A stretch of DNA of 64,000 nucleotides, from the NCBI RefSeq assembly GCF_017355785.1, contig NZ_JAFEWE010000010.1, forward strand, positions 62,001 through 126,000. Direction: 5' to 3'. A program made the translations under genes and the position numbers. The DNA comes from Desertivirga arenae (lineage in GTDB: Bacteria > Bacteroidota > Bacteroidia > Sphingobacteriales > Sphingobacteriaceae). Positions 1-64,000 of this stretch are shown piece by piece (positions within the stretch are counted from its first letter, which is position 1; the number at the start of each line of letters is the position of its first letter). The notes under the pieces were generated by a model. That model made no database searches. It saw only the letters and a program-made list of their open reading frames with translations, and was not told where the DNA came from.

Positions 1-2009
1 GTTAAACCAAGTCGGGCAGCAAAAATATTGTCTTGTTTCCAGCCAATATGGCTTCTAAATTTTAATACGTCTTTATCATATTTAAACGTATTGATAGCAG
101 TGTCTATACCAGGTTTTCCAATGCCATATATTCCCCATGGGAACACAGGATAAAGCTGAGGACTTTCAGTATTATTAATTCGTTCCCAAACTTTTGCAGG
201 GGCAATCGTTGGATGTCCTTCAAACTCCCTAAAACTAAGTCCAGGTATTCTTTTTAACATCAACTCCCAGGCTTGTCTTCTCTCGGGAATAGTGTATTTG
301 GGAGGTAACTGGAGAAGCCTCGTTAAAACAGTTCTTAGTCCACTTATAGTAGAACTAGCATTATAAGCCATTTTATAAGTTTCTGCTCCCGAGCCCGGAT
401 AGATCACCAGATGTCCTTCAGCATTTAAAGCCTTGCTCCCCCTGTTCCTTGCCAGGTACTGGTAGTGTTCGTCGAAGAATGTCAGACAGCTTTCAATGAA
501 AGGAATATAACTTTTAATGTTATCGCCGTTATAACGTTCGGTTTCAAGCATCATCAGGCAGAATTCAAGGACAGTGTCCCACTCATATTCTAACCAGGCA
601 TTATGTTCCATTCCCGGGTCAAACTCTGCTGGTCTTTTCCAATTGTATTCTGCAGGATTGGGTAAACCGAAGTTTTCCAATTGCTCTGTAAAGGCGGCTC
701 CGTTATGTTTCCAGTAAACTTTCGACCTCAGTTCAGCATTCTTGAGGATACCCATGTAAAAATCGAACTGCGGCTTCATCAAATCAAAGTCGCCACTTTT
801 CAACATCGGCCAATACACCAAACGTTGATTTTGAGCTGTATGAGTGCCTCCTCCCCAGTTACGAAAATCAGGAGTAAACTTTAGCGTGGTATCTGTTAAG
901 GATGGATCTGCAGTAAACAAACCGCCATTGAATTTGGTGGGGTAAGAAGCAGTAAGATTACAACCTAGCATGTACCGCATTAGCTGGTAGTTACGCCCTA
1001 TTTGCCAGTCTACAGAGTTTGGATCACTTTGCCTTGCATTAATATTAATAAAACTCCTGTTCCAGTAATCATTCCACCACTGCAAGGTTTTCTTTTCAGA
1101 CTGCTTTTTCTCTCTTATGACTTTGGAAGCAGTAGATTGTAAATTACTTTTCCAATGAGGAAGCGAGGGAGTGTATTGTGTATGAAGGACCAGTTGCAGG
1201 CTATGGTTTTTTGAAGGAGATTTACTCTTCAAACTCCAGCTCTTATAAGGTGTATTAATGTAGGTACCCTCCGATGAATCGGCTATAACAAAACCCTCTC
1301 CGAACAAACGGCCCCCAAAGATCATATTCTTAAGTGGGTTGAAAAGCTGGTCTTTGACACTTTCCATTTGTTGCTGCTTAACTGTCACGTCGAAAACAGT
1401 ATGTGTTTGATTCTGATGATAGAATTCAACTCCGTTTTGCAGGAAATCAACCTGATCTTTCAAGGTCTTAACCTCACCCTGCGGCGCCCACTTATAGGAG
1501 TTCTGGTTATTCTCCTTACCCTTAAGGACCCTGTCGGTATATCTCCAACTTTCATAGGATACTTTCGCCGACATTGGCTGTTGACTTTTTACTTCAACAT
1601 GAACTACCGGATTAAAAACATCCACCCAAAGTTTTACATCGGTAGTTTGCCCATTCTTAACCGTACTTATGGTTATGTATCCCTCTTTAAGATGCAGTTC
1701 TTGTTTGAAACCAGCTGAACCCGAGAATGGATTAGGTGAAAGGCTAAGTTTCAAACGTCCTAGTTTAAGCAAGCTGTTGTTTTCGTCGAATGTGCCAGAC
1801 CTTGCCACATAGAAATACACCTGATCCTTTTCACACCAAACATTCAGCCCTATATCCCCCCCTCCTAATGGCATTGATTCCAGAGAGTTCTTGCTTTGGC
1901 TGGTCCATACGGGATTGTAGTCCTTCAATTGAGCCAGGGAATGTTGCGAGGGAATAAAGCTAAAAGCAAGCAGGAATACGTAGTAAATTTTTAAAGATTT
2001 GATTTTCAT
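1..2009 (-). CDS. DUF5703 domain protein, GH95-like (partial, 3' end outside window)
   Basis: The reading frame opens at the ATG at 2009-2007 and stays open to base 1, about 669 codons, so the C-terminus lies outside the window. The first ~25 residues form a hydrophobic signal peptide ending near SLAQ. The mature N-terminus carries the SMPLGGGDIGLNVW and ARSGTFDENN segments that I associate with DUF5703 proteins, which are related to GH95-type (alpha/alpha)6-barrel glycosidases. The last visible residues read FAARLGL. It is the last visible gene of a long minus-strand run and follows the esterase at 2093-3523, separated by a hairpin. A periplasmic or surface glycosidase role is inferred; the substrate is unknown. 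Confidence 0.75.
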   Translation of the reverse strand, partial: MKIKSLKIYYVFLLAFSFIPSQHSLAQLKDYNPVWTSQSKNSLESMPLGGGDIGLNVWCEKDQVYFYVARSGTFDENNSLLKLGRLKLSLSPNPFSGSAGFKQELHLKEGYITISTVKNGQTTDVKLWVDVFNPVVHVEVKSQQPMSAKVSYESWRYTDRVLKGKENNQNSYKWAPQGEVKTLKDQVDFLQNGVEFYHQNQTHTVFDVTVKQQQMESVKDQLFNPLKNMIFGGRLFGEGFVIADSSEGTYINTPYKSWSLKSKSPSKNHSLQLVLHTQYTPSLPHWKSNLQSTASKVIREKKQSEKKTLQWWNDYWNRSFININARQSDPNSVDWQIGRNYQLMRYMLGCNLTASYPTKFNGGLFTADPSLTDTTLKFTPDFRNWGGGTHTAQNQRLVYWPMLKSGDFDLMKPQFDFYMGILKNAELRSKVYWKHNGAAFTEQLENFGLPNPAEYNWKRPAEFDPGMEHNAWLEYEWDTVLEFCLMMLETERYNGDNIKSYIPFIESCLTFFDEHYQYLARNRGSKALNAEGHLVIYPGSGAETYKMAYNASSTISGLRTVLTRLLQLPPKYTIPERRQAWELMLKRIPGLSFREFEGHPTIAPAKVWERINNTESPQLYPVFPWGIYGIGKPGIDTAINTFKYDKDVLKFRSHIGWKQDNIFAARLGL

Positions 2010-2037
2010 GTTAATCTTTGAGGACTTTTTAAAACGG

Positions 2038-2066
2038 CAACAGACAGGACTTAAGCCTGCCTGTTG
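2038..2066 (-). terminator. Hairpin between esterase and DUF5703 gene
   Basis: Arms CAACAGACAGG (2038-2048) and CCTGCCTGTTG (2056-2066) pair at 10 of 11 positions, with one position open to G-U pairing, around a 7-base loop. On the minus strand a TTTTAAAAA stretch follows within about 10 bases. It may be an attenuating terminator or an mRNA-stabilising hairpin that lowers expression of the DUF5703 gene. Confidence 0.45.
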
Positions 2067-2092
2067 AAATTAAACATTTTATTTAAACAGGA

Positions 2093-3523
2093 TTACCAGT
2101 CGTCTGTCCGGAAAGAACTAGCTGGTAAACCTTCAGTATTAAACAAATCTCCTACAACAAAATCTTTAAACGCATAACGAACTGCAACAGGCTCCTTCAC
2201 GTTTACGGAAGTAAGCGTTACAGAACTACCATTAATTTTGGCTTTAGCCGGATAGAATACCTTATTGGCGCCAGCTATTTCAAAGGTTGAAAGCTCTTTA
2301 CCGAATGACGTTAATCCATTTGGAACATTATCAAAGCTAATAGTAGCCTCATTTCCTTTAATAGTGAGAGATTTGTACATAGGACTTGCTGACCCGAAAC
2401 CTTTTAATCCGTAAGTATTAGCTAAAGCTAAAAGAGCCAATCGCTTCCCTCCTGCTTCCTTATTTGCAGGATGAATATTATTTTCCTCACCAATATCCAG
2501 AACTACCGCCATTCCTGAATTAGGAATTTTAGCAAGGGCTTTGCGCTGTGCATCGCGCAAATAAGCCGAGTTAAATTTTCCGCCTTTGTTAAAAGGAGGA
2601 AGCTGCTCGTAATTATATGGTGCAATTTGTACGTAATAGAAGGGAAAATCTCCTTGGCCCCATAATTGACGCCATTCTTTAACCAATGCCGGAAACATTT
2701 CTTCGTAACGGTCAGGTCTTTCATAATTTGACTCTCCCTGGTAGTAAATTCCGCCTTTAATCCCATATCCTGTGATTGGGTAAAGCATACCATTGTAAAG
2801 GGTAGTGGGAGTGCGACTAACCGCTTTTATCGTATCTCCTTTTACAGGGATTTTAATCTCAGGAAACTGATTCAAATTTTCAGGAGACATCCAAGCCTCA
2901 ATCGATGAACCGCTATAGTTTACATTAATCAAACCAACAGGAACGTCAAGCATTTCATTCAACAGCCTGCCGAAATAATATCCGGTAGCACTAAAGTTTG
3001 AAACCGATTCCGGCTCTGCTACCTTCCATACAGAAGGTTTGCTATTTGTTTGCTTTTCGGTAATAGAAGACCGGGGCACGGTGTATACCCTAATCTTATT
3101 ATTCCTGGAATGAAGGATTGCATCATTGGAATTTAAGACGGGCTGACCTTTAAAGCCCTTCATAGGCATTTCCATATTGGACTGCCCGCCTAAAATCCAA
3201 ACCTCGCCAATTAATACATTATTCAACTTCAAAGCTTTTCCATCACTTATGGTGATATCGTAGGGCCCACCTGCAACTGGTGTTTCAACTTTTACCAACC
3301 ACTTACCGGAGGCATCAGCTGTGGAACTATAGTTTTTCCCATTCCATGAAGTACTAACTTTCACTTTCTTTCCAGCATCAGTCCAACCCCAGATAGGAAC
3401 AATGGCTTTTTGCTGAAGGACCATATTGTCTGTAAATAAGGATCCCGGCTTCACGTCTGCCCTTGCCACAGATAAACCCAGAAAGGCAATTAAAAAATAA
3501 ACGGTAACTTTTATATTAAACAT
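2093..3523 (-). CDS. Sialate O-acetylesterase-type SGNH esterase
   Basis: This 476-residue protein has an N-terminal signal peptide (about residues 1-22) and a beta-rich domain before the SGNH hydrolase core. Block I is GGQSNMEM with the catalytic serine near residue 115. A YYQGESN motif lies mid-protein, and the block-V segment DIGEENNIHP supplies the expected Asp/His. The family removes O-acetyl groups from sialic acids, but in plant-glycan loci of Bacteroidota related enzymes deacetylate pectin or hemicellulose. It starts 3 bases after the symporter stop, so it is probably co-transcribed. Its location and the surrounding hydrolases suggest it deacetylates the glycan used by this locus. Sialate specificity is not supported by any sialic-acid genes here. 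Confidence 0.85.
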   Translation of the reverse strand: MFNIKVTVYFLIAFLGLSVARADVKPGSLFTDNMVLQQKAIVPIWGWTDAGKKVKVSTSWNGKNYSSTADASGKWLVKVETPVAGGPYDITISDGKALKLNNVLIGEVWILGGQSNMEMPMKGFKGQPVLNSNDAILHSRNNKIRVYTVPRSSITEKQTNSKPSVWKVAEPESVSNFSATGYYFGRLLNEMLDVPVGLINVNYSGSSIEAWMSPENLNQFPEIKIPVKGDTIKAVSRTPTTLYNGMLYPITGYGIKGGIYYQGESNYERPDRYEEMFPALVKEWRQLWGQGDFPFYYVQIAPYNYEQLPPFNKGGKFNSAYLRDAQRKALAKIPNSGMAVVLDIGEENNIHPANKEAGGKRLALLALANTYGLKGFGSASPMYKSLTIKGNEATISFDNVPNGLTSFGKELSTFEIAGANKVFYPAKAKINGSSVTLTSVNVKEPVAVRYAFKDFVVGDLFNTEGLPASSFRTDDW

Positions 3524-3526
3524 TAT

Positions 3527-4888
3527 TTAAGGTGTATCAATTTGAGGAGAACCCATTGTTAGAGTATTGACATTAGGTGTAACAGGCTGTTTTTCCTTCT
3601 GGTATTCGATCTCTTTCTCTTCTTTTAAAGCCTTTTTACGCCAGTAATTGGCCAATATAGAACCCGAAATATTCATCCAGGGACTAAAAACAGCGGCTGC
3701 AAGTCCGACGGTCCCCAACTTACCCATAGAGCCTGCAAGTCCTGAAGCCATGCCGCCATTCTGCAATCCAACTTCGAAGGCAACGGTGCGGGCAGAAGGC
3801 TTATCAAGACCAAACCAGCGACTTAAATAATAGCCAAAGAAGTAACCGGCAGCATTATGGATAACAGAGGAAATAAAGAGTATAAAACCAACTTTAAGAA
3901 GATTATCTCTCCCGGCAGCAGTAGTCACAGTAGTGAAATAAACTATACCGAACATGGAAATATAGGGCATAATACTATCCAGTTTAATAGCTCTTTTTGT
4001 AACCAGATGATAAAGAACGCCTGTGATAAACGCACCGCAAAAGAAACTAAAGATCTCTACGGAATGCATAAATTCAGTTGAGGTAGCTGCAGCTAACCAT
4101 GACCAAAGTCCAAGCGCTAAAACAAATAGCCACACTGCTGAAAGGGCCGCAATTAATTTTATCCGCTGCCAGTCTTTAGCTGTTGCTGTTTTCAGGAAAT
4201 CGTGAATTAAAGCTGCCCCTATAGGTACAATTACAATCTTTACGATTTCCATCATCATAGATACAAACTCTATTTTGATCAATGTTCCGGCAAGTAGTTT
4301 CATCAACAGAGGCGTCATAAAGGGAGCGACCATAGTTGCCATGGCGGTAACCGTAACAGAAAGTACAAGGTTAGCCCTTGCGATGTAAACCATTACATTG
4401 GAAGCTAAACCACTGGAACAAGATCCAATCAAAATAATTCCTGCGGCAATTTCAGTATCAAAATGGAATACTTTCGTAAGGAGAAGTCCCATTAAAGGCA
4501 TAATCGAAAAATGACAAATTAAGCCAATGAGGACACCTTTACCGGTACTAGCAAGGCCTGTAAAATCGCGAAGACTCATTTGAATACCCATTCCGAACAT
4601 AACCAGTTGCACTACCACGAGTATGAGCCATTTATTGCGAAGATCTAAATCTCCCCATCTGGTAAAAGCTCCAGGGTAGATCATACCAGCAACCACAGCA
4701 GTTATAATCCAGGCTGTATATTGATAAGGAGAAAGAAAAGGAATGGCTCCTATTCCAATTGCAGCACTAACAGCGAGTGCAACCGCAGCAGGCTGCCATA
4801 CCTCTAGGTTAGAAGTAAATAAACCGAATAATAACATTACAAGAGATAATACACTTATCCCAAGGCAAATTTTTCGCAGACCTTTCAT
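3527..4888 (-). CDS. Bile acid:sodium symporter (BASS) family transporter
   Basis: The 453-residue protein is almost entirely hydrophobic segments (roughly ten) with a hydrophilic C-terminal tail of about 35 residues. Segments such as GIQMSLRDF, ILIGSCSSGLASNVM and VGLQNGGMASGLA are typical of the BASS/NorM-like transporter fold, which imports organic anions with sodium. The gene lies 4 bases after the racemase-family gene and 3 bases before the esterase. The co-transcribed RuBisCO-like protein and DUF1537 kinase suggest the substrate is a sugar acid or other carboxylate rather than a bile acid; this is inference from context. Confidence 0.8.
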   Translation of the reverse strand: MKGLRKICLGISVLSLVMLLFGLFTSNLEVWQPAAVALAVSAAIGIGAIPFLSPYQYTAWIITAVVAGMIYPGAFTRWGDLDLRNKWLILVVVQLVMFGMGIQMSLRDFTGLASTGKGVLIGLICHFSIMPLMGLLLTKVFHFDTEIAAGIILIGSCSSGLASNVMVYIARANLVLSVTVTAMATMVAPFMTPLLMKLLAGTLIKIEFVSMMMEIVKIVIVPIGAALIHDFLKTATAKDWQRIKLIAALSAVWLFVLALGLWSWLAAATSTEFMHSVEIFSFFCGAFITGVLYHLVTKRAIKLDSIMPYISMFGIVYFTTVTTAAGRDNLLKVGFILFISSVIHNAAGYFFGYYLSRWFGLDKPSARTVAFEVGLQNGGMASGLAGSMGKLGTVGLAAAVFSPWMNISGSILANYWRKKALKEEKEIEYQKEKQPVTPNVNTLTMGSPQIDTP

Positions 4889-4892
4889 ACCC

Positions 4893-5561
4893 CTACTCTT
4901 TACACTGTTCCGCGATATGTTGAATGGCTAAAGCCGGACTTGATAAAATACTCACCTTTTGCTTTACGCTTTCAGATAAGGTATCTACCACCCGGGCCAT
5001 TGAAGCCTGAGCAAGTACAATTACATCCACTTGCTCAGATAATTCAGTAAGAGCCTTAGCTACCATCTCGTCATGTTTCTCCGGAGCACCGCCCATTAAA
5101 GCATCAAAAGCCCCTTCACACAAGCGAGATGTTAATTCTATATCCTTACCGGCGGCCTCTGCTCGTCTTCTGACCAAATCGCTGGTGGGACCAAGTGTGG
5201 TGGGTAAAGTTGCGATAACTCCAATCTTTTTGCCTGTTTGAACAGCAAGGTCAGCCATGGGCTGATCTACACGGAGAACGGGAACGCCCGTTAAAGCAGC
5301 AGATGCCTCTACCGCAGCACCAATAGATGAACAGGTAACCATTATGAAATCAGCTCCGGCAAGTTCTGCTGAGCCAACATAATTTACTACACGACGGGAG
5401 GTTAGGCTGGTTAATTCGTTTTTAGAAATAACATCTTTAATAAGACTGTCATCCACAATGTTGAATACATTCACTCCTGGCAGGTAGTCGGCACAGAGCT
5501 TTTGAAATACTGGTACCAGAGTTGCTGAAGTGTGAACTAATCCTAATGTTTTTAATTTCAT
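4893..5561 (-). CDS. Asp/Glu/hydantoin racemase-superfamily protein, second Cys replaced
   Basis: The 222-residue cytoplasmic protein has the two-lobed Asp/Glu racemase fold: LGLVHTSATL at the start, VTCSSIGAA with Cys77, and a repeated-lobe segment GVIATLPTT. Classical racemases use two cysteines; at the second site this protein reads LAQASMA, with Ala186 where Cys is expected. It could act as an isomerase, decarboxylase or lyase on an acid sugar or dicarboxylate, not as a two-base racemase. It sits between the DUF1537 kinase and the BASS transporter with short gaps (32 and 4 bases), which ties it to the same pathway. Its exact reaction cannot be read from the sequence. Confidence 0.75.
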   Translation of the reverse strand: MKLKTLGLVHTSATLVPVFQKLCADYLPGVNVFNIVDDSLIKDVISKNELTSLTSRRVVNYVGSAELAGADFIMVTCSSIGAAVEASAALTGVPVLRVDQPMADLAVQTGKKIGVIATLPTTLGPTSDLVRRRAEAAGKDIELTSRLCEGAFDALMGGAPEKHDEMVAKALTELSEQVDVIVLAQASMARVVDTLSESVKQKVSILSSPALAIQHIAEQCKE

Positions 5562-5593
5562 GGTTTATAATTGATGGTTTTTTATATAATTAA

Positions 5594-6964
5594 TTAATAT
5601 CCGCGTGCTGTTAAATAGTAATCTTCCTTTCCTACCTGACCTCCTTTAAAATTCACTTCCTTTCCATTAATTGAAGAGCCAGGAGCATAAGCTTTACAAA
5701 GCGGGGCTCCGGGTGCAAGCGGAGCAATCATTTCAACGGCCTCTATTCCCATGGCCCGAGCAGCATAGCTTGAAGTATCTCCACCTGCTACGATAATCCT
5801 TTCCAGGCTTGACCTTTCTGCAATTGTTCTGGCAAGCTGGCCTAGTGCAGTTCCGTAAATCAGCGCGGTATCTATATGTGCAAATTCCTCTCCTTTTAAC
5901 ATCTCCCCTGTTTTCACAACTCTAGGATCATCATTCCCCAATGAGGTATGGATAATAACATCATTACCACCCTGAAGATATTTTACTGCATTGTTTACAT
6001 AGGTTTCAAATTCCACTTCCAGGATTCCCTGCTTAACTAAGCCCTCGGTATCTAAAGCAATCTCTTTAAAGCCGTTCTGTAAAGCAAACGATATCTGACG
6101 CGAAGACACAGGTGAACAACTTCCAGAAATCACAAGGATCGGCCCACGATCGGTTATTTGACCAAGGCTAGTCTGAGGTTTAAGAGTACTCTCTTCTTTC
6201 CAGTATGCTCCGAGGGCCATCTCGATACCAGATGAGCCAACTGAAAACAAAGGTTTATCTGGATGTGAAGAATCCTGAATTAGCCGACCTATAGCAGCCA
6301 TCTGATGCTGATATAAAGCGTCGAACAGAATCACTTCGTTCCCCTCCTTCAGCAGCTTTCCAATTCGGGTCTTATTCTCTTCAAAACCTTCCTCTATTTG
6401 AAGAATATCTATAAGTCCAGATTTTTTATCTGTTTGTTTTGATAGATGAAGTCGCAAGTCGCTCTCAGTCGCCGGAGTCACCGGATGCCTACTCATAGAA
6501 GGGTGCCGGTCTAAGCGATGGATCGCCCCATCGCTTCCGATTCCCATTTTTGCAAACAGGTTACCAAATACACAGTGCCTCCCAAGGGCCGGAGCAGCAA
6601 CTAATAAAGGAACATAATTACTTACGAAAATAGCAGCACCTGTATCTATTGCTTTACCGATACTTCCGAGATGGGGAGCAGAATCGAAAGTTGAACAAAC
6701 CTTATAATGAACGTGAACAGGATTTAATTCTTTTAACGCTTCGAATGCTGGCTTCAATGTTCTGTCCATCACATCCGGCGCCATTGACCGGGTCATTCCA
6801 GCTATACCTATAGCCTGTAATCCTTCAAATTGTTGTAGCTTTTCTTTTGAAGGAGGCTCAATGAAGAGCATAGTTTTAGCTCCGGCCCGACAAAGAAACT
6901 CCAGGGCGTCGGTTGAACCGGTGAAATCATCCCCGTAATAAGCTAATAGAATGCGCTCCTGCAT
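5594..6964 (-). CDS. DUF1537 four-carbon acid sugar kinase family
   Basis: The 456-residue protein starts with YYGDDFTGSTDA (DDFTGS at 12-17), the substrate-side signature of the DUF1537 kinases (OtnK/DtnK/LtnK and 3-oxo-isoapionate kinase OiaK). The C-terminal nucleotide-binding domain has ISGSCSPVSSRQ, VAGGDTSSYAA and the glycine-rich FKGGQVG. The family phosphorylates tetronates or 3-oxo branched acids. The RuBisCO-like protein lies directly upstream in transcription order. That pair matches the known pathway in which OiaK makes 3-oxo-isoapionate 4-phosphate for an RLP decarboxylase or transcarboxylase. OiaK identity is inferred from context. A second DUF1537 kinase begins at the right window edge. 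Confidence 0.88.
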   Translation of the reverse strand: MQERILLAYYGDDFTGSTDALEFLCRAGAKTMLFIEPPSKEKLQQFEGLQAIGIAGMTRSMAPDVMDRTLKPAFEALKELNPVHVHYKVCSTFDSAPHLGSIGKAIDTGAAIFVSNYVPLLVAAPALGRHCVFGNLFAKMGIGSDGAIHRLDRHPSMSRHPVTPATESDLRLHLSKQTDKKSGLIDILQIEEGFEENKTRIGKLLKEGNEVILFDALYQHQMAAIGRLIQDSSHPDKPLFSVGSSGIEMALGAYWKEESTLKPQTSLGQITDRGPILVISGSCSPVSSRQISFALQNGFKEIALDTEGLVKQGILEVEFETYVNNAVKYLQGGNDVIIHTSLGNDDPRVVKTGEMLKGEEFAHIDTALIYGTALGQLARTIAERSSLERIIVAGGDTSSYAARAMGIEAVEMIAPLAPGAPLCKAYAPGSSINGKEVNFKGGQVGKEDYYLTARGY

Positions 6965-6983
6965 ATTATATCAATTGAATGAA

Positions 6984-7085
6984 CACGAATTTTCGAATTA
7001 CACGAATTACACAAAGGATAGTTGACTAACCAACACGATTTTTTCGAATTTCGCTAATTCTCACAAATCATAGTTGACTAATCAA
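6984..7085. repeat. Two tandem imperfect ~51-bp repeats
   Basis: Copy one (6984-7033) and copy two (7034-7085) both open with CACGA, contain TTTTCGAATT and end with TAGTTGACTAAYCAA; the last 24 bases of each agree at 21 positions. The 250-base gap between the RuBisCO-like gene and the kinase also contains ATTCGTG and TAATCCGTG words at 7140-7204, roughly inverted copies of the CACGAAT words on the left. No ORF or exact -7 box is evident. The structure looks like a dispersed non-coding repeat family inserted inside the operon. Confidence 0.6.
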
Positions 7086-7214
7086 TCTAAAGCCACTAAG
7101 CATATGTACATATTTAAATCCTGCCTTAATTCTCCAGTCTCGACGTCATAATCCGTGTGTTTTTCGAGTTTCTTCTATTCGTGTTAATACGAGTAATCCG
7201 TGTTTATTTAGTGA

Positions 7215-8459
7215 TTATTTCTTTCCAAACTTCTCCACAGACTTCCGGAACTCCAGATATTTCTCTGCAGCTTGTTCAACACTCAGTCCTTCCACGGCAC
7301 CTTCCCAAGCCTGATGCAGAGCTTTTACCCCTCCTGTTGGTCCGAAAGGATGCCCCATTATTCCTCCACCTGCCATATAAAGCAAATCGACGGTTTGGGT
7401 ACGGCGGAAAGTTTCAGGTGCTTGTCCTCCCCATTGTCCGGAGGATACCACCGGAAGGACAGAGAAACCACCAAACATAGGTTTTAAACAAGCTTCGATA
7501 GAACGAACAACAGAATCGTCAGATTCCCAGAACTTATTTTGGATCCCGTTTACGTGAATCTGATCTACCCCTGCAAGTCGCCAAAGCTTTTGGTAAGCAG
7601 GAAATTCGATCCCTAATAATGGATGCCTGTTCATCATTCCCCAACCGTTACGATGGCCATGAATGGCTAAAGCACCGTTGTCACAGATCTTTTTGGCTGC
7701 TGAGATCCCTACGCTGTTTAAACTGATCATGGCACAAGTTCCCCCAGACTGCACGATCTTGTCATAGTTGCGCTGCATCTCATCAATTTCGCTGCTTATA
7801 TTGAAGGCATACATCACCTTTTTGCCCGTTTTATCGGCATAATCATTAATAACTTTCATTACGGCATTCACCCTCTTGGCAAAAGGAGAGTTAGCAGAAG
7901 AGGAAAGCAATTCGTCATCCTTAATAAAATCAATACCAGCCTCAGCAAGAGTTTTTACCAACTCTGCAGTTTGCTCGGGAGAAAGTCCGATACTGGGTTT
8001 TATGATAGTACCGATCAGAGGTCTTTTATAAACCTGAGTTAAGCCCCGGCAACCTTCAATTCCGAATCGGGGTCCTTTAAAGGCTTCTGAATAGGACTCA
8101 GGAAATTCAATATCCATTAATTTAAGACCTGTAAACTGCGTGATCTCATACAAGTTCCCCTGAAGGGTTGAGATCAAAACAGGAAGGTTATATCCAAAAT
8201 TTTCAATAGACCATGACACTTCCAACATTGCCCGCTGATATTTCCCGGTAGGCGACTTTGCTCCTGGGATGGCTGGTTCAGTTACTGTTTCCAAAGGTGT
8301 TATTGACTCTACCCTTGCGGCAAACCGACTTTTCAATTCTTCGGTCTCTCCCGGAATTTCCACAAAAGTTCCGGAAGATTGCTCACCTGCAAGTACCTGA
8401 GCTGCCTTCTCCAGCTCATAGGGTGTCTCGATATAATATTTCGCTCTAATTCTTTCCAT
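7215..8459 (-). CDS. RuBisCO-like protein (RLP, form IV-type)
   Basis: The 414-residue protein has the RuBisCO large-subunit layout, slightly shorter than true form I. Visible active-site elements are TIIKP with Lys154, FIKDDE with Lys180 as the carbamylation site and Asp182/Glu183 as metal ligands, HGHRNGWGMM with His267/His269, loop-6-like QNKFW with Lys309, SSGQWGG with Ser339, and the phosphate-binding GGGI at 364-367. So both metal and phosphate sites are intact. Characterised RLPs act in methionine salvage or on acid-sugar phosphates, including 3-oxo-isoapionate-4-phosphate decarboxylase (OiaX) and transcarboxylase/hydrolase (OiaT). The downstream DUF1537 kinase favours the acid-sugar role. 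No small subunit or Calvin-cycle gene is present, so CO2 fixation is not supported. Confidence 0.9.
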   Translation of the reverse strand: MERIRAKYYIETPYELEKAAQVLAGEQSSGTFVEIPGETEELKSRFAARVESITPLETVTEPAIPGAKSPTGKYQRAMLEVSWSIENFGYNLPVLISTLQGNLYEITQFTGLKLMDIEFPESYSEAFKGPRFGIEGCRGLTQVYKRPLIGTIIKPSIGLSPEQTAELVKTLAEAGIDFIKDDELLSSSANSPFAKRVNAVMKVINDYADKTGKKVMYAFNISSEIDEMQRNYDKIVQSGGTCAMISLNSVGISAAKKICDNGALAIHGHRNGWGMMNRHPLLGIEFPAYQKLWRLAGVDQIHVNGIQNKFWESDDSVVRSIEACLKPMFGGFSVLPVVSSGQWGGQAPETFRRTQTVDLLYMAGGGIMGHPFGPTGGVKALHQAWEGAVEGLSVEQAAEKYLEFRKSVEKFGKK

Positions 8460-8488
8460 GCTTGTTGAGGTAAAAGGTAAACAATGAA

Positions 8489-10525
8489 TTATCTAGAAAC
8501 AGGCATCCAAACCTGCATCTCGGCATGACCACGGTTACCCCATGCGAAATATGGGATTAAACGAATTTGCGCTGTTTTATCGGCAGTTGATACTTCTCTG
8601 TAAAGTGTATTCTTCCATTCTTTAGGTTCCAGAACTTTTGCATTACCTACCAGGGTCATTACCTCTGCATTATCAATTTTTAGCGGCTGAGGCTGAAATG
8701 AAATGTTAGCAGGGACAACTACATTGTAAAGTTTTTGATCCTTCAAATCAGCAGACTCAATGCAATATACTACTGGCCCGCGTTTTACGGCTACTCTATT
8801 CCTGGATTCTTCGACAAGAGGATTAGCTTCAACCAGTTTAGCGTCCATCGGAAGGACTAACTGAATTTTGTCGCCCGACTTCCATTTTCTGTTTAACTCC
8901 GCGTAACTGCCAGAATTAGTTGTGATACCAGCTGGCTTACCGTTAACTAAAACCTGAGCATTATTAGCCCAGCCCGGAATCCTTAAAAAGATGGAATAGG
9001 GTTTAGAAGAGCTTTCATTAACGGTTAGATTTACATCACCGTTCCATGGATAATTGGTCACCTGAGTTAACTTAACTTTTGAACCATCCTTCAATGTAGT
9101 GCTGATGTTGTTTCCGCCATACAGGTTCAACCAAATACCTTTGTCTGATACACTGTAAGCATAATTATTAACTTCAGCAATCGTACGAACTACGTTTGGA
9201 GGACAACAATTTGAAAGAGAAATATATTCTACACGATCTTTTGACCAGCGCTGTTTGAAAGGCAAGTCGTCAGAAAATTCAAGCGGGTTTGTGTAAAGGA
9301 ATTTCTTTCCGTCAAGACTGATTCCAGAAAGTACGCTATTGTATAAAGCTAGCTCCATTATGTCCGCATACTTCGCCTCACCTGTTAACTGAAGCATTCT
9401 GTAGTTCCAAAGTACATTACCAATATTAGCACAGGTTTCATTATGTGCTGTTAAATTTGGAAGCTGGTAATCGCGACCGAATGCCTGATGGATCTTCTGT
9501 ACATCTTTGGGATCGTAAGATGTTCCATCAGGAGAAGTACCATCATATAAAGAACCACAGCCACCTGTAACATACATCTTGTGAGAAGTTACATCATCCC
9601 ACATAAGGTCAAGTGTGTTTAATAATGTTTTATCACCAGTTTCTGCGTAAACATCAGCTACCCCGGCATAAAGGTAGTTAGCGCGCACTGCATGTCCCAT
9701 CGCCTTCTTCTGATTACGAAAAGGAATCCGGTCCTGATTATCATCGGTTCCATCATCTATCTTTCCTTTAATATCAATAAGATGTTTAGCTAGCTCGAGA
9801 TATCTTGGATCTTTCGTGGTGCGGTACATCTCAATTGTTCCCATATAGTGGGACGGGCAGATTGCGTTTCTGGCTAATGTTGGGGATGCTTGTTTGTAGA
9901 AGTTATATAAATAGTCTGTAGCCTTCTTAGCAACACTTAGCAAGTTAGTTTTTCCAGTAGCCCTATAATGAACACAGCCAGCAGTCATCAAGTGTCCGAT
10001 GTTATAGGCCTCAAAGCTTAATCTGTCTTGAAACTGATTATTACTACCAGTTTTACGTTGCTCTATCATGGCCTTCGTGTAAATATAGCCATCAGCACGC
10101 TGAGACTTGGCGATAACAGCGATAGCTTTATCCATCATTTCATCCAGCTTCTTATCTTTTGTTACTGCATACAGACTGGCCATTGCTTCAAGCGCTTTAT
10201 AGTAGTCACCATCATGGAAAGACGGTCCTTTGTGAGAGCCTGTATCCAGACCAGCAGCTATCTCAAAGTTTTTGAACGCGTGACTAATGTTAGCATCATT
10301 GTAAATCCTCCACAGGTTTGGTACCATCGCATCCTTCGCTACTTTAAAGCGGTCGGCCCAAAAGCCATTCGTCCAGCTCACGTCTCCCATGTTTACACTC
10401 TGCAATTTTGCATAAGGACTTTTTGACGTATTTACCAAGCTTTTCTCCTGGGCATTAGAATTTAAAGCTAATGCAGCAGCAAAAAGTGCAACTGTTCCTT
10501 TAGCAATTGTTCGATTAATCATCAT
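8489..10525 (-). CDS. GH127 family glycosidase (beta-L-arabinofuranosidase type)
   Basis: The 678-residue protein has a signal peptide ending near NSNAQ (residue 26) and the DUF1680/GH127 barrel. The catalytic and zinc-binding elements are visible: NETCANIGN with Glu363 and Cys365, and SLSNCCPP with Cys440/Cys441, matching the zinc-cysteine mechanism of HypBA1-type enzymes. A C-terminal beta domain follows. Known GH127 activities are beta-L-arabinofuranosidase and, in the Bacteroides rhamnogalacturonan II system, release of aceric acid. It lies between GH106 and the RuBisCO-like gene in transcription order. The first or second Met (10525 or 10522) could be the start. Confidence 0.9.
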   Translation of the reverse strand: MMINRTIAKGTVALFAAALALNSNAQEKSLVNTSKSPYAKLQSVNMGDVSWTNGFWADRFKVAKDAMVPNLWRIYNDANISHAFKNFEIAAGLDTGSHKGPSFHDGDYYKALEAMASLYAVTKDKKLDEMMDKAIAVIAKSQRADGYIYTKAMIEQRKTGSNNQFQDRLSFEAYNIGHLMTAGCVHYRATGKTNLLSVAKKATDYLYNFYKQASPTLARNAICPSHYMGTIEMYRTTKDPRYLELAKHLIDIKGKIDDGTDDNQDRIPFRNQKKAMGHAVRANYLYAGVADVYAETGDKTLLNTLDLMWDDVTSHKMYVTGGCGSLYDGTSPDGTSYDPKDVQKIHQAFGRDYQLPNLTAHNETCANIGNVLWNYRMLQLTGEAKYADIMELALYNSVLSGISLDGKKFLYTNPLEFSDDLPFKQRWSKDRVEYISLSNCCPPNVVRTIAEVNNYAYSVSDKGIWLNLYGGNNISTTLKDGSKVKLTQVTNYPWNGDVNLTVNESSSKPYSIFLRIPGWANNAQVLVNGKPAGITTNSGSYAELNRKWKSGDKIQLVLPMDAKLVEANPLVEESRNRVAVKRGPVVYCIESADLKDQKLYNVVVPANISFQPQPLKIDNAEVMTLVGNAKVLEPKEWKNTLYREVSTADKTAQIRLIPYFAWGNRGHAEMQVWMPVSR

Positions 10526-10561
10526 TGGTAATCTTATTATAATTCGATCTTAAAAAACTTC

Positions 10562-13500
10562 TTATTTTTCCTCCAGCAATCTAACCGGCCCTAACAATCC
10601 TGCTTTTTGCAACGGAGCCCCTTCTAAACGGTAGGGAGCCGTTGTTTTGGTTAACCGTTCAGCTTCAGGCAACCTACGGTCTCCCATTAGCCTGTTTGCC
10701 CAAGTATTGGTTACTTCTATTATTAATTCGTTATTTCCCTTTTTCAATGCAGAAGTTATATCCAAACGATAAGGAGCTGTCCAAACTACCCCGCAGGAAA
10801 CTCCGTTCACTTTTACTTCGGCAAGATTGGCAACTTCGCCAAGATCAAGAAATACTGGCCTTGTAACCTTGTCTGCCTTGAAATTGGTTTTATATATTGC
10901 TGTACCCGAGTAGTACTTAATGAGCGTGTCTGCCGAAGCTGACCAGTCTGTCAAAGTCCTAAACTCAACTGCTTTTTCTGGTCCGTAAAATTTAGGATCA
11001 AACTGCACTTTCCACGCTCCCGTAACTGCTTTCAATTCAGAATATTCTTTCCAGTTGCGTGCATTTTGATTTGAAGCTGCTTTATTTCCCTCTTTAAGAA
11101 TGATAAATAAAGAGGCATTACGGTCAAGCCTTATATCAAGAGACGTACGTCCAGCCTCAGTACTGAAGTGCTCAGCTAGCCATCTTTTATTGCTAACCGC
11201 ATCATAAATCTCTACCATCGCTTTTGACCCTCTAAGAGATAGATTTAAGGTTCTTTCTCTGTCTTCCTGGTTAGAAATAAAATAGATTTCCTCGGCTCCG
11301 TTTTGTCTGTGCGTGTATGCTATTTTGCGGGCATAATTTCCGCTTCCTTCTGTTACAATGAAATCTCTTTCTAATCCGATTGAGGACAGCGTCTCCTGCT
11401 GGTACGGCCCCTTCAGCAATTTCCCTTTGTAATTACCATTCCAAATCTCGTCAACAACTTTTTGAAATGCAGCTTTATCCGCTTGTTGTAATCCGGGTTG
11501 TTCAAGAGGCTTTTCAATCATCAGTATTGTTGCTCCTTCCTTTAAAAGTTCAAGTAGTTTACTTGCAACTTCAATACTCATGAAAGAAGAGTTCGGATTC
11601 ATAGCCATGCGGCCTGGTATCACCAATAATTTATATGAGGCACCACTTTCAAATACAACATTACCATTTTTTACAGTAGCGGTAGATAAAACATCCGGAT
11701 TGAAAGAATCGTAAGCATAACCACGAAGCGGATTAGCCCAGTTTTCAGGGTCAGCCCGGTTAGCGGAGTTATTAACGCCTGCTGGTAATTGGCGCATAGG
11801 TTGACCCACATTTGCCAGTCGCTTCGCTTCAGCTTCAACTACGTCTTTTCCAAATAAGCCTGGAAGAACAGGCACTAACCTGTCTGGAAGAATAGATCTT
11901 CGAGGAAGTTCTTCACCAATAAATGCAGCGATATCTGCCACTGGCCTACCTTTTTGCAATAATTGCTGACAACGTTCAGCATATTCAACCCAGGCCTTTC
12001 CTGGTTTCCACCAGGTTTGGTCCCGCTGAAAATAAAGTCCTACCCCGTCCAAAGTCATCCCAGGTTTTCTGTCGAGCCAGGGGTTTTGAACGAATACGTG
12101 ATAAGAAACCTTATTAAGACCTAAAGAGTAATTCAGGTCCTGAAGCGTCTTAAGCATTCCAGGATGCTCATTCCAAGCCATCCTTACCGTTGTAAAAGAC
12201 TCTGCGCCAATAATATTTTTACCATAAATGTGTCCTCCATTTATAGCATCCAGCATATCATTGGGTTTATCATGAGTAGGGCTGTTCAACCAAAACTCAC
12301 CCATGGGCATATCTACTTTCTTGTAATGAGCCAAACCATCGCTTACCATGATCGGAGCAACATTTTCTGTTATGAAGTGTAATCCCTTTTCTTTCACCAA
12401 GGGGGCTACCGTACCATAAAACTTGTCGACGACCAACTCTGCAATCGTTTTTCTTACATCATAAAGTACTTTTTCTGATGTTTCAATATCTTCAACAGGA
12501 AGTCCAACCATTACCGGTAGGTAAGGTATCAAGTCATACCCTCTTCTTTTCTTAAACTCGTCTTTAAAAACAGGTGACCAGTTTTGACTCCCACACTCCC
12601 AACTGTCCATAAAGAAGGTATTTAAGACACGGGGAGTTAAACTTGGGCCAGCTCTTCGAACAGCTTCACCAAACCAGTTATCGAAATGAAGCTTAATAGC
12701 ATCGGGGTTGAATTTATCACATTCCAGACCTCTCGCCGCTCCGCCAGTTGCATTCGTTTGACCGGTTGACGTATGACCAATACGCAGTATAGTCCAATTA
12801 CCTTTAGGAGCGTTCCAGGTAAGAGATCCGTCAGCATTGACCTTATTCGTAAGGTTGATCACTTTATTTAATGGGATGCAGAGATCCTTGCTAATTTCGG
12901 CGGGTGTAGAACGTTTACTAACTCTCCAGATAGCCCCTGATTTACCTTCAAATTGATGAATAACCGGTTCTGCAGATAAAGTTAGTCCTACTAGTTTCAG
13001 CGATGGCTTCCATTTGGCATTCTCCATATCTTCAGAACCTGGCTCGGTACCCTCGGGATTATAACTGAACCTAAAGAACTTTGCTGTAGTAGGCTTGATG
13101 GAATGAGAAATTTCCTGTTCAGAATCCTGCCATCCATGTCGGGGAGGCTCCAGTCGTGTTACCGGACGAAATACTTTTCCATCATCACTTATCTCTATTT
13201 TGAGACGATGAGCCTGGACGTTGTTACCATCTGTGTGAATGAAAACAGAACGGGCAGTGAAAGGCTTTTCAAAAGCATATTGGATCCATACGGGCTCGCC
13301 AGAACGGAAGGCTTGCTTGTTACCCTTCTGAACGAGGAAAGAAGCCTCCGCTCCTGTACTGGTACTTACTTTCGGTACAGTAGTTTCGCTTGATACTCCT
13401 GAGCCGATAATTGAAGGAAAAGCATAAACAGCAATATCCCTGTAGTAATTTACCTTTGTCTCTGGCTGAGGAAGGTTAATCTTAAGTGACTTGCCACCGG

Positions 13501-13918
13501 CTATTAAAGTCTTACTAGCAACTATCTTCTGCATAGATAGCTCTGGAGTTATCCAGGGACCTCCAGCTAGTGAAAAACCGTCTCCTATATGCATTCCGAT
13601 CTTCAACCCCAAACGATCGGCCTCCTTAAGAGAATGAATAACCATCTCCCACCAAAGAGGACTCAATTGCTCTGCTGCCGGACTATAAACTGGAGGCGTT
13701 GCTGCGCCTTTTACAGGCATCAAAAAAGCTCCAGCTATGCCTGCTTGTTTCATCGCCTCTAAGTCGGCAGTTATTCCTTCTTTTGAGACCGCAGCCTGAA
13801 CCCAGTACCAGGCCACCCATGGCTTTGCCGAATCAGCTGTTTGTGAATAAGTACGAAGCTGGGAGAATAGCGACAATAGCGCTGTAAGAACAAGAAAATG
13901 TTTTCCTTTAAAACTCAT
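10562..13918 (-). CDS. GH106-type alpha-L-rhamnosidase
   Basis: The 1118-residue secreted protein has a signal peptide ending near TYSQ, followed by the GH106-style opening PWVAWYWVQAAVSKEGI and the segments MKQAGIAGAFLMP and GMHIGDGF. The C-terminal ~150 residues contain a jelly-roll segment (VFLDLGEVANLAEVKVNG) typical of GH2/GH106 accessory beta-sandwiches. GH106 enzymes remove terminal alpha-L-rhamnose, for example from rhamnogalacturonan. Its ATG overlaps the MFS stop codon as TAATG, so translation is coupled. Precise linkage specificity is not deducible. Confidence 0.85.
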   Translation of the reverse strand: MSFKGKHFLVLTALLSLFSQLRTYSQTADSAKPWVAWYWVQAAVSKEGITADLEAMKQAGIAGAFLMPVKGAATPPVYSPAAEQLSPLWWEMVIHSLKEADRLGLKIGMHIGDGFSLAGGPWITPELSMQKIVASKTLIAGGKSLKINLPQPETKVNYYRDIAVYAFPSIIGSGVSSETTVPKVSTSTGAEASFLVQKGNKQAFRSGEPVWIQYAFEKPFTARSVFIHTDGNNVQAHRLKIEISDDGKVFRPVTRLEPPRHGWQDSEQEISHSIKPTTAKFFRFSYNPEGTEPGSEDMENAKWKPSLKLVGLTLSAEPVIHQFEGKSGAIWRVSKRSTPAEISKDLCIPLNKVINLTNKVNADGSLTWNAPKGNWTILRIGHTSTGQTNATGGAARGLECDKFNPDAIKLHFDNWFGEAVRRAGPSLTPRVLNTFFMDSWECGSQNWSPVFKDEFKKRRGYDLIPYLPVMVGLPVEDIETSEKVLYDVRKTIAELVVDKFYGTVAPLVKEKGLHFITENVAPIMVSDGLAHYKKVDMPMGEFWLNSPTHDKPNDMLDAINGGHIYGKNIIGAESFTTVRMAWNEHPGMLKTLQDLNYSLGLNKVSYHVFVQNPWLDRKPGMTLDGVGLYFQRDQTWWKPGKAWVEYAERCQQLLQKGRPVADIAAFIGEELPRRSILPDRLVPVLPGLFGKDVVEAEAKRLANVGQPMRQLPAGVNNSANRADPENWANPLRGYAYDSFNPDVLSTATVKNGNVVFESGASYKLLVIPGRMAMNPNSSFMSIEVASKLLELLKEGATILMIEKPLEQPGLQQADKAAFQKVVDEIWNGNYKGKLLKGPYQQETLSSIGLERDFIVTEGSGNYARKIAYTHRQNGAEEIYFISNQEDRERTLNLSLRGSKAMVEIYDAVSNKRWLAEHFSTEAGRTSLDIRLDRNASLFIILKEGNKAASNQNARNWKEYSELKAVTGAWKVQFDPKFYGPEKAVEFRTLTDWSASADTLIKYYSGTAIYKTNFKADKVTRPVFLDLGEVANLAEVKVNGVSCGVVWTAPYRLDITSALKKGNNELIIEVTNTWANRLMGDRRLPEAERLTKTTAPYRLEGAPLQKAGLLGPVRLLEEK

Positions 13919-15228
13919 TATTTAGAAAATTCAGAAGGCTTGTAACCCTTTATTCCGAAGTATAGAATAATTAAAAAACAAATAAGAGGAACAATATATC
14001 CGATCTGGATACTATCCCCATTCATATCAATGATAGTGCCCATAGCGTAAGGAAGGATTGCCCCACCAACAATGGACATAATAAGCCAGGAAGATCCAGC
14101 CTTTGTTCCTTCTCCCAAATTACTTATGCCTAATGCGAAAATGGTGGGAAACATAATCGACATAAAAAATCCTAAACCACCTAGAGCATAAATTACATAA
14201 ATACCTTCACCATAGATAGACACCAGGCAAAGCAAAACGGAGAGAACACAATAAATAGAAAGCAGATTATGAGATTTAATAAATTTTAGAAGGCCTGTAC
14301 CTACAAACCTTCCTCCCATAAAGAGAGCTCCGTAAACCGTCAAATAGTATCCTGCAGTTTTTTCATCTACACTGGCACCTTGTTGAGCCATTCTAATAAA
14401 GAAGCTTGTTACACATACCTGTGCACCAACATAGAAGAACTGAGCTGCAACAGCCCATGATAAATGTTTATGCTTTAACACTTCAAAAAAACCTCCCCTG
14501 CTTTCTGTCTTTGTATCAGCCACAGCCTTAACTTCAGGCAGATGCATGAAGTAAAATAACAAGGCAATCACTACCAACACTGAACCTAAAACAATGTAGG
14601 GCATTTTAACAGAGGCGGCCTCCGTCATGAAGTAATTCAACCGTACCGTATCCGGCATAGCATCTAATTGTGCCTTGGAATATTCTTTCCCAGAAAGTAT
14701 GAAGGTTGTCCCGATAACAGGAGCGACCATAGCGGCCAACCCATTAAATGAAGCTGCAAGATTCAGACGGGTTGATGCACCAGCCGGATCTCCAAGAACC
14801 GCAGCGTAAGGATTAGCTGCCGTTTCAAGGATAGTTAAGCCGCAACCAATAATAAACAAAGCGATTAAAAAGATCTCGTAAGCTCTTGTATTGGCCGCCG
14901 GAACAAATAAAAATGCGCCTCCAGCGAAGACAAGAAGTCCGAGTATAATACTATTCTTATATCCCCATTTTTTCAAGATTGCTCCAGCTGGAATAGCCAT
15001 TAAGAAATAGGCCAGAAAAACAGCTGTATCAACCAGGGTTGACTGGCGATTATTTAATTGACAGGCCTTCTTAAGATGTGGGATCAGAATAGAATCGAGG
15101 TTGTGAGCCATTCCCCAGAGGAAGAAAAGACATGTAACCAGGATAAAGGGCAGAAGATATGTCTTTCCGCCTCCATGATTTATATTTTGCTCTGAAACAT
15201 TTGATGTTTCCTGAGGTGCAAATGCCAT
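13918..15228 (-). CDS. MFS sugar transporter, FucP-like
   Basis: The 436-residue protein has about 12 hydrophobic segments and the FucP/glucose-galactose-type opening ILVTCLFFLWGMAHNLDSILIPHLKK, with LETAANPYAAVLG in the middle. Members are proton symporters for L-fucose, hexoses or related monosaccharides. It lies 10 bases after the MaoC gene and overlaps GH106 by one base, so it probably carries the monosaccharide released by the neighbouring periplasmic hydrolases across the inner membrane. Specificity is unknown. Confidence 0.88.
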   Translation of the reverse strand: MAFAPQETSNVSEQNINHGGGKTYLLPFILVTCLFFLWGMAHNLDSILIPHLKKACQLNNRQSTLVDTAVFLAYFLMAIPAGAILKKWGYKNSIILGLLVFAGGAFLFVPAANTRAYEIFLIALFIIGCGLTILETAANPYAAVLGDPAGASTRLNLAASFNGLAAMVAPVIGTTFILSGKEYSKAQLDAMPDTVRLNYFMTEAASVKMPYIVLGSVLVVIALLFYFMHLPEVKAVADTKTESRGGFFEVLKHKHLSWAVAAQFFYVGAQVCVTSFFIRMAQQGASVDEKTAGYYLTVYGALFMGGRFVGTGLLKFIKSHNLLSIYCVLSVLLCLVSIYGEGIYVIYALGGLGFFMSIMFPTIFALGISNLGEGTKAGSSWLIMSIVGGAILPYAMGTIIDMNGDSIQIGYIVPLICFLIILYFGIKGYKPSEFSK

Positions 15229-15238
15229 AATTTTAAGT

Positions 15239-15688
15239 TTACAGGTTATTTTTCCGTTTTACCATCAACAGGTGATCACATACTAGCACTACTTCACCAT
15301 GCTGATTAATGATCTCTACATGCTCTGTTACAGTACCATACTCCGGTTTCTTAGCATCAGCTTTTTCTGAAATGGTTATTTCAGAATGTATCGTATCACC
15401 TATAAAAACCGGCTTCACAAAACGGAGGCGATCATAACCTTTGGACATAGCTTCAGGGTTGATTTCAGAGGCTGTAAGCCCTATACCAATACTAAATACC
15501 ATTGTTCCATGAGCAATCCGCTGTTTGAAGGGTTGAGTTTTACACCATTCAGCATCCATATGATGAGGAAAGAAATCTCCGGTATGTCCGGCGTGGACAA
15601 CGAAATCAGTTTCAGTTATGGTACGCCCCAGGGTAACTCTTTTATCGTTTAACTGGTAATCTTCGAAATATATTGATCTGAAATACAT
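15239..15688 (-). CDS. MaoC-like hot-dog-fold dehydratase/hydratase
   Basis: The 149-residue cytoplasmic protein has the hydratase-2 motif as [11 protein letters not shown], with the catalytic Asp38 and His43 kept; the usual N of GDxNPxH is Phe here. Family members hydrate or dehydrate acyl-CoA thioesters. Together with two CoA-transferases upstream in the same operon it suggests a CoA-activated acid is dehydrated or hydrated. An 88-base TGA(A/G) repeat ends 15 bases before its start codon, which may affect its translation. Confidence 0.85.
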
Positions 15689-15702
15689 GTGGAGCTAAAT
15701 AA

Positions 15703-15790
15703 TGAATGAGTGAGTGATTGATTGAGTGAGTGAATGAGTGAATGAGTGAATGAGTGAATGAATGAATGAATGAATGAATCAGTGAGTGAA
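15703..15790. repeat. Tetranucleotide microsatellite, 22 units of TGAN
   Basis: From 15703 to 15790 the plus strand is 22 consecutive four-base units, nearly all TGAA or TGAG, with two TGAT units and one TCAG. Six TGAA units are uninterrupted at 15755-15778. It fills the gap between the Gfo/Idh stop (15801) and the MaoC start (15688). Such tracts can change length by slipped-strand mispairing, and here that would change leader length before maoC. Confidence 0.9.
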
Positions 15791-15800
15791 TGCCTTCTAA

Positions 15801-16901
15801 TTAATTGCTTATTATTCCCAGGTCTTCTTCCTTTAGTTGATCCGCTACAACAACTCCTCCTTTATCGCTGGAAATGTAGGCACTTTCTACAACAGCCATC
15901 GTTTTTATTACATCTTCCACGCTTGTGTAAAGCACTTCATCTGAACCTTCTTTAAATCGCATTAAGTTGGACATTGTACCGATAAATGCTTCAGGGAACC
16001 AAGATCCTTCCAATTCCAATGTATTCCATTCCGGTTGCTTTCCCTCCTCAACCAAACAATACTCAAACTTATCAGGTACCCCGTCAGGATAATTCATCAA
16101 TAATCCCATTTTTGCTTTGATCGCGCCCTTAGTTCCCTCCCATTTAATAAAGCTTTCCTGGTTATGTGCTCCAAATTCGTGATCGTGATTTGTATTGATC
16201 ACGGCATGCATCGTATCCCCATAGTCGAGTATGATCGTAGACCTTGATGAAGAAAGACTTTTTGCCGGATGTTTTAGGGTCTTTGCATAGACGCTGAAAG
16301 GATCGCCTAAGAAAGAACGCATCATATCTACATAATGAATACTATGATATTGTATTTCCAAACGCGGATGGACCATTACATGAGGGAACAATTCCCAGGG
16401 AGTTACCAGCGTTACCCGCACCTCCATATCATACAGTTCGCCTATCATTCCTTGTTCTATCATATATCTTGCAGCACTTACAAAGGGAGCATATCGCAGT
16501 TGGAAGTTAATGGCCGCTACCAGTTTCTTTCTTCTGCAAACGGCAAGTATTTCTTTTGCCTGCCAGAAATAGTCGCCCATAGGTTTTTGTATCAATACTG
16601 CTGCTCCGTCAGGTAAAGCCTCAAGAGTTTCAACATATTTTTCGGGCATTATGGTAATGTCATAAACTGCGTTCTCAGGAGCATTAGCAACGGCATCTTC
16701 TACAGACTCATAGACATTAGGTATTCCAAATTCAGCCGCAAGATTCTCCGCACGCTGCTTTGTCCGGTTGGTTATTCCTAAAACCTTAAAACCAGCTTGT
16801 TTATACGCAGGTAAGTGAGCATCTTTAACAATTCCCCCTGCCCCTATTATTATTATAGGTAGCTCCGTTTTCGGCAATAGTGGTTTATAGGGTATATGCA
16901 T
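15801..16901 (-). CDS. Gfo/Idh/MocA family NAD(P)-dependent oxidoreductase
   Basis: The 366-residue cytoplasmic protein has a Rossmann start IIIIGAGGIVKDAHLPAY and IQKPMGDY in place of the family EKP motif, followed by the segment YHSIHYVD in the C-terminal domain. Members oxidise or reduce sugar hydroxyls. It ends just before the tetranucleotide repeat and follows the solute-binding-fold gene by 7 bases, so it belongs to the CoA-transferase module. It may oxidise a sugar or sugar acid to the acid that the CoA-transferases activate; that order is speculative. Confidence 0.87.
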   Translation of the reverse strand: MHIPYKPLLPKTELPIIIIGAGGIVKDAHLPAYKQAGFKVLGITNRTKQRAENLAAEFGIPNVYESVEDAVANAPENAVYDITIMPEKYVETLEALPDGAAVLIQKPMGDYFWQAKEILAVCRRKKLVAAINFQLRYAPFVSAARYMIEQGMIGELYDMEVRVTLVTPWELFPHVMVHPRLEIQYHSIHYVDMMRSFLGDPFSVYAKTLKHPAKSLSSSRSTIILDYGDTMHAVINTNHDHEFGAHNQESFIKWEGTKGAIKAKMGLLMNYPDGVPDKFEYCLVEEGKQPEWNTLELEGSWFPEAFIGTMSNLMRFKEGSDEVLYTSVEDVIKTMAVVESAYISSDKGGVVVADQLKEEDLGIISN

Positions 16902-16908
16902 GTTTTTT

Positions 16909-18141
16909 TTAGTTAGTTTCTGTAATTTGTTCCTGGGCTTGTCTTAATATTTCCGCTGAAGGAATATCTGTGTTAAGGGCCTTGAGAACTGCTTGATCGA
17001 TAACTTCAGCAATCTGCGCCCAATTGCTTTTTTGAGGTAGTGACCTCGCTTCTTTATGAAGCATTTCTAATTTATGATAATAAGGGATTACCTTATTGAT
17101 CTCCGGATCATTCCAGGTAGATAGGCGACAGCCAATTCCTCCCTCAAGGGTCAGCAACTTATCATTCTCCTGGTTGGTGGCAAAATGAATAAAATCGTAG
17201 GCTATCTTTTTATTTCGACTACCTGAGCCTATTGTATAAAGCCAATAAACATTCAGAGAAGCTGACTCGCTGTTTTCGTCGTGCGGTAGTCTTGTAATAT
17301 CAACCTTTCCTTTAACAGCTGATTCTTCATATACTTCGCACATTGATGCAAATCCAAACCAGTTCACCATCATTGCGACCTCTCCACGGGCGAAGGCCAT
17401 ACCTGCTTGTACCGACTCATAGTCGAAGGCTTTAGGGTGAACAGCTGATTGATCTTTAACTATCGTACGGTAAAAGTCTAATCCGGCAATTGCTTCAGGG
17501 GTGTCTAAATGAACAGAAGCATCAGGGCGTATCACCCTGCCCCCTCTTGTCCACAACTGAAGGCAAAAATCAAAAATGGTGTTATGGCCATCAGGAAGAC
17601 AGGCGAAAAGAGTTCCGTAAAGATTTTGTTCAGGACGGGTAAAGAACTGTGCTACCTGATGAAATTCCTGCCATGTCTCTGGCACACCAAGAGGACTACC
17701 GTATTTTCCAAGATAGGCTTGTTGTTCGATTGGATCCTCGAAAAGGTCTTTGCGGTAAATGAAACACTCTGGTCCATCGTGAAACGGAAGACCAGCAACA
17801 TCCTCACCGAACTGCTGCAACTGCAAAAGCGAATCACTCCAGCCCTGTGGATACTCTACAGGAGGCTTGTCTTTAATATAATCTTTTAAGTTCTCTATGT
17901 CTCCGTTCGTCCAGGCTTCAAAGATCCAATCCGTATTGATATGAGCTACGTCCCAATCTCCTGATTTCAGTCCACCGGCAGCGATAGTCGCTTCATAAAG
18001 CGGATGCAGGTCCAAAGGCACCAATTCGGCCTCGAGTGAGCATCCCGAGAAATCACAGAACTTCTTCCATAACTTCTCCATTGCCGACTCAAACGGGCCA
18101 AATTTCCTAACTGCTATCCTGAATTTATTTTCCGACCTCAT
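16909..18141 (-). CDS. Solute-binding-protein fold (ABC family 1 type) without signal peptide, copy 1
   Basis: About 410 residues with the family-1 extracellular solute-binding fold: [34 protein letters not shown], and [13 protein letters not shown]. There is no signal peptide or lipobox; the protein begins [20 protein letters not shown], straight into the first strand. I chose the ATG at 18141 because GGGAGG lies 6 bases upstream; the ATG at 18147 abuts that site. It overlaps the upstream CoA-transferase by 17 bases. No permease or ATPase is nearby. A cytoplasmic ligand-binding or enzymatic role is therefore likely, but the function is unknown. Confidence 0.82.
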
Positions 18142-19294
18142 ACACATCCTCCCTACCTATAAATTCTTTGATAATGGCTTCATTATCTTCACCAAGTTTT
18201 GGCGATCCTTTCGATGAATATAGCTTCTCTCCATCTATACGTATAGGGCAACGAAGGGTATCATAGCTATAACCATCGTTCATCGTTACCTTTTGCACCA
18301 TCCCAAGTACCTTAAAGCCGTCATGCTCAAATAGCTGGTTCCAGTCAAGCACATCAGCACACCAAATATCCGCCGCTTCTAAAACCTTCAGCCATTCTGA
18401 TGTTGGCCGAGTTTTCAGATGATCAGCGAGCACTCCTTTTATTTCATCTCTTCTCTCAAACGCTTCAGCTCCATCTTTATATATAAACAAAGCTTCACAT
18501 TCCAGAAGTTTAGCCAGAAAAGGAATGGAACCCATTGCCAGGGCCAGGTAACCAGTTTCTGTTGGGTAAATACCGTAAGGAGCTCCAAGGTATGCATTAG
18601 CATTACTTTTTGCAGAACGTTCTGGATTCAAACCTCCATCATTTAAAAACGTGGTAATAGTTTCAAATTGAAAATCATAAGCAGATTCAAGCATACTCAC
18701 CTGAACAAGCCCACCCTCTCCTTTTATCGCTTTACGATACATGCATGCCAGAATACCCTGCGCCAAATGCGCACCAGCGAGCATATCTATTATGGAAAGA
18801 CCCATTGGCACCGGACCATCATCAGCATTTCCGGTTAGCCAGGTTAATCCTGTTAATGATTGAAGTAAAAGATCCTGTCCAGGTTTTGCTTTAAACGGAC
18901 CTTCGCTACCGTAACCAGAGATTTCAGCATAAATAACATTTGGATTAATTGCCTTGACAGAAGCATAATCAAAACCTAAGCGTTCCATTACCCCTGGCCG
19001 GAAGTTGTGCATGACGACATCAGCCTTTTTCAACAGCTCCCGGATCAAGTCAGCATCTTCGGCTTTCTTCAGATCTGCTGCAAAGCTTTCCTTATTCCTG
19101 TTAATTGCATGAAACACGGAAGAAACTCCGTTCATCACCAGGTTTGATGTGTACAAAGTACGGCATATATCGCCAGTACCGGGACGTTCTATTTTAATCA
19201 CTCTCGCTCCCAGATCTGCTAGTCGTAAGCTAGCTGACGGACCTGACAGGAATTGACTAAAGTCTATTACTAAATATCCTTCTAGTGGCAGCAT
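18125..19294 (-). CDS. Class III (CaiB/BaiF/Frc) CoA-transferase, copy 1
   Basis: The 389-residue protein has the family III core: [22 protein letters not shown] at the start, [22 protein letters not shown], and catalytic Asp170 in [11 protein letters not shown], equivalent to Asp169 of formyl-CoA transferase. These enzymes move CoA between carboxylic acids as interlocked dimers. It starts 3 bases after copy 2 ends and overlaps solute-binding-fold copy 1, so the four genes are translationally coupled. The two copies are clearly paralogous and may form a heteromer. The acyl substrate is unknown. Confidence 0.92.
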
Positions 19295-19297
19295 AAC

Positions 19298-20443
19298 TTA
19301 GAGATTAAATTCCTGATTAATTAGGTCATTAGACACCCCTACCTTTGGAGCTGCTTTAGAAGAATACAATTTCTCTCCATCCAGCTGCACCGGATTACGG
19401 GTGGTTAACAAGCCATTAGAACCAGTATTAATAATTTGGGTAAGTCCCGCAGAAGCAAAAGCAGGATGATTAACAGCATCCTGATATTTAAGGACATCAG
19501 CGCACCAAATCCCTTCCGTCTCTAAAACCGACAGCCATTCAGAAGTTGTCCTATTTTTCAGGGTTTGGCCAAATAAGGTCAATAGTTCATCCCTATTTTG
19601 GAAGGAAGAATCGGTATCTATGTACAAATTTGATATGTCACAACCGATAACTGAACTGATCTGAGTAAGGTTACCCATAGCCAAAGCTATATAGCCATCA
19701 GCAGTACCGTATATTCCATAAGGAGCACTTAAATAAGAATGTCCGCTCCCTTTAACCGTACTTCTTTTAGGTAGCTTCCCACTATCATTCAGGTAAGTGG
19801 TTAGAACTTCAAATTGAATATCCAGTACAGATTCCAGAAGGCTAACCTCAACAAGCACTCCCTTACCTGTTCTTGCTCTTTTTATCAAAGCAGCAAGGAT
19901 TCCTTGTGCCAAGTGATTTCCACACATGATGTCCGCCACCGAAAGCCCAAAAGGAACCGGACCGTTTTCGTCACATCCTGAAAGCCAGGTTAGACCTGAA
20001 ACCGACTGAACTAGTAGGTCCTGCCCAGGCTTACTAGCCCAGGGTCCTTCTGTTCCGTAGCCGGTAACTATTCCATAAATAACTTTTGAATTTATTGCCC
20101 GGACAGACTCAAAATCCAATCCTACCTTTTCCATCACTCCTGGACGAAAGTTGTGTGTCATGACATCAGCTTTGGATATCAATTGCTTTACCTTCTCCAG
20201 ATCTTCAGGATTCTTTAGATCAGCCGCATAAGATTCCTTGTTTCTGTTGATCGTGTGAAACAACAGGCTATCATCTTCAACAAAAAGATTCTTGATAGCA
20301 AGCTGACGACAAGCATCGCCCTTTACCGGACGTTCTATTTTGATCACGCGGGCACCCATATCAGCAAGTTTCAATCCTGCCGATGGACCAGCCAGAAACT
20401 GACAGAACTCCAACACGAGTAATCCCTCTAACGGTCTGTTCAT
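19298..20443 (-). CDS. Class III (CaiB/BaiF/Frc) CoA-transferase, copy 2
   Basis: The 381-residue paralogue of the next gene keeps the same landmarks: [44 protein letters not shown] and catalytic Asp171 in LSVADIMCGNH. Its ATG overlaps the stop of solute-binding-fold copy 2 by 4 bases (ATGA). Both CoA-transferases have the catalytic Asp, so neither looks like a degenerate partner. The adjacent MaoC-like and Gfo/Idh genes suggest a route through a CoA thioester. Confidence 0.92.
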   Translation of the reverse strand: MNRPLEGLLVLEFCQFLAGPSAGLKLADMGARVIKIERPVKGDACRQLAIKNLFVEDDSLLFHTINRNKESYAADLKNPEDLEKVKQLISKADVMTHNFRPGVMEKVGLDFESVRAINSKVIYGIVTGYGTEGPWASKPGQDLLVQSVSGLTWLSGCDENGPVPFGLSVADIMCGNHLAQGILAALIKRARTGKGVLVEVSLLESVLDIQFEVLTTYLNDSGKLPKRSTVKGSGHSYLSAPYGIYGTADGYIALAMGNLTQISSVIGCDISNLYIDTDSSFQNRDELLTLFGQTLKNRTTSEWLSVLETEGIWCADVLKYQDAVNHPAFASAGLTQIINTGSNGLLTTRNPVQLDGEKLYSSKAAPKVGVSNDLINQEFNL

Positions 20444-21600
20444 GCCATCTCTAAATTTCTGGATTTCAGATATAGTTCGTTAAGGTTGTTCAGTACCTTT
20501 CCTTCATTACCTCCTTGCATCAGGTAATCGCGTACCATATCACCAGCATGATCCTGGAAATACATATGCCCATGATATCGTGGTCTTAAAAATGCCCGTT
20601 GAAGAGCAGGAAGGGTATTTGCAAAGTAATCAGCAGTTTGCCTGTTCACCTCATCGTTTAACCATGCGCTTAAATGCCCTGGCTGACCGCCGTTTTCAAA
20701 GAACAATGTTTGCTGACACGCTGCAGAGCCAACATATTTAGCATACTCAACTGCAATATCAACGTGTTCTGAAGAGGATGAAATAGCAAGGCCCGTTCCT
20801 CCCAGCGTACTTTTTAAATTTGTCTTGCCATCCAAAGTGATCATATCATGAAAATGGAGCAATTTACGGGCATACCCTCTTCTCGAATAGTTTGAATATC
20901 CGTAAGCAAAGGGGCAATACGCAACTTCATCCGTTTGCGTCATTGCCTCATATACTTTTATCGGATTTCTTTCAAAGTTTTCTGGATCTATTTTAGTAGC
21001 CAGCTGTCTGAAAAGTTGCAAGGCTTTTGTCCCTGTTTCTTCAGAGATCACTCTGTCTTCTGCCTGACATGGGTCCTCTCCTAAAGAACAGCAGAACATG
21101 TAAAAGCTCATTAAAACATCTATAGGAATACCAGCAAAAGCCACTAATCCACGATCTGCCAGTTCAAGCAGATCTTCAAATGTTTTAGGAAGAGCAAGCT
21201 TATGCTGTTCAAAAAGATCCGGCCTGCTAGAGGCAACCGGCGTAGCAGCATCAATGGCTAAAGCCCATTGATGCCCATCATAAGAATAACTTGTACAAGA
21301 ATGACCCACAGTGTTAGCCTGTTGATCTTCGATATACTCGGCAGATAAATATTGATCAAGGGGCAGAATGGACTTGGTTTTTGCTGCGAATCCCGCCCAT
21401 GGGTGGTCAATCACTAAGAGGTCAAAACGCTTTGCCAGTTCTTCAATTGAAAAGTCAGCAAACTGTTGTAAGCTTCTTTTCTCCCATAGGATTTCTACAT
21501 CTGGATTTAACTCTGAAAATCGCTGTGCTGTTGCTACCATTGGAACAAAGCCTCGGCTATGGTTCCAGGTAATTCCTTTTAATACTTTCCTGTTCGTCAT
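20440..21600 (-). CDS. Solute-binding-protein fold without signal peptide, copy 2
   Basis: The 386-residue protein begins MTNRKVLKGITWNHSRGF, with no hydrophobic leader and no lipobox, and then shows solute-binding features: RFSELNPDVEILWEKRS, FDLLVIDHPWAGF, LGGTGLAISSSS and ENGGQPGH. It is diverged from copy 1 but has the same length and architecture. It is the first gene of the four-gene coupled module, preceded by a GC-rich hairpin. Since no ABC permease or ATPase gene is in this part of the window, it is not an ordinary periplasmic importer component. Confidence 0.82.
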   Translation of the reverse strand: MTNRKVLKGITWNHSRGFVPMVATAQRFSELNPDVEILWEKRSLQQFADFSIEELAKRFDLLVIDHPWAGFAAKTKSILPLDQYLSAEYIEDQQANTVGHSCTSYSYDGHQWALAIDAATPVASSRPDLFEQHKLALPKTFEDLLELADRGLVAFAGIPIDVLMSFYMFCCSLGEDPCQAEDRVISEETGTKALQLFRQLATKIDPENFERNPIKVYEAMTQTDEVAYCPFAYGYSNYSRRGYARKLLHFHDMITLDGKTNLKSTLGGTGLAISSSSEHVDIAVEYAKYVGSAACQQTLFFENGGQPGHLSAWLNDEVNRQTADYFANTLPALQRAFLRPRYHGHMYFQDHAGDMVRDYLMQGGNEGKVLNNLNELYLKSRNLEMA

Positions 21601-21614
21601 TGGTTTATTACAAT

Positions 21615-21636
21615 CCGCCGGACCAGAATCCGGCGG
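21615..21636 (-). promoter_or_regulatory. GC-rich intercistronic hairpin
   Basis: CCGCCGGA (21615-21622) and TCCGGCGG (21629-21636) form a perfect 8-bp stem around 6 bases in the 54-base gap between the GH2 stop and the solute-binding-fold start. No T-run follows on the minus strand, so it is a weak terminator at best; an mRNA-processing or stability element is more likely. Confidence 0.55.
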
Positions 21637-21654
21637 TATAGGTTATCTTTTTTG

Positions 21655-24948
<3,294 letters not shown>

Positions 24949-25048
24949 CTAAAGAAACCGGATTAAAAAAGTGTATGTTATAAAAAAGCAGGCTGCATAT
25001 AAACCTAAGTCACGCGTTATTCCAGGTTTATAGAACAGGTCAGTTTAG

Positions 25049-25056
25049 CAAATGTA
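25049..25056 (-). promoter_or_regulatory. Candidate -7 box for GH2 and downstream genes
   Basis: The minus strand reads TACATTTG, an exact match to the Bacteroidota -7 consensus TANNTTTG, about 100 bases upstream of the GH2 start. No convincing TTTG -33 element is found at the usual spacing. The flanking AGCAAANGTAAA pattern recurs at 33317-33328 upstream of the GH78-like gene, which supports both calls. Confidence 0.45.
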
Positions 25057-25209
25057 AATTACCCCTTAATTGGTTTTTTATACCATGTTCCCCTACTTTT
25101 ATACGATTTTACCTTCGCATTATGAGGATCAGAAAGCTTAATACAAAAGTGAGAAAACGATAACGCTACTTATAAATTTCATATTAAAGCATCAAATTTT
25201 GAAGTATCA

Positions 25210-25249
25210 ATAAGGCAGACAGTCGATAAGGAACTCCTGTCTGCCTTAT
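25210..25249 (-). terminator. Terminator downstream of SusD
   Basis: ATAAGGCAGACAG (25210-25222) pairs perfectly with CTGTCTGCCTTAT (25237-25249) over 13 bp, directly after the SusD stop at 25258. The following minus-strand sequence is only moderately T-rich. It probably attenuates read-through so that SusC/SusD are made in excess over the downstream enzymes. Confidence 0.75.
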
Positions 25250-25257
25250 CAAATTTA

Positions 25258-26799
25258 TTAATAATCATCATTCTGCACCAACTGAGGATTATTATCCAGC
25301 TCAAATTGCAGGAATGGTAAAGTATAATGTTTTTGATCAAACACTAAAGATGTTCCTGCTGGTGTTTTGAGTGTTGGAAGCTTAATATGGGCAATGTTCC
25401 AGCGTTTAAGGTCATTATAACGCTCACCCTCGAGCGCAAGCTCTACCCTTCTTTCATGGCGGATATAGTCGCGCAGTAAAGCCTGCGAATTGTATTTTAT
25501 CCGGTCAACGGCTGGCATACCAACGCGGGCCCTTATTTCATCTATAGCACCGTAAACAGTTGCGTCCGGGCCACTCACTTCATTTTTTGCTTCTGCATAC
25601 ATCAATAAAACATCTGCATATCTTAAATGGACATAGTCTTGATCGGTTTGATTAGCCGTAGTTGCCGGCTGGAATGGAGTTCTGGACAAATCGACATATT
25701 TCTCCATCATAAAACCAGTGCTGGAGATATTGGCGGGAGTAAAGGTAGCTCCGCTCGGCGTTTTCCAGATTTCGTTAGGCAGCTTCATTGTCAAATCCAG
25801 CCTAGGATCACGATTAGCGTAGGGATTAGCAGGATTGTATAATGGAGACTCTGAAGGAAGCTTACCATCTATCATTTCATAATCATCCGCCAGGTCCTTA
25901 TATGGTTGAAGTAGCGCATAATTGCCGAGTTCTAAATCCATCCCATTAAGAGCCCTTTGAATGTTATTTGGTGCAAGGTATTGGGTTGAAAAAATAATCT
26001 CCTTATTGACATTTGCATTCGCCTGACCAGCAGTTTTAAATATGCCGGCGTAGTCGTTTGCTAATCCAAAGACTTTCGAATCGATAACCGCCTGCAGCAG
26101 CGGGACAGCCTCAGCCCATTTCCGCTGGGTCATGAGAACTTTGGCTTTTAATGCTTGCGCTGATCCTTTTACAGCGTGGCCGTTGTATTTTGCGACAGGC
26201 AAATTAGTGATCGCGAAATCAAGATCTTGTTCTATGAACGCATATACCTGTTCGCGAGAACTTTTAGCAATTTTAGCAGATTCTAAGGTTTCAGGAAAAC
26301 GATCATAAATAACAACACCCCCGAAAGCGCGAACCAGGTCAAAATAAGCTAGAGCTCTGATAAAACGAACCTCCCCTTTATACACGTTTTTATTTGTTTC
26401 CGAGATTGGGGCCTTGTCAATGTTGTCAAGGAAGTAGTTACATGAGGTTACAATACGATACGGGGTACTGTACAATACTCCTATTGGAGATCCACTACCC
26501 AGGCCTGCATTGATACCACCAGTGGTTAGCTGAGCAATATTAGGAAGGAAGGAATTCTGCGGGTCACCATAAGCGTTATCACTCAAACCATCCAGATATA
26601 CCCGCTGATAACCCATAAAGTTTGCCTGAAGCCGGCCGTAAACACCAGCTAACGCTGCTTGTGCATCGGCCTCCGATGTCCAGAACGTTCCGCTTGAAGG
26701 ATCCTTTAATGGATCTTTATCTAAAAAATCTTTATTACATGAGCTTGTTCCGATGGCAGCTGCTATCAGGGAAAACAAGATTATATTTTTAATACGCAT
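25258..26799 (-). CDS. SusD/RagB-type surface glycan-binding lipoprotein, locus A
   Basis: The 513-residue protein has a lipoprotein signal (AAIGTSSCNKDFLDKDP) and the SusD helical/TPR core: SEADAQAALAGVYGRLQ, GEVRFIRALAYFDLVRAFG, YVHLRYADVLLMYAEAKNE and the C-terminal RHERRVELALEGERYNDLKRW. It caps the SusC porin and captures oligosaccharide at the cell surface. It follows SusC by 11 bases. The glycan is unknown. Confidence 0.96.
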   Translation of the reverse strand: MRIKNIILFSLIAAAIGTSSCNKDFLDKDPLKDPSSGTFWTSEADAQAALAGVYGRLQANFMGYQRVYLDGLSDNAYGDPQNSFLPNIAQLTTGGINAGLGSGSPIGVLYSTPYRIVTSCNYFLDNIDKAPISETNKNVYKGEVRFIRALAYFDLVRAFGGVVIYDRFPETLESAKIAKSSREQVYAFIEQDLDFAITNLPVAKYNGHAVKGSAQALKAKVLMTQRKWAEAVPLLQAVIDSKVFGLANDYAGIFKTAGQANANVNKEIIFSTQYLAPNNIQRALNGMDLELGNYALLQPYKDLADDYEMIDGKLPSESPLYNPANPYANRDPRLDLTMKLPNEIWKTPSGATFTPANISSTGFMMEKYVDLSRTPFQPATTANQTDQDYVHLRYADVLLMYAEAKNEVSGPDATVYGAIDEIRARVGMPAVDRIKYNSQALLRDYIRHERRVELALEGERYNDLKRWNIAHIKLPTLKTPAGTSLVFDQKHYTLPFLQFELDNNPQLVQNDDY

Positions 26800-26810
26800 G
26801 TTCTTTTCAA

Positions 26811-29800
26811 TTAAAATTTAACATTAAGTCCTGCACTGAAAATTCTTGCTTGCGGATAAGGAGGAGTACCTGTAGATATTCCTGCGCGTTCTGGATCACC
26901 AAATTCAAAATCAGTGATGGTGAAAAGGTTATCGGCAGATACATACACTTGCGCCGACTTAGACTTAACTCTGGATAGCAATTTTTGAGGTAAATTGTAA
27001 GAAAGTACTACATTTTTTAAGCGCAAATAAGACGCATCAGATAAGAAGAATGTAGACGACTGGTAACTTGTAACTCCAACATAGCTACCGGCATAAATTG
27101 CAGGTAAAGTATTAGATGGGTTGGTTGGAGTCCAGGCATTTCTCCATTTTTCAGTTGGTGCTGTACCTTGGGTAAAAGGATCTACTCCCCAACCCGTTTG
27201 ACGACTCTTAACTCCCTGAACACCCTGGAAGAATGCACTAAAGCCCCAATTTTTGTATCCTGCATTTAAGCCAAACGAGTAAATATAATCAGGATATGCT
27301 CCCTTAACGAACGTACGGTCCGCAGCGTCAACAGTTCCGTTTCCATCAAGGTCCTTCATCTTAAGATCTCCGGCTTTAGGGTTCGGATTCAAAGCATGCT
27401 TTGGATAACTTCCACTGCTGATATCAGACTCCTGGAAAATCCCATCCCATTCATACAAGTAATGTCCATCAATCTCATATCCAACATCGCGTATTGTTGA
27501 ACCCAGTGAAGGCACCTTTAGTTCAAGGATCTTATTCTTAGCTCGGGAAAGCTGACCATTAAAGCCATAACTGAAATCTCCTAATTTATTTTGGTGACTT
27601 AACTCCAATTCAAATCCCCTGTTCCGTAGTTTACCAAGATTGAATGTGGGAGCATCGAGACCCAGACTTAATGGAATAGGCTGTGGAGCTAATATATCAA
27701 AGGTCTTTTTGTTGAACCAATCAAACGTAATACCGAGCAAACCTCTCCATGCAGAGAAATCAAGACCAATGTCGGCAACGCTGGTTGATTCCCAACGCAG
27801 GCTTTGATCTCTAAAAGAATTAACCAAAGCAGCAGCCTGAGGGGTAGTATTTCCGAATGGATAGCTGCTACCGGAACTGATCGTGTTTTGATATAGATAA
27901 ACAGCGACGTCCTGATTTCCGAGAGTACCATAGGAGGCCCTTAATTTCAAATTATTGATCCAGTTAAACTTGTTGCGGACAAAATCCTCCTGGGCTACAT
28001 TCCAACCAACAGAAGCTGATGGAAATAAACCCCAGCGGTAATCTGGGGATACCTTTGAGGTTCCGTCGTAACGTAAATTTCCTTCAATTAGGTACTTTCC
28101 TTTGTAATTATAATTTACACGCCCAAAAACCGACTGAAGAGCCCATTCGTAAGGATCTGACAAAGAAGGTAACCGAGGATGAGTTGGATTGAAGTTAACA
28201 AACTCATTGGTCGTCGTATATCCCGAAATCTCATCAATTGCGGGGGCTATGGTGTTTTGCCTCCTTGCCCTTAAGGTCCTAAACCTTGTAGATAGCTGCT
28301 CATACCCGGCAAGTGCGCCAATATTATGGTCTTTTGCGATAGTCTTGTTATAGTTTAGGGTGGAATAGAATGTGGTTGTGATAGTTTTGGAATACTGATC
28401 AGTAACACCTAGTATATCAGGACCGAAGCCATTGATCTTTAAATAGTCACCGGTAACTGCGTCTCTTTCCTGCAATAAATAAACATCGTATGGAACCTGA
28501 TGCATTTTAAAAAATTCATCACCATAGTTTACAGCAACTTTAGATGACCAGGTAAAATCTTTCAGGAACTTAAGGTCCATATACGCCTGGCCATTCAGGT
28601 TATATTCCTTTGTTTGCTGGTCACCCATTAGATAATACTCCGAAACGTTCCGGTTCCTGCCTTCAAAATTATACGCCCTTGCCACCACACGACCACTTCC
28701 GTCTGGAAGATAAGGCCCATATAGCGGTCCCGTTGCGTAAACAGTTAAGGCCATAAACTCACTTCTCACTGGTGGCTCTTCCCTATTCCTGTACGTCAGG
28801 TTCATATTGGTGCCTACAGTGATATTCTTGTTAACCTTATTGGAATAGTTCAATAAGGCATTATAGCGCTTAAAGTCGTATTGTTTAAAAAAAGCCTTTT
28901 GATCAAGATAACCTAGAGATAAATTATAATTTGTCTGCTCGTTGGCTCCTGATAATGAAAGATTATGGTTAGTTACTGTCGCTGGCTTAAAGTAATAGTC
29001 AATTGCATCAAAATTTGGATACTGATTGCGATCGGTGGAGTTACGGTACTTGTCAATCTCCGACTGAGCATAATAAGTAGAAGTGTTTAGACCACTCCTT
29101 GCTGCCGCCATATTATACATCTCCATATAGTCAGCGGAGTTAGTGATCAAATCGGGTAAGCCTATAGCAGTATGCTGGCCGATATTCATACTATAATTGA
29201 CTTCTGGAGTTCCTTTTTTACCTTTCTTAGTTGTAACTAAAATAACACCATTTGCCGCCCTCGAGCCATAGATTGCAGCAGAGGAAGCATCTTTTAATAC
29301 CGTTATATTTTCGATATCATTGGGTGATAAATTATTGAGCGACCCATTTACTCCATCTATTAATACAAGAGGATTTGTACTTCCACCGAAACTTCCTCGA
29401 CCTCGAATTAAAAATTGTGGATTGTCGCGACCTGGTTCGGAGGATGGCTGTGTAACCTGTAGACCAGTAACTCGTCCCTGAAGCAAGTTCGCTGCATTTG
29501 GAGCAGGCCTCTGAGTTAATGTCTCACCAGATACTGTTGACAAGGAACCAGTAAGATTAACCCTTTTCTGAGTTCCGTATCCTACTACCACCACCTCTTC
29601 CAACGATTTTGTATCAGCACTTAAACGCACATCTACGGTTGATCTTCCATTAACTGCAACTTCCTGAGCCGCAAATCCTACAAAAGAAAAAACTAAAGTA
29701 GCGGTACCCGGAGCCGAAATCCGATAGTTTCCATTAATATCAGTTGTTGTAGTAGTTGTGCTATTTTTTACTTTAACTGATACACCGGGAAGAGTTTCCC

Positions 29801-29945
29801 CATCTGCAGCCACAACTTTTCCGGTAATCACTACTTCCTGAGAAAAAACGGGACTGGAAAGAAATAAGCTAAAAAGCGTTAAAAACAGCCACGAAGGCAG
29901 AGATTTCCTCCAATGAGCACCGGAGGCATGTCTTAAAGTTTCCAT
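26811..29945 (-). CDS. SusC/RagA-type TonB-dependent outer-membrane transporter, locus A
   Basis: The 1044-residue protein begins with a signal peptide ending at VFSQ, a carboxypeptidase-D-like domain (VVAADGETLPGVSVKVKN), the TonB-box region LEEVVVVGYGTQ, a plug domain (LKDASSAAIYGSRAANGVILVTTKKG) and a C-terminal beta-barrel ending ARIFSAGLNVKF. It imports oligosaccharides using TonB energy. It is the first gene of the long minus-strand run and is divergent from the IclR gene, with 261 bases between them. I found no exact -7 box for it in that interval. Confidence 0.97.
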   Translation of the reverse strand: METLRHASGAHWRKSLPSWLFLTLFSLFLSSPVFSQEVVITGKVVAADGETLPGVSVKVKNSTTTTTTDINGNYRISAPGTATLVFSFVGFAAQEVAVNGRSTVDVRLSADTKSLEEVVVVGYGTQKRVNLTGSLSTVSGETLTQRPAPNAANLLQGRVTGLQVTQPSSEPGRDNPQFLIRGRGSFGGSTNPLVLIDGVNGSLNNLSPNDIENITVLKDASSAAIYGSRAANGVILVTTKKGKKGTPEVNYSMNIGQHTAIGLPDLITNSADYMEMYNMAAARSGLNTSTYYAQSEIDKYRNSTDRNQYPNFDAIDYYFKPATVTNHNLSLSGANEQTNYNLSLGYLDQKAFFKQYDFKRYNALLNYSNKVNKNITVGTNMNLTYRNREEPPVRSEFMALTVYATGPLYGPYLPDGSGRVVARAYNFEGRNRNVSEYYLMGDQQTKEYNLNGQAYMDLKFLKDFTWSSKVAVNYGDEFFKMHQVPYDVYLLQERDAVTGDYLKINGFGPDILGVTDQYSKTITTTFYSTLNYNKTIAKDHNIGALAGYEQLSTRFRTLRARRQNTIAPAIDEISGYTTTNEFVNFNPTHPRLPSLSDPYEWALQSVFGRVNYNYKGKYLIEGNLRYDGTSKVSPDYRWGLFPSASVGWNVAQEDFVRNKFNWINNLKLRASYGTLGNQDVAVYLYQNTISSGSSYPFGNTTPQAAALVNSFRDQSLRWESTSVADIGLDFSAWRGLLGITFDWFNKKTFDILAPQPIPLSLGLDAPTFNLGKLRNRGFELELSHQNKLGDFSYGFNGQLSRAKNKILELKVPSLGSTIRDVGYEIDGHYLYEWDGIFQESDISSGSYPKHALNPNPKAGDLKMKDLDGNGTVDAADRTFVKGAYPDYIYSFGLNAGYKNWGFSAFFQGVQGVKSRQTGWGVDPFTQGTAPTEKWRNAWTPTNPSNTLPAIYAGSYVGVTSYQSSTFFLSDASYLRLKNVVLSYNLPQKLLSRVKSKSAQVYVSADNLFTITDFEFGDPERAGISTGTPPYPQARIFSAGLNVKF

Positions 29946-30103
29946 AAAATTTTGATTGGTTAGTAGAAATAAAAATGATGGTAAATGAAAGGGCTTAAAT
30001 GAAGCCGCGAATGTCAGCCTGATAATTCCATAGAATAATAGGTTATAAATTTGATTAGTTAGTCACCGGTCTAAAGACCTACAGCAATAAGAGAACATTT
30101 CAG

Positions 30104-30124
30104 ATATGAAACTGTTTTTCATAT
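30104..30124. promoter_or_regulatory. Candidate IclR operator (inverted repeat)
   Basis: ATATGAAA (30104-30111) and TTTCATAT (30117-30124) form a perfect 8-bp inverted repeat with 5 bases between. It sits in the divergent intergenic region, about 50 bases upstream of the IclR -7 box. Size and symmetry suit an IclR dimer site; a second small palindrome, GGTCTAAAGACC, lies at about 30068-30079. Confidence 0.45.
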
Positions 30125-30175
30125 TTAAATCTTTATCGAACTTGTAAATCTTCTGTGCAAAAACTAATCTATTAC

Positions 30176-30183
30176 TATGTTTG
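30176..30183 (+). promoter_or_regulatory. -7 box for the IclR gene
   Basis: TATGTTTG matches TANNTTTG exactly and lies 23 bases upstream of the ATG. A weak TCTG at 30152-30155, 20 bases further upstream, could serve as the -33 element. Confidence 0.5.
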
Positions 30184-30206
30184 TAGCCGACTCAACCTTT
30201 TATTAA

Positions 30207-30977
30207 ATGCCTCAAAACGAATCCAAATACCAGGCTCCTGCTTTAGATAAAGGCCTTGATATATTAGAGTATTTATCATCACAATCTGTTCCCCTCTCCC
30301 AAACGGAGATAGCAACGGGTATTAGCAGGAGTTCAAATGAGATCTACCGGATGCTTGTAAGCCTGGAAACGCGCGGTTATGTTCTGCGGGATGAAATTTC
30401 AGGGAAATACCGGCTATCATTAAAGCTTTATCATCTTTCGCATAGGCACTCACCTATAGATGAGTTATGTAAAGCTGCCCAATTTCCGATAGAAGAACTT
30501 GCCGCAGCTGTTAGACAATCCTGTCATTTAAGCATCTTATATCTCGACCAGTTAATGGTTGTCCTACACGTTAAAAGTCCAGAGCCAATAGCTCTTTCCG
30601 TGGAAGAGGGTAATCTGTTTCCCCTGCCGCTAACTGCTTCCGGGAAGGTGTTGCTTGCTTACATGCCGGCGGCAGAAAGGAACAAGCTTCTTTCAGAAAA
30701 TGCACACTATAAGGAATTTAGTGCGACTGAAAAAAGAAGCTTCTTAAACTCATTAGAGCAAATTAAAACGGAGGGGGCTTACATAAAAACGAGTGATCTT
30801 GCTGAGGGAGTAGTAGACATCTCCGTTCCCGTGGGAAATAAGGACAGCAATGTTGTTGCGTGTCTTACCGTGTCAAGACTAACAACCTTGAATATCAACA
30901 AGGGAAGAAAAAATGAGGAAATATTGAAAGAAGCGTTTTTATGCGCTGATAGAATAAGGAAGAGAATAGGATTATGA
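30207..30977 (+). CDS. IclR-family transcriptional regulator
   Basis: The 256-residue protein has an N-terminal winged helix (residues ~10-70: LDKGLDILEYLSSQSVPLSQ, then ISRSSNEIYRMLVSLETRGY) and the IclR effector domain (LTASGKVLLAYMP, SDLAEGVVDISVPV). The family senses small carboxylates or aromatic acids and either represses or activates adjacent catabolic genes. It is divergent from the SusC-headed run and is the only plus-strand gene, so it is the best candidate regulator of Block A. SusCD loci usually use HTCS, SusR or ECF-sigma/anti-sigma control, so an IclR regulator suggests induction by a downstream acid intermediate. Confidence 0.95.
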   Translation: MPQNESKYQAPALDKGLDILEYLSSQSVPLSQTEIATGISRSSNEIYRMLVSLETRGYVLRDEISGKYRLSLKLYHLSHRHSPIDELCKAAQFPIEELAAAVRQSCHLSILYLDQLMVVLHVKSPEPIALSVEEGNLFPLPLTASGKVLLAYMPAAERNKLLSENAHYKEFSATEKRSFLNSLEQIKTEGAYIKTSDLAEGVVDISVPVGNKDSNVVACLTVSRLTTLNINKGRKNEEILKEAFLCADRIRKRIGL

Positions 30978-30995
30978 TATAGAGAAATTGAATTA

Positions 30996-31028
30996 AAAAA
31001 AGAGCAGGCGTTAATCCTGCTCTTTTTT
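30996..31028. terminator. Bidirectional rho-independent terminator
   Basis: AAAAAAGAGCAGG (30996-31008), loop CGTTAAT and CCTGCTCTTTTTT (31016-31028) make a perfect 13-bp stem with an A-tract on one side and a T-tract on the other. It lies between the convergent IclR gene (stop at 30977) and the GH78-like gene (stop at 31033) and can end transcription from both. Confidence 0.92.
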
Positions 31029-31032
31029 GTTT

Positions 31033-33219
31033 TTATATGGAAGAATAAGATACTATATAATCCTTACCTTTTTCTACAGTAAGTTCATAAAGTCCGTTAC
31101 CCTTCGCCGAGATCTTTCCACCTTTTACAGATGGTTTACTTTTACTCTTGAAACGCAAGGTTCCTGTGCCTTCATCTCCTTTTACTTTTATTTGAGACGT
31201 ACTTGCATAAACACTTATCTCTCCTTTAGGGGTAGGAACTTTGCCTTCTATCCATTTTAAACCACCTAAATTTGGCTCTACTACATAAGTATTATATCCC
31301 GGTGCCGTAGGTTGTACTCCTAAATAATACTTTCCTAAGAGGTATAAAGGACTAGCTCCCCAAGCATGGCAAAGACTCTTCCCGAACGGACGGCCATACA
31401 TTGCGTAATGCTCAGCTCCTTTTTTTGAAGGATTATATTCTTCCCAGAAGGAAGTGGCCCCAAGCTTAAGCATGCCTCCCCAGTAATCCTTCATCTCTTT
31501 GGTAACATACGCTTGCTCACCTAAAGCACAAAGAGCTTCAAGCTCATAGAAACGCATATACGGTGTAGTGATCTTCTGAATGTTATCATTTAGTAGCACA
31601 CTCTGTTTTACCGCTTGTTTCTGTTCCTCGTTGAAGTAATTAAAGAAGATACTGAACATATTAGCATAGCGTGTCACATTTTCTGTTTGCTTTCCATCAA
31701 CCATACTGTGTACAAGAGCTTTCTTCTGATCATTCCAGTAGTTCTTAAATATCTTTGATTTTAGCTCTGCTCCTAACTGACTGTATTTCGCTTTTCCTTC
31801 CGTGTCTCCTGCTATTTCTGCACTCGTTGCCATTGTTTCCAGGCTTCGCGCTAAAAGGATCTGTTCAAAACTTACCTCTCCCTTTTTACTTAATCCCTCT
31901 GCCCAATCAATAAATACCCAGTCACCTGCTAAACCTTCCATCATTCCGTTCTTATTCCTTCTTGACAAGCAATACTCCATCAAACTTTGCATTCTAGGAT
32001 AGAACTGTTTAATGAAAGACTTGTCGCCTGTATACTGGTAATAATCGTTAATACCTATAAACCAGTAGAAGGTATAGTCCATAATGGTATTGATGTGACT
32101 TGTTACCGGGTCCTTGCCCCGGTTAGCAAGAAGCGTTCTGGTTACCGAAGGAGAATCGAATAACAAGTAATAGTTCATCAAATAACTTTGATAGGCATCT
32201 CCAGACCATATCCAACGGTCACGTTTTATACCATCGATAAAAAACTCCCGGGTGTTAAGGTGGAAGGTATATTTCGCTACGTCATAGATCTTATTGATCT
32301 CGTCATCAGAGCAGCGGAAGCCGCCGCGATCAGCAACTGGAAGATACTCATAAAGCATTGAAACCGAATCGAGGGAAACCGACCCATCGTATTGGACATT
32401 CACGTAACGAAAAGCTTTCGTAAGTTCCATAACCGAATCTTTCTTAGCTCCCTGATTCAACTCCAGGTGATCCAGAGTTTCACAAGTTTCAGTAGCTAAA
32501 GCTTCCTCTTTAGATTCTCCATAGTAAATGTTTGCATTTCCTTTACCTTTTAAACCATGAAGCTTTATGTAACCAAACGTTTCTTTACCAAAATCCAGAA
32601 GTAATGATTTGCCATTCCGTTGAACACTAACGGCGGACTGGGCTTTAGTTGCTAGTTTAAACTTGGAGGGAGTACTTTGAGGAGTATTGAAATTCCAGGC
32701 ACCGGCATTCAACCAGGTTGTTCCTGATTTATCAGAAGTCTTACCTGTTTCATCAATCCATTCTTTATCTTCGAAAGTAACCAACCACGAATCATCACTA
32801 ACTACTTTGCTCCCTTTTACATAGATTGCCGGAACGGAAGCCTGATTAAAAACTTTTAAACTTAATTTATGCTTTCCAGCAGGGATTCGGATATGTTTCG
32901 GATAGCCTGAGATAGCTTTCCCATCTATCTTGACGTTATATTGTCCCTCAACAAAAAGGTCTACTTCTTCAGCTGCTGGCAAATCGAAATCTTTGTGAAA
33001 GTCAATTAAAGGATAGTGACTGTCCAGTTTCCAGAAGGGAGGAAAAAAAGAAGCCCTTTCTGTACGGCGATTCTGCATATTATTTCCCAACCAGATCTCA
33101 AAATCGCCAGGATACCAGATCCATGTAGCCTTACTTTGCGCAACGGCAATTTCAGACATTGCTAGTGAAGAAAATAAAAAACCTGCTGTTAACAGTCGTT
33201 TAAAAGGTTTAAACATCAT
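31033..33219 (-). CDS. GH78-like alpha-L-rhamnosidase
   Basis: The 728-residue secreted protein (signal peptide ending near AVAQ) has N-terminal beta domains, then the (alpha/alpha)6 barrel with SCSDDEINKIYDVAKYT-type entry, FFIDGIKRDRWIWSGDAYQS, and the C-terminal FGKSLCHAWGASPLYLLGKYYLGV followed by a beta-sandwich. DGIKRDRWIWSGD corresponds to the acidic catalytic region of GH78. It is shorter than the GH78 enzyme at 56361-59150 and belongs to a different subgroup. It follows the second SusC/SusD pair but has its own candidate promoter. Rhamnose release is the most likely activity; substrate linkage is unknown. Confidence 0.8.
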   Translation of the reverse strand: MMFKPFKRLLTAGFLFSSLAMSEIAVAQSKATWIWYPGDFEIWLGNNMQNRRTERASFFPPFWKLDSHYPLIDFHKDFDLPAAEEVDLFVEGQYNVKIDGKAISGYPKHIRIPAGKHKLSLKVFNQASVPAIYVKGSKVVSDDSWLVTFEDKEWIDETGKTSDKSGTTWLNAGAWNFNTPQSTPSKFKLATKAQSAVSVQRNGKSLLLDFGKETFGYIKLHGLKGKGNANIYYGESKEEALATETCETLDHLELNQGAKKDSVMELTKAFRYVNVQYDGSVSLDSVSMLYEYLPVADRGGFRCSDDEINKIYDVAKYTFHLNTREFFIDGIKRDRWIWSGDAYQSYLMNYYLLFDSPSVTRTLLANRGKDPVTSHINTIMDYTFYWFIGINDYYQYTGDKSFIKQFYPRMQSLMEYCLSRRNKNGMMEGLAGDWVFIDWAEGLSKKGEVSFEQILLARSLETMATSAEIAGDTEGKAKYSQLGAELKSKIFKNYWNDQKKALVHSMVDGKQTENVTRYANMFSIFFNYFNEEQKQAVKQSVLLNDNIQKITTPYMRFYELEALCALGEQAYVTKEMKDYWGGMLKLGATSFWEEYNPSKKGAEHYAMYGRPFGKSLCHAWGASPLYLLGKYYLGVQPTAPGYNTYVVEPNLGGLKWIEGKVPTPKGEISVYASTSQIKVKGDEGTGTLRFKSKSKPSVKGGKISAKGNGLYELTVEKGKDYIVSYSSI

Positions 33220-33318
33220 AAAGTATTAAATGTAATCTAAGGTGTTACAATGGCGTTAGTCTTTTCCCAGGTATTCCTCGTTGAGGTGGTTCATGAATAC
33301 CCCCTGAGCGAAACATAG

Positions 33319-33326
33319 CAAAGGTA
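33319..33326 (-). promoter_or_regulatory. Candidate -7 box for the GH78-like gene
   Basis: The minus strand reads TACCTTTG, an exact TANNTTTG match, 100 bases upstream of the start at 33219. The surrounding AGCAAAGGTAAA resembles the site upstream of GH2. No clear -33 box is present. Confidence 0.45.
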
Positions 33327-33401
33327 AAATTAAAGGCTTAGTTCCCTCAGTTATTCAAGCATCTTAACTTGTTATTAGAAGATGTTATCATAAAATCAAA
33401 T

Positions 33402-33428
33402 GAATCCCGCCATTTCTGTACGGGATTC
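33402..33428 (-). terminator. Hairpin downstream of SusD, locus B
   Basis: GAATCCCG (33402-33409) and CGGGATTC (33421-33428) form a perfect 8-bp stem with an 11-base loop, about 30 bases past the SusD stop at 33460. The minus-strand sequence that follows is ATTTGATTTTATG. It separates SusC/SusD from the GH78-like gene. Confidence 0.7.
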
Positions 33429-33459
33429 TTCTAATATACGAGACATTTTCGAGTTCGGC

Positions 33460-34887
33460 CTACATATTAAGATAGGCTGAATTTTGGGAAATGGAGGGGT
33501 TCTGCTGAATCACGTTCAGAGGGATTGGCAATACTAATTGACCTTCATTTTTTATCGGCTTTGTTTTCTTGACAACTTCTACCGCCCTACCTGTTCTTTT
33601 CAAATCAAAAAAGCGATGGAACTCCAGGGCCAGTTCAACTCTTCTCTCATGTTCAATTGCTCTATCAAGACTAGGATATAGATTAGCAGGATATTGAGCT
33701 GTTCCAAATAATGGAAGCCCTACCCTTGCACGTACTTCGTTCAGATATTTGGGGTCGCCCGTTGCTTCCGAGAGCATTAATAGAACGTCGGCATAGCGAA
33801 GCACCATAAAATTGTTATTGCTTAACTCCCGTCCATTTGGTGCCGGTGCAGTCTTGTCTACCCATTTGTTAGGAAATTTGATAGGGATGAATGTTCCTGC
33901 CTTATTTGTATAACCGGGCGCAATAGTAACATCGCGTCTCACATCGTTAGCCTCAAACTCATTGTATAGATCATCTGTAACCTGGTTCATTCCTCCACCA
34001 AAAAGTGTAAGAACAAAGTTTTCTGTAGGAGCGAATTCAGTCCAGTAGTTACTATATGGATTACCAGCTCCTCCTTTATACTGAATCTCGAAGATAGACT
34101 CAGGGGTATTTTTTATAGTGGCTCCCCATAAGTTAGCGTAATTTGGAACAAGGCTATACTTTCCATATACGTCCATCAAAACCTGAGCAGCTTCAGGCTT
34201 TCTTCCTAAAGTCAGGTACACTTTACCGAGAAGAGTTTCGGCAGCATACTTTGTAGGCTTTCCGGGTGTAGATGCAACAGCTGCAGGTAAAGGAAGATGA
34301 TCTACAGCATATTTAAGATCTGATATTACAAGATTATAGACGTCCGAAGCGGGGGATCTGAGCACATTATAACTTTGGGCAGCAGTTAGGGGACTTGTCA
34401 CTAAAGGAATATCGCCCCACATCTGGACCATGTTGAAATAATACAAGGCTCTCAGAAACATCATCTGAGCTTTTGCCGACTCTTTGTATTGGTCGCTTAA
34501 GCTAGCTGCTTCAATCTTTTCCAATACCACATTTACATTATATACCGCCTTGTAATTCTCCTGCCAGAAACGGTACACTTCGGTATTGGACGGCTTGAGA
34601 TCAAAATCTTTAAATGCTTTTCTGTCGGCCTGGATACCAGCCACGTTGTACATAGTTGCATTGTCAGACATTTGCTCTGCAAAATATGATACACTACTGG
34701 TTGGACTGTAGAAAGTATAAAGAGTAGCGAATGCCGCATTTGCAGCGAGATCAAAATCCTGAGTTGTTTTATAGAAATTCTCAGCGTTCGAGTTAGATAT
34801 TGGAGCGAGATCAAGTTTTCCTTCACAGCCTGCTAGAATGCTTCCGGCAAAGAATAAAACGATTAGCTTCTTTATGTTGAGTTTCAT
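33460..34887 (-). CDS. SusD/RagB-type surface glycan-binding lipoprotein, locus B
   Basis: The 475-residue protein has a lipobox (FAGSILAGCEGKLDL) and SusD features: TTQDFDLAANAAFATLY, AQMMFLRALYYFNMVQMWGDIPLV, NNFMVLRYADVLLMLSEA and the C-terminal EHERRVELALEFHRFFDLKRTG. It follows its SusC by 17 bases. It is not a recent duplicate of the SusD at 25258; only family landmarks are shared, so it probably binds a different glycan or fragment. Confidence 0.96.
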   Translation of the reverse strand: MKLNIKKLIVLFFAGSILAGCEGKLDLAPISNSNAENFYKTTQDFDLAANAAFATLYTFYSPTSSVSYFAEQMSDNATMYNVAGIQADRKAFKDFDLKPSNTEVYRFWQENYKAVYNVNVVLEKIEAASLSDQYKESAKAQMMFLRALYYFNMVQMWGDIPLVTSPLTAAQSYNVLRSPASDVYNLVISDLKYAVDHLPLPAAVASTPGKPTKYAAETLLGKVYLTLGRKPEAAQVLMDVYGKYSLVPNYANLWGATIKNTPESIFEIQYKGGAGNPYSNYWTEFAPTENFVLTLFGGGMNQVTDDLYNEFEANDVRRDVTIAPGYTNKAGTFIPIKFPNKWVDKTAPAPNGRELSNNNFMVLRYADVLLMLSEATGDPKYLNEVRARVGLPLFGTAQYPANLYPSLDRAIEHERRVELALEFHRFFDLKRTGRAVEVVKKTKPIKNEGQLVLPIPLNVIQQNPSISQNSAYLNM

Positions 34888-34904
34888 CTTCTTTCAATTG
34901 AGGT

Positions 34905-37900
34905 TTAAAAATCAAGTTTAGCACCAAAGGTGATTACGCGAGGATTAGGGTATGATCCATAATCTACGCCTATAAATGCTCCTGTCGGTACCGTTACAGC
35001 AGATGTAGCGGTAGGTGTTGCATTTGAATAGATATTGGAAAATGAAGTAGAATTGTAAGTAGTATTTTCAGGATCATAGTTTAAATACTTGCTCCATAAG
35101 TGAACATTCTCGGCATTCAGGAACACCCTTGCTTTTTTGACTGGTGTTTTTGCAAATAGTTTTGTTGGAAGTGCATAAGAGACACGAATGTTTCTTAGTC
35201 TTACAAAAGTTGCATCTTCAACCCAATAGGAAGAAAATTTCTCCTGATAGCCCTTTGGCGAGATAGTAGGTTTGAAATGCTTGCCATCGCCAGGGTCACT
35301 TTCTGATTTCCAATAATTCGCAACTTCCGCATACGCGTTACGACCGCCGTTCCAGATTCCATTATAACGAACCAGCTGATTAGTAATCTCTCCTCCAAAT
35401 GAACCTTGAAGCATGAATGAAAACTCGATACCTTTAAACGAAAACGAGTTGGTTAAGCCGGCTATAAAGTTGGGCTGGTTATTTCCTAAAGTAGTTCTGT
35501 CTGCCTCTGTGATCTTACCATCGCCATCCACATCCCTAACCCTTGGATCCCCAGGAGTAGTTACTCCATCTCCTTTTGCTGGACCCGCATCTATTTCTGC
35601 CTGGTTCTTATAAACACCATCAAAGATATAGCCATAGAAATTTGAGATCGGCTGACCGACTTCTGTCTTCACCGCTACCACAAAGTCCTGATAAATTAAA
35701 GGGGCATTACCTGGTCCAAGTTGTAGTACTTTATTCCTGTTTCCAGAAATGTTAAAGTCTGTACTCCAGTTAAATTTACCCACTACGTTCTTGGTATTCA
35801 AGCTGAGCTCAACCCCTCTGTTCCTTAGTTTTCCGATATTGGTTAACTGTGTGGAAAAACCGGTAATGTCTGGAACCGGAACGTTAAGCAATAGATCATT
35901 GGTAATAGAATTGTAGAACTCCGCATTTAAATTCACACGATTCTTAAATAAACCGAGCTCAATTCCGGTGTTAAACATATTTGTTTTCTCCCATTTAAGA
36001 TCCGGATTTTGAATATTTGTGATGTTTAAACCATTGGCAAGATTTGTTCCGTAAACGTAGTTTGAAGAACCAAGAAGACCTACCGGACCATAGTTAGGAA
36101 TCTGATTGTTACCCGAAACTCCATAACTGGCTTTAAATTTAAGATTACTTATTGCGGGTACACCTTTCATGAAGTCCTCATCCGAAATTAGCCAACCGGC
36201 GGATACTGAAGGAAAATAACCGAATCTGTTATTCTTTCCAAAACGAGAACTGCCATCTCTTCTAAGTACCCCTGACAAGAAATACTTGTTTTTAAAGTTA
36301 TAATTCAACCTTCCCAGATAGGAGATTAACGCCCATTCGTATGCAAGTGATGTTCCGGAGTTGACGGTACCTGCATTTAAGGTAGTTACCAGATCGTTAG
36401 GGAAATTTCCTGCTCCTACTCCCATATATTCATCCCTTTGCTTCTGGAAGGTATATCCTACCAATGCATTGAAGTTATGTGATCCTAACTGCTTCTGATA
36501 GTTCAAGGTGTTTTCGGATAGCCAGTTTAGCATGAATCGGGAGTTAGCTGAGCCTTGAGCCGGCAGGGCTGAAGAATAACCAAACTTCTGATCCTTGTTC
36601 CAAAAGAAGTCGTAACGGGTATTAAAGAGGTTTGCATTTATACTGGTTCTGAATTTCAAACCCTTCACAATATTGTACTCGGCAAAGGCGGTACCAAGAC
36701 TATTGAACGATTTGTTTTGTTTCTTAACCTCACGGGTTAATGAATAAGGATGCCATAATTGCAAGTCAGTGTAGGTTGCAAAACGGTACCAAGCTGAGTT
36801 TGGATCTTTAAAACCAAGGTTTCCGTTTTCATTGTAGACCGGGAATATTGGATCACTTTGCAAGCCCAAACTAACAACATCACTCTTTCCTTCAGTTCCA
36901 TCCGTGCGGTCGTATAATCCAGTAAGGCCGAGGTTTAAGCCGATACTGAACTTCTCTGAAACCTTTTGCCGGATGTTTGAACGAATGGATAAGCGTTTGA
37001 AATAGTTATTATCAAGAACCGCTTCCTGATCGAGGTATGAGCCTGAAAATAAATATTGCGTATTTTCTGTCCCGCCAGATACAGAAACCTGTGCACGATC
37101 AGAGGGGGCAGAACGGAACATTACATCCTGCCAATCGGTGCCATTCCCAAGTTGCGCTCTTAAAGTCGGATTAGTAAAATCCTCTGGTATCCTATAAAGC
37201 ACAGGTCTTGCACTATTCGGATTGTTAATATTGCCTCCCGTAGCTGCATAAGCATTATTGTGAGCATCAATATAGTATTGGATGAATTGCTGTGCGTCCA
37301 TAAGATCTATTTTACGGGTCACATCCTGAATTCCGTGCTCATAGTCGGCGCTTATATTTACCTGGCCAGGTTTCCCCAGCTTGGTTGTCACGATCACTAC
37401 CCCATTAGAACCTCGTGATCCATAGATAGCTGCAGACGAAGCATCTTTCAGTACTTCTACAGACTCAATATCCTGTGGATTGATGTAATTTAGATTGAAG
37501 TTTTCAATAGGCAGACCATCCACTACGTATAAAGGGTTTGTGCCAGCAGTGATCGAACTTGTTCCCCTGATACGGATATTAGGAGACTGTCCCGGGGCTC
37601 CTTGCGATTGTGTGATATTAACCCCAGGAAGTTGCCCCGCCAAAGCCTGGGTGACGTTGGTAACCGACCTGTCCTTGAACTTTTCATAGTTCACCGATGC
37701 GACAGAACCGGTAACCGCCCTTCTACTTTGAGTTCCATACCCTACTACAACTACTTCGTTCAGGCTTCTTGTATCGGCTTCCAGTCTGATTTCCAGTTGA
37801 GATTGATTTCCTACAGAAATCTGCTTCGACTTATACCCGGTGTAAGATACTTCCAACACCGGATTCGCATCATTAATGTTTATACTAAATCGTCCATTGA

Positions 37901-38063
37901 CATCAGTCGTTGCCCCTTTTCCTTCCCCCTTAATTTTAATACTTGCCCCAATCAGGGCTTCACCATCTTTAGAGTCCAGAACACGACCTTTTACAAGTCT
38001 TGTCTGTGAGTAAACCGCTACCGATAGCAATAGCAAGTGAAAAAGCAATAGTATTCGCTTCAT
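34905..38063 (-). CDS. SusC/RagA-type TonB-dependent outer-membrane transporter, locus B
   Basis: The 1052-residue protein has a signal peptide (ending near VYSQ), a carboxypeptidase-like domain (VLDSKDGEALIGASIKIKGE), the TonB-box segment LNEVVVVGYGTQ, the plug (VLKDASSAAIYGSRGSNGVVIVTTK) and a barrel ending RVITFGAKLDF. Its upstream gap of 239 bases holds a long perfect palindrome. The gene upstream in transcription is a GH43 enzyme, so locus B appears to hang off the DeoR-headed catabolic operon. Confidence 0.97.
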   Translation of the reverse strand: MKRILLLFHLLLLSVAVYSQTRLVKGRVLDSKDGEALIGASIKIKGEGKGATTDVNGRFSININDANPVLEVSYTGYKSKQISVGNQSQLEIRLEADTRSLNEVVVVGYGTQSRRAVTGSVASVNYEKFKDRSVTNVTQALAGQLPGVNITQSQGAPGQSPNIRIRGTSSITAGTNPLYVVDGLPIENFNLNYINPQDIESVEVLKDASSAAIYGSRGSNGVVIVTTKLGKPGQVNISADYEHGIQDVTRKIDLMDAQQFIQYYIDAHNNAYAATGGNINNPNSARPVLYRIPEDFTNPTLRAQLGNGTDWQDVMFRSAPSDRAQVSVSGGTENTQYLFSGSYLDQEAVLDNNYFKRLSIRSNIRQKVSEKFSIGLNLGLTGLYDRTDGTEGKSDVVSLGLQSDPIFPVYNENGNLGFKDPNSAWYRFATYTDLQLWHPYSLTREVKKQNKSFNSLGTAFAEYNIVKGLKFRTSINANLFNTRYDFFWNKDQKFGYSSALPAQGSANSRFMLNWLSENTLNYQKQLGSHNFNALVGYTFQKQRDEYMGVGAGNFPNDLVTTLNAGTVNSGTSLAYEWALISYLGRLNYNFKNKYFLSGVLRRDGSSRFGKNNRFGYFPSVSAGWLISDEDFMKGVPAISNLKFKASYGVSGNNQIPNYGPVGLLGSSNYVYGTNLANGLNITNIQNPDLKWEKTNMFNTGIELGLFKNRVNLNAEFYNSITNDLLLNVPVPDITGFSTQLTNIGKLRNRGVELSLNTKNVVGKFNWSTDFNISGNRNKVLQLGPGNAPLIYQDFVVAVKTEVGQPISNFYGYIFDGVYKNQAEIDAGPAKGDGVTTPGDPRVRDVDGDGKITEADRTTLGNNQPNFIAGLTNSFSFKGIEFSFMLQGSFGGEITNQLVRYNGIWNGGRNAYAEVANYWKSESDPGDGKHFKPTISPKGYQEKFSSYWVEDATFVRLRNIRVSYALPTKLFAKTPVKKARVFLNAENVHLWSKYLNYDPENTTYNSTSFSNIYSNATPTATSAVTVPTGAFIGVDYGSYPNPRVITFGAKLDF

Positions 38064-38185
38064 ACGTAAAAAATTTAGTGCATGATTTACATGTACTGGT
38101 TAGTAATTGGTTAAAATCTCCTTATTATTTCTCGTTGAATAGTAGATACGGCACAGGGCCTTATGTTTTAATTAGCTAGCAAAAG

Positions 38186-38193
38186 CAAATTAA
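38186..38193 (-). promoter_or_regulatory. Weak candidate -7 box for SusC, locus B
   Basis: The minus strand reads TTAATTTG, one base off TANNTTTG, about 125 bases upstream of the SusC start. The palindrome at 38206-38241 begins 12 bases upstream of it, where the -33 region would be. Confidence 0.3.
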
Positions 38194-38205
38194 AAACAAT
38201 TTATC

Positions 38206-38241
38206 GTAAATAAAAGAAACTACAAAATTTCTTTTATTTAC
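38206..38241. promoter_or_regulatory. Perfect 14-bp palindrome upstream of SusC, locus B
   Basis: GTAAATAAAAGAAA (38206-38219) and TTTCTTTTATTTAC (38228-38241) are exact inverted copies with an 8-base centre. With no GC in the stem beyond the ends it is a poor terminator, and its place before SusC suggests an operator. The decamer ATAAAAGAAA also occurs in the deoR promoter region at 49641-49650. Confidence 0.6.
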
Positions 38242-38302
38242 AGTTATAGGGTTATTAAAAGCGAAATGAAATTAATAATAAAAGATTTGAAATTGATAGG
38301 GC

Positions 38303-39889
38303 TTAATTGGTAACCTGAAAAAAACTAAAGTCTGCGTGTCCCCCCTCAGGGGTCAGACCTCCATTAATACAATAGATACCTACTTTAGCCCCGATCCACA
38401 TCCCTTTTTCTACTGGATAGGTTTTACCGATGCTAGTAAAATTCCTTCCATCGAGACTGTATAAATAACTGCAGGTAGCGTCTTCACGAATAATAGTGCG
38501 AAGCCAGACAGTGGGGTTATTAAGAGGGATTTTAACGAGTTCTTGGGGATATTGGAATTTCCTTTCAACTCTTTTCCCTTCACTCACTACCAGGTCGAAG
38601 CCTGAGACTGATTTTCGAACAGCTATTGAAGTGTAGTAGTTCCCCACTACAGCGAGACCAGCGTTGACAAGATCTGAATTTGCACTAAGAGTCAGTTTAG
38701 TGGTAAAAGTCTGGCTAGGTGATGAAATTTTCTGAAGCAACAAGTTCCCTGCGTAAAACAGACTTCCATCATCAGTTGGAGAAGAAACAGCATTAAGTCT
38801 GAGTACCTTCTTCTCAGGCATCAAGCTATACCAATCTTTCTCCGGAGCCGACTGCCATTGCCACTGCAAACCAAGATGCGCTGAAGAAAAGTCATCAGAA
38901 GTTTGAGGGGTCTGAATAGGGTGTTTGCTAGCCACATCAGGTTTTCTGTAAGAGTCAACAGGTTCTCCTATACCGTCGTTATTATTATCTATTCCGGGGA
39001 TAGGCCAGCCTTTCTTCCAAACTACAGGCTGCATATGAACAATTCGTCCATAGAAGCCTTTGTCCTGAAAATGAATAAACCAGGTCTGGCCAGTTGGGGT
39101 CTCTACAAATGCACCTTGATGAGGGCCATTGATTGCTGTGTTGCCCTGATTCAAAACAATCTTATCTTTATAAGGGCCATAGATATTTTTTGAACGAAAA
39201 ACAGATTGCCAGCCTGTGCTAACTCCCCCTGCAGGAGCCGCGAAATAGTAATAGCCGTCTCGCTTTTCCATAAACTTAAAGCCTTCCAGAATCGGTTGTT
39301 TATTGTCATCCCTATAGATCAGTTTTCCATTATCCAGCAGTTTTGTTCCGTCATCAGACATTCTATGTAAAATTGCAGGTCCGGCTCCTACCCTGCCTCT
39401 TAAAAGATAGGCCTTTCCATCGCTGTCCCAGAAAGGACAGGGATCCTCCCAGTTACCAACATCCTGGACCAATTGTAATTTCCATTTATCACGCGGATCT
39501 TTTGCTGTTGCAAGGAATAGACCATCTTCGGGCGTACAGAAATAAACGTAAAACTTCTTGTTATGATAGCGAATTGCCGGAGCCCAGGACCCTTGCCCAT
39601 GCTGAGGTTTCTTATATCGTTCTAAAGGTAGATTTGAGTAAATATGATTAATAATAGTCCAGTTAACCAGATCTCTTGAATGTAACAAAGGGATCCCCGG
39701 CTGACAAGTAAAACTTGATGCAACCATATAATAATCGTGCCCAACCCTAATAACATCGGGATCTGAATAATCAGCATAGAGTATAGGGTTTTTATAAGTG
39801 CCGTCGCCCTGATCAGATTTCCACTGAGAATAAACAAAAGAAGGTAAACCTATGAAGCAGATGAAGAAACCAAGACATACTTTAAACAT
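38303..39889 (-). CDS. GH43 glycosidase with C-terminal beta-sandwich
   Basis: The 528-residue secreted protein (signal peptide ending near VYSQ) has a five-bladed propeller of the GH43 beta-xylosidase type: TYKNPILYADYSDPDVIRVG with the catalytic base Asp, WEDPCPFWDSDGKAYL, and ILEGFKFMEKRDGYYYF with the acid Glu. A C-terminal DUF1349-like sandwich (~residues 325-525) completes it. GH43 enzymes remove arabinofuranose or xylose. It lies between the FGGY kinase and SusC genes. Exact specificity is unknown. Confidence 0.9.
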   Translation of the reverse strand: MFKVCLGFFICFIGLPSFVYSQWKSDQGDGTYKNPILYADYSDPDVIRVGHDYYMVASSFTCQPGIPLLHSRDLVNWTIINHIYSNLPLERYKKPQHGQGSWAPAIRYHNKKFYVYFCTPEDGLFLATAKDPRDKWKLQLVQDVGNWEDPCPFWDSDGKAYLLRGRVGAGPAILHRMSDDGTKLLDNGKLIYRDDNKQPILEGFKFMEKRDGYYYFAAPAGGVSTGWQSVFRSKNIYGPYKDKIVLNQGNTAINGPHQGAFVETPTGQTWFIHFQDKGFYGRIVHMQPVVWKKGWPIPGIDNNNDGIGEPVDSYRKPDVASKHPIQTPQTSDDFSSAHLGLQWQWQSAPEKDWYSLMPEKKVLRLNAVSSPTDDGSLFYAGNLLLQKISSPSQTFTTKLTLSANSDLVNAGLAVVGNYYTSIAVRKSVSGFDLVVSEGKRVERKFQYPQELVKIPLNNPTVWLRTIIREDATCSYLYSLDGRNFTSIGKTYPVEKGMWIGAKVGIYCINGGLTPEGGHADFSFFQVTN

Positions 39890-39986
39890 AATCTAACTAA
39901 ATAATTTTTGCGATATCCTTCTTCCGGCAGTCACACTGCTGGCTCAGCTTACCGTCCGCTTGTTAACCATCGATGTACTAATCATC

Positions 39987-41462
39987 TTATGCAATAGCTT
40001 CGAGCCAGCCTTTATAAGACCTATGAACCATGGGATGGGCTGCAGGCGTATTCACTTCCTTTCTGCTATTTAACATCTTCAACTGATCTATACTTTCAAA
40101 AAGACCGATTCCTAAACCAGCCAGGTATGCTGCACCTAAGGCGGATACATCAGGCATCCCCATATGGACAACATTTTTCTCCAGAAGATCTGCCAAAAAT
40201 TGCAACACGAATTTATTCTTTGTAATGCCTCCGTTAACCATTAACTCCTTGAGCGGAATACCCGTGTCTGATTCCATAGCTGAAATTACATCTTTAATTT
40301 GATATGGGATTGATTCGAGTGCCGCGCGGATAATGTGGTTTTTATTAGCACCAAAGGTAAGACCAGCAATAGAAGCCTTTCTATTCATCTGCCAGTAAGG
40401 AGCACCCAAGCCACTGAAAGCAGGAATAATATATACCCCATTATTGTTATCAACAGAAAGAGCAATAGCTTCTGTTTCCATACTATCTTTTATGAGCCCC
40501 AATTCGTTTTTAATCCACTCTATTGTAGCGCCACAGGAAACAATTACCCCTTCCAATGCATAATCAACCCTATCTTTTGAACTCCAGCATACAGTTCTGA
40601 TCATACCGCTTCCCGATGCAGGAGGTAATTCACCAACATTCATCAGGATGGAACAACCTGTTCCTAATGTTGCTTTTGCCGTGCCAGGAGAAAAACAACC
40701 CTCCCCGAATGCCGCAGCATGAGAGTCACCTATCATCGACCAAATTGGAATCTTTAATTCAAAAATCCCATCGAAGTCAGACTCTCCAAAATAACTAGAG
40801 GAAGGCCTGGGTTCAGGCAATTTGAGCCGGGACAAACCAAAAGAATTTAATAGTTCGGCATCCCACTTTAATTCCGCCAGATTGAAAAATAATGTTCTGG
40901 ATGCATTCGTATAGTCTGTAAAATATTTCTGTCCATTAGTTAAGCGGAACAGCAACCAGGAATCTACAGTACCGAAATAGGCGCGTCCTTCATCTACTGC
41001 TGTTGTTACAGCTGCGTTATTTTCGTAAAGCCACAACAACTTAGTACCTGAAAAATAAGGATCTATGATCAGGCCGGTTTTGGACTGTACCACCTCATTC
41101 ATTCCCTGATCCTTTAACCTCTCACATATTTTAATCGATCGTTTGCATTGCCAAACTATGGCATTGTGTAAAGGTCTTCCCGCCTCGTCCCAAATCACAA
41201 ATGTTTCTCTTTGGTTAGAGATTCCACAAGCTTTTATATCAGTGATCTGTCCACCCTTGTCCCTGAATTCTTTTATGCAGTCTCTTACAGAAGCCAGCAC
41301 GTTCTGGTAGATTCCTTCCGGATCTTGTTCAACAAATCCATCCCCGAAATACTCTGTTTTGAGAGGCGCCAATCCCCTCGAAAAAACCTGTCCTTTTTCA
41401 TCAAATACAAGGGTTTTTGTACTGCTGGTTCCCTGATCAACAGAAATTATAAATGAGTTCAT
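39987..41462 (-). CDS. FGGY-family carbohydrate kinase, glycerol-kinase-like
   Basis: The 491-residue protein has FGGY landmarks and is closest in motif to glycerol kinase: DQGTSSTKTLVFDE, GISNQRETFVIWD, LIIDPYFSGTKLLWLYE and VNGGITKN. It overlaps the ABC permease stop by TGATG, so it is part of the importer operon. The isomerase and split transketolase upstream suggest its substrate is a ketose made by the isomerase, as in the apulose kinase step of apiose catabolism, and not glycerol. No glycerol facilitator or GlpD is present. The specific assignment is inferred. Confidence 0.85.
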   Translation of the reverse strand: MNSFIISVDQGTSSTKTLVFDEKGQVFSRGLAPLKTEYFGDGFVEQDPEGIYQNVLASVRDCIKEFRDKGGQITDIKACGISNQRETFVIWDEAGRPLHNAIVWQCKRSIKICERLKDQGMNEVVQSKTGLIIDPYFSGTKLLWLYENNAAVTTAVDEGRAYFGTVDSWLLFRLTNGQKYFTDYTNASRTLFFNLAELKWDAELLNSFGLSRLKLPEPRPSSSYFGESDFDGIFELKIPIWSMIGDSHAAAFGEGCFSPGTAKATLGTGCSILMNVGELPPASGSGMIRTVCWSSKDRVDYALEGVIVSCGATIEWIKNELGLIKDSMETEAIALSVDNNNGVYIIPAFSGLGAPYWQMNRKASIAGLTFGANKNHIIRAALESIPYQIKDVISAMESDTGIPLKELMVNGGITKNKFVLQFLADLLEKNVVHMGMPDVSALGAAYLAGLGIGLFESIDQLKMLNSRKEVNTPAAHPMVHRSYKGWLEAIA

Positions 41463-42436
41463 CAGTCGTTCTTTGAATTAGATTTATCAATAATTACAGC
41501 AAGGAGAATTACAGCACCTTTTACCACTTGCTGCCAGAAAGGCGATACATTTAGCAGCACAAGTCCATTATTCAAAACTCCAATAATAATTGCTCCCAGA
41601 ACCGTTCCTAAAACACTTCCTTTTCCACCGGCCAGAGACGTTCCGCCTATAACCACCGCAGCTATAGAATCGAGCTCGTAACTCACCCCAGCATTAGGCT
41701 GAGCGGAATCTAAGCGGGATGTTACCAAAATGCCACCTGTTGCAGCCAGGCCTCCTGCAATTGAATAGACTACTATTTTTACCTTGTTAACATTAATCCC
41801 GGATAGCCTCGATGCACTTTCATTACCGCCGATAGCATAGATATACCTACCCAACCTGGTTTTATTGGTAATTACCCCGGCAATTGCAACCACTATAGCA
41901 GATATCCATACGGGGACAGGAATACCAAAAAGCCAGCCTGTACCAAGATATGCAAACTTCTCTCCCATACCAGAGATCGGAAATCCTTCCGTGTACAGGA
42001 ATGTAAGGCCCCGGGCAATAGTAAGCATCGCCAGAGTGGCTACAAAGGGAGGGACTTTGAATTTCGTAATTACCCAACCATTAAAGCCTCCTAAAGAGAA
42101 TCCCAGTAACAAACCAATAACAATAGCTCCTAATAATGTAAAACCAACGAACAAATCAGCCGAGGGTAAAGGTATTCCATTTTTAAGGAGACCTGCAGTG
42201 ATAGCACCACACAGTGCAAGTACAGAACCAACAGAAAGGTCAATTCCTGCAGTCAGAACAATCAAGGTCATTCCTACGGAAATGGTGATGTTTACAGATA
42301 TCTGCCTCATCACGTTCCATCCGTTAGACATCGTAAGAAACTTATCTGACAGAATGCTTATTAATAAACACAGTATCAGAAGTGCAATTAGTGATTGGAA
42401 TTTAACCAGATATGGCTTATATAATTTCAGTTCCAT
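41462..42436 (-). CDS. Rbs-type ABC sugar transporter permease
   Basis: The 324-residue integral-membrane protein has about ten hydrophobic segments and family landmarks: GMTLIVLTAGIDLSVGSVLAL, GLLLGFSLGGFNGW, GGNESASRLSGINV and SLAGGKGSVLGTVLGA. It forms the inner-membrane channel with the double ATPase upstream (8-base gap). Its partner binding protein is at 44605. Confidence 0.95.
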   Translation of the reverse strand: MELKLYKPYLVKFQSLIALLILCLLISILSDKFLTMSNGWNVMRQISVNITISVGMTLIVLTAGIDLSVGSVLALCGAITAGLLKNGIPLPSADLFVGFTLLGAIVIGLLLGFSLGGFNGWVITKFKVPPFVATLAMLTIARGLTFLYTEGFPISGMGEKFAYLGTGWLFGIPVPVWISAIVVAIAGVITNKTRLGRYIYAIGGNESASRLSGINVNKVKIVVYSIAGGLAATGGILVTSRLDSAQPNAGVSYELDSIAAVVIGGTSLAGGKGSVLGTVLGAIIIGVLNNGLVLLNVSPFWQQVVKGAVILLAVIIDKSNSKND

Positions 42437-42443
42437 TAGAAGT

Positions 42444-43952
42444 TTAAATTGAATTTGGAATAGCAGCTTTTAGAATAATTTCTTCGCTCGCCTCTGCAAT
42501 AGGTATTTCGGCAGTCACCACCCCTTCACTCATAACAAGTACCCGGTCTGAAACTGCAAGGATTTCAGGAAGCTCGGAAGAAACCATAATAATACCCATT
42601 CCTTTATCAGCAAGGCTTAGAATAAGCTTATAGATTTCATTCTTAGCATTGATGTCAATACCCCGTGTCGGTTCGTCCAGCAGTAATACTTTAGGATTAG
42701 TAGCTAGCCATTTAGCGATAACGATCTTTTGCTGATTGCCCCCACTTAAACTATCTGCTGTTTGCTTTACCGAGGATGTTTTAATCTTCAAGTCTTCGCG
42801 GTACTTCTCACATAATTTCGATTCTTTTCCGTCATTGAGAAGTACACCAAGTGTTTGATTCTCCTTAAGTGTTGTGATACCTATGTTTTTCTGAACATCT
42901 AATCCAAGTACGAGTCCATCCTTTTTCCTGTCCTCGGGCACCAAAGCAAGACCTGCTTTGATAGCACTGGAAGAGGAAGTTATGGGCACTATCTTTCCAT
43001 CCATTGTAATTTCCCCTTTGGCAAGCTTGGGATGCAGTCCGAAGATCGTTTCCAGAAGTTCTGTTCGTCCCGCACCCATTAAGCCAAAGATTCCCAGTAC
43101 CTCCCCTTTCTTCAATGAAAAAGAAATGTCTTTAAGAAAGTCTTCGGTTTTTCTATTAGGATTTTTTAAGGACAGATTTTTAACACAAAGCACGTCCTCG
43201 GATGTACACTGAAGGTCTTTACGACGGATCAGGTTGATTTCTCTTCCCACCATTTTCTGAATGATGTCATCTGTCTTCATTCCATCCATCCTTCCTGATT
43301 CGATCATCTTCCCATCCCTAAGAACAATATACCGGTCGGCTATCTTGAATAGCTCATCCAGCTTATGCGAAATGTAAACTATGGCTTTGTTTTCACTTCT
43401 GAGATTATTAATGATCTCAAACAGCACCTTCACTTCACTTTCAGTAATGGCCGAGGTCGGCTCGTCCATTATAATCACTTCTGATTCTGTTAAAAGCGCC
43501 TTCGCAATTTCAACAATTTGCTGCTGTCCAACCTTAAGGTCGACGATTAAGGTATCAGGCTCTACCTTTAGCTTTAGCTTTTCCAGCAATTCACGAGTTT
43601 TATTTCGCATTGCTTTTTTATCTAAAGCACCAAAAGATGTTTCCATTTCCCTTCCCAGGAATATATTTTCGGTGATACTTAAATAAGGGATAAGGTTTAG
43701 CTCCTGATGGATGATAGCTATACCACATTCCTGAGCTTCTTTAGGATTTGAGAAGCGAACTGTATTTCCTTTGAAAATAATCCGGCCCTCATATTCAGGA
43801 TAAACTCCCGACAAGATTTTCATTAAGGTAGACTTGCCTGCTCCGTTCTCTCCAATTATTGCAGTTACTTCAGCTCCATGAATTTCGAGTGTTATATTTT
43901 CCAAAGCTGTTACGCCTGAAAAACGTTTGGTTACATTCTCTACAACAAGCAT
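42444..43952 (-). CDS. Rbs-type ABC sugar transporter ATPase (duplicated)
   Basis: The 502-residue protein contains two ABC domains. The first has Walker A GENGAGKS (34-41), signature-like LKVGQQQ and Walker B VIIMDEPTSA. The second has the degenerate Walker A GLMGAGRTE and an intact LSGGNQQK signature, the usual asymmetry in RbsA/MglA proteins. It powers uptake of a monosaccharide through the adjacent permease. Confidence 0.96.
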   Translation of the reverse strand: MLVVENVTKRFSGVTALENITLEIHGAEVTAIIGENGAGKSTLMKILSGVYPEYEGRIIFKGNTVRFSNPKEAQECGIAIIHQELNLIPYLSITENIFLGREMETSFGALDKKAMRNKTRELLEKLKLKVEPDTLIVDLKVGQQQIVEIAKALLTESEVIIMDEPTSAITESEVKVLFEIINNLRSENKAIVYISHKLDELFKIADRYIVLRDGKMIESGRMDGMKTDDIIQKMVGREINLIRRKDLQCTSEDVLCVKNLSLKNPNRKTEDFLKDISFSLKKGEVLGIFGLMGAGRTELLETIFGLHPKLAKGEITMDGKIVPITSSSSAIKAGLALVPEDRKKDGLVLGLDVQKNIGITTLKENQTLGVLLNDGKESKLCEKYREDLKIKTSSVKQTADSLSGGNQQKIVIAKWLATNPKVLLLDEPTRGIDINAKNEIYKLILSLADKGMGIIMVSSELPEILAVSDRVLVMSEGVVTAEIPIAEASEEIILKAAIPNSI

Positions 43953-43962
43953 ATAGGCTTTT

Positions 43963-44601
43963 TTATTTAGTTAAAAACTTGACTTGAACAGGTGTAAGTG
44001 TAATTTTACTGGTATCCAGAAACTTCTTGTTTAATTCAATTGCTCCAACAAAGCTTATCCGGGATCCGGCGGCAACTGTTTTCTTGAATGATGGAATTAC
44101 TTCTTCTCTAATGATCTTATTGATTCCGGCAGATACTTCATTAAATTCAGTAGTATTATCAAAGGCATTCATATTCAATAGCCCAGAAGCGTCTCTGACT
44201 GCGTTCCCGTAAACATATTCGGTTTCTATTTGCAGGTTCTGCGTTTCTGCACCTGCTTGTGTTTTTACAGTAACCGTATTTTCATTTACCGCCAGCACTT
44301 CGCCTTCTCCTTTGATCATAAAATATTGAAGGTTTCCTATCCCTAAGGCGTGAGCATAAGTATTAAAAGTTCTATCTTTATCCGCATGCATCTCCTGCAT
44401 CAACTGGTTAACCTCAATGGCCTTTCCCAGATTAGGAATAAGCTTGCTATCCCAGAACTCTCTGCTGTATTTAGTTGTATTGAACTTTGTTCCTACTCCC
44501 TGAGCTTTAACCTCGCTTAATTTCCGGATATATACAGAGTTATATCCAACTACCGCAACAAGAACAAAAGCTACAAGTAATTTTATATTTCTTCTATTCA
44601 T
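43963..44601 (-). CDS. DUF2291 family protein associated with an ABC sugar importer
   Basis: The 212-residue protein has one N-terminal membrane segment (residues ~8-25) followed by a periplasmic domain with DUF2291 features: TYAHALGIGNLQYFMIKGEGEV and YVYGNAVRDASGLLNMNAFDN. DUF2291 genes are recurrently found beside Rbs-like importers, but their function is not established. Here it sits between the binding protein and the ATPase (3- and 10-base gaps), suggesting a periplasmic accessory to this transporter. Confidence 0.82.
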   Translation of the reverse strand: MNRRNIKLLVAFVLVAVVGYNSVYIRKLSEVKAQGVGTKFNTTKYSREFWDSKLIPNLGKAIEVNQLMQEMHADKDRTFNTYAHALGIGNLQYFMIKGEGEVLAVNENTVTVKTQAGAETQNLQIETEYVYGNAVRDASGLLNMNAFDNTTEFNEVSAGINKIIREEVIPSFKKTVAAGSRISFVGAIELNKKFLDTSKITLTPVQVKFLTK

Positions 44602-44604
44602 AGC

Positions 44605-45543
44605 TTAGTTCTTAGTAATATAGTTACGAACATTTTCTCCGGTTACCATCTCAACTGCAACTGGTACTTTTTGGGGGAAATCCCGTTTCCCATTAAAATA
44701 TTTCTGAGCGTAGAGGGCTGCTGTCTCTGCCATAATTTTAGGGTACTGCATCCCAGTAGCCATTACCTTACCCTCCTTTATAGCCTGCAATGCATCGTCA
44801 GCACCATCAAAGCCAAAAACTTTTACCCTATTGGCCTTACCAGCTGCCGCAAGAGCCTGGTAGGCTCCCATTGCCATTGCATCATTACCACAAAAGACAG
44901 CATCAATATCAGGATGCGCCTGAAGAATGGACTCCAGCACCTCCATCGCCTTGTTTCTATCGAAGTCTGCACTCTGCTGTGCTACCATCTTCAAGCCGGG
45001 GTAATTATCTACTACGCTGTGGAATCCTTTTGAACGGGCCCAGGTATTATTGTCACCCACCAGACCTAGAAGCTCAACGTAATTGCCTTTCTTTTTCAGG
45101 CTCTGCACAAAGTACTTCCCAATGGCAATGCAACCAGAGTAGCTATCAGAAAGGATCTGAGATGTAGCAGCTTTTGTGGAATTCACCTCCCTATCCATAC
45201 AGAAGACAGGAACTCCGGCCTCTTTTGCTTTCATTACATTGACAATAGAACCATCAGCATCGGTAGAGTTAAACAGGATGGCATTATATCCGGAGGTAAT
45301 AGCATTCTCAAAATGGTCAGCCTCTAAAGCTGTATTATTTTGAGAATCAAATATTTTCGTTTCGTACCCCAAAGCTCTGGTCTTAGCTGCTGCAGTTTCG
45401 GCAAGCACTACAAACCAGGGATTATTGAGAGTAGATACGATAACTGCCACTTTCTTTGGTGTGTTTTCGGTAGATTGATTCTTACATCCTCCCGTAATCA
45501 CAATAAGCACGAGTAGAAAGAGTATATTAATAATTCTCTTCAT
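44605..45543 (-). CDS. Rbs-type periplasmic sugar-binding lipoprotein
   Basis: The 312-residue protein has a lipobox (VLIVITGGCKNQ), so it is a lipoprotein, then a type I periplasmic-binding fold: VAVIVSTLNNPWFVVLAETA, FNSTDADGSIVNVMKAKEAGVPVFCMDREV, and DAVFCGNDAMAMGAYQAL. It delivers a monosaccharide to the RbsAC-like complex. Unlike the two proteins at 16909 and 20440, this one has an export signal and its matching permease and ATPase. Confidence 0.94.
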   Translation of the reverse strand: MKRIINILFLLVLIVITGGCKNQSTENTPKKVAVIVSTLNNPWFVVLAETAAAKTRALGYETKIFDSQNNTALEADHFENAITSGYNAILFNSTDADGSIVNVMKAKEAGVPVFCMDREVNSTKAATSQILSDSYSGCIAIGKYFVQSLKKKGNYVELLGLVGDNNTWARSKGFHSVVDNYPGLKMVAQQSADFDRNKAMEVLESILQAHPDIDAVFCGNDAMAMGAYQALAAAGKANRVKVFGFDGADDALQAIKEGKVMATGMQYPKIMAETAALYAQKYFNGKRDFPQKVPVAVEMVTGENVRNYITKN

Positions 45544-45587
45544 TGAGGATAGATTGGTTAGTAAAAGGTTATAATTCTGGTGTTTAT

Positions 45588-46553
45588 TTATTGCAAGAGC
45601 TTTAGTGCTGCCGCTGCAATGCCTTCACAAGAAAGCCCGTAGTGTCTGAAAATGTCGTTCTGAGAGCCTGTAACAGTATACTCATCAGGAATTCCCATTA
45701 TCTTAAACTTGTTTCTGTAATTGTTTTCCATTAGATATGAAGCACAAGCTTCACCTAAGCCACCGTATACACTGTGTTCTTCGACAGTAATAATTGGTTT
45801 TCCCATTTCGGCCAGCTGACTTAAAAGCTCGTAATCTAAAGGCTTTATCGTGTGCATACTTACTACTGTAGCATCAATATTATTATCTACAGCCAGCTGC
45901 TCTGCTGCTTCAAGTGCAGGTTGAACGGTTTCACCTGTCCCGATCAGCACAATGTCTTCCCCCCTGCGTATCACCCTTCCCTTTCCGAACTGAAACGGAG
46001 CTTCTATCTGACCAGGAAGGTCTGGCACATTCTTCTTACCGAAACGGAGGTAAACCGGCTGCCGTAAGGCCGAGGCCTGGAGAATAGCTTGCTCAGTTTC
46101 GTAATTATCTGCAGGAGCAGCTACAATAATATTATTCACTGCCCGTAGTGCCGCAAAATCGTGCAAGCTATGATGAGTAGAACCCAGTGCTCCATAACTT
46201 ACTCCTGCACTTATTCCAATTAATTTTACAGGATTATCTGAATAAGCTACGTCATTTTTAATTTGTTCAAATGACCGTGCGGTAAGGAAACAAGCCGGGG
46301 ACACTGCAAATACTTTCTTTCCAGCAGATGCTATTCCAGCTGCAACGCCAACAAGGTTCTGCTCTGCAATACCGATCTCAATATGTTGTTTGGGAAACCT
46401 GTTTCCAAAGGGCACGAGCTTTCCTGAGCCCCGGGAGTCACTTGTTACTACAATAATATCTTTATCTGTTTCGGCTAGCGATTGGAGGGTCTCAGAAAAT
46501 TTTTCCAGATTCGCCATTCCCATGACTGTATTTTTATCTGTTATTACTTCCAT
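45588..46553 (-). CDS. Transketolase C-terminal subunit (split transketolase)
   Basis: The 321-residue protein holds the pyrimidine-binding and C-terminal domains: HIEIGIAEQNLVGVAAGIASAGKKVFA with the conserved Glu, HHSLHDFAALRA and ITVEEHSVYGGLGEACASY. It starts 6 bases after the N-terminal subunit and would pair with it to make a TPP-dependent enzyme. Split transketolases of this sort include apulose-4-phosphate transketolase (AptAB) and many uncharacterised relatives. With an isomerase and kinase in the same operon the acceptor cleavage of a ketose phosphate is likely. Confidence 0.92.
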   Translation of the reverse strand: MEVITDKNTVMGMANLEKFSETLQSLAETDKDIIVVTSDSRGSGKLVPFGNRFPKQHIEIGIAEQNLVGVAAGIASAGKKVFAVSPACFLTARSFEQIKNDVAYSDNPVKLIGISAGVSYGALGSTHHSLHDFAALRAVNNIIVAAPADNYETEQAILQASALRQPVYLRFGKKNVPDLPGQIEAPFQFGKGRVIRRGEDIVLIGTGETVQPALEAAEQLAVDNNIDATVVSMHTIKPLDYELLSQLAEMGKPIITVEEHSVYGGLGEACASYLMENNYRNKFKIMGIPDEYTVTGSQNDIFRHYGLSCEGIAAAALKLLQ

Positions 46554-46559
46554 GTTTTT

Positions 46560-47384
46560 CTAGATTAAGGTTAATGCTTCATCGAGTTCGTGTTGCGCCT
46601 TCTCAAACTCTTCTGCGGTTGGAACTCCATGGTGCCATTTCAAAACATCTTCCATATAGCTGATCCCTTTTCCTTTAACGGTATGAGCCAGTATAAGACT
46701 AGGTTTGTCTTTTTCAAAAGGTATAGCTTCGAAAGCCTCCTTTAATTGCTGAACATCATTACCATCTATATGTCTCACAGCCCAACCAAAGCTCTCAAAT
46801 TTTTGATCTATCGGGTCTGTATTACAAACCTCGGAGGTCCTTCCTGTAATCTGAAGTTTGTTATGATCTATAATCGCACAAAGATTATCCAGTTTATAAT
46901 GAGAAGCTGTTAAAGCAGCTTCCCAATTTGATCCTTCTGGTAATTCCCCATCACCCAATAAGGTAAAGACTCTATAGTCTTTTTCATCGAGACGGGCAGC
47001 AATAGCTGCACCAACACTTAAAGGCAGTCCGTGACCTAAAGCCCCGGTATTTTGCTCTACCCCATTTACTTTTCGAGTCGGGTGACCGATATAATGTGAT
47101 TTATACTGGCAAAGCGTTTCCAGATCTGATTCGGGAAAAAAGCCTTTATCTGCCAACACTACAAACAGCGCTTCAACACAATGCCCCTTGCTTTGTATGT
47201 AACGATCTCTATCTGGCGACTTAAAATTATCAGGACCTACATTTAAAACCTGATTATATAGTACATTGAGGATATCGATACATGATAAGCTACCGCCGGT
47301 GTGTCCGGCTTTAGCTTTATAAATGTATTTAAGTATCTTTTTGCGATATTCTACCGATTTAGCTTTAAGTTCCCTCTCTGTCAT
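46560..47384 (-). CDS. Transketolase N-terminal subunit (split transketolase)
   Basis: The 274-residue protein holds the TPP diphosphate-binding domain: KAGHTGGSLSCIDIL, GALGHGLPLSVGAA, and the thiamine motif GDGELPEGSNWEA (GDG at 144-146) ending with Asn175 in DHNKLQ. It lacks the pyrimidine domain, which is the next gene. Together they make one transketolase. A housekeeping transketolase would usually be a single chain, so this pair is probably pathway-specific. Confidence 0.92.
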   Translation of the reverse strand: MTERELKAKSVEYRKKILKYIYKAKAGHTGGSLSCIDILNVLYNQVLNVGPDNFKSPDRDRYIQSKGHCVEALFVVLADKGFFPESDLETLCQYKSHYIGHPTRKVNGVEQNTGALGHGLPLSVGAAIAARLDEKDYRVFTLLGDGELPEGSNWEAALTASHYKLDNLCAIIDHNKLQITGRTSEVCNTDPIDQKFESFGWAVRHIDGNDVQQLKEAFEAIPFEKDKPSLILAHTVKGKGISYMEDVLKWHHGVPTAEEFEKAQHELDEALTLI

Positions 47385-47398
47385 GTCTCTATGTAGTT

Positions 47399-48811
47399 TT
47401 AGTTGTTGTGTTGGTAGATCTCCCAGCCTAAATAATTACCAAAAGCTTCCTTGAGCACAGCAGCAGTTCTGGATGCATTCATTACAACATGATGCTCAAA
47501 TCCGTTCCTGCATACATAGTGCATCAATCCCTGAAGGTCATTGATCTTGGCAACTGCACGGTTTCCGAAAGTGTTCAGGGCATCGTCTGTCAATTCGCCT
47601 TCACCAAAATATGCTTTAATAACACCCCGGGTATCATCTGTGCTGATCCTGCCATAAGTTAAAGGCATTGCAGGCGTACGACCAGCCAGGGCACCATAAG
47701 TATTTTCAACACCTACGGTTGTACCAAGTATCGGTGCATTACTGATCTCAATGTCGGGAAGGAAAGATTTTGCCCAATTGCCGCAATGAAATAAAACGCA
47801 CTTCTCTTCGTCGGAGGCGTAATTATTATTCCAATCTACTAAAGCGCTGGGAGAACCTGATGCCAATTGCATAGCATACATGGTAAGGGTTCCGGTAACG
47901 TCAACCTCACATGCACTCGGCAGCATATTTTCACTCATCATACTCATGCTGGTACATACGTTACAGCCGTAATTCTTTTGTAGCGAGGTCCAGCACTGTA
48001 TTGCTGTTGCATCTAAAGAATTGTCTTGCATAAAATCATGCAGCACTACATCCAGTTTTGCAATTTGAATTAAGGCATCCGAAGGAGTTTGTCCGGGATT
48101 GGCATAGTTTGTAATCTTCTGCAAGCGCTCCTGTACCACGATATCATCTTTCGTCAGCTTGTTTGCGGCCCCGAGAATTTCAGAAAGGTCAACAGTAACT
48201 ACAGAGATACCGTGTCTTTGGAGAATCTTCTCACTATATCGAACAGTATTGAAACCACCTGGTCTTGCACCGACAGCCCCGATACGAACCGTTCTGAGAC
48301 CTTTAACGACACGACAAACGCCGATGAAATTTTTAAGATCTTCCTGAAAAGAAGGATCAGAAGGTCTGACAACATGTTTTGTAGTCAGGGTATACTTTAT
48401 ACCATATTGGTATAGGTTGTTACACACCGAAATCTTTCCGCACCATGAATCGCGTCTGCGCGCAACATCAAGTTTGTCTAAATCATCCGGATATGCCTGA
48501 ATTAGCACAGGAACATTTAATCCTGCTAGCTTAAGAGTCTCCGCCACTCCTCTTTCATCTCCAAAGTTCGGTAATACAACAAGAACACCTACGATCTCCT
48601 CTTTGTGCTTTTTAAACAGATCTGCACACCTCTGAGCATCCCGAAAGGTTTCGACCCCTCCGAGTTTCGATTCCCAGTCTTCCAGAAGTATTGGTTTTAT
48701 ATTTTGCTTTCCTAATTCTTCGATTATTTCCGTTCTTGCATCGGCTACCAGTCTGTCGGGAAAGAAATCCCTGTTGCCTATAATAACACCTAAACTAATT
48801 TGTTCTTTCAT
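47399..48811 (-). CDS. L-fucose/L-arabinose isomerase-fold protein
   Basis: The 470-residue cytoplasmic protein has the fucose-isomerase-like fold. Likely metal-site residues are in SACEVDVTG (Glu302/Asp304), VDWNNN (Asp326) and LFHCGNW (His342). Members convert aldoses to ketoses; some relatives have lost isomerase activity. It is the first enzyme after the DeoR gene (7-base gap) and precedes the split transketolase, which makes aldose isomerisation the expected first step. No fucose-specific kinase or aldolase accompanies it, so L-fucose is not the indicated substrate. Confidence 0.85.
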   Translation of the reverse strand: MKEQISLGVIIGNRDFFPDRLVADARTEIIEELGKQNIKPILLEDWESKLGGVETFRDAQRCADLFKKHKEEIVGVLVVLPNFGDERGVAETLKLAGLNVPVLIQAYPDDLDKLDVARRRDSWCGKISVCNNLYQYGIKYTLTTKHVVRPSDPSFQEDLKNFIGVCRVVKGLRTVRIGAVGARPGGFNTVRYSEKILQRHGISVVTVDLSEILGAANKLTKDDIVVQERLQKITNYANPGQTPSDALIQIAKLDVVLHDFMQDNSLDATAIQCWTSLQKNYGCNVCTSMSMMSENMLPSACEVDVTGTLTMYAMQLASGSPSALVDWNNNYASDEEKCVLFHCGNWAKSFLPDIEISNAPILGTTVGVENTYGALAGRTPAMPLTYGRISTDDTRGVIKAYFGEGELTDDALNTFGNRAVAKINDLQGLMHYVCRNGFEHHVVMNASRTAAVLKEAFGNYLGWEIYQHNN

Positions 48812-48818
48812 TTTTGGT

Positions 48819-49583
48819 TTAACTTGCTATGATTAGCTCTATTTCGTTCTCGCTAAATAAATTCTTGTATTTATCTTCAATACCCGCGTCGGTAATGATG
48901 TAATTAATTAGAGACAAAGCACCAAGGCTCGCTAATGATGACTTTCCGATCTTTGTTGAATCTGCCACCAGGTAAGTGGTGTCAGCAGCATTGATCATTG
49001 CTTTTTTCACTACAAGGTCACTGATGCTAGGATAGGTAAGCCCTGCTTTTAAAGATATTCCAGCTGTTGCGAGAAACAACTTCTGGACATTCAAGCCGCT
49101 AAAAAAATCTGCGGCCTTTTGGCCGGTGAGAGAAAGTGTTGGTGGTTTAAACTCACCGCCGGTCATTATTACCTCAATGCCTGGTTCCGCGCCAAGCATC
49201 AAGGCTATATTTAATGCATTGGTTATAACTGTTAGGTTCTTTATCCCTTTCAGCTTTTTTGCAATTTCTGTGGTTGTGCTGCCAGAATCCAGGATGATAG
49301 TATCTCCGCTTTCGATAAATTCAAGACATTTAATAGCAATCAGCTCTTTCTTGTCCATATTATCCTGATGTGAAAGCGAGAATGTGCGTACCTGATCCTC
49401 TACATTTTTCAGGAAAGCACCTCCATGCTCCCTGAGCACTAATCCGTCTTTTTCTAATTTCTCAAGATCCTGCCTGATCGTTACCTCTGTTACTTTAAAC
49501 AGCCGGGCAAGGTCAGCGACTTTTGCAGACCCATCTTCTTTGAGCAGGTCGAGTATCTTATCTCTTCTTTGATTTGCAAGCAT
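48819..49583 (-). CDS. DeoR-family transcriptional regulator
   Basis: The 254-residue protein has a DeoR winged helix (QRRDKILDLLKEDGSAKVAD, then FKVTEVTIRQDLEKLEKDG) and a sugar-phosphate-binding domain (ILDSGSTTTEIAKKL, VIMTGGEFKPPTLSLTG, KLFLATAGIS). DeoR proteins usually repress and release DNA on binding a phosphorylated sugar. It heads the operon that runs to the FGGY kinase, so a ketose phosphate is the likely inducer. CGAAA repeats lie in its promoter. Confidence 0.95.
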   Translation of the reverse strand: MLANQRRDKILDLLKEDGSAKVADLARLFKVTEVTIRQDLEKLEKDGLVLREHGGAFLKNVEDQVRTFSLSHQDNMDKKELIAIKCLEFIESGDTIILDSGSTTTEIAKKLKGIKNLTVITNALNIALMLGAEPGIEVIMTGGEFKPPTLSLTGQKAADFFSGLNVQKLFLATAGISLKAGLTYPSISDLVVKKAMINAADTTYLVADSTKIGKSSLASLGALSLINYIITDAGIEDKYKNLFSENEIELIIAS

Positions 49584-49635
49584 AAGCTTTTCCTAATTGG
49601 TTGAAAAGCAATTTTCGGTTATAATGATTACATAT

Positions 49636-49676
49636 CAAAAATAAAAGAAATAATTAATAAACGAAACTATTCGAAA
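49636..49676 (-). promoter_or_regulatory. deoR promoter with CGAAA direct repeats
   Basis: The minus strand at 49643-49636 reads TATTTTTG, an exact -7 consensus, 53 bases before the DeoR start. Plus-strand CGAAA at 49662-49666 and again at 49672-49676, ten bases apart, fall where the -33 region lies; DeoR-type operators often contain CGAAA/TTTCG repeats. A related AAAAGAAA lies at 49643-49650. Autoregulation is a reasonable inference. Confidence 0.5.
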
Positions 49677-49694
49677 GAAATAATAAAAAAGGGG

Positions 49695-51278
49695 CTAATG
49701 CCCCGTAAATATCAGATAGAGTAATACCATAACAATAACCAGGGCTGCCCAAGCTATTTTAACCCTTGCAGTTGGCTTCGCAATAACAACAGTCTCGTCT
49801 GCAATATAAACCTGAGGAGTTCTGTCCGTTAAGGAAATTAGCATGGCTAGTAATAATAAGAACAGGAAGATGTAGAATGATAACAATAGGTAATGCGGCC
49901 AGAATGGGAACTTGTCAGGAGTTAATATCCACAAGTAAACTACTCCTACTGTAAGGCTAAAGATAGACCCCGCAGATAAAGTGAAGTTTACTGCCTTTCG
50001 TGTTGTCCGCTTCCAAAACACAGTCAGCAGGAACACAACGGACAATGGAGGAGCTATAAAGCCTAAAACCGATTGAAATACGTCAAAAAGATTAAGTCCC
50101 TTAATATTGTCTATTGCCAGAACCATTAATACGGCAAATACGCATCCGGCCAGGATGGTCATTCTTCCAGTACGGATGATCTGTTTGTTAGATGCTGCAG
50201 GATTGATCTTTTTAACATAGATGTCCATAGTAAATACCGTGCTTAATGAATTAAGAGAAGAACCGATCGTTCCTACAAGCACAGCAATTAATACAACGAT
50301 CACCAAACCATTTAGCCCCGGAGGAAAAAGATTAGTAACCATAGTCATATAGGCCTCTGCCGGATCTTTCAAATTTGGAAACAAGATATAACAAAGCACT
50401 CCAGTCAGGATAAACAACGGCAACGAAAGGATCTTCAACCAGCCGATAAAGTTCACTCCCAACTGACCTTGTTCAAGGTTCTTGGCGCCCAAAACTGACT
50501 GAACCATAGCCTGGTCTGTACAGAAAAAGGCTACAGCTGCCACAGGATAACCAAGTAGGATGGCGGGCCAGGGGTATTTGGGATCAGTTGCAGGGTGTAT
50601 TAAATTCCAATAATCGGCAGGAACACTTGAATATACTTTATCCAAGCCTCCAACCTTACTTATACCAAGAATAGTAAGCGTTAAAGAAACACCAATAAGC
50701 AGGATCATCTGGAATACATTTACCTTCGCTATTGCTTTTAATCCGCCAGCAAAAGCAAACAAACCTGCAAACAGTACTAGTACAATTACAGACTGCCACA
50801 TAGCAATGCCCAGGATCTGACGAACAAGAAAACCACCAGCAAAAAGACCTAACGATAGCCAGGAGATTAGAATCTTGATCAATGCATACCAGGCGAGGAT
50901 ATTTTGAGTTGAATCTCCATATCTTTTACCCATAAATTCAGGCATGGTTGATACTTTGGCAGCTAGGTATTTTGGAGCAAAAACCAAAGCCAGAAGCATA
51001 AGGAATACGAATGCATACCAGTCAAAGTTTACTGCAACAATCCCCGTGCTGTAGCCGATACTGGCGAAGGCTAAAAGCATAGAGGGACCAACATTGGTCC
51101 CCCACATGTTGAAGCCTATACTAGACCAGCCCAGGGACTTGTTAGCTAAAAAAAGGGTCTCGTCGTCTTTCTTTTTGTCGACGAAACTTGCTCTGTAACC
51201 TATAACAATTAATATCACCAAATAGGCAACAACAATTGCATAGTCGTAAATGGTTAGTTTTGATACAATTCCGTTCAT
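49695..51278 (-). CDS. Sodium:solute symporter (SSS/SLC5 type), copy 1
   Basis: The 527-residue membrane protein has about 13-14 hydrophobic segments with SSS features: LFLANKSLGWSSIGFNMWGTNVGPSMLLAFAS and LVGTIGSSLNSLSTVFTMDIYVKK. It belongs to the SGLT-like sugar branch. It follows the Gfo/Idh gene by 2 bases. It gives this locus a sodium-driven uptake path in addition to the ABC importer. Confidence 0.92.
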   Translation of the reverse strand: MNGIVSKLTIYDYAIVVAYLVILIVIGYRASFVDKKKDDETLFLANKSLGWSSIGFNMWGTNVGPSMLLAFASIGYSTGIVAVNFDWYAFVFLMLLALVFAPKYLAAKVSTMPEFMGKRYGDSTQNILAWYALIKILISWLSLGLFAGGFLVRQILGIAMWQSVIVLVLFAGLFAFAGGLKAIAKVNVFQMILLIGVSLTLTILGISKVGGLDKVYSSVPADYWNLIHPATDPKYPWPAILLGYPVAAVAFFCTDQAMVQSVLGAKNLEQGQLGVNFIGWLKILSLPLFILTGVLCYILFPNLKDPAEAYMTMVTNLFPPGLNGLVIVVLIAVLVGTIGSSLNSLSTVFTMDIYVKKINPAASNKQIIRTGRMTILAGCVFAVLMVLAIDNIKGLNLFDVFQSVLGFIAPPLSVVFLLTVFWKRTTRKAVNFTLSAGSIFSLTVGVVYLWILTPDKFPFWPHYLLLSFYIFLFLLLLAMLISLTDRTPQVYIADETVVIAKPTARVKIAWAALVIVMVLLYLIFTGH

Positions 51279-51280
51279 AC

Positions 51281-52366
51281 TTAGAGGCTTATGCTTTCAG
51301 GAGATATATCAAACTCATTCAGAATATCCTTTATCTTTACAGGCATACCCGTCTGAAGTGTCCGGTCCATCGCCTGCAATAAAGCAATAGTTCCAATACC
51401 TTCTTTGATGTCCGGGTATGCAGTGAACCCTTCGTTTAGGCTATCAGCAAAATAATCAAGGTAGTTTTGATATTCTCCGGCGTGGTGACTCTGACCTTCG
51501 AAACGGAAATAATGTTTCATTGTATCGTCACCCCAACGAACTATTTTCTCCTCCCCGGTCTTATCGGTAACAGAATAACGTAGCTCGTGATAATCAGCTT
51601 GAGAAGCCCCTTCGGTGCATCTTAAGATAACAGTCATTCCACTATCGCGACTTGCTGGCTGAGTTGGACCAGTGTAAGCACCGCTAACCCTGGCAATCCT
51701 GCCATCACTTGCTTTGAAGATAAAATGCATGGTATCTTCATTTTTCAAACCAGCGGTTACACCATTACTGCTGATCATACCATATCCCATCACCTCCTCT
51801 ACATTTGGCAAATACCATCTGATGAAATCTACAGGGTGACTTAAGCCACCGTATAGCCATTTGAAAGAATTAAGCAAAGACCAGCCCTTCTTTAAAAACC
51901 AACGATGATCCGCGTGGTAATGACTCTCAACAGTAATTAACTCTCCAATTAATCCAGCTTCAAAGTCTTTGCGCTGACGTTTGGCTGGTTCAAAAAACCT
52001 TGAGCTCTGACCTACAAAAGCTTTTTTACCTGTTTTCTCCGCAACCTCAAGCAATTCATTTGCTTGAGCAAGGTCATCGATAAAAGGTTTTGTACATACT
52101 ACGTGCTTGCCGTGGAGCATAGCTTGCTTAATATGTTCAGCATGAAGATGGTCAGGTGTATAAATAGCAATTACATCTATCTCCGGATCATCCAGCATAT
52201 CCTGGTATTTCGTAGTGTAATTATGAAAATCGAACTCCTTTGCGCGCTGTTTACACGTATCCTCATTCATATCACAAATAGTTTTCAACTCCCATTTTTC
52301 GCTGCTTAGTGCAGCGGAGATTGTGCTTCTGCCTTCCCCAAGGCCAAGTATTCCAAGTTTTAGCAT
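51281..52366 (-). CDS. Gfo/Idh/MocA family oxidoreductase, copy 2
   Basis: The 361-residue cytoplasmic protein has the Rossmann start LGILGLGEGRSTISA, DVIAIYTPDHLHAEHIKQAM and VVCTKPFIDD in place of EKP. The C-terminal domain includes GGLSHPVDFIRWY. It probably oxidises or reduces a sugar. The coupling to an SSS symporter suggests it acts on that transporter's substrate. It is not close to the copy at 15801. Confidence 0.88.
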   Translation of the reverse strand: MLKLGILGLGEGRSTISAALSSEKWELKTICDMNEDTCKQRAKEFDFHNYTTKYQDMLDDPEIDVIAIYTPDHLHAEHIKQAMLHGKHVVCTKPFIDDLAQANELLEVAEKTGKKAFVGQSSRFFEPAKRQRKDFEAGLIGELITVESHYHADHRWFLKKGWSLLNSFKWLYGGLSHPVDFIRWYLPNVEEVMGYGMISSNGVTAGLKNEDTMHFIFKASDGRIARVSGAYTGPTQPASRDSGMTVILRCTEGASQADYHELRYSVTDKTGEEKIVRWGDDTMKHYFRFEGQSHHAGEYQNYLDYFADSLNEGFTAYPDIKEGIGTIALLQAMDRTLQTGMPVKIKDILNEFDISPESISL

Positions 52367-52476
52367 ATGTTTTCTGGTACGGATTTCAGAGAAGGAAGCG
52401 GGCTTGATTGATGGTTAGCACCAGCTATTCATTCTAGAATTCCTTGTTAAAATATCAATTATTACTTTATTGGAAA

Positions 52477-52496
52477 GCCTGATTGATAATTCAGGC
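52477..52496 (-). terminator. Short hairpin after the beta-helix gene
   Basis: GCCTGA (52477-52482), 8-base loop, TCAGGC (52491-52496), followed on the minus strand by TTTCC. It lies 15 bases past the stop at 52511 and is a modest terminator candidate. The same GCCTGA/TCAGGC arms occur in the inverted repeat at 59232-59259. Confidence 0.4.
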
Positions 52497-52510
52497 CAAC
52501 CGCGAATTAA

Positions 52511-55033
52511 TTATTTGTCTGTTCTTTCAAGAAACACCCAAGTTTCATCTGGCTTAGTACCCGGGATGCCTTCCTGGTACTTGCTCATAACCCTATTCCA
52601 CTCTTCTACCCTCGGATTATTCTCTGTCGTTTTGAGATTCAATTTATCCAAGCTCTCCCCTTTCGGAATGCTTATTACCAACATTAACTGCGGACCGTTC
52701 TTAAAAATAAGTAACTGCTGAAACTGCGCATTGCAGAATCCCTGTGATACCTCTGGCCATTTTTTGAACTGCGTAGCGTGGTAATCCAGATATTCTTTCT
52801 GTAACAAAGAATCCTTCACTAGATTAGCTGTTAGGAAAATATTATCCCACTCTTTAACTATTCCATTACCTCCGCAACTCTTCTTCCTGTTAAATTCATA
52901 AAAAGGAGCATTGTAGATCTTGACAGAGTTACCAGGAAACGCGGCTAGTAGTTCACGACGAAGTGATTCTGGATTCTCTATTCGGCCATAGATAACTGAA
53001 TGGTTCTTCCAACGATGTATTTCTACCCCGGCGATTTCGTTCTTCTGACAAAGCGCCTTAATTTTAGCAGTATTATGAGCGTTTCCCGCATCATCGATCA
53101 GCTCAACAACCTTGAAACGCTCAGAATGATTGATCTCTCGCGAGCTAGTCGCCTTGCTCTTGTCCTTAAGCAGGTACTGATAGTTTTTCTCAAGGCCTGC
53201 ATTTAACCGAACGCTATCCGCAACCTGCGGTCCATTATTCTCCCATACGTTACCAGGTCCATTTGCATTCTGAAGATATTTGTCTGTAGTCGTCCAATTA
53301 TTTTTTACAGAGAAATAAGAGGAACCCTCATCGGTGTATAGGTAGAACCAGTGATTAGGGTCGTGCGCATAGGGCGCTTTATAAATACTATCCACACAAT
53401 TCTCAGTTATTACTGAACCCGGTTGAGCAGATAAGGTGTAAATGCCAGCCACATCATACATATGCTTTCCATATCTGACAATTCTGTTCGCTATGATCGA
53501 ATTATCACGCATCGCATTGATGGCCTTCGTCCAACCCCATCCCATAGAAATTCCGGAGTAGGAAACCTCACTGATGTCGTTATGATGAATTTTGATTCCG
53601 CGAACAAAGCCAGTTCCAATACCTACGCATCCCCAATCTTCATTAGTTGCATCTGTAATAAGGTTGTTGCTGATCAATTCATTGGAGCAAACCTCTCTTT
53701 CATCAGCAGGATTGTAAGGTAAATGCACTTCCTGGGCCTCATCTGAAAACTTTCCAACAAGGATTGCCGTTCCTCCAATATCCTTAAATAGATTACCTAC
53801 TATTTTATTATTGTTCGTTCCAACTTTATAATCTAATCCAGTAGAAGCAGTGTGTTCAAACCGGCAATTCTCAAACGCAGTATTATTTGCATAAGATACT
53901 TCCACTGCAGAGGCTGGCCGTCCTACCCATGCCTGATTTTCCAGGGATTTCTTTTCGGGTGTCCCCGGTATTTTCAGCTTGTATGCATCCAGGATGTACA
54001 TTCCGGCCTGATGAGGAACCAGTCCATTTTTTGAGGGATACAACCAGGTAGCATGTTGAAAGGAGATACCTTTAACAAAGACATTGGAAACAGGCCTGTC
54101 GATTGTCCCCTGCATCCTTACTAAGGTTTCTAAAGCAGGAACACGGACATCAGCAGACGACATTATCTCGCCCTGTCTTGGCCAGTAATAGATCTTCGCA
54201 GATCGTCTATCCAAATACCATTCTCCTGGCTCATCCAGGAACTGAATGGCATTGGAAAGAAAAAATGCAGAGTTTCCGGTTTCCTTAGATATCCAGGGAG
54301 CAGGCCATGGATGTTCTGATTGTACGCGGCTTTCTGGTTGATAAAAAGATAACTTCACACTATCTCCTTTCACTTCCGCGGCTTTTACCCTGAGGATCGC
54401 GATTGCCCACCATTGGTGGATAAACATTTCCATTCCCTTTATATTACTCAAGCCTGCTTTAGGCTTCGGAATCCAGCATGTCTCATCCTTTTTGTTCCAC
54501 GAAAGAATCCTTTCCATTAAATCACCCTGGGTATTCTTGGATCTAACTGCCTTTGAATTATTAACCCAAAGCTGTCTGAAGTTAAGAATTTCGTCTCCAA
54601 TTAATGGGGCTTCAGCTTCCCATACTTTTCCCGCTGCCGCAGCGGGAAGACCAGCAACGTCACCTGCTTTCCGCCAACCTTTTACCTGCATTCCGCCACT
54701 CAAAATAGCCTTGTTTTCTGAAGCAGACTGAATGATAGTCGGACTGGAAGGTGTCCCAGAGTCCTCCGGTCTTATAAATAAAGTTTCCTCGAGCTGGTAT
54801 AATCCACTCTTAAGATAAATAGTAATTCCCTTTGCTATTGAAGGGTCAGCCAGGCGTCGTAATTCCCTCGCTTTCCTTAAGGCTATATCAATATGAGCAA
54901 GAGGCTTTTCCTTCGTTCCCGGATTTACATCCGAGCCTGTTGGCGATACCCAGATTTCTGCAGAAAACCCACTAAAACCTATTAAGGAGCAAATAGCGAT
55001 GGTGCAGAAGAATCGTTTGATTGAATTATACAT
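52511..55033 (-). CDS. Parallel beta-helix glycosidase (GH141-like) fused to rhamnose-mutarotase-like domain
   Basis: The 840-residue protein has a signal peptide (1-24) and a right-handed parallel beta-helix region (~25-625) beginning AEIWVSPTGSDVNPGTKEKPL, with stacked Asn-rich turns (NNKIVGNLFKDIGGTAI, GIKIHHNDISEVSYSGISMG). This resembles GH141, whose known members are alpha-L-fucosidase or xylanase. Residues ~640-836 form a different domain: two ferredoxin-like halves, the second (732-836) resembling L-rhamnose mutarotase RhaM with LDYHATQFKKWPEV and NPRVEEWNRVMSKYQ. The whole protein is exported, so the mutarotase-like part would act in the periplasm. The GH141 call is moderate, and the fusion is unusual. 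Confidence 0.75.
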   Translation of the reverse strand: MYNSIKRFFCTIAICSLIGFSGFSAEIWVSPTGSDVNPGTKEKPLAHIDIALRKARELRRLADPSIAKGITIYLKSGLYQLEETLFIRPEDSGTPSSPTIIQSASENKAILSGGMQVKGWRKAGDVAGLPAAAAGKVWEAEAPLIGDEILNFRQLWVNNSKAVRSKNTQGDLMERILSWNKKDETCWIPKPKAGLSNIKGMEMFIHQWWAIAILRVKAAEVKGDSVKLSFYQPESRVQSEHPWPAPWISKETGNSAFFLSNAIQFLDEPGEWYLDRRSAKIYYWPRQGEIMSSADVRVPALETLVRMQGTIDRPVSNVFVKGISFQHATWLYPSKNGLVPHQAGMYILDAYKLKIPGTPEKKSLENQAWVGRPASAVEVSYANNTAFENCRFEHTASTGLDYKVGTNNNKIVGNLFKDIGGTAILVGKFSDEAQEVHLPYNPADEREVCSNELISNNLITDATNEDWGCVGIGTGFVRGIKIHHNDISEVSYSGISMGWGWTKAINAMRDNSIIANRIVRYGKHMYDVAGIYTLSAQPGSVITENCVDSIYKAPYAHDPNHWFYLYTDEGSSYFSVKNNWTTTDKYLQNANGPGNVWENNGPQVADSVRLNAGLEKNYQYLLKDKSKATSSREINHSERFKVVELIDDAGNAHNTAKIKALCQKNEIAGVEIHRWKNHSVIYGRIENPESLRRELLAAFPGNSVKIYNAPFYEFNRKKSCGGNGIVKEWDNIFLTANLVKDSLLQKEYLDYHATQFKKWPEVSQGFCNAQFQQLLIFKNGPQLMLVISIPKGESLDKLNLKTTENNPRVEEWNRVMSKYQEGIPGTKPDETWVFLERTDK

Positions 55034-55097
55034 GGTTAAAAGAAGGACGATTATTTAAGTTGATCATGAAGTTAAATGCACTCATTCTATTTACTAC

Positions 55098-55228
55098 TTA
55101 CTGTATTTGAACTTGCAAACTATCAAAAGTTGCAGTCAAAGGAGCATTTTTAGCGTTTTCGCTATCTCCCAGAAGAATTTCCAGTCCTCATTAAAGCTGA
55201 TACCACTTCCCGAAGATGCATTATCTTC
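55098..55228 (-). pseudogene. Decayed N-terminal fragment of a GH2-like glycosidase
   Basis: In the frame following the stop of the upstream gene the minus strand encodes GSGISFNEDWKFF (to 55172), and after loss of one base it continues LGDSENAKNAPLTATFDS to a stop at 55098. Joined, this reads like the FN-DW-KF-LGD opening of GH2 sugar-binding domains. About 40 codons remain and the rest of the gene is absent. No promoter or start codon fits it. It is a gene remnant, and it is in frame with the TAG of the preceding CDS. Confidence 0.55.
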
Positions 55229-56353
55229 CTATTTTTTATCCGCTTTAGGCTCCTGGTAAATAAAGTTCAATGTGCTTTTTCCAAGATCTTTTGACGTTGC
55301 AACAGCAATTCCTCTTTGTTCTTTCTTATTTACAGCGCAATAAAAGTGGTATACCACACCTTTGTGCTTTACTACAAAGGATTTGTGAGCATAAAGTTCA
55401 TCATAAGGCTCTGAAGATTGTACCAGGTTTTCGCCATTCCAGTCTGTCCAATTCACCAGGTCATTAGAGGCTGCAAATCTGTTGAAGGCTCCCTTTCTAT
55501 CCTGCCAGAAGGCACCGAAATAAAACATTACCCAGATATCACCCATTTTTTGAAGCACCGCATCTCCCGTTATCCCAACCGGATGGTGCATTACAGGTTC
55601 TTCATGAAAACGCTTCCAGCCAACCATATCATCAGAAACTGCCATACCGATCCGTTCAAACCAACGTGTCTTTAAATTATTTTTGGCAGAATCTCCATTG
55701 GCATTATAATACATCACAAACTCATGACCGGTCTTCTTCTCTTTATCCCAGATCACAGAGCTTTTAAACAATTTCCGGTTTTCCCACCAACGTACATCCT
55801 TATCCTTTGAAGTGAATAATGGATTTTCAAACCTTTGCCATTCATGAGGTTTAGATGCATCTTTAGTTGTATGAGCCATACTGATGCTTAGATCTCCAGC
55901 TTCATACCCAGGAGTTGATCCCCCAAAGTAAGACATCCAATATTTTCCATTATGCTTTTGAAGTTTGTAGCTTCCTCCCCATTTCGGATCTTGTAAACCC
56001 GGATAACCGGCTCGCTGACTACCATCCCAAACTAGTGTATCACCAAAAGACATTACCTTTCCAAGGTTCTCCCAATTAAGTAAATTGTTACTCTTTGCCA
56101 ACCACGTTTCGTATCCCCGGCCATTAAAAATCACATAAGTCAAGTACCACTTACTGCCTTTTCGAAACACTGTAGGGCAATCCATTTTCTGTGAATTATC
56201 AGAAGGAACCATCACTAATCCGTATTTGTAAGGAGTCTTCACCTCCTCATAGATCTCCTGCATCTTAGTTTGCGGGATAGGATTACTGGTCTGGGCTTTC
56301 AGAAAGCCGGAGAACGTTAAAAGCGTAAAAATTAAACTATATCTAAGTTTCAT
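55229..56353 (-). CDS. Secreted five-bladed beta-propeller glycosidase (GH43-clan-like)
   Basis: The 374-residue protein has a signal peptide ending near LKAQ and repeating propeller blades: MDCPTVFRKGSKWYLTYVIFNGRG, LQDPKWGGSYKLQKHNGKYWMSYFGG, VGITGDAVLQKMGDIWVMFYFGA and YAHKSFVVKHKGVVYHFYCA. This is the fold of GH43, GH32, GH117 and GH130 families; I cannot place it in one. It follows the GH78 gene by 7 bases and precedes the GH2-like fragment. A glycosidase acting on a pectic or rhamnose-rich oligosaccharide is inferred. Confidence 0.72.
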   Translation of the reverse strand: MKLRYSLIFTLLTFSGFLKAQTSNPIPQTKMQEIYEEVKTPYKYGLVMVPSDNSQKMDCPTVFRKGSKWYLTYVIFNGRGYETWLAKSNNLLNWENLGKVMSFGDTLVWDGSQRAGYPGLQDPKWGGSYKLQKHNGKYWMSYFGGSTPGYEAGDLSISMAHTTKDASKPHEWQRFENPLFTSKDKDVRWWENRKLFKSSVIWDKEKKTGHEFVMYYNANGDSAKNNLKTRWFERIGMAVSDDMVGWKRFHEEPVMHHPVGITGDAVLQKMGDIWVMFYFGAFWQDRKGAFNRFAASNDLVNWTDWNGENLVQSSEPYDELYAHKSFVVKHKGVVYHFYCAVNKKEQRGIAVATSKDLGKSTLNFIYQEPKADKK

Positions 56354-56360
56354 ATGTGTG

Positions 56361-59150
56361 TTAATGTGTAGCAGAAAAACGATAAGTACCGGAACCGACT
56401 CTGACTAGTGCTTTACCGTCTTTAATTCCAAGAAGCTGAGCACCATTCTTCGCACTTAAAGCAGCCCCGCCTTCCTGAATATTTTCTGCCCTGGTGGCAG
56501 GCAAATAAATAGTTGCAGTTGTATTAGCGGGTACAGTAACATTGATTTCGAAACGGTCTGAAGATTTTTTCCAGTCGGATGATATTAATCCATAGGGTGA
56601 ATGATAATCTACTTTTGCTGAGCTAAGGTCTCCTACTACTTGTGGATTGATCTCTATGTCTTTAAAAGCAATAGAACCTTGCGCAGAACGAATCCCACCC
56701 AGCCCGCTATAAAACCACTCCATCAAATGACCCAACATCAGGTGATTGTTAGAAACAGTTGGTAAAGCGGCCCATGATTCTGTTAAAGCTGTTGCTCCCT
56801 TAGCTAGCTGATAACCATAGCCTGGTACATCCGAACGATTATTCATCGCGAAAATAACATCTGAACGACCTTCATTTTCGAGAACTCTTAGCAGATAGCG
56901 ATAACCTATGTCTCCAGCGGTAAGAGCATTACCCCTATCTTTTATATCTTTAATAAGATTCGCTAAAACGGCGGTTCTGTCGGCCGGATTCACAAGATTC
57001 ATATACAATGCCATAGCATTGGCCGTCTGACTTCCGGTGGAATATTGTTTAGTATCCTTATTGAAAAACTTCTGATTGAATGATTCTTTCACCTTGCCAG
57101 CTAATGATCTGAACTTAGCCGCATCTTCCGGAAGGGAAAGCATTTGAGCAATACTATCCATGACAGTCAAATCGTGATAAAAAATTGCTGTACCTGTTAC
57201 TCCCAGTGGAGTTAATTGCGAAACTCCCGGCGGATTTGGTCCCAGATCATACCAGTCGCCTAAGCCTTGACTCAGAATATAATTACTTGACTTACCTTTA
57301 TTTTCGAGATAGGCTATATACTTCTTCATTGCAGGGTAAGCATCTTTAATAATATTTTTATCACCATACCAATTATAAAGATACCATGGCATTAATATAA
57401 GTGTACTTGCCCATTCTGGCGAGTCTCTGAACATATCTCCCCCCCAGGTAAATAAAACATATTCAGGAGCTATTTCAGGTACAAGACCATTAGGTAATTG
57501 AGAGGCTTTTATATCCTGAATAGATTTTCTGGAAAGATTAGCAATATCATACTGATACCGGATAGAACTTCCCATAAGGTGCACCTGCTCCAACCATCCT
57601 AACTTCTCCCGGTGTGGGCAGTCGGTCATTACACTTGCCAGATTGCTTTTAATAGACCAGTCTATCAAGGTATTGGTGCGATTAAACAAATCACTGGAAG
57701 AGGTGAACGAGCCTGCTCCTTCCGCTGCATTTCTAATATGCAAGCCCTTAAGCGCGAGAAGTGTTGATCCAATTGCCTTATCTCCTTCTCCTTCTCCTTC
57801 AGGTGTTGCCCCTTGCACCTCGAGATACCTGAAACCGTAATAGGTAAAGCGAGGCCTCCAGGTTTCAACGCCATCACCCTTAAGGATATAGGTGAAATAA
57901 AAAGGACTGCCAGTCGGTCTCTGATTTACAGATCCTGATCCATCAGCCTTTAGCAATTCAGCAGGAATGATGCGAACAGTATCCCCCTTCTTCCCTTTAA
58001 CTTTCAATTCAACGATCCCTGAGAAATTTTGACCCAGATCATACACCCAGTTACCATTTTTTGCCTGGCTTATTGTGTTTGCAGCAAACTGCTCAAAAAC
58101 CTTAAGTGGCTCCTGAATTTGTGAAATTAAAGATGGCGGACCGTCAACCTGAATAACGCTCTTCCAGCCTCTGTCATTATAACCAGGGGTATCCCAGCCA
58201 ATTTTCTCGAAATTGGCATTATAATCTTCACCCCCGTAAATACTTGAGAAAATAATAGGGCCAGAAGAAGTTTTCCAGCTCGCGTCACTTACCACGTTAT
58301 CTGTAGATCCATCTGTATACTCGATCTGAAATCTCGCAATCATTTTAGGAAAACCAAAGGCTGTTTTTAATTTACGATAACGTCCTTTCACCGGAGGGAC
58401 GTAATAGAAGCCATTTCCTAACATTACGCCTATCGCATTTCCGCCTTGTTTTAATTTAGAAGTAATGTCGAAGGTCACATACTGTGCTTCTTTATCATAT
58501 TTAGTCCAACCAGCATCAAGGAAATGATCATCTACTTTATTCCCATTAATACTTAGCTCAAAATGCCCTAAACCGGCAATAAAAGCAGCGGCTCTTTTTA
58601 CCTTCTTTTTTATTGTAAACTGTTTTCTAAGCAGAGGCAGAACGTTACTGCCCTGGATAATGTCAGGCTTCTTATCTGTAACAAGATTATTAACGGCAGA
58701 GTCTGGTAACTTTTCATAAGCAATCCATTTCGCACCTTTCCAGTCCTCCTTGTTAAACAAGCCCATTTGGAAGAAATTACTTTTTGAACTTACCTGGCTT
58801 CCCTTATTATCCCATACTATTACCTTCCAAAAGTATTTCTTTCCGGCAACTAATGGTTTTCCTTCATATTTTACCTGAATGGACGATAAAGAATTTACTT
58901 TACGGCTATCCCAAACAACTGAACTATTCTTTTGATCGAAGTCGGCTATATCAGAGACAATAATTCTGTAGGCAGTTTGCAGAACACCTCTCTGTAATGA
59001 GCCTAATTCCCACGCAAACCTGGGAGATTTGTTTTCAATCCCTAAAGGATTTGTCTTGTATTCGCACTTCAAACGGTTCACAGTAAGTGACTGAGAGAAA
59101 AGAGAAAACGAAATAAAAATGAGGCAGAATAGAATTGTTAGTTTACGCAT
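56361..59150 (-). CDS. GH78 alpha-L-rhamnosidase
   Basis: The 929-residue secreted protein (signal peptide ending SLFSQ) has the full GH78 arrangement: N-terminal fibronectin-like domain (NPLGIENKSPRFAWEL), the jelly-roll domains (AAAFIAGLGHFELSINGNKV), the (alpha/alpha)6 barrel with VMTDCPHREKLGWLEQVHLMG containing the catalytic acidic residues, and a C-terminal beta-sandwich. It removes terminal alpha-L-rhamnose from glycans or glycosides. It is the third rhamnosidase-type enzyme here. Its upstream region has a -7 box inside an inverted repeat. Confidence 0.95.
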   Translation of the reverse strand: MRKLTILFCLIFISFSLFSQSLTVNRLKCEYKTNPLGIENKSPRFAWELGSLQRGVLQTAYRIIVSDIADFDQKNSSVVWDSRKVNSLSSIQVKYEGKPLVAGKKYFWKVIVWDNKGSQVSSKSNFFQMGLFNKEDWKGAKWIAYEKLPDSAVNNLVTDKKPDIIQGSNVLPLLRKQFTIKKKVKRAAAFIAGLGHFELSINGNKVDDHFLDAGWTKYDKEAQYVTFDITSKLKQGGNAIGVMLGNGFYYVPPVKGRYRKLKTAFGFPKMIARFQIEYTDGSTDNVVSDASWKTSSGPIIFSSIYGGEDYNANFEKIGWDTPGYNDRGWKSVIQVDGPPSLISQIQEPLKVFEQFAANTISQAKNGNWVYDLGQNFSGIVELKVKGKKGDTVRIIPAELLKADGSGSVNQRPTGSPFYFTYILKGDGVETWRPRFTYYGFRYLEVQGATPEGEGEGDKAIGSTLLALKGLHIRNAAEGAGSFTSSSDLFNRTNTLIDWSIKSNLASVMTDCPHREKLGWLEQVHLMGSSIRYQYDIANLSRKSIQDIKASQLPNGLVPEIAPEYVLFTWGGDMFRDSPEWASTLILMPWYLYNWYGDKNIIKDAYPAMKKYIAYLENKGKSSNYILSQGLGDWYDLGPNPPGVSQLTPLGVTGTAIFYHDLTVMDSIAQMLSLPEDAAKFRSLAGKVKESFNQKFFNKDTKQYSTGSQTANAMALYMNLVNPADRTAVLANLIKDIKDRGNALTAGDIGYRYLLRVLENEGRSDVIFAMNNRSDVPGYGYQLAKGATALTESWAALPTVSNNHLMLGHLMEWFYSGLGGIRSAQGSIAFKDIEINPQVVGDLSSAKVDYHSPYGLISSDWKKSSDRFEINVTVPANTTATIYLPATRAENIQEGGAALSAKNGAQLLGIKDGKALVRVGSGTYRFSATH

Positions 59151-59231
59151 TTGTCAGAAATAGCTCCACCTGGGTAAATCAAGAACAGAAAATATAGCAT
59201 TAAAACCTCTACTTATATTGCCCAAATGGTT

Positions 59232-59259
59232 AGCCTGAATACAAAAATATACTCAGGCT
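59232..59259 (-). promoter_or_regulatory. -7 box inside an inverted repeat upstream of GH78
   Basis: The minus strand at 59249-59242 reads TATTTTTG, an exact -7 match, 92 bases before the GH78 start. It is flanked by AGCCTGA (59232-59238) and TCAGGCT (59253-59259), a perfect 7-bp inverted repeat with 14 bases between. A regulator binding this repeat would block the promoter. Confidence 0.45.
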
Positions 59260-59379
59260 CTAGGGAATTTTTATACCAAGTTTCCTATATTTTATAGGAT
59301 GTTATCTCTGATAGTAATAGATTTGAGACAATGAGGCAGGTTTATTACAAATAATTTAAGGAAAGGTTAATCAGTTTTG

Positions 59380-60276
59380 TCACTGCCCTTGAAAAATCCT
59401 CTTCATGAATTTTGTGTTTGCGCCAAAATTTTTACGCACATTTGTTGGGTCAGTCTGATCCCGGGAACGTTCAATAACAAGCCAGCCCTTCCAACCCATA
59501 TCATCAAGAGTATCCTTCACTTTATTCATGTCCATCCGAGTATTGTTTTCCAGCCAAACGCCATCTTCATCGGTGCAATGGATCTGGCAAATTCTCTTTT
59601 TACCCAAAATTCTTAATTCTTTATGAAGGTCCCGACCCGCTTTTAAAGGATTGGAGAAATTGAAGTAGATTTTGATACCTGGTGAATCAATATCTTTCAG
59701 TAAACGAACTTCAGAAGCAGCATCTAATGAAGTTTCAATCCCGATCACCACTCCTGCCTTTCTGGCCATTTCTCCAACAACTTTCAAACGTTCAACAATG
59801 GCTGGTCTTAGTTCCGGATTTTTAACCAGATCACCTTGAATACCTAATGGTAAAAACCCTACCTTCACATTCATCGCCACCATAGTATTAATACAGTCCT
59901 GCACCATTTTCTGATAAGTTGGTCTGGTAGCGAAAGATTGAGCGTAGAAACCCGTCATGGCTATTGAACATATTTCCAGGTTAAGCTCTTTCGCTTTATC
60001 AAGAAATTGTTGCCGCACTTCTGGCTTTGCTAATTCGCTTGCAAAAGTATCACGATTTCCCAAACCTCCCATATCAACTTCCAAACCATCGGCGCCCAGA
60101 TCCTTGGTAAGTTGGAACGCACTTAACTTCTGGCGTTTTAGGATCATAAGATCCACTACAGCTATTTTATATCGCTGTTTCTTCGGTTTTATTGCAGCGA
60201 AAATGTCTCCGGCAGGCAGAACCAGAGTGGCTCCAAATAGTGCAGCTGATTTTAGAAAGTGACGACGACTTTGCAT
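59380..60276 (-). CDS. Exported sugar phosphate isomerase/epimerase-like TIM-barrel protein
   Basis: About 298 residues with the start set at MQSRRHFLKSAALFGATLVLPAG, a twin-arginine-type signal, since this ATG follows the esterase stop by one base; an in-frame ATG 24 bases upstream lies inside the esterase gene. The mature part is an AP-endonuclease-2-like/xylose-isomerase-like barrel: LGADGLEVDMGGLG, IGIETSLDAASEVRLLKDI, KIYFNFSNPLKAGRD, CQIHCTDEDGVW, and the metal-site acidic residues are present. Tat export implies it folds with a cofactor in the cytoplasm and acts in the periplasm. Substrate unknown. Confidence 0.85.
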   Translation of the reverse strand: MQSRRHFLKSAALFGATLVLPAGDIFAAIKPKKQRYKIAVVDLMILKRQKLSAFQLTKDLGADGLEVDMGGLGNRDTFASELAKPEVRQQFLDKAKELNLEICSIAMTGFYAQSFATRPTYQKMVQDCINTMVAMNVKVGFLPLGIQGDLVKNPELRPAIVERLKVVGEMARKAGVVIGIETSLDAASEVRLLKDIDSPGIKIYFNFSNPLKAGRDLHKELRILGKKRICQIHCTDEDGVWLENNTRMDMNKVKDTLDDMGWKGWLVIERSRDQTDPTNVRKNFGANTKFMKRIFQGQ

Positions 60277-60277
60277 G

Positions 60278-61666
60278 TTATTTAGTTGATGCTTTTCCAA
60301 ATACTTGTTCTAATTCTTCAAAACTTTTGATGGCATTTAACGGCAGGTTTTCCCCCTTCTCACCAAATACATACATAGAAGGATACTTTTCTATCGTAAC
60401 TTTCGACTCATCAAACTTTCCATCCTTGCTTTGTACTTTTTTAACATCAAGATTAAAGTGCTTTCCGATAAAATCGTACATGGCTAAACGTTTACTTAAA
60501 CCATAATCATGGCCTTCAGCAGGAAAATGAGCGTTGGCTGTCTGATTTTGTTGGCCGTAAAATCCATAGATCTTCTGCACATAGGGAAACTCAACCTGGG
60601 GTACCTGCTGCGTCCAATCCTTTCCATCCGATATGACTAACTGAGGTCTTGGAGCAGCCATCGACGCAATTTCAACGTTGTTAGTTCCGCCTCCGCAAAG
60701 GTGAACTCCCATACCGCTTTCACATGGGCAGCCTCCGCTATGATAAGATGAAAGCATCACCACTGGAACACTAAGTTTGATTCGATCATCAATAGCCGTA
60801 ATTAACATAGTCTGACTTCCACCACCCGATCCACCAGTAATGGCAACGCGTTTAGGATCGGCATTCTTCAAACTTAACATCCAGTCAAGGATACGAATGC
60901 TGTTAAGAGCCTGAATAGTTTGCGCCAAAGCCCGGCGATGATCAGTTGCTTTAAATTGCAATAATGATTCTCCCCAGGCGAACAGGTCGTAACTAAAGGC
61001 CATTGCCCCCATTCTTGCCTCCATAGCGCATCGATACTGTGCATCAGCGCGATAACGGCCGTCACCAAAATGGCCGTCGGGATTCAGGATCACCGGAACC
61101 TTTCCTTTAGGATTTAAGGGCATATAAAGGGAACCACAAGTATAAACTCCAGGTAAAACTTCCAGGGCAACATTCTCAACCGAATAACCATCGTAAATCC
61201 TTTTATTAGTAATGATGGGTTTGGTACCGGGCGGCTTTGGCATAGGAGAAAGTTTAAGAGCCTGAACCATCTCAGATTTAAGTTGTGCCTTGCGCTCTTC
61301 CCATCCTTGCTTATCATTGTATAAGGTGGAAAAGTACTCCAATTGTTCCTTTCCCTCCTGAGGTGTTTTTAGATGGTATAGAAAAGCTTGCAGCTTATAT
61401 TTTCCTTCTCCTTCTTTTGAATAAGTTATATCCAGCGAAGATAAAATATTCGACATTGTCTTGTCAAAATCAGGACGGAAACGCCAGCCAGCATAAGTTA
61501 CGAAACGGTCCTTTACCAGATCCTCCGGGTAGCGGATCTTAACTTTGAACTGGCTCTCGATCTGGCTGATAACTTCTCTTAACGGCTTCTTAAATGCATT
61601 GTCAGAAGTTTGAGCGAAAGAAAATTGAAAAACCAGTAATAAACAAAACGAAAAATAAAATCTCAT
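60278..61666 (-). CDS. Acetyl-xylan-esterase-like alpha/beta hydrolase with STN-like N-terminus
   Basis: About 462 residues, start set at MRFYFSFCLLLVFQFSFAQ, which gives a clean signal peptide; an upstream in-frame ATG lies inside the symporter gene. Residues ~25-93 (FKKPLREVISQIESQFKVKI, ending DITYSKEGEGKYKL) resemble the STN domain usually found at the start of TonB-dependent transporters. The hydrolase has GGSGGGSQ with Ser280, Asp347 in ISDGKDW and His386 in PAEGHDYG. It is probably a periplasmic carbohydrate esterase. The STN-like call rests on pattern alone. Confidence 0.78.
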   Translation of the reverse strand: MRFYFSFCLLLVFQFSFAQTSDNAFKKPLREVISQIESQFKVKIRYPEDLVKDRFVTYAGWRFRPDFDKTMSNILSSLDITYSKEGEGKYKLQAFLYHLKTPQEGKEQLEYFSTLYNDKQGWEERKAQLKSEMVQALKLSPMPKPPGTKPIITNKRIYDGYSVENVALEVLPGVYTCGSLYMPLNPKGKVPVILNPDGHFGDGRYRADAQYRCAMEARMGAMAFSYDLFAWGESLLQFKATDHRRALAQTIQALNSIRILDWMLSLKNADPKRVAITGGSGGGSQTMLITAIDDRIKLSVPVVMLSSYHSGGCPCESGMGVHLCGGGTNNVEIASMAAPRPQLVISDGKDWTQQVPQVEFPYVQKIYGFYGQQNQTANAHFPAEGHDYGLSKRLAMYDFIGKHFNLDVKKVQSKDGKFDESKVTIEKYPSMYVFGEKGENLPLNAIKSFEELEQVFGKASTK

Positions 61667-61673
61667 ATCTAAT

Positions 61674-63272
61674 CTATAACGAAGAAATTCCGGAAGAAAC
61701 GTTTTTAAGTTTTTCTTCTGCTTTTCTAACTTTTCTTGCAGCATTCCACCCACTGAATAATAAGTTTTTGTCTAATTCAGGCTTGGGAAAAAGTAGACTT
61801 GCGATATAACCAACAACAATAACAATAAGGTGACTATAAACACCCAGCATTAGTTTATTGTGAGTAAAATTAAATCGACCAAAATCAAGAAGCAGGCTCT
61901 TGTTTTCTCCAAGCCCTATTTCCGTTGACGTCAGGAATGCATAAGCAGTAAATACAATGCAAGTGATGATCGCAATATTAACTCCCTGACGATTCGCTCT
62001 TGCCGATAAAATTCCTAAAAGAAAGATTCCTACGATACCACCCGAAAAAATTGCATAAAGAGTAAATACAATCCCCAATACTCCTTCACTACCAGCATTA
62101 ATATAAATCGCTCCGATTGCTATCGCGAGTAGCCCTGAAAGAACTACAAAGACCCGGCTTACGAAGAGGTACTCCTTATCTGGCCGGTTCTTACGAATCT
62201 TCTTATAGTAATCCTCCATCCCTACGGCAGCTAAGGAATTTAAATCGGCACTTAAACTGCAAATAGCAGCAGAGATCATGGCAGCCAGAATAAATCCTAC
62301 CACTCCTGTTGGAAGTTTGGTCATGATAAAATAAGGAAAGACAGCATCTGCCCGCATTCCCTCTGGCAAAGGTTGTTGTTTATAATATACAAAAAGAGCG
62401 GTTCCGATCAACATGAAGAGTGTCCAGACCGGAACTGTAAGCAGTATTCCCATTAATGAGGCTCTTATAGCGGCTTTATCAGTCTTTGCAGTCAGATACC
62501 GCTGAATTACCGTTTGATCTGTTCCATATTTTTGGATAGCATAAAAAGCACCGTTTATTGCCATCACTATAAAAGTCAATCGCTTAAAATCAATATCATA
62601 AGGCCCGAAACCGGTCCTGCCATTTGCCTGAGCAATATTCCAAACTTCCATTGGGCCACCGTCTACGGAAAAAAGAATAACGCCGAAACAAAGAATCCCT
62701 GAGGCAAACAACATAAAACCCTGAAACACATCCAGCCAAATAACCGCTTCAATCCCACCCATCAGGTTTACTACAATAATTATTAAACCCACCACACTTA
62801 TAATAGCGAAGGTGTTACCACCAGTCATATTGGTAAGAGCAATAGCTAACAGAAAGAACACTGTACCCATGCCAGAAAATTGGCGAAGAACAAATGCGAT
62901 CGAACTATAATACCGGGCAAACAAGCCAAAGCGTTTTTCGAAATACTCGTAAGTACTTAAACCGATAACCTTTCTATATAGTGGTACAATGAACCAGATT
63001 GTGCCTAACAAGACAATGGGTACCATAAGTCCCTGAACAAGTAATATCCAGTTGGAGGAATAGCCCTCTCCCGGGTAACCCAGAAATGTTACGCTGCTAA
63101 TCAATGTGGCCAGCAAAGACATTCCAATGGCCCAAGCAGGTACCCGACCGTGTGCGGCGAAATATGTTTTTGTAGAAGTTTGATTCCTTGAAAATCGAAA
63201 ACCAAAATACAGCGTGACAAGCAGCACGATAATGATGATCGAATAATCAATAACGTTTAATATAGGTTTCAT
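61674..63272 (-). CDS. Sodium:solute symporter (SSS/SLC5 type), copy 2
   Basis: About 532 residues, start set at MKPILNVIDYSIIIIVLLVTLYFG (63272); 16 upstream in-frame codons overlap the kinase gene in another frame and lack membrane character. About 13 hydrophobic segments are visible with SSS landmarks: AIGMSLLATLISSVTFLGYPGEGYSSNW, VGLIIIVVNLMGGIEAVIWLDVFQG and ISAAICSLSADLNSLAAVGMEDYY. It is likely a sodium-coupled sugar or sugar-acid importer. It follows the partial DUF1537 kinase by 20 bases, suggesting it imports that kinase's substrate or precursor. Confidence 0.9.
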   Translation of the reverse strand: MKPILNVIDYSIIIIVLLVTLYFGFRFSRNQTSTKTYFAAHGRVPAWAIGMSLLATLISSVTFLGYPGEGYSSNWILLVQGLMVPIVLLGTIWFIVPLYRKVIGLSTYEYFEKRFGLFARYYSSIAFVLRQFSGMGTVFFLLAIALTNMTGGNTFAIISVVGLIIIVVNLMGGIEAVIWLDVFQGFMLFASGILCFGVILFSVDGGPMEVWNIAQANGRTGFGPYDIDFKRLTFIVMAINGAFYAIQKYGTDQTVIQRYLTAKTDKAAIRASLMGILLTVPVWTLFMLIGTALFVYYKQQPLPEGMRADAVFPYFIMTKLPTGVVGFILAAMISAAICSLSADLNSLAAVGMEDYYKKIRKNRPDKEYLFVSRVFVVLSGLLAIAIGAIYINAGSEGVLGIVFTLYAIFSGGIVGIFLLGILSARANRQGVNIAIITCIVFTAYAFLTSTEIGLGENKSLLLDFGRFNFTHNKLMLGVYSHLIVIVVGYIASLLFPKPELDKNLLFSGWNAARKVRKAEEKLKNVSSGISSL

Positions 63273-63292
63273 AACAACGGTCAGTTTTAATC

Positions 63293-64000
63293 TTACAACA
63301 GCCGCACTTCCTCTGGCCATTTATAGCTGCCAGGCTTAAGCGTAATGTGCAAGTTAGTAATTTCCTTCGCGCGACTGCGGACTACTCCTGTCGCAAATTC
63401 GTCAACGGGATAAAGTATTTTTATCCCCAGTTTGGCTAAAACAGAAAAAGCTGTAGATCCGCCTTCAATTAATAGCTCCGTAATAGTGGTCCGTTTAAAT
63501 AGCGCCTCTACAACCAGAGCCGTCCTTTCTCTAAGCTCCGGCGCTGCAATACCTTTCCCTAATGTACTTTCGGGATGAATAGCAATGATTGCAGTATTGT
63601 AGATGTTTAATTTATTTTCGATTTCAGTCGCCCATTCTTGTACCACATACTCCTCTGGCGATATATTATACAATGATGAAGGCATATAACTTACCAGTCC
63701 CTTATCATTTAATTGTTGAATTTCTAATGCTCTTTCTTTAAAGGCAGTACCTGAAATGAACAACTTTTTCGACATGCCCATTTCAGGTTCTTGTGGCAGG
63801 GCAGGCTTACTCTTATAAACCGTGTTTAAAAGAGCCTTAAAAAAGGCCGCTCCACCTGCTAAAAGAGCTTTAGAATTCGCAAATCCGGCCCAATGTTCGA
63901 TATCAACAAGAGTGGATGCTTCACCAATGTATATGCCTTTTTCCCCAACTTCTTCACCGTTTTTAAGAATATAAACATCAGAAACAGAGTTGTGAAGTAG
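63293..64000 (-). CDS. DUF1537 four-carbon acid sugar kinase family (partial, 5' end outside window)
   Basis: The frame stays open from the stop at 63293 to the window edge, giving about 236 codons of the C-terminal half. An ATG at 63781 is internal, because upstream codons continue the family sequence (NGEEVGEKGIYIG, ANSKALLAGGAAFFKALL). Further C-terminal landmarks are KKLFISGTAFKERALEIQQLN, LLIEGGSTAFSVLAKLGIK and ELRERTALVVEALFK. It is a second, diverged member of the kinase family at 5594-6964. The N-terminal DDFTGS substrate domain is outside the window. Confidence 0.8.
   Translation of the reverse strand, partial: LLHNSVSDVYILKNGEEVGEKGIYIGEASTLVDIEHWAGFANSKALLAGGAAFFKALLNTVYKSKPALPQEPEMGMSKKLFISGTAFKERALEIQQLNDKGLVSYMPSSLYNISPEEYVVQEWATEIENKLNIYNTAIIAIHPESTLGKGIAAPELRERTALVVEALFKRTTITELLIEGGSTAFSVLAKLGIKILYPVDEFATGVVRSRAKEITNLHITLKPGSYKWPEEVRLL

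Follow-up and report, generated by a model that had tools for sequence, protein, structure and literature searches.

A GH141–Mutarotase Fusion in Desertivirga arenae: A Probable Secreted Bifunctional Enzyme of RG-II Utilization

In the window (the whole 64,000-nucleotide stretch of Desertivirga arenae DNA that was analysed), a single open reading frame joins a GH141 glycoside hydrolase to a tandem unit of the DUF718 mutarotase family. The encoded protein is probably a secreted bifunctional enzyme that degrades rhamnogalacturonan-II (RG-II), a plant pectin, in which protein a periplasmic L-fucose-type mutarotase would be tethered to the fucosidase producing its substrate and would feed anomer-selective import or oxidation. 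The computation shows which domains are present, how they fold, which residues are conserved, that export signals are there, that the parts are repeatedly linked physically and that the setting is one of RG-II use.

Domain Architecture and the GH141 Part

The reading frame is open across 840 codons with no interruption. Its features are listed below.

52511..55033 (−), GH141–mutarotase fusion ORF, 840 aa (ORF read, GH141 and rhaM matches)
54962..55033 (−), N-terminal export signal, residues 1–24, hydrophobic core (sequence and hydropathy; cleavage site inferred)
53171..54964 (−), GH141 catalytic beta-helix, residues 24–621 (BT_1002 match)
54176..54631 (−), GH141 insertion domain (GH141_M), residues 135–286 (Pfam)
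52868..53122 (−), first ferredoxin-like half, residues 638–722 (AlphaFold model, alignment, hhalign)
52520..52855 (−), second half, DUF718/rhaM mutarotase domain, residues 727–838 (Pfam, fold match, alignment)

A preliminary description of this DNA had proposed a secreted beta-helix glycosidase and a RhaM-like domain within one ORF. Both parts of this proposal were borne out: GH141 occupies residues 24–621, the rhaM profile matches residues 744–837, and hydropathy reveals a hydrophobic N-terminal export signal (residues 1–24). A frameshift or assembly artefact as the source of the fusion was ruled out, since a frame of 833–872 aa recurs across independent genomes.

BT_1002 (PDB 5mqp) aligns over its whole chain with residues 24–621 (E 1.9e-210), and the Pfam GH141_M model matches with E 1.5e-70. 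Asp527 and Asp568, which are invariant in an alignment of 27 fused proteins, align with Asp523 and Asp564 of BT_1002, the 41-residue spacing being kept. BT_1002 needs both of these residues to act on chain A of RG-II, where it frees 2-O-methyl-xylosyl-alpha-1,3-L-fucose, a disaccharide (PMC10154630). On the evidence of transglycosylation, GH141 has been proposed to work by a retaining mechanism (PMC12786026). The earlier label "glycosidase" can be sharpened: the hydrolase part is a GH141 enzyme, a predicted RG-II alpha-L-fucosidase of the BT_1002 type.

Fold of the C-Terminal Tandem Unit

The Pfam rhaM profile (PF05336) matches residues 744–837 with E 1.8e-10 and 41.4 bits (cut-off 23.4), and it matches 45/45 aligned homologues. 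PDB sequence searches with the C-terminal part alone gave chance matches or none, so a fold comparison was needed. In the AlphaFold model of this unit (pLDDT 91, pTM 0.85), residues 638–838 form two ferredoxin-like beta-alpha-beta-beta-alpha-beta halves, i.e., the dimeric alpha/beta-barrel unit anticipated from the likeness to RhaM/DUF718. Tandem dimeric alpha/beta-barrel proteins span both halves (172–180 residues, Z up to 10.9).

The best structural match of the second half is L-fucose mutarotase FucM (7byu; Z 12.1 over 104 residues, 2.8 A), followed among mutarotases by RhaM (1x8d, Z 10.0), RhaU (2qlw, Z 9.4) and FA22100 (6hhn, Z 9.3), the ranking of FucM over RhaM amounting to a Z difference of 2. 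The second copy of the fold proposed at residues 640–715 is present in the model as the same fold unit, and its trace in the sequence is faint. This half aligns with DUF718 in register (hhalign P ~1e-3, probability 22%), and the link between these sequences is only suggestive.

Catalytic-Type Residues

The second half carries the motifs Tyr748-x3-His752, Trp759-Pro-Glu, Trp812, Tyr819-Gln820 and Trp832. Tyr748, His752, Trp759, Trp812, Tyr819 and Trp832 do not vary among the homologues (88/88), so that the check advised for His752 and the Tyr/Trp active-site residues turned out positive. In RhaM, the active-site Tyr and His are Tyr18 and His22, which have a catalytic role; a search for literature on DUF718 catalytic residues yielded nothing usable. 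Relative to single-domain DUF718 proteins, the active-site helix contains a three-residue insertion between His752 and Trp759, and the pocket geometry may differ there.

The Tyr-x3-His, Trp-Pro-Glu and Trp set is found in the second half only. The first half lacks the catalytic His/Tyr pair and keeps Trp675, Tyr712 and Cys720. The possibility that it is a second working mutarotase was ruled out by the missing pair together with the weak profile link; it looks like a degenerate partner. Cys720 and Cys767, invariant in 88/88 homologues, are a possible disulfide, which would fit an exported or periplasmic protein.

Recurrence, Fusion and Fission

When the C-terminal domain alone served as query, a scan returned 294 relatives. 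All locus counts refer to the best-scoring 80 of these, and the proportions could be different in the family at large. The mutarotase-like domain is fused to GH141 in 59/80 loci. In a further 17/80 it is encoded by a separate gene near a GH141 gene (10 immediately adjacent, 7 one gene apart), and the ten adjacent genes begin at the end of the GH141 gene. The remaining 4/80 loci, one of which lies close to a contig end, show no GH141 gene up to 8 kb away. By a simple test, a hydrophobic N-terminal segment is present in 20/21 free-standing versions and 57/59 fusions. The tree, in which the root and the long branches are unsure, implies at least 4 changes between the fused and the free-standing state; parsimony gives seven.

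The search for the same fusion, advised at the outset, thus showed that it recurs, with fused or nearby GH141 in 76/80 loci. The GH141–mutarotase pairing is widespread in the BT_1002-type GH141 subgroup and is not peculiar to a single genome. Among 395 genomes sampled from the phylum, 15/18 strong GH141_M matches sit in frames of 833–872 aa, and in a 296-genome sample all DUF718 matches in frames longer than 300 aa belong to frames of this same length. The mutarotase-like domain is missing from BT_1002 itself and from a few more GH141 proteins, which could be read as a chance or single-lineage fusion with no functional meaning. Such an origin is extremely improbable given the 76 loci from several families, the repeated changes of state and the phylum sample.

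The free-standing versions also bear on the nature of the C-terminal unit. It could be a non-catalytic module, serving GH141 in carbohydrate binding, dimerisation or assembly; fucosidases often bear ancillary domains, and both the absence of the His/Tyr pair from the first half and the insertion in the active-site helix would agree with such a role. This is nevertheless unlikely, because the whole Tyr/His/Trp set is invariant in the second half and free-standing exported versions exist, some of them with transporter and oxidoreductase genes as neighbours but no GH141. A pure accessory domain of GH141 would not need such copies.

Two further cases are worth recording. Pedobacter sp. SYSU D00535 possesses a fused copy and a split GH141/mutarotase pair together (L043, L050). 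Elsewhere (L136:1423-1863), an SSF symporter gene is directly followed by the gene of a single-domain DUF718 protein that bears a lipoprotein-like signal of its own; this protein is a candidate exported mutarotase without a tandem half or GH141.

Neighbouring Genes and the RG-II Island

The following genes of the window are relevant to the fusion.

51281..52366 (−), Gfo/Idh/MocA oxidoreductase (homologue in 74/80 homologous loci)
49695..51278 (−), SGLT-type sodium/sugar symporter, SSF (homologue in 75/80 homologous loci)
55229..56353 (−), GH137-like gene (matches positions 7–365 of a 1400-position model)
56361..59150 (−), GH78 alpha-L-rhamnosidase (profile match)
8489–15228 (−), aceric acid hydrolase, with genes of a GH106 rhamnosidase and an L-fucose permease next to it (profile matches)

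Aceric acid is specific to RG-II, and the window can be regarded as an RG-II island because an aceric acid hydrolase is encoded in it (1202 bits, cut-off 950). The L-fucose permease matches with 361 bits (cut-off 280). The GH137-like protein, a second RG-II marker, is free-standing and covers only the first quarter of the model, that of a two-activity RG-II beta-D-glucuronidase/beta-L-arabinofuranosidase.

The genes are arranged in the order GH137-like, GH141–mutarotase, oxidoreductase, symporter, the same as at homologous loci. At two Pinibacter loci (L046, L058) that show no GH141 gene up to 8 kb away, a free-standing tandem mutarotase gene is followed by the oxidoreductase and symporter genes. 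This hints at a link of the mutarotase with the importer that is more general than that with GH141.

Another region (39987–48811 (−)) contains in a row genes of a glycerol kinase-like FGGY kinase, a ribose-type ABC transporter, a split transketolase and an L-fucose-isomerase-like protein. This row could encode a route for a branched pentose (apiose), as would be fitting for RG-II, although none of the apiose models matched and no usable literature on an apiose transketolase was found.

Probable Substrate

The substrate is most likely L-fucose or a fucose-terminated product. Four lines of evidence point to a sugar of the L-fucose type. The tail Q-x-x-(L/I)...G-E-x-W is common to FucM and the fusion and is absent from RhaM, RhaU and FA22100 in the alignment. 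Genes of L-fucose dehydrogenase (356 bits, cut-off 300) and a fuconolactonase-like protein adjoin the fusion in about 20 Flavobacterium loci. A fucose permease is encoded in the window, and the GH141 partner is of a fucose-releasing type. The name "rhamnose mutarotase" stands with respect to the DUF718 family and fold; its sugar is probably wrong, the nearest solved mutarotase being FucM and the hydrolase a GH141 fucosidase. Single-domain DUF718 genes were less informative: the neighbours of the four found in the same genome (three with a fucose-like tail) gave no clue to the sugar, and within the 80 loci no such gene lies near the fucose oxidation genes.

A mutarotase for a different sugar of RG-II (L-rhamnose, L-galactose or a further one freed by neighbouring enzymes), tethered to GH141 for co-localisation only, would accord with the GH78 and GH106 rhamnosidases of the same island and with the good structural match of rhamnose mutarotases. 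It is quite unlikely, however, since the permanent partner is GH141 and not the rhamnosidases, the top fold match is FucM, the FucM tail is kept, and genes for the oxidation of L-fucose and for a fucose permease are located nearby.

Proposed Mechanism

In the preferred scheme, that of a fucosidase with a tethered L-fucose-type mutarotase, the GH141 part would cut the alpha-L-fucosidic bond in RG-II chain A. The substrate of the second activity could be the freed reducing-end L-fucose in the periplasm, alone or still bearing methyl-xylose. GH141 would free one anomer, and the attached mutarotase would equilibrate alpha and beta forms before uptake or oxidation. The tandem DUF718 unit would function as a pseudo-dimer with one working site (Tyr748/His752 with Trp759, Trp812 and Trp832) and one degenerate half. 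The preferred anomer could then be taken up by the SGLT-type symporter and/or used by the Gfo/Idh/MocA oxidoreductase encoded directly downstream. Points against this scheme include the helix insertion, the absence of the domain from BT_1002 and some of its relatives, and the small Z difference between FucM and RhaM. The product of BT_1002 is moreover a disaccharide, and a 3-substituted fucose would have to fit the DUF718 pocket.

L-fucose mutarotates spontaneously, and therefore the benefit of a mutarotase must be kinetic. The mutarotase activity, the identity of the sugar and the reason why speed would matter are inferred from the computed features. A bolder version, possible and yet doubtful, is that four parts co-evolved in RG-II-degrading Bacteroidota as a cassette for cutting, anomer exchange and import: the fucosidase, a deoxysugar mutarotase tethered to it outside the cytoplasm, the oxidoreductase and an SGLT-type symporter selective for one anomer. 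The mutarotase would then act on the released disaccharide MeXyl-Fuc itself, at its reducing end.

Mutarotases are commonly seen as minor cytoplasmic helpers, since aldoses interconvert unaided. Repeated fusion with, and fission from, the glycosidase making the substrate suggests that anomer exchange is rate-limiting outside the cytoplasm in RG-II use. This predicts anomer selectivity in the adjacent transporter or dehydrogenase. GH141 and DUF718 are each already known; the exported tandem form and the fusion are undescribed in the literature searched, where no paper on a GH141–mutarotase fusion was found.

Comparison with Known Systems

BT_1002 shares with the fusion the full-length GH141 match, the conserved Asp pair and the RG-II context, but its chain stops where the mutarotase part of the 840-aa protein starts. 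The only characterised RG-II GH141 enzyme thus lacks a part borne by most members of its subgroup in the phylum sample.

FucM of Acidovorax avenae (DUF718) resembles the fusion in the fold of residues 727–838, the Tyr/His/Trp set and the Q...GExW tail. Solved FucM, however, is a single domain of ~110 aa with no hydrolase, whereas the fusion is exported and tandem and carries the three-residue helix insertion. The L-rhamnose mutarotases RhaM, RhaU and FA22100 belong to the same family and fold and have the Tyr/His and Trp-Pro-Glu motifs; they differ in their lower structural scores, the missing tail and their single-domain form.

NanM is a mutarotase of sialic acid that resides in the intermembrane space of Gram-negative bacteria (PMC8141875). 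It has an unrelated beta-propeller fold, is a separate protein and acts on another sugar. As in the role proposed here, its anomer exchange is extracytoplasmic and comes between release by a glycosidase and import, and NanM is a precedent for mutarotation outside the cytoplasm.
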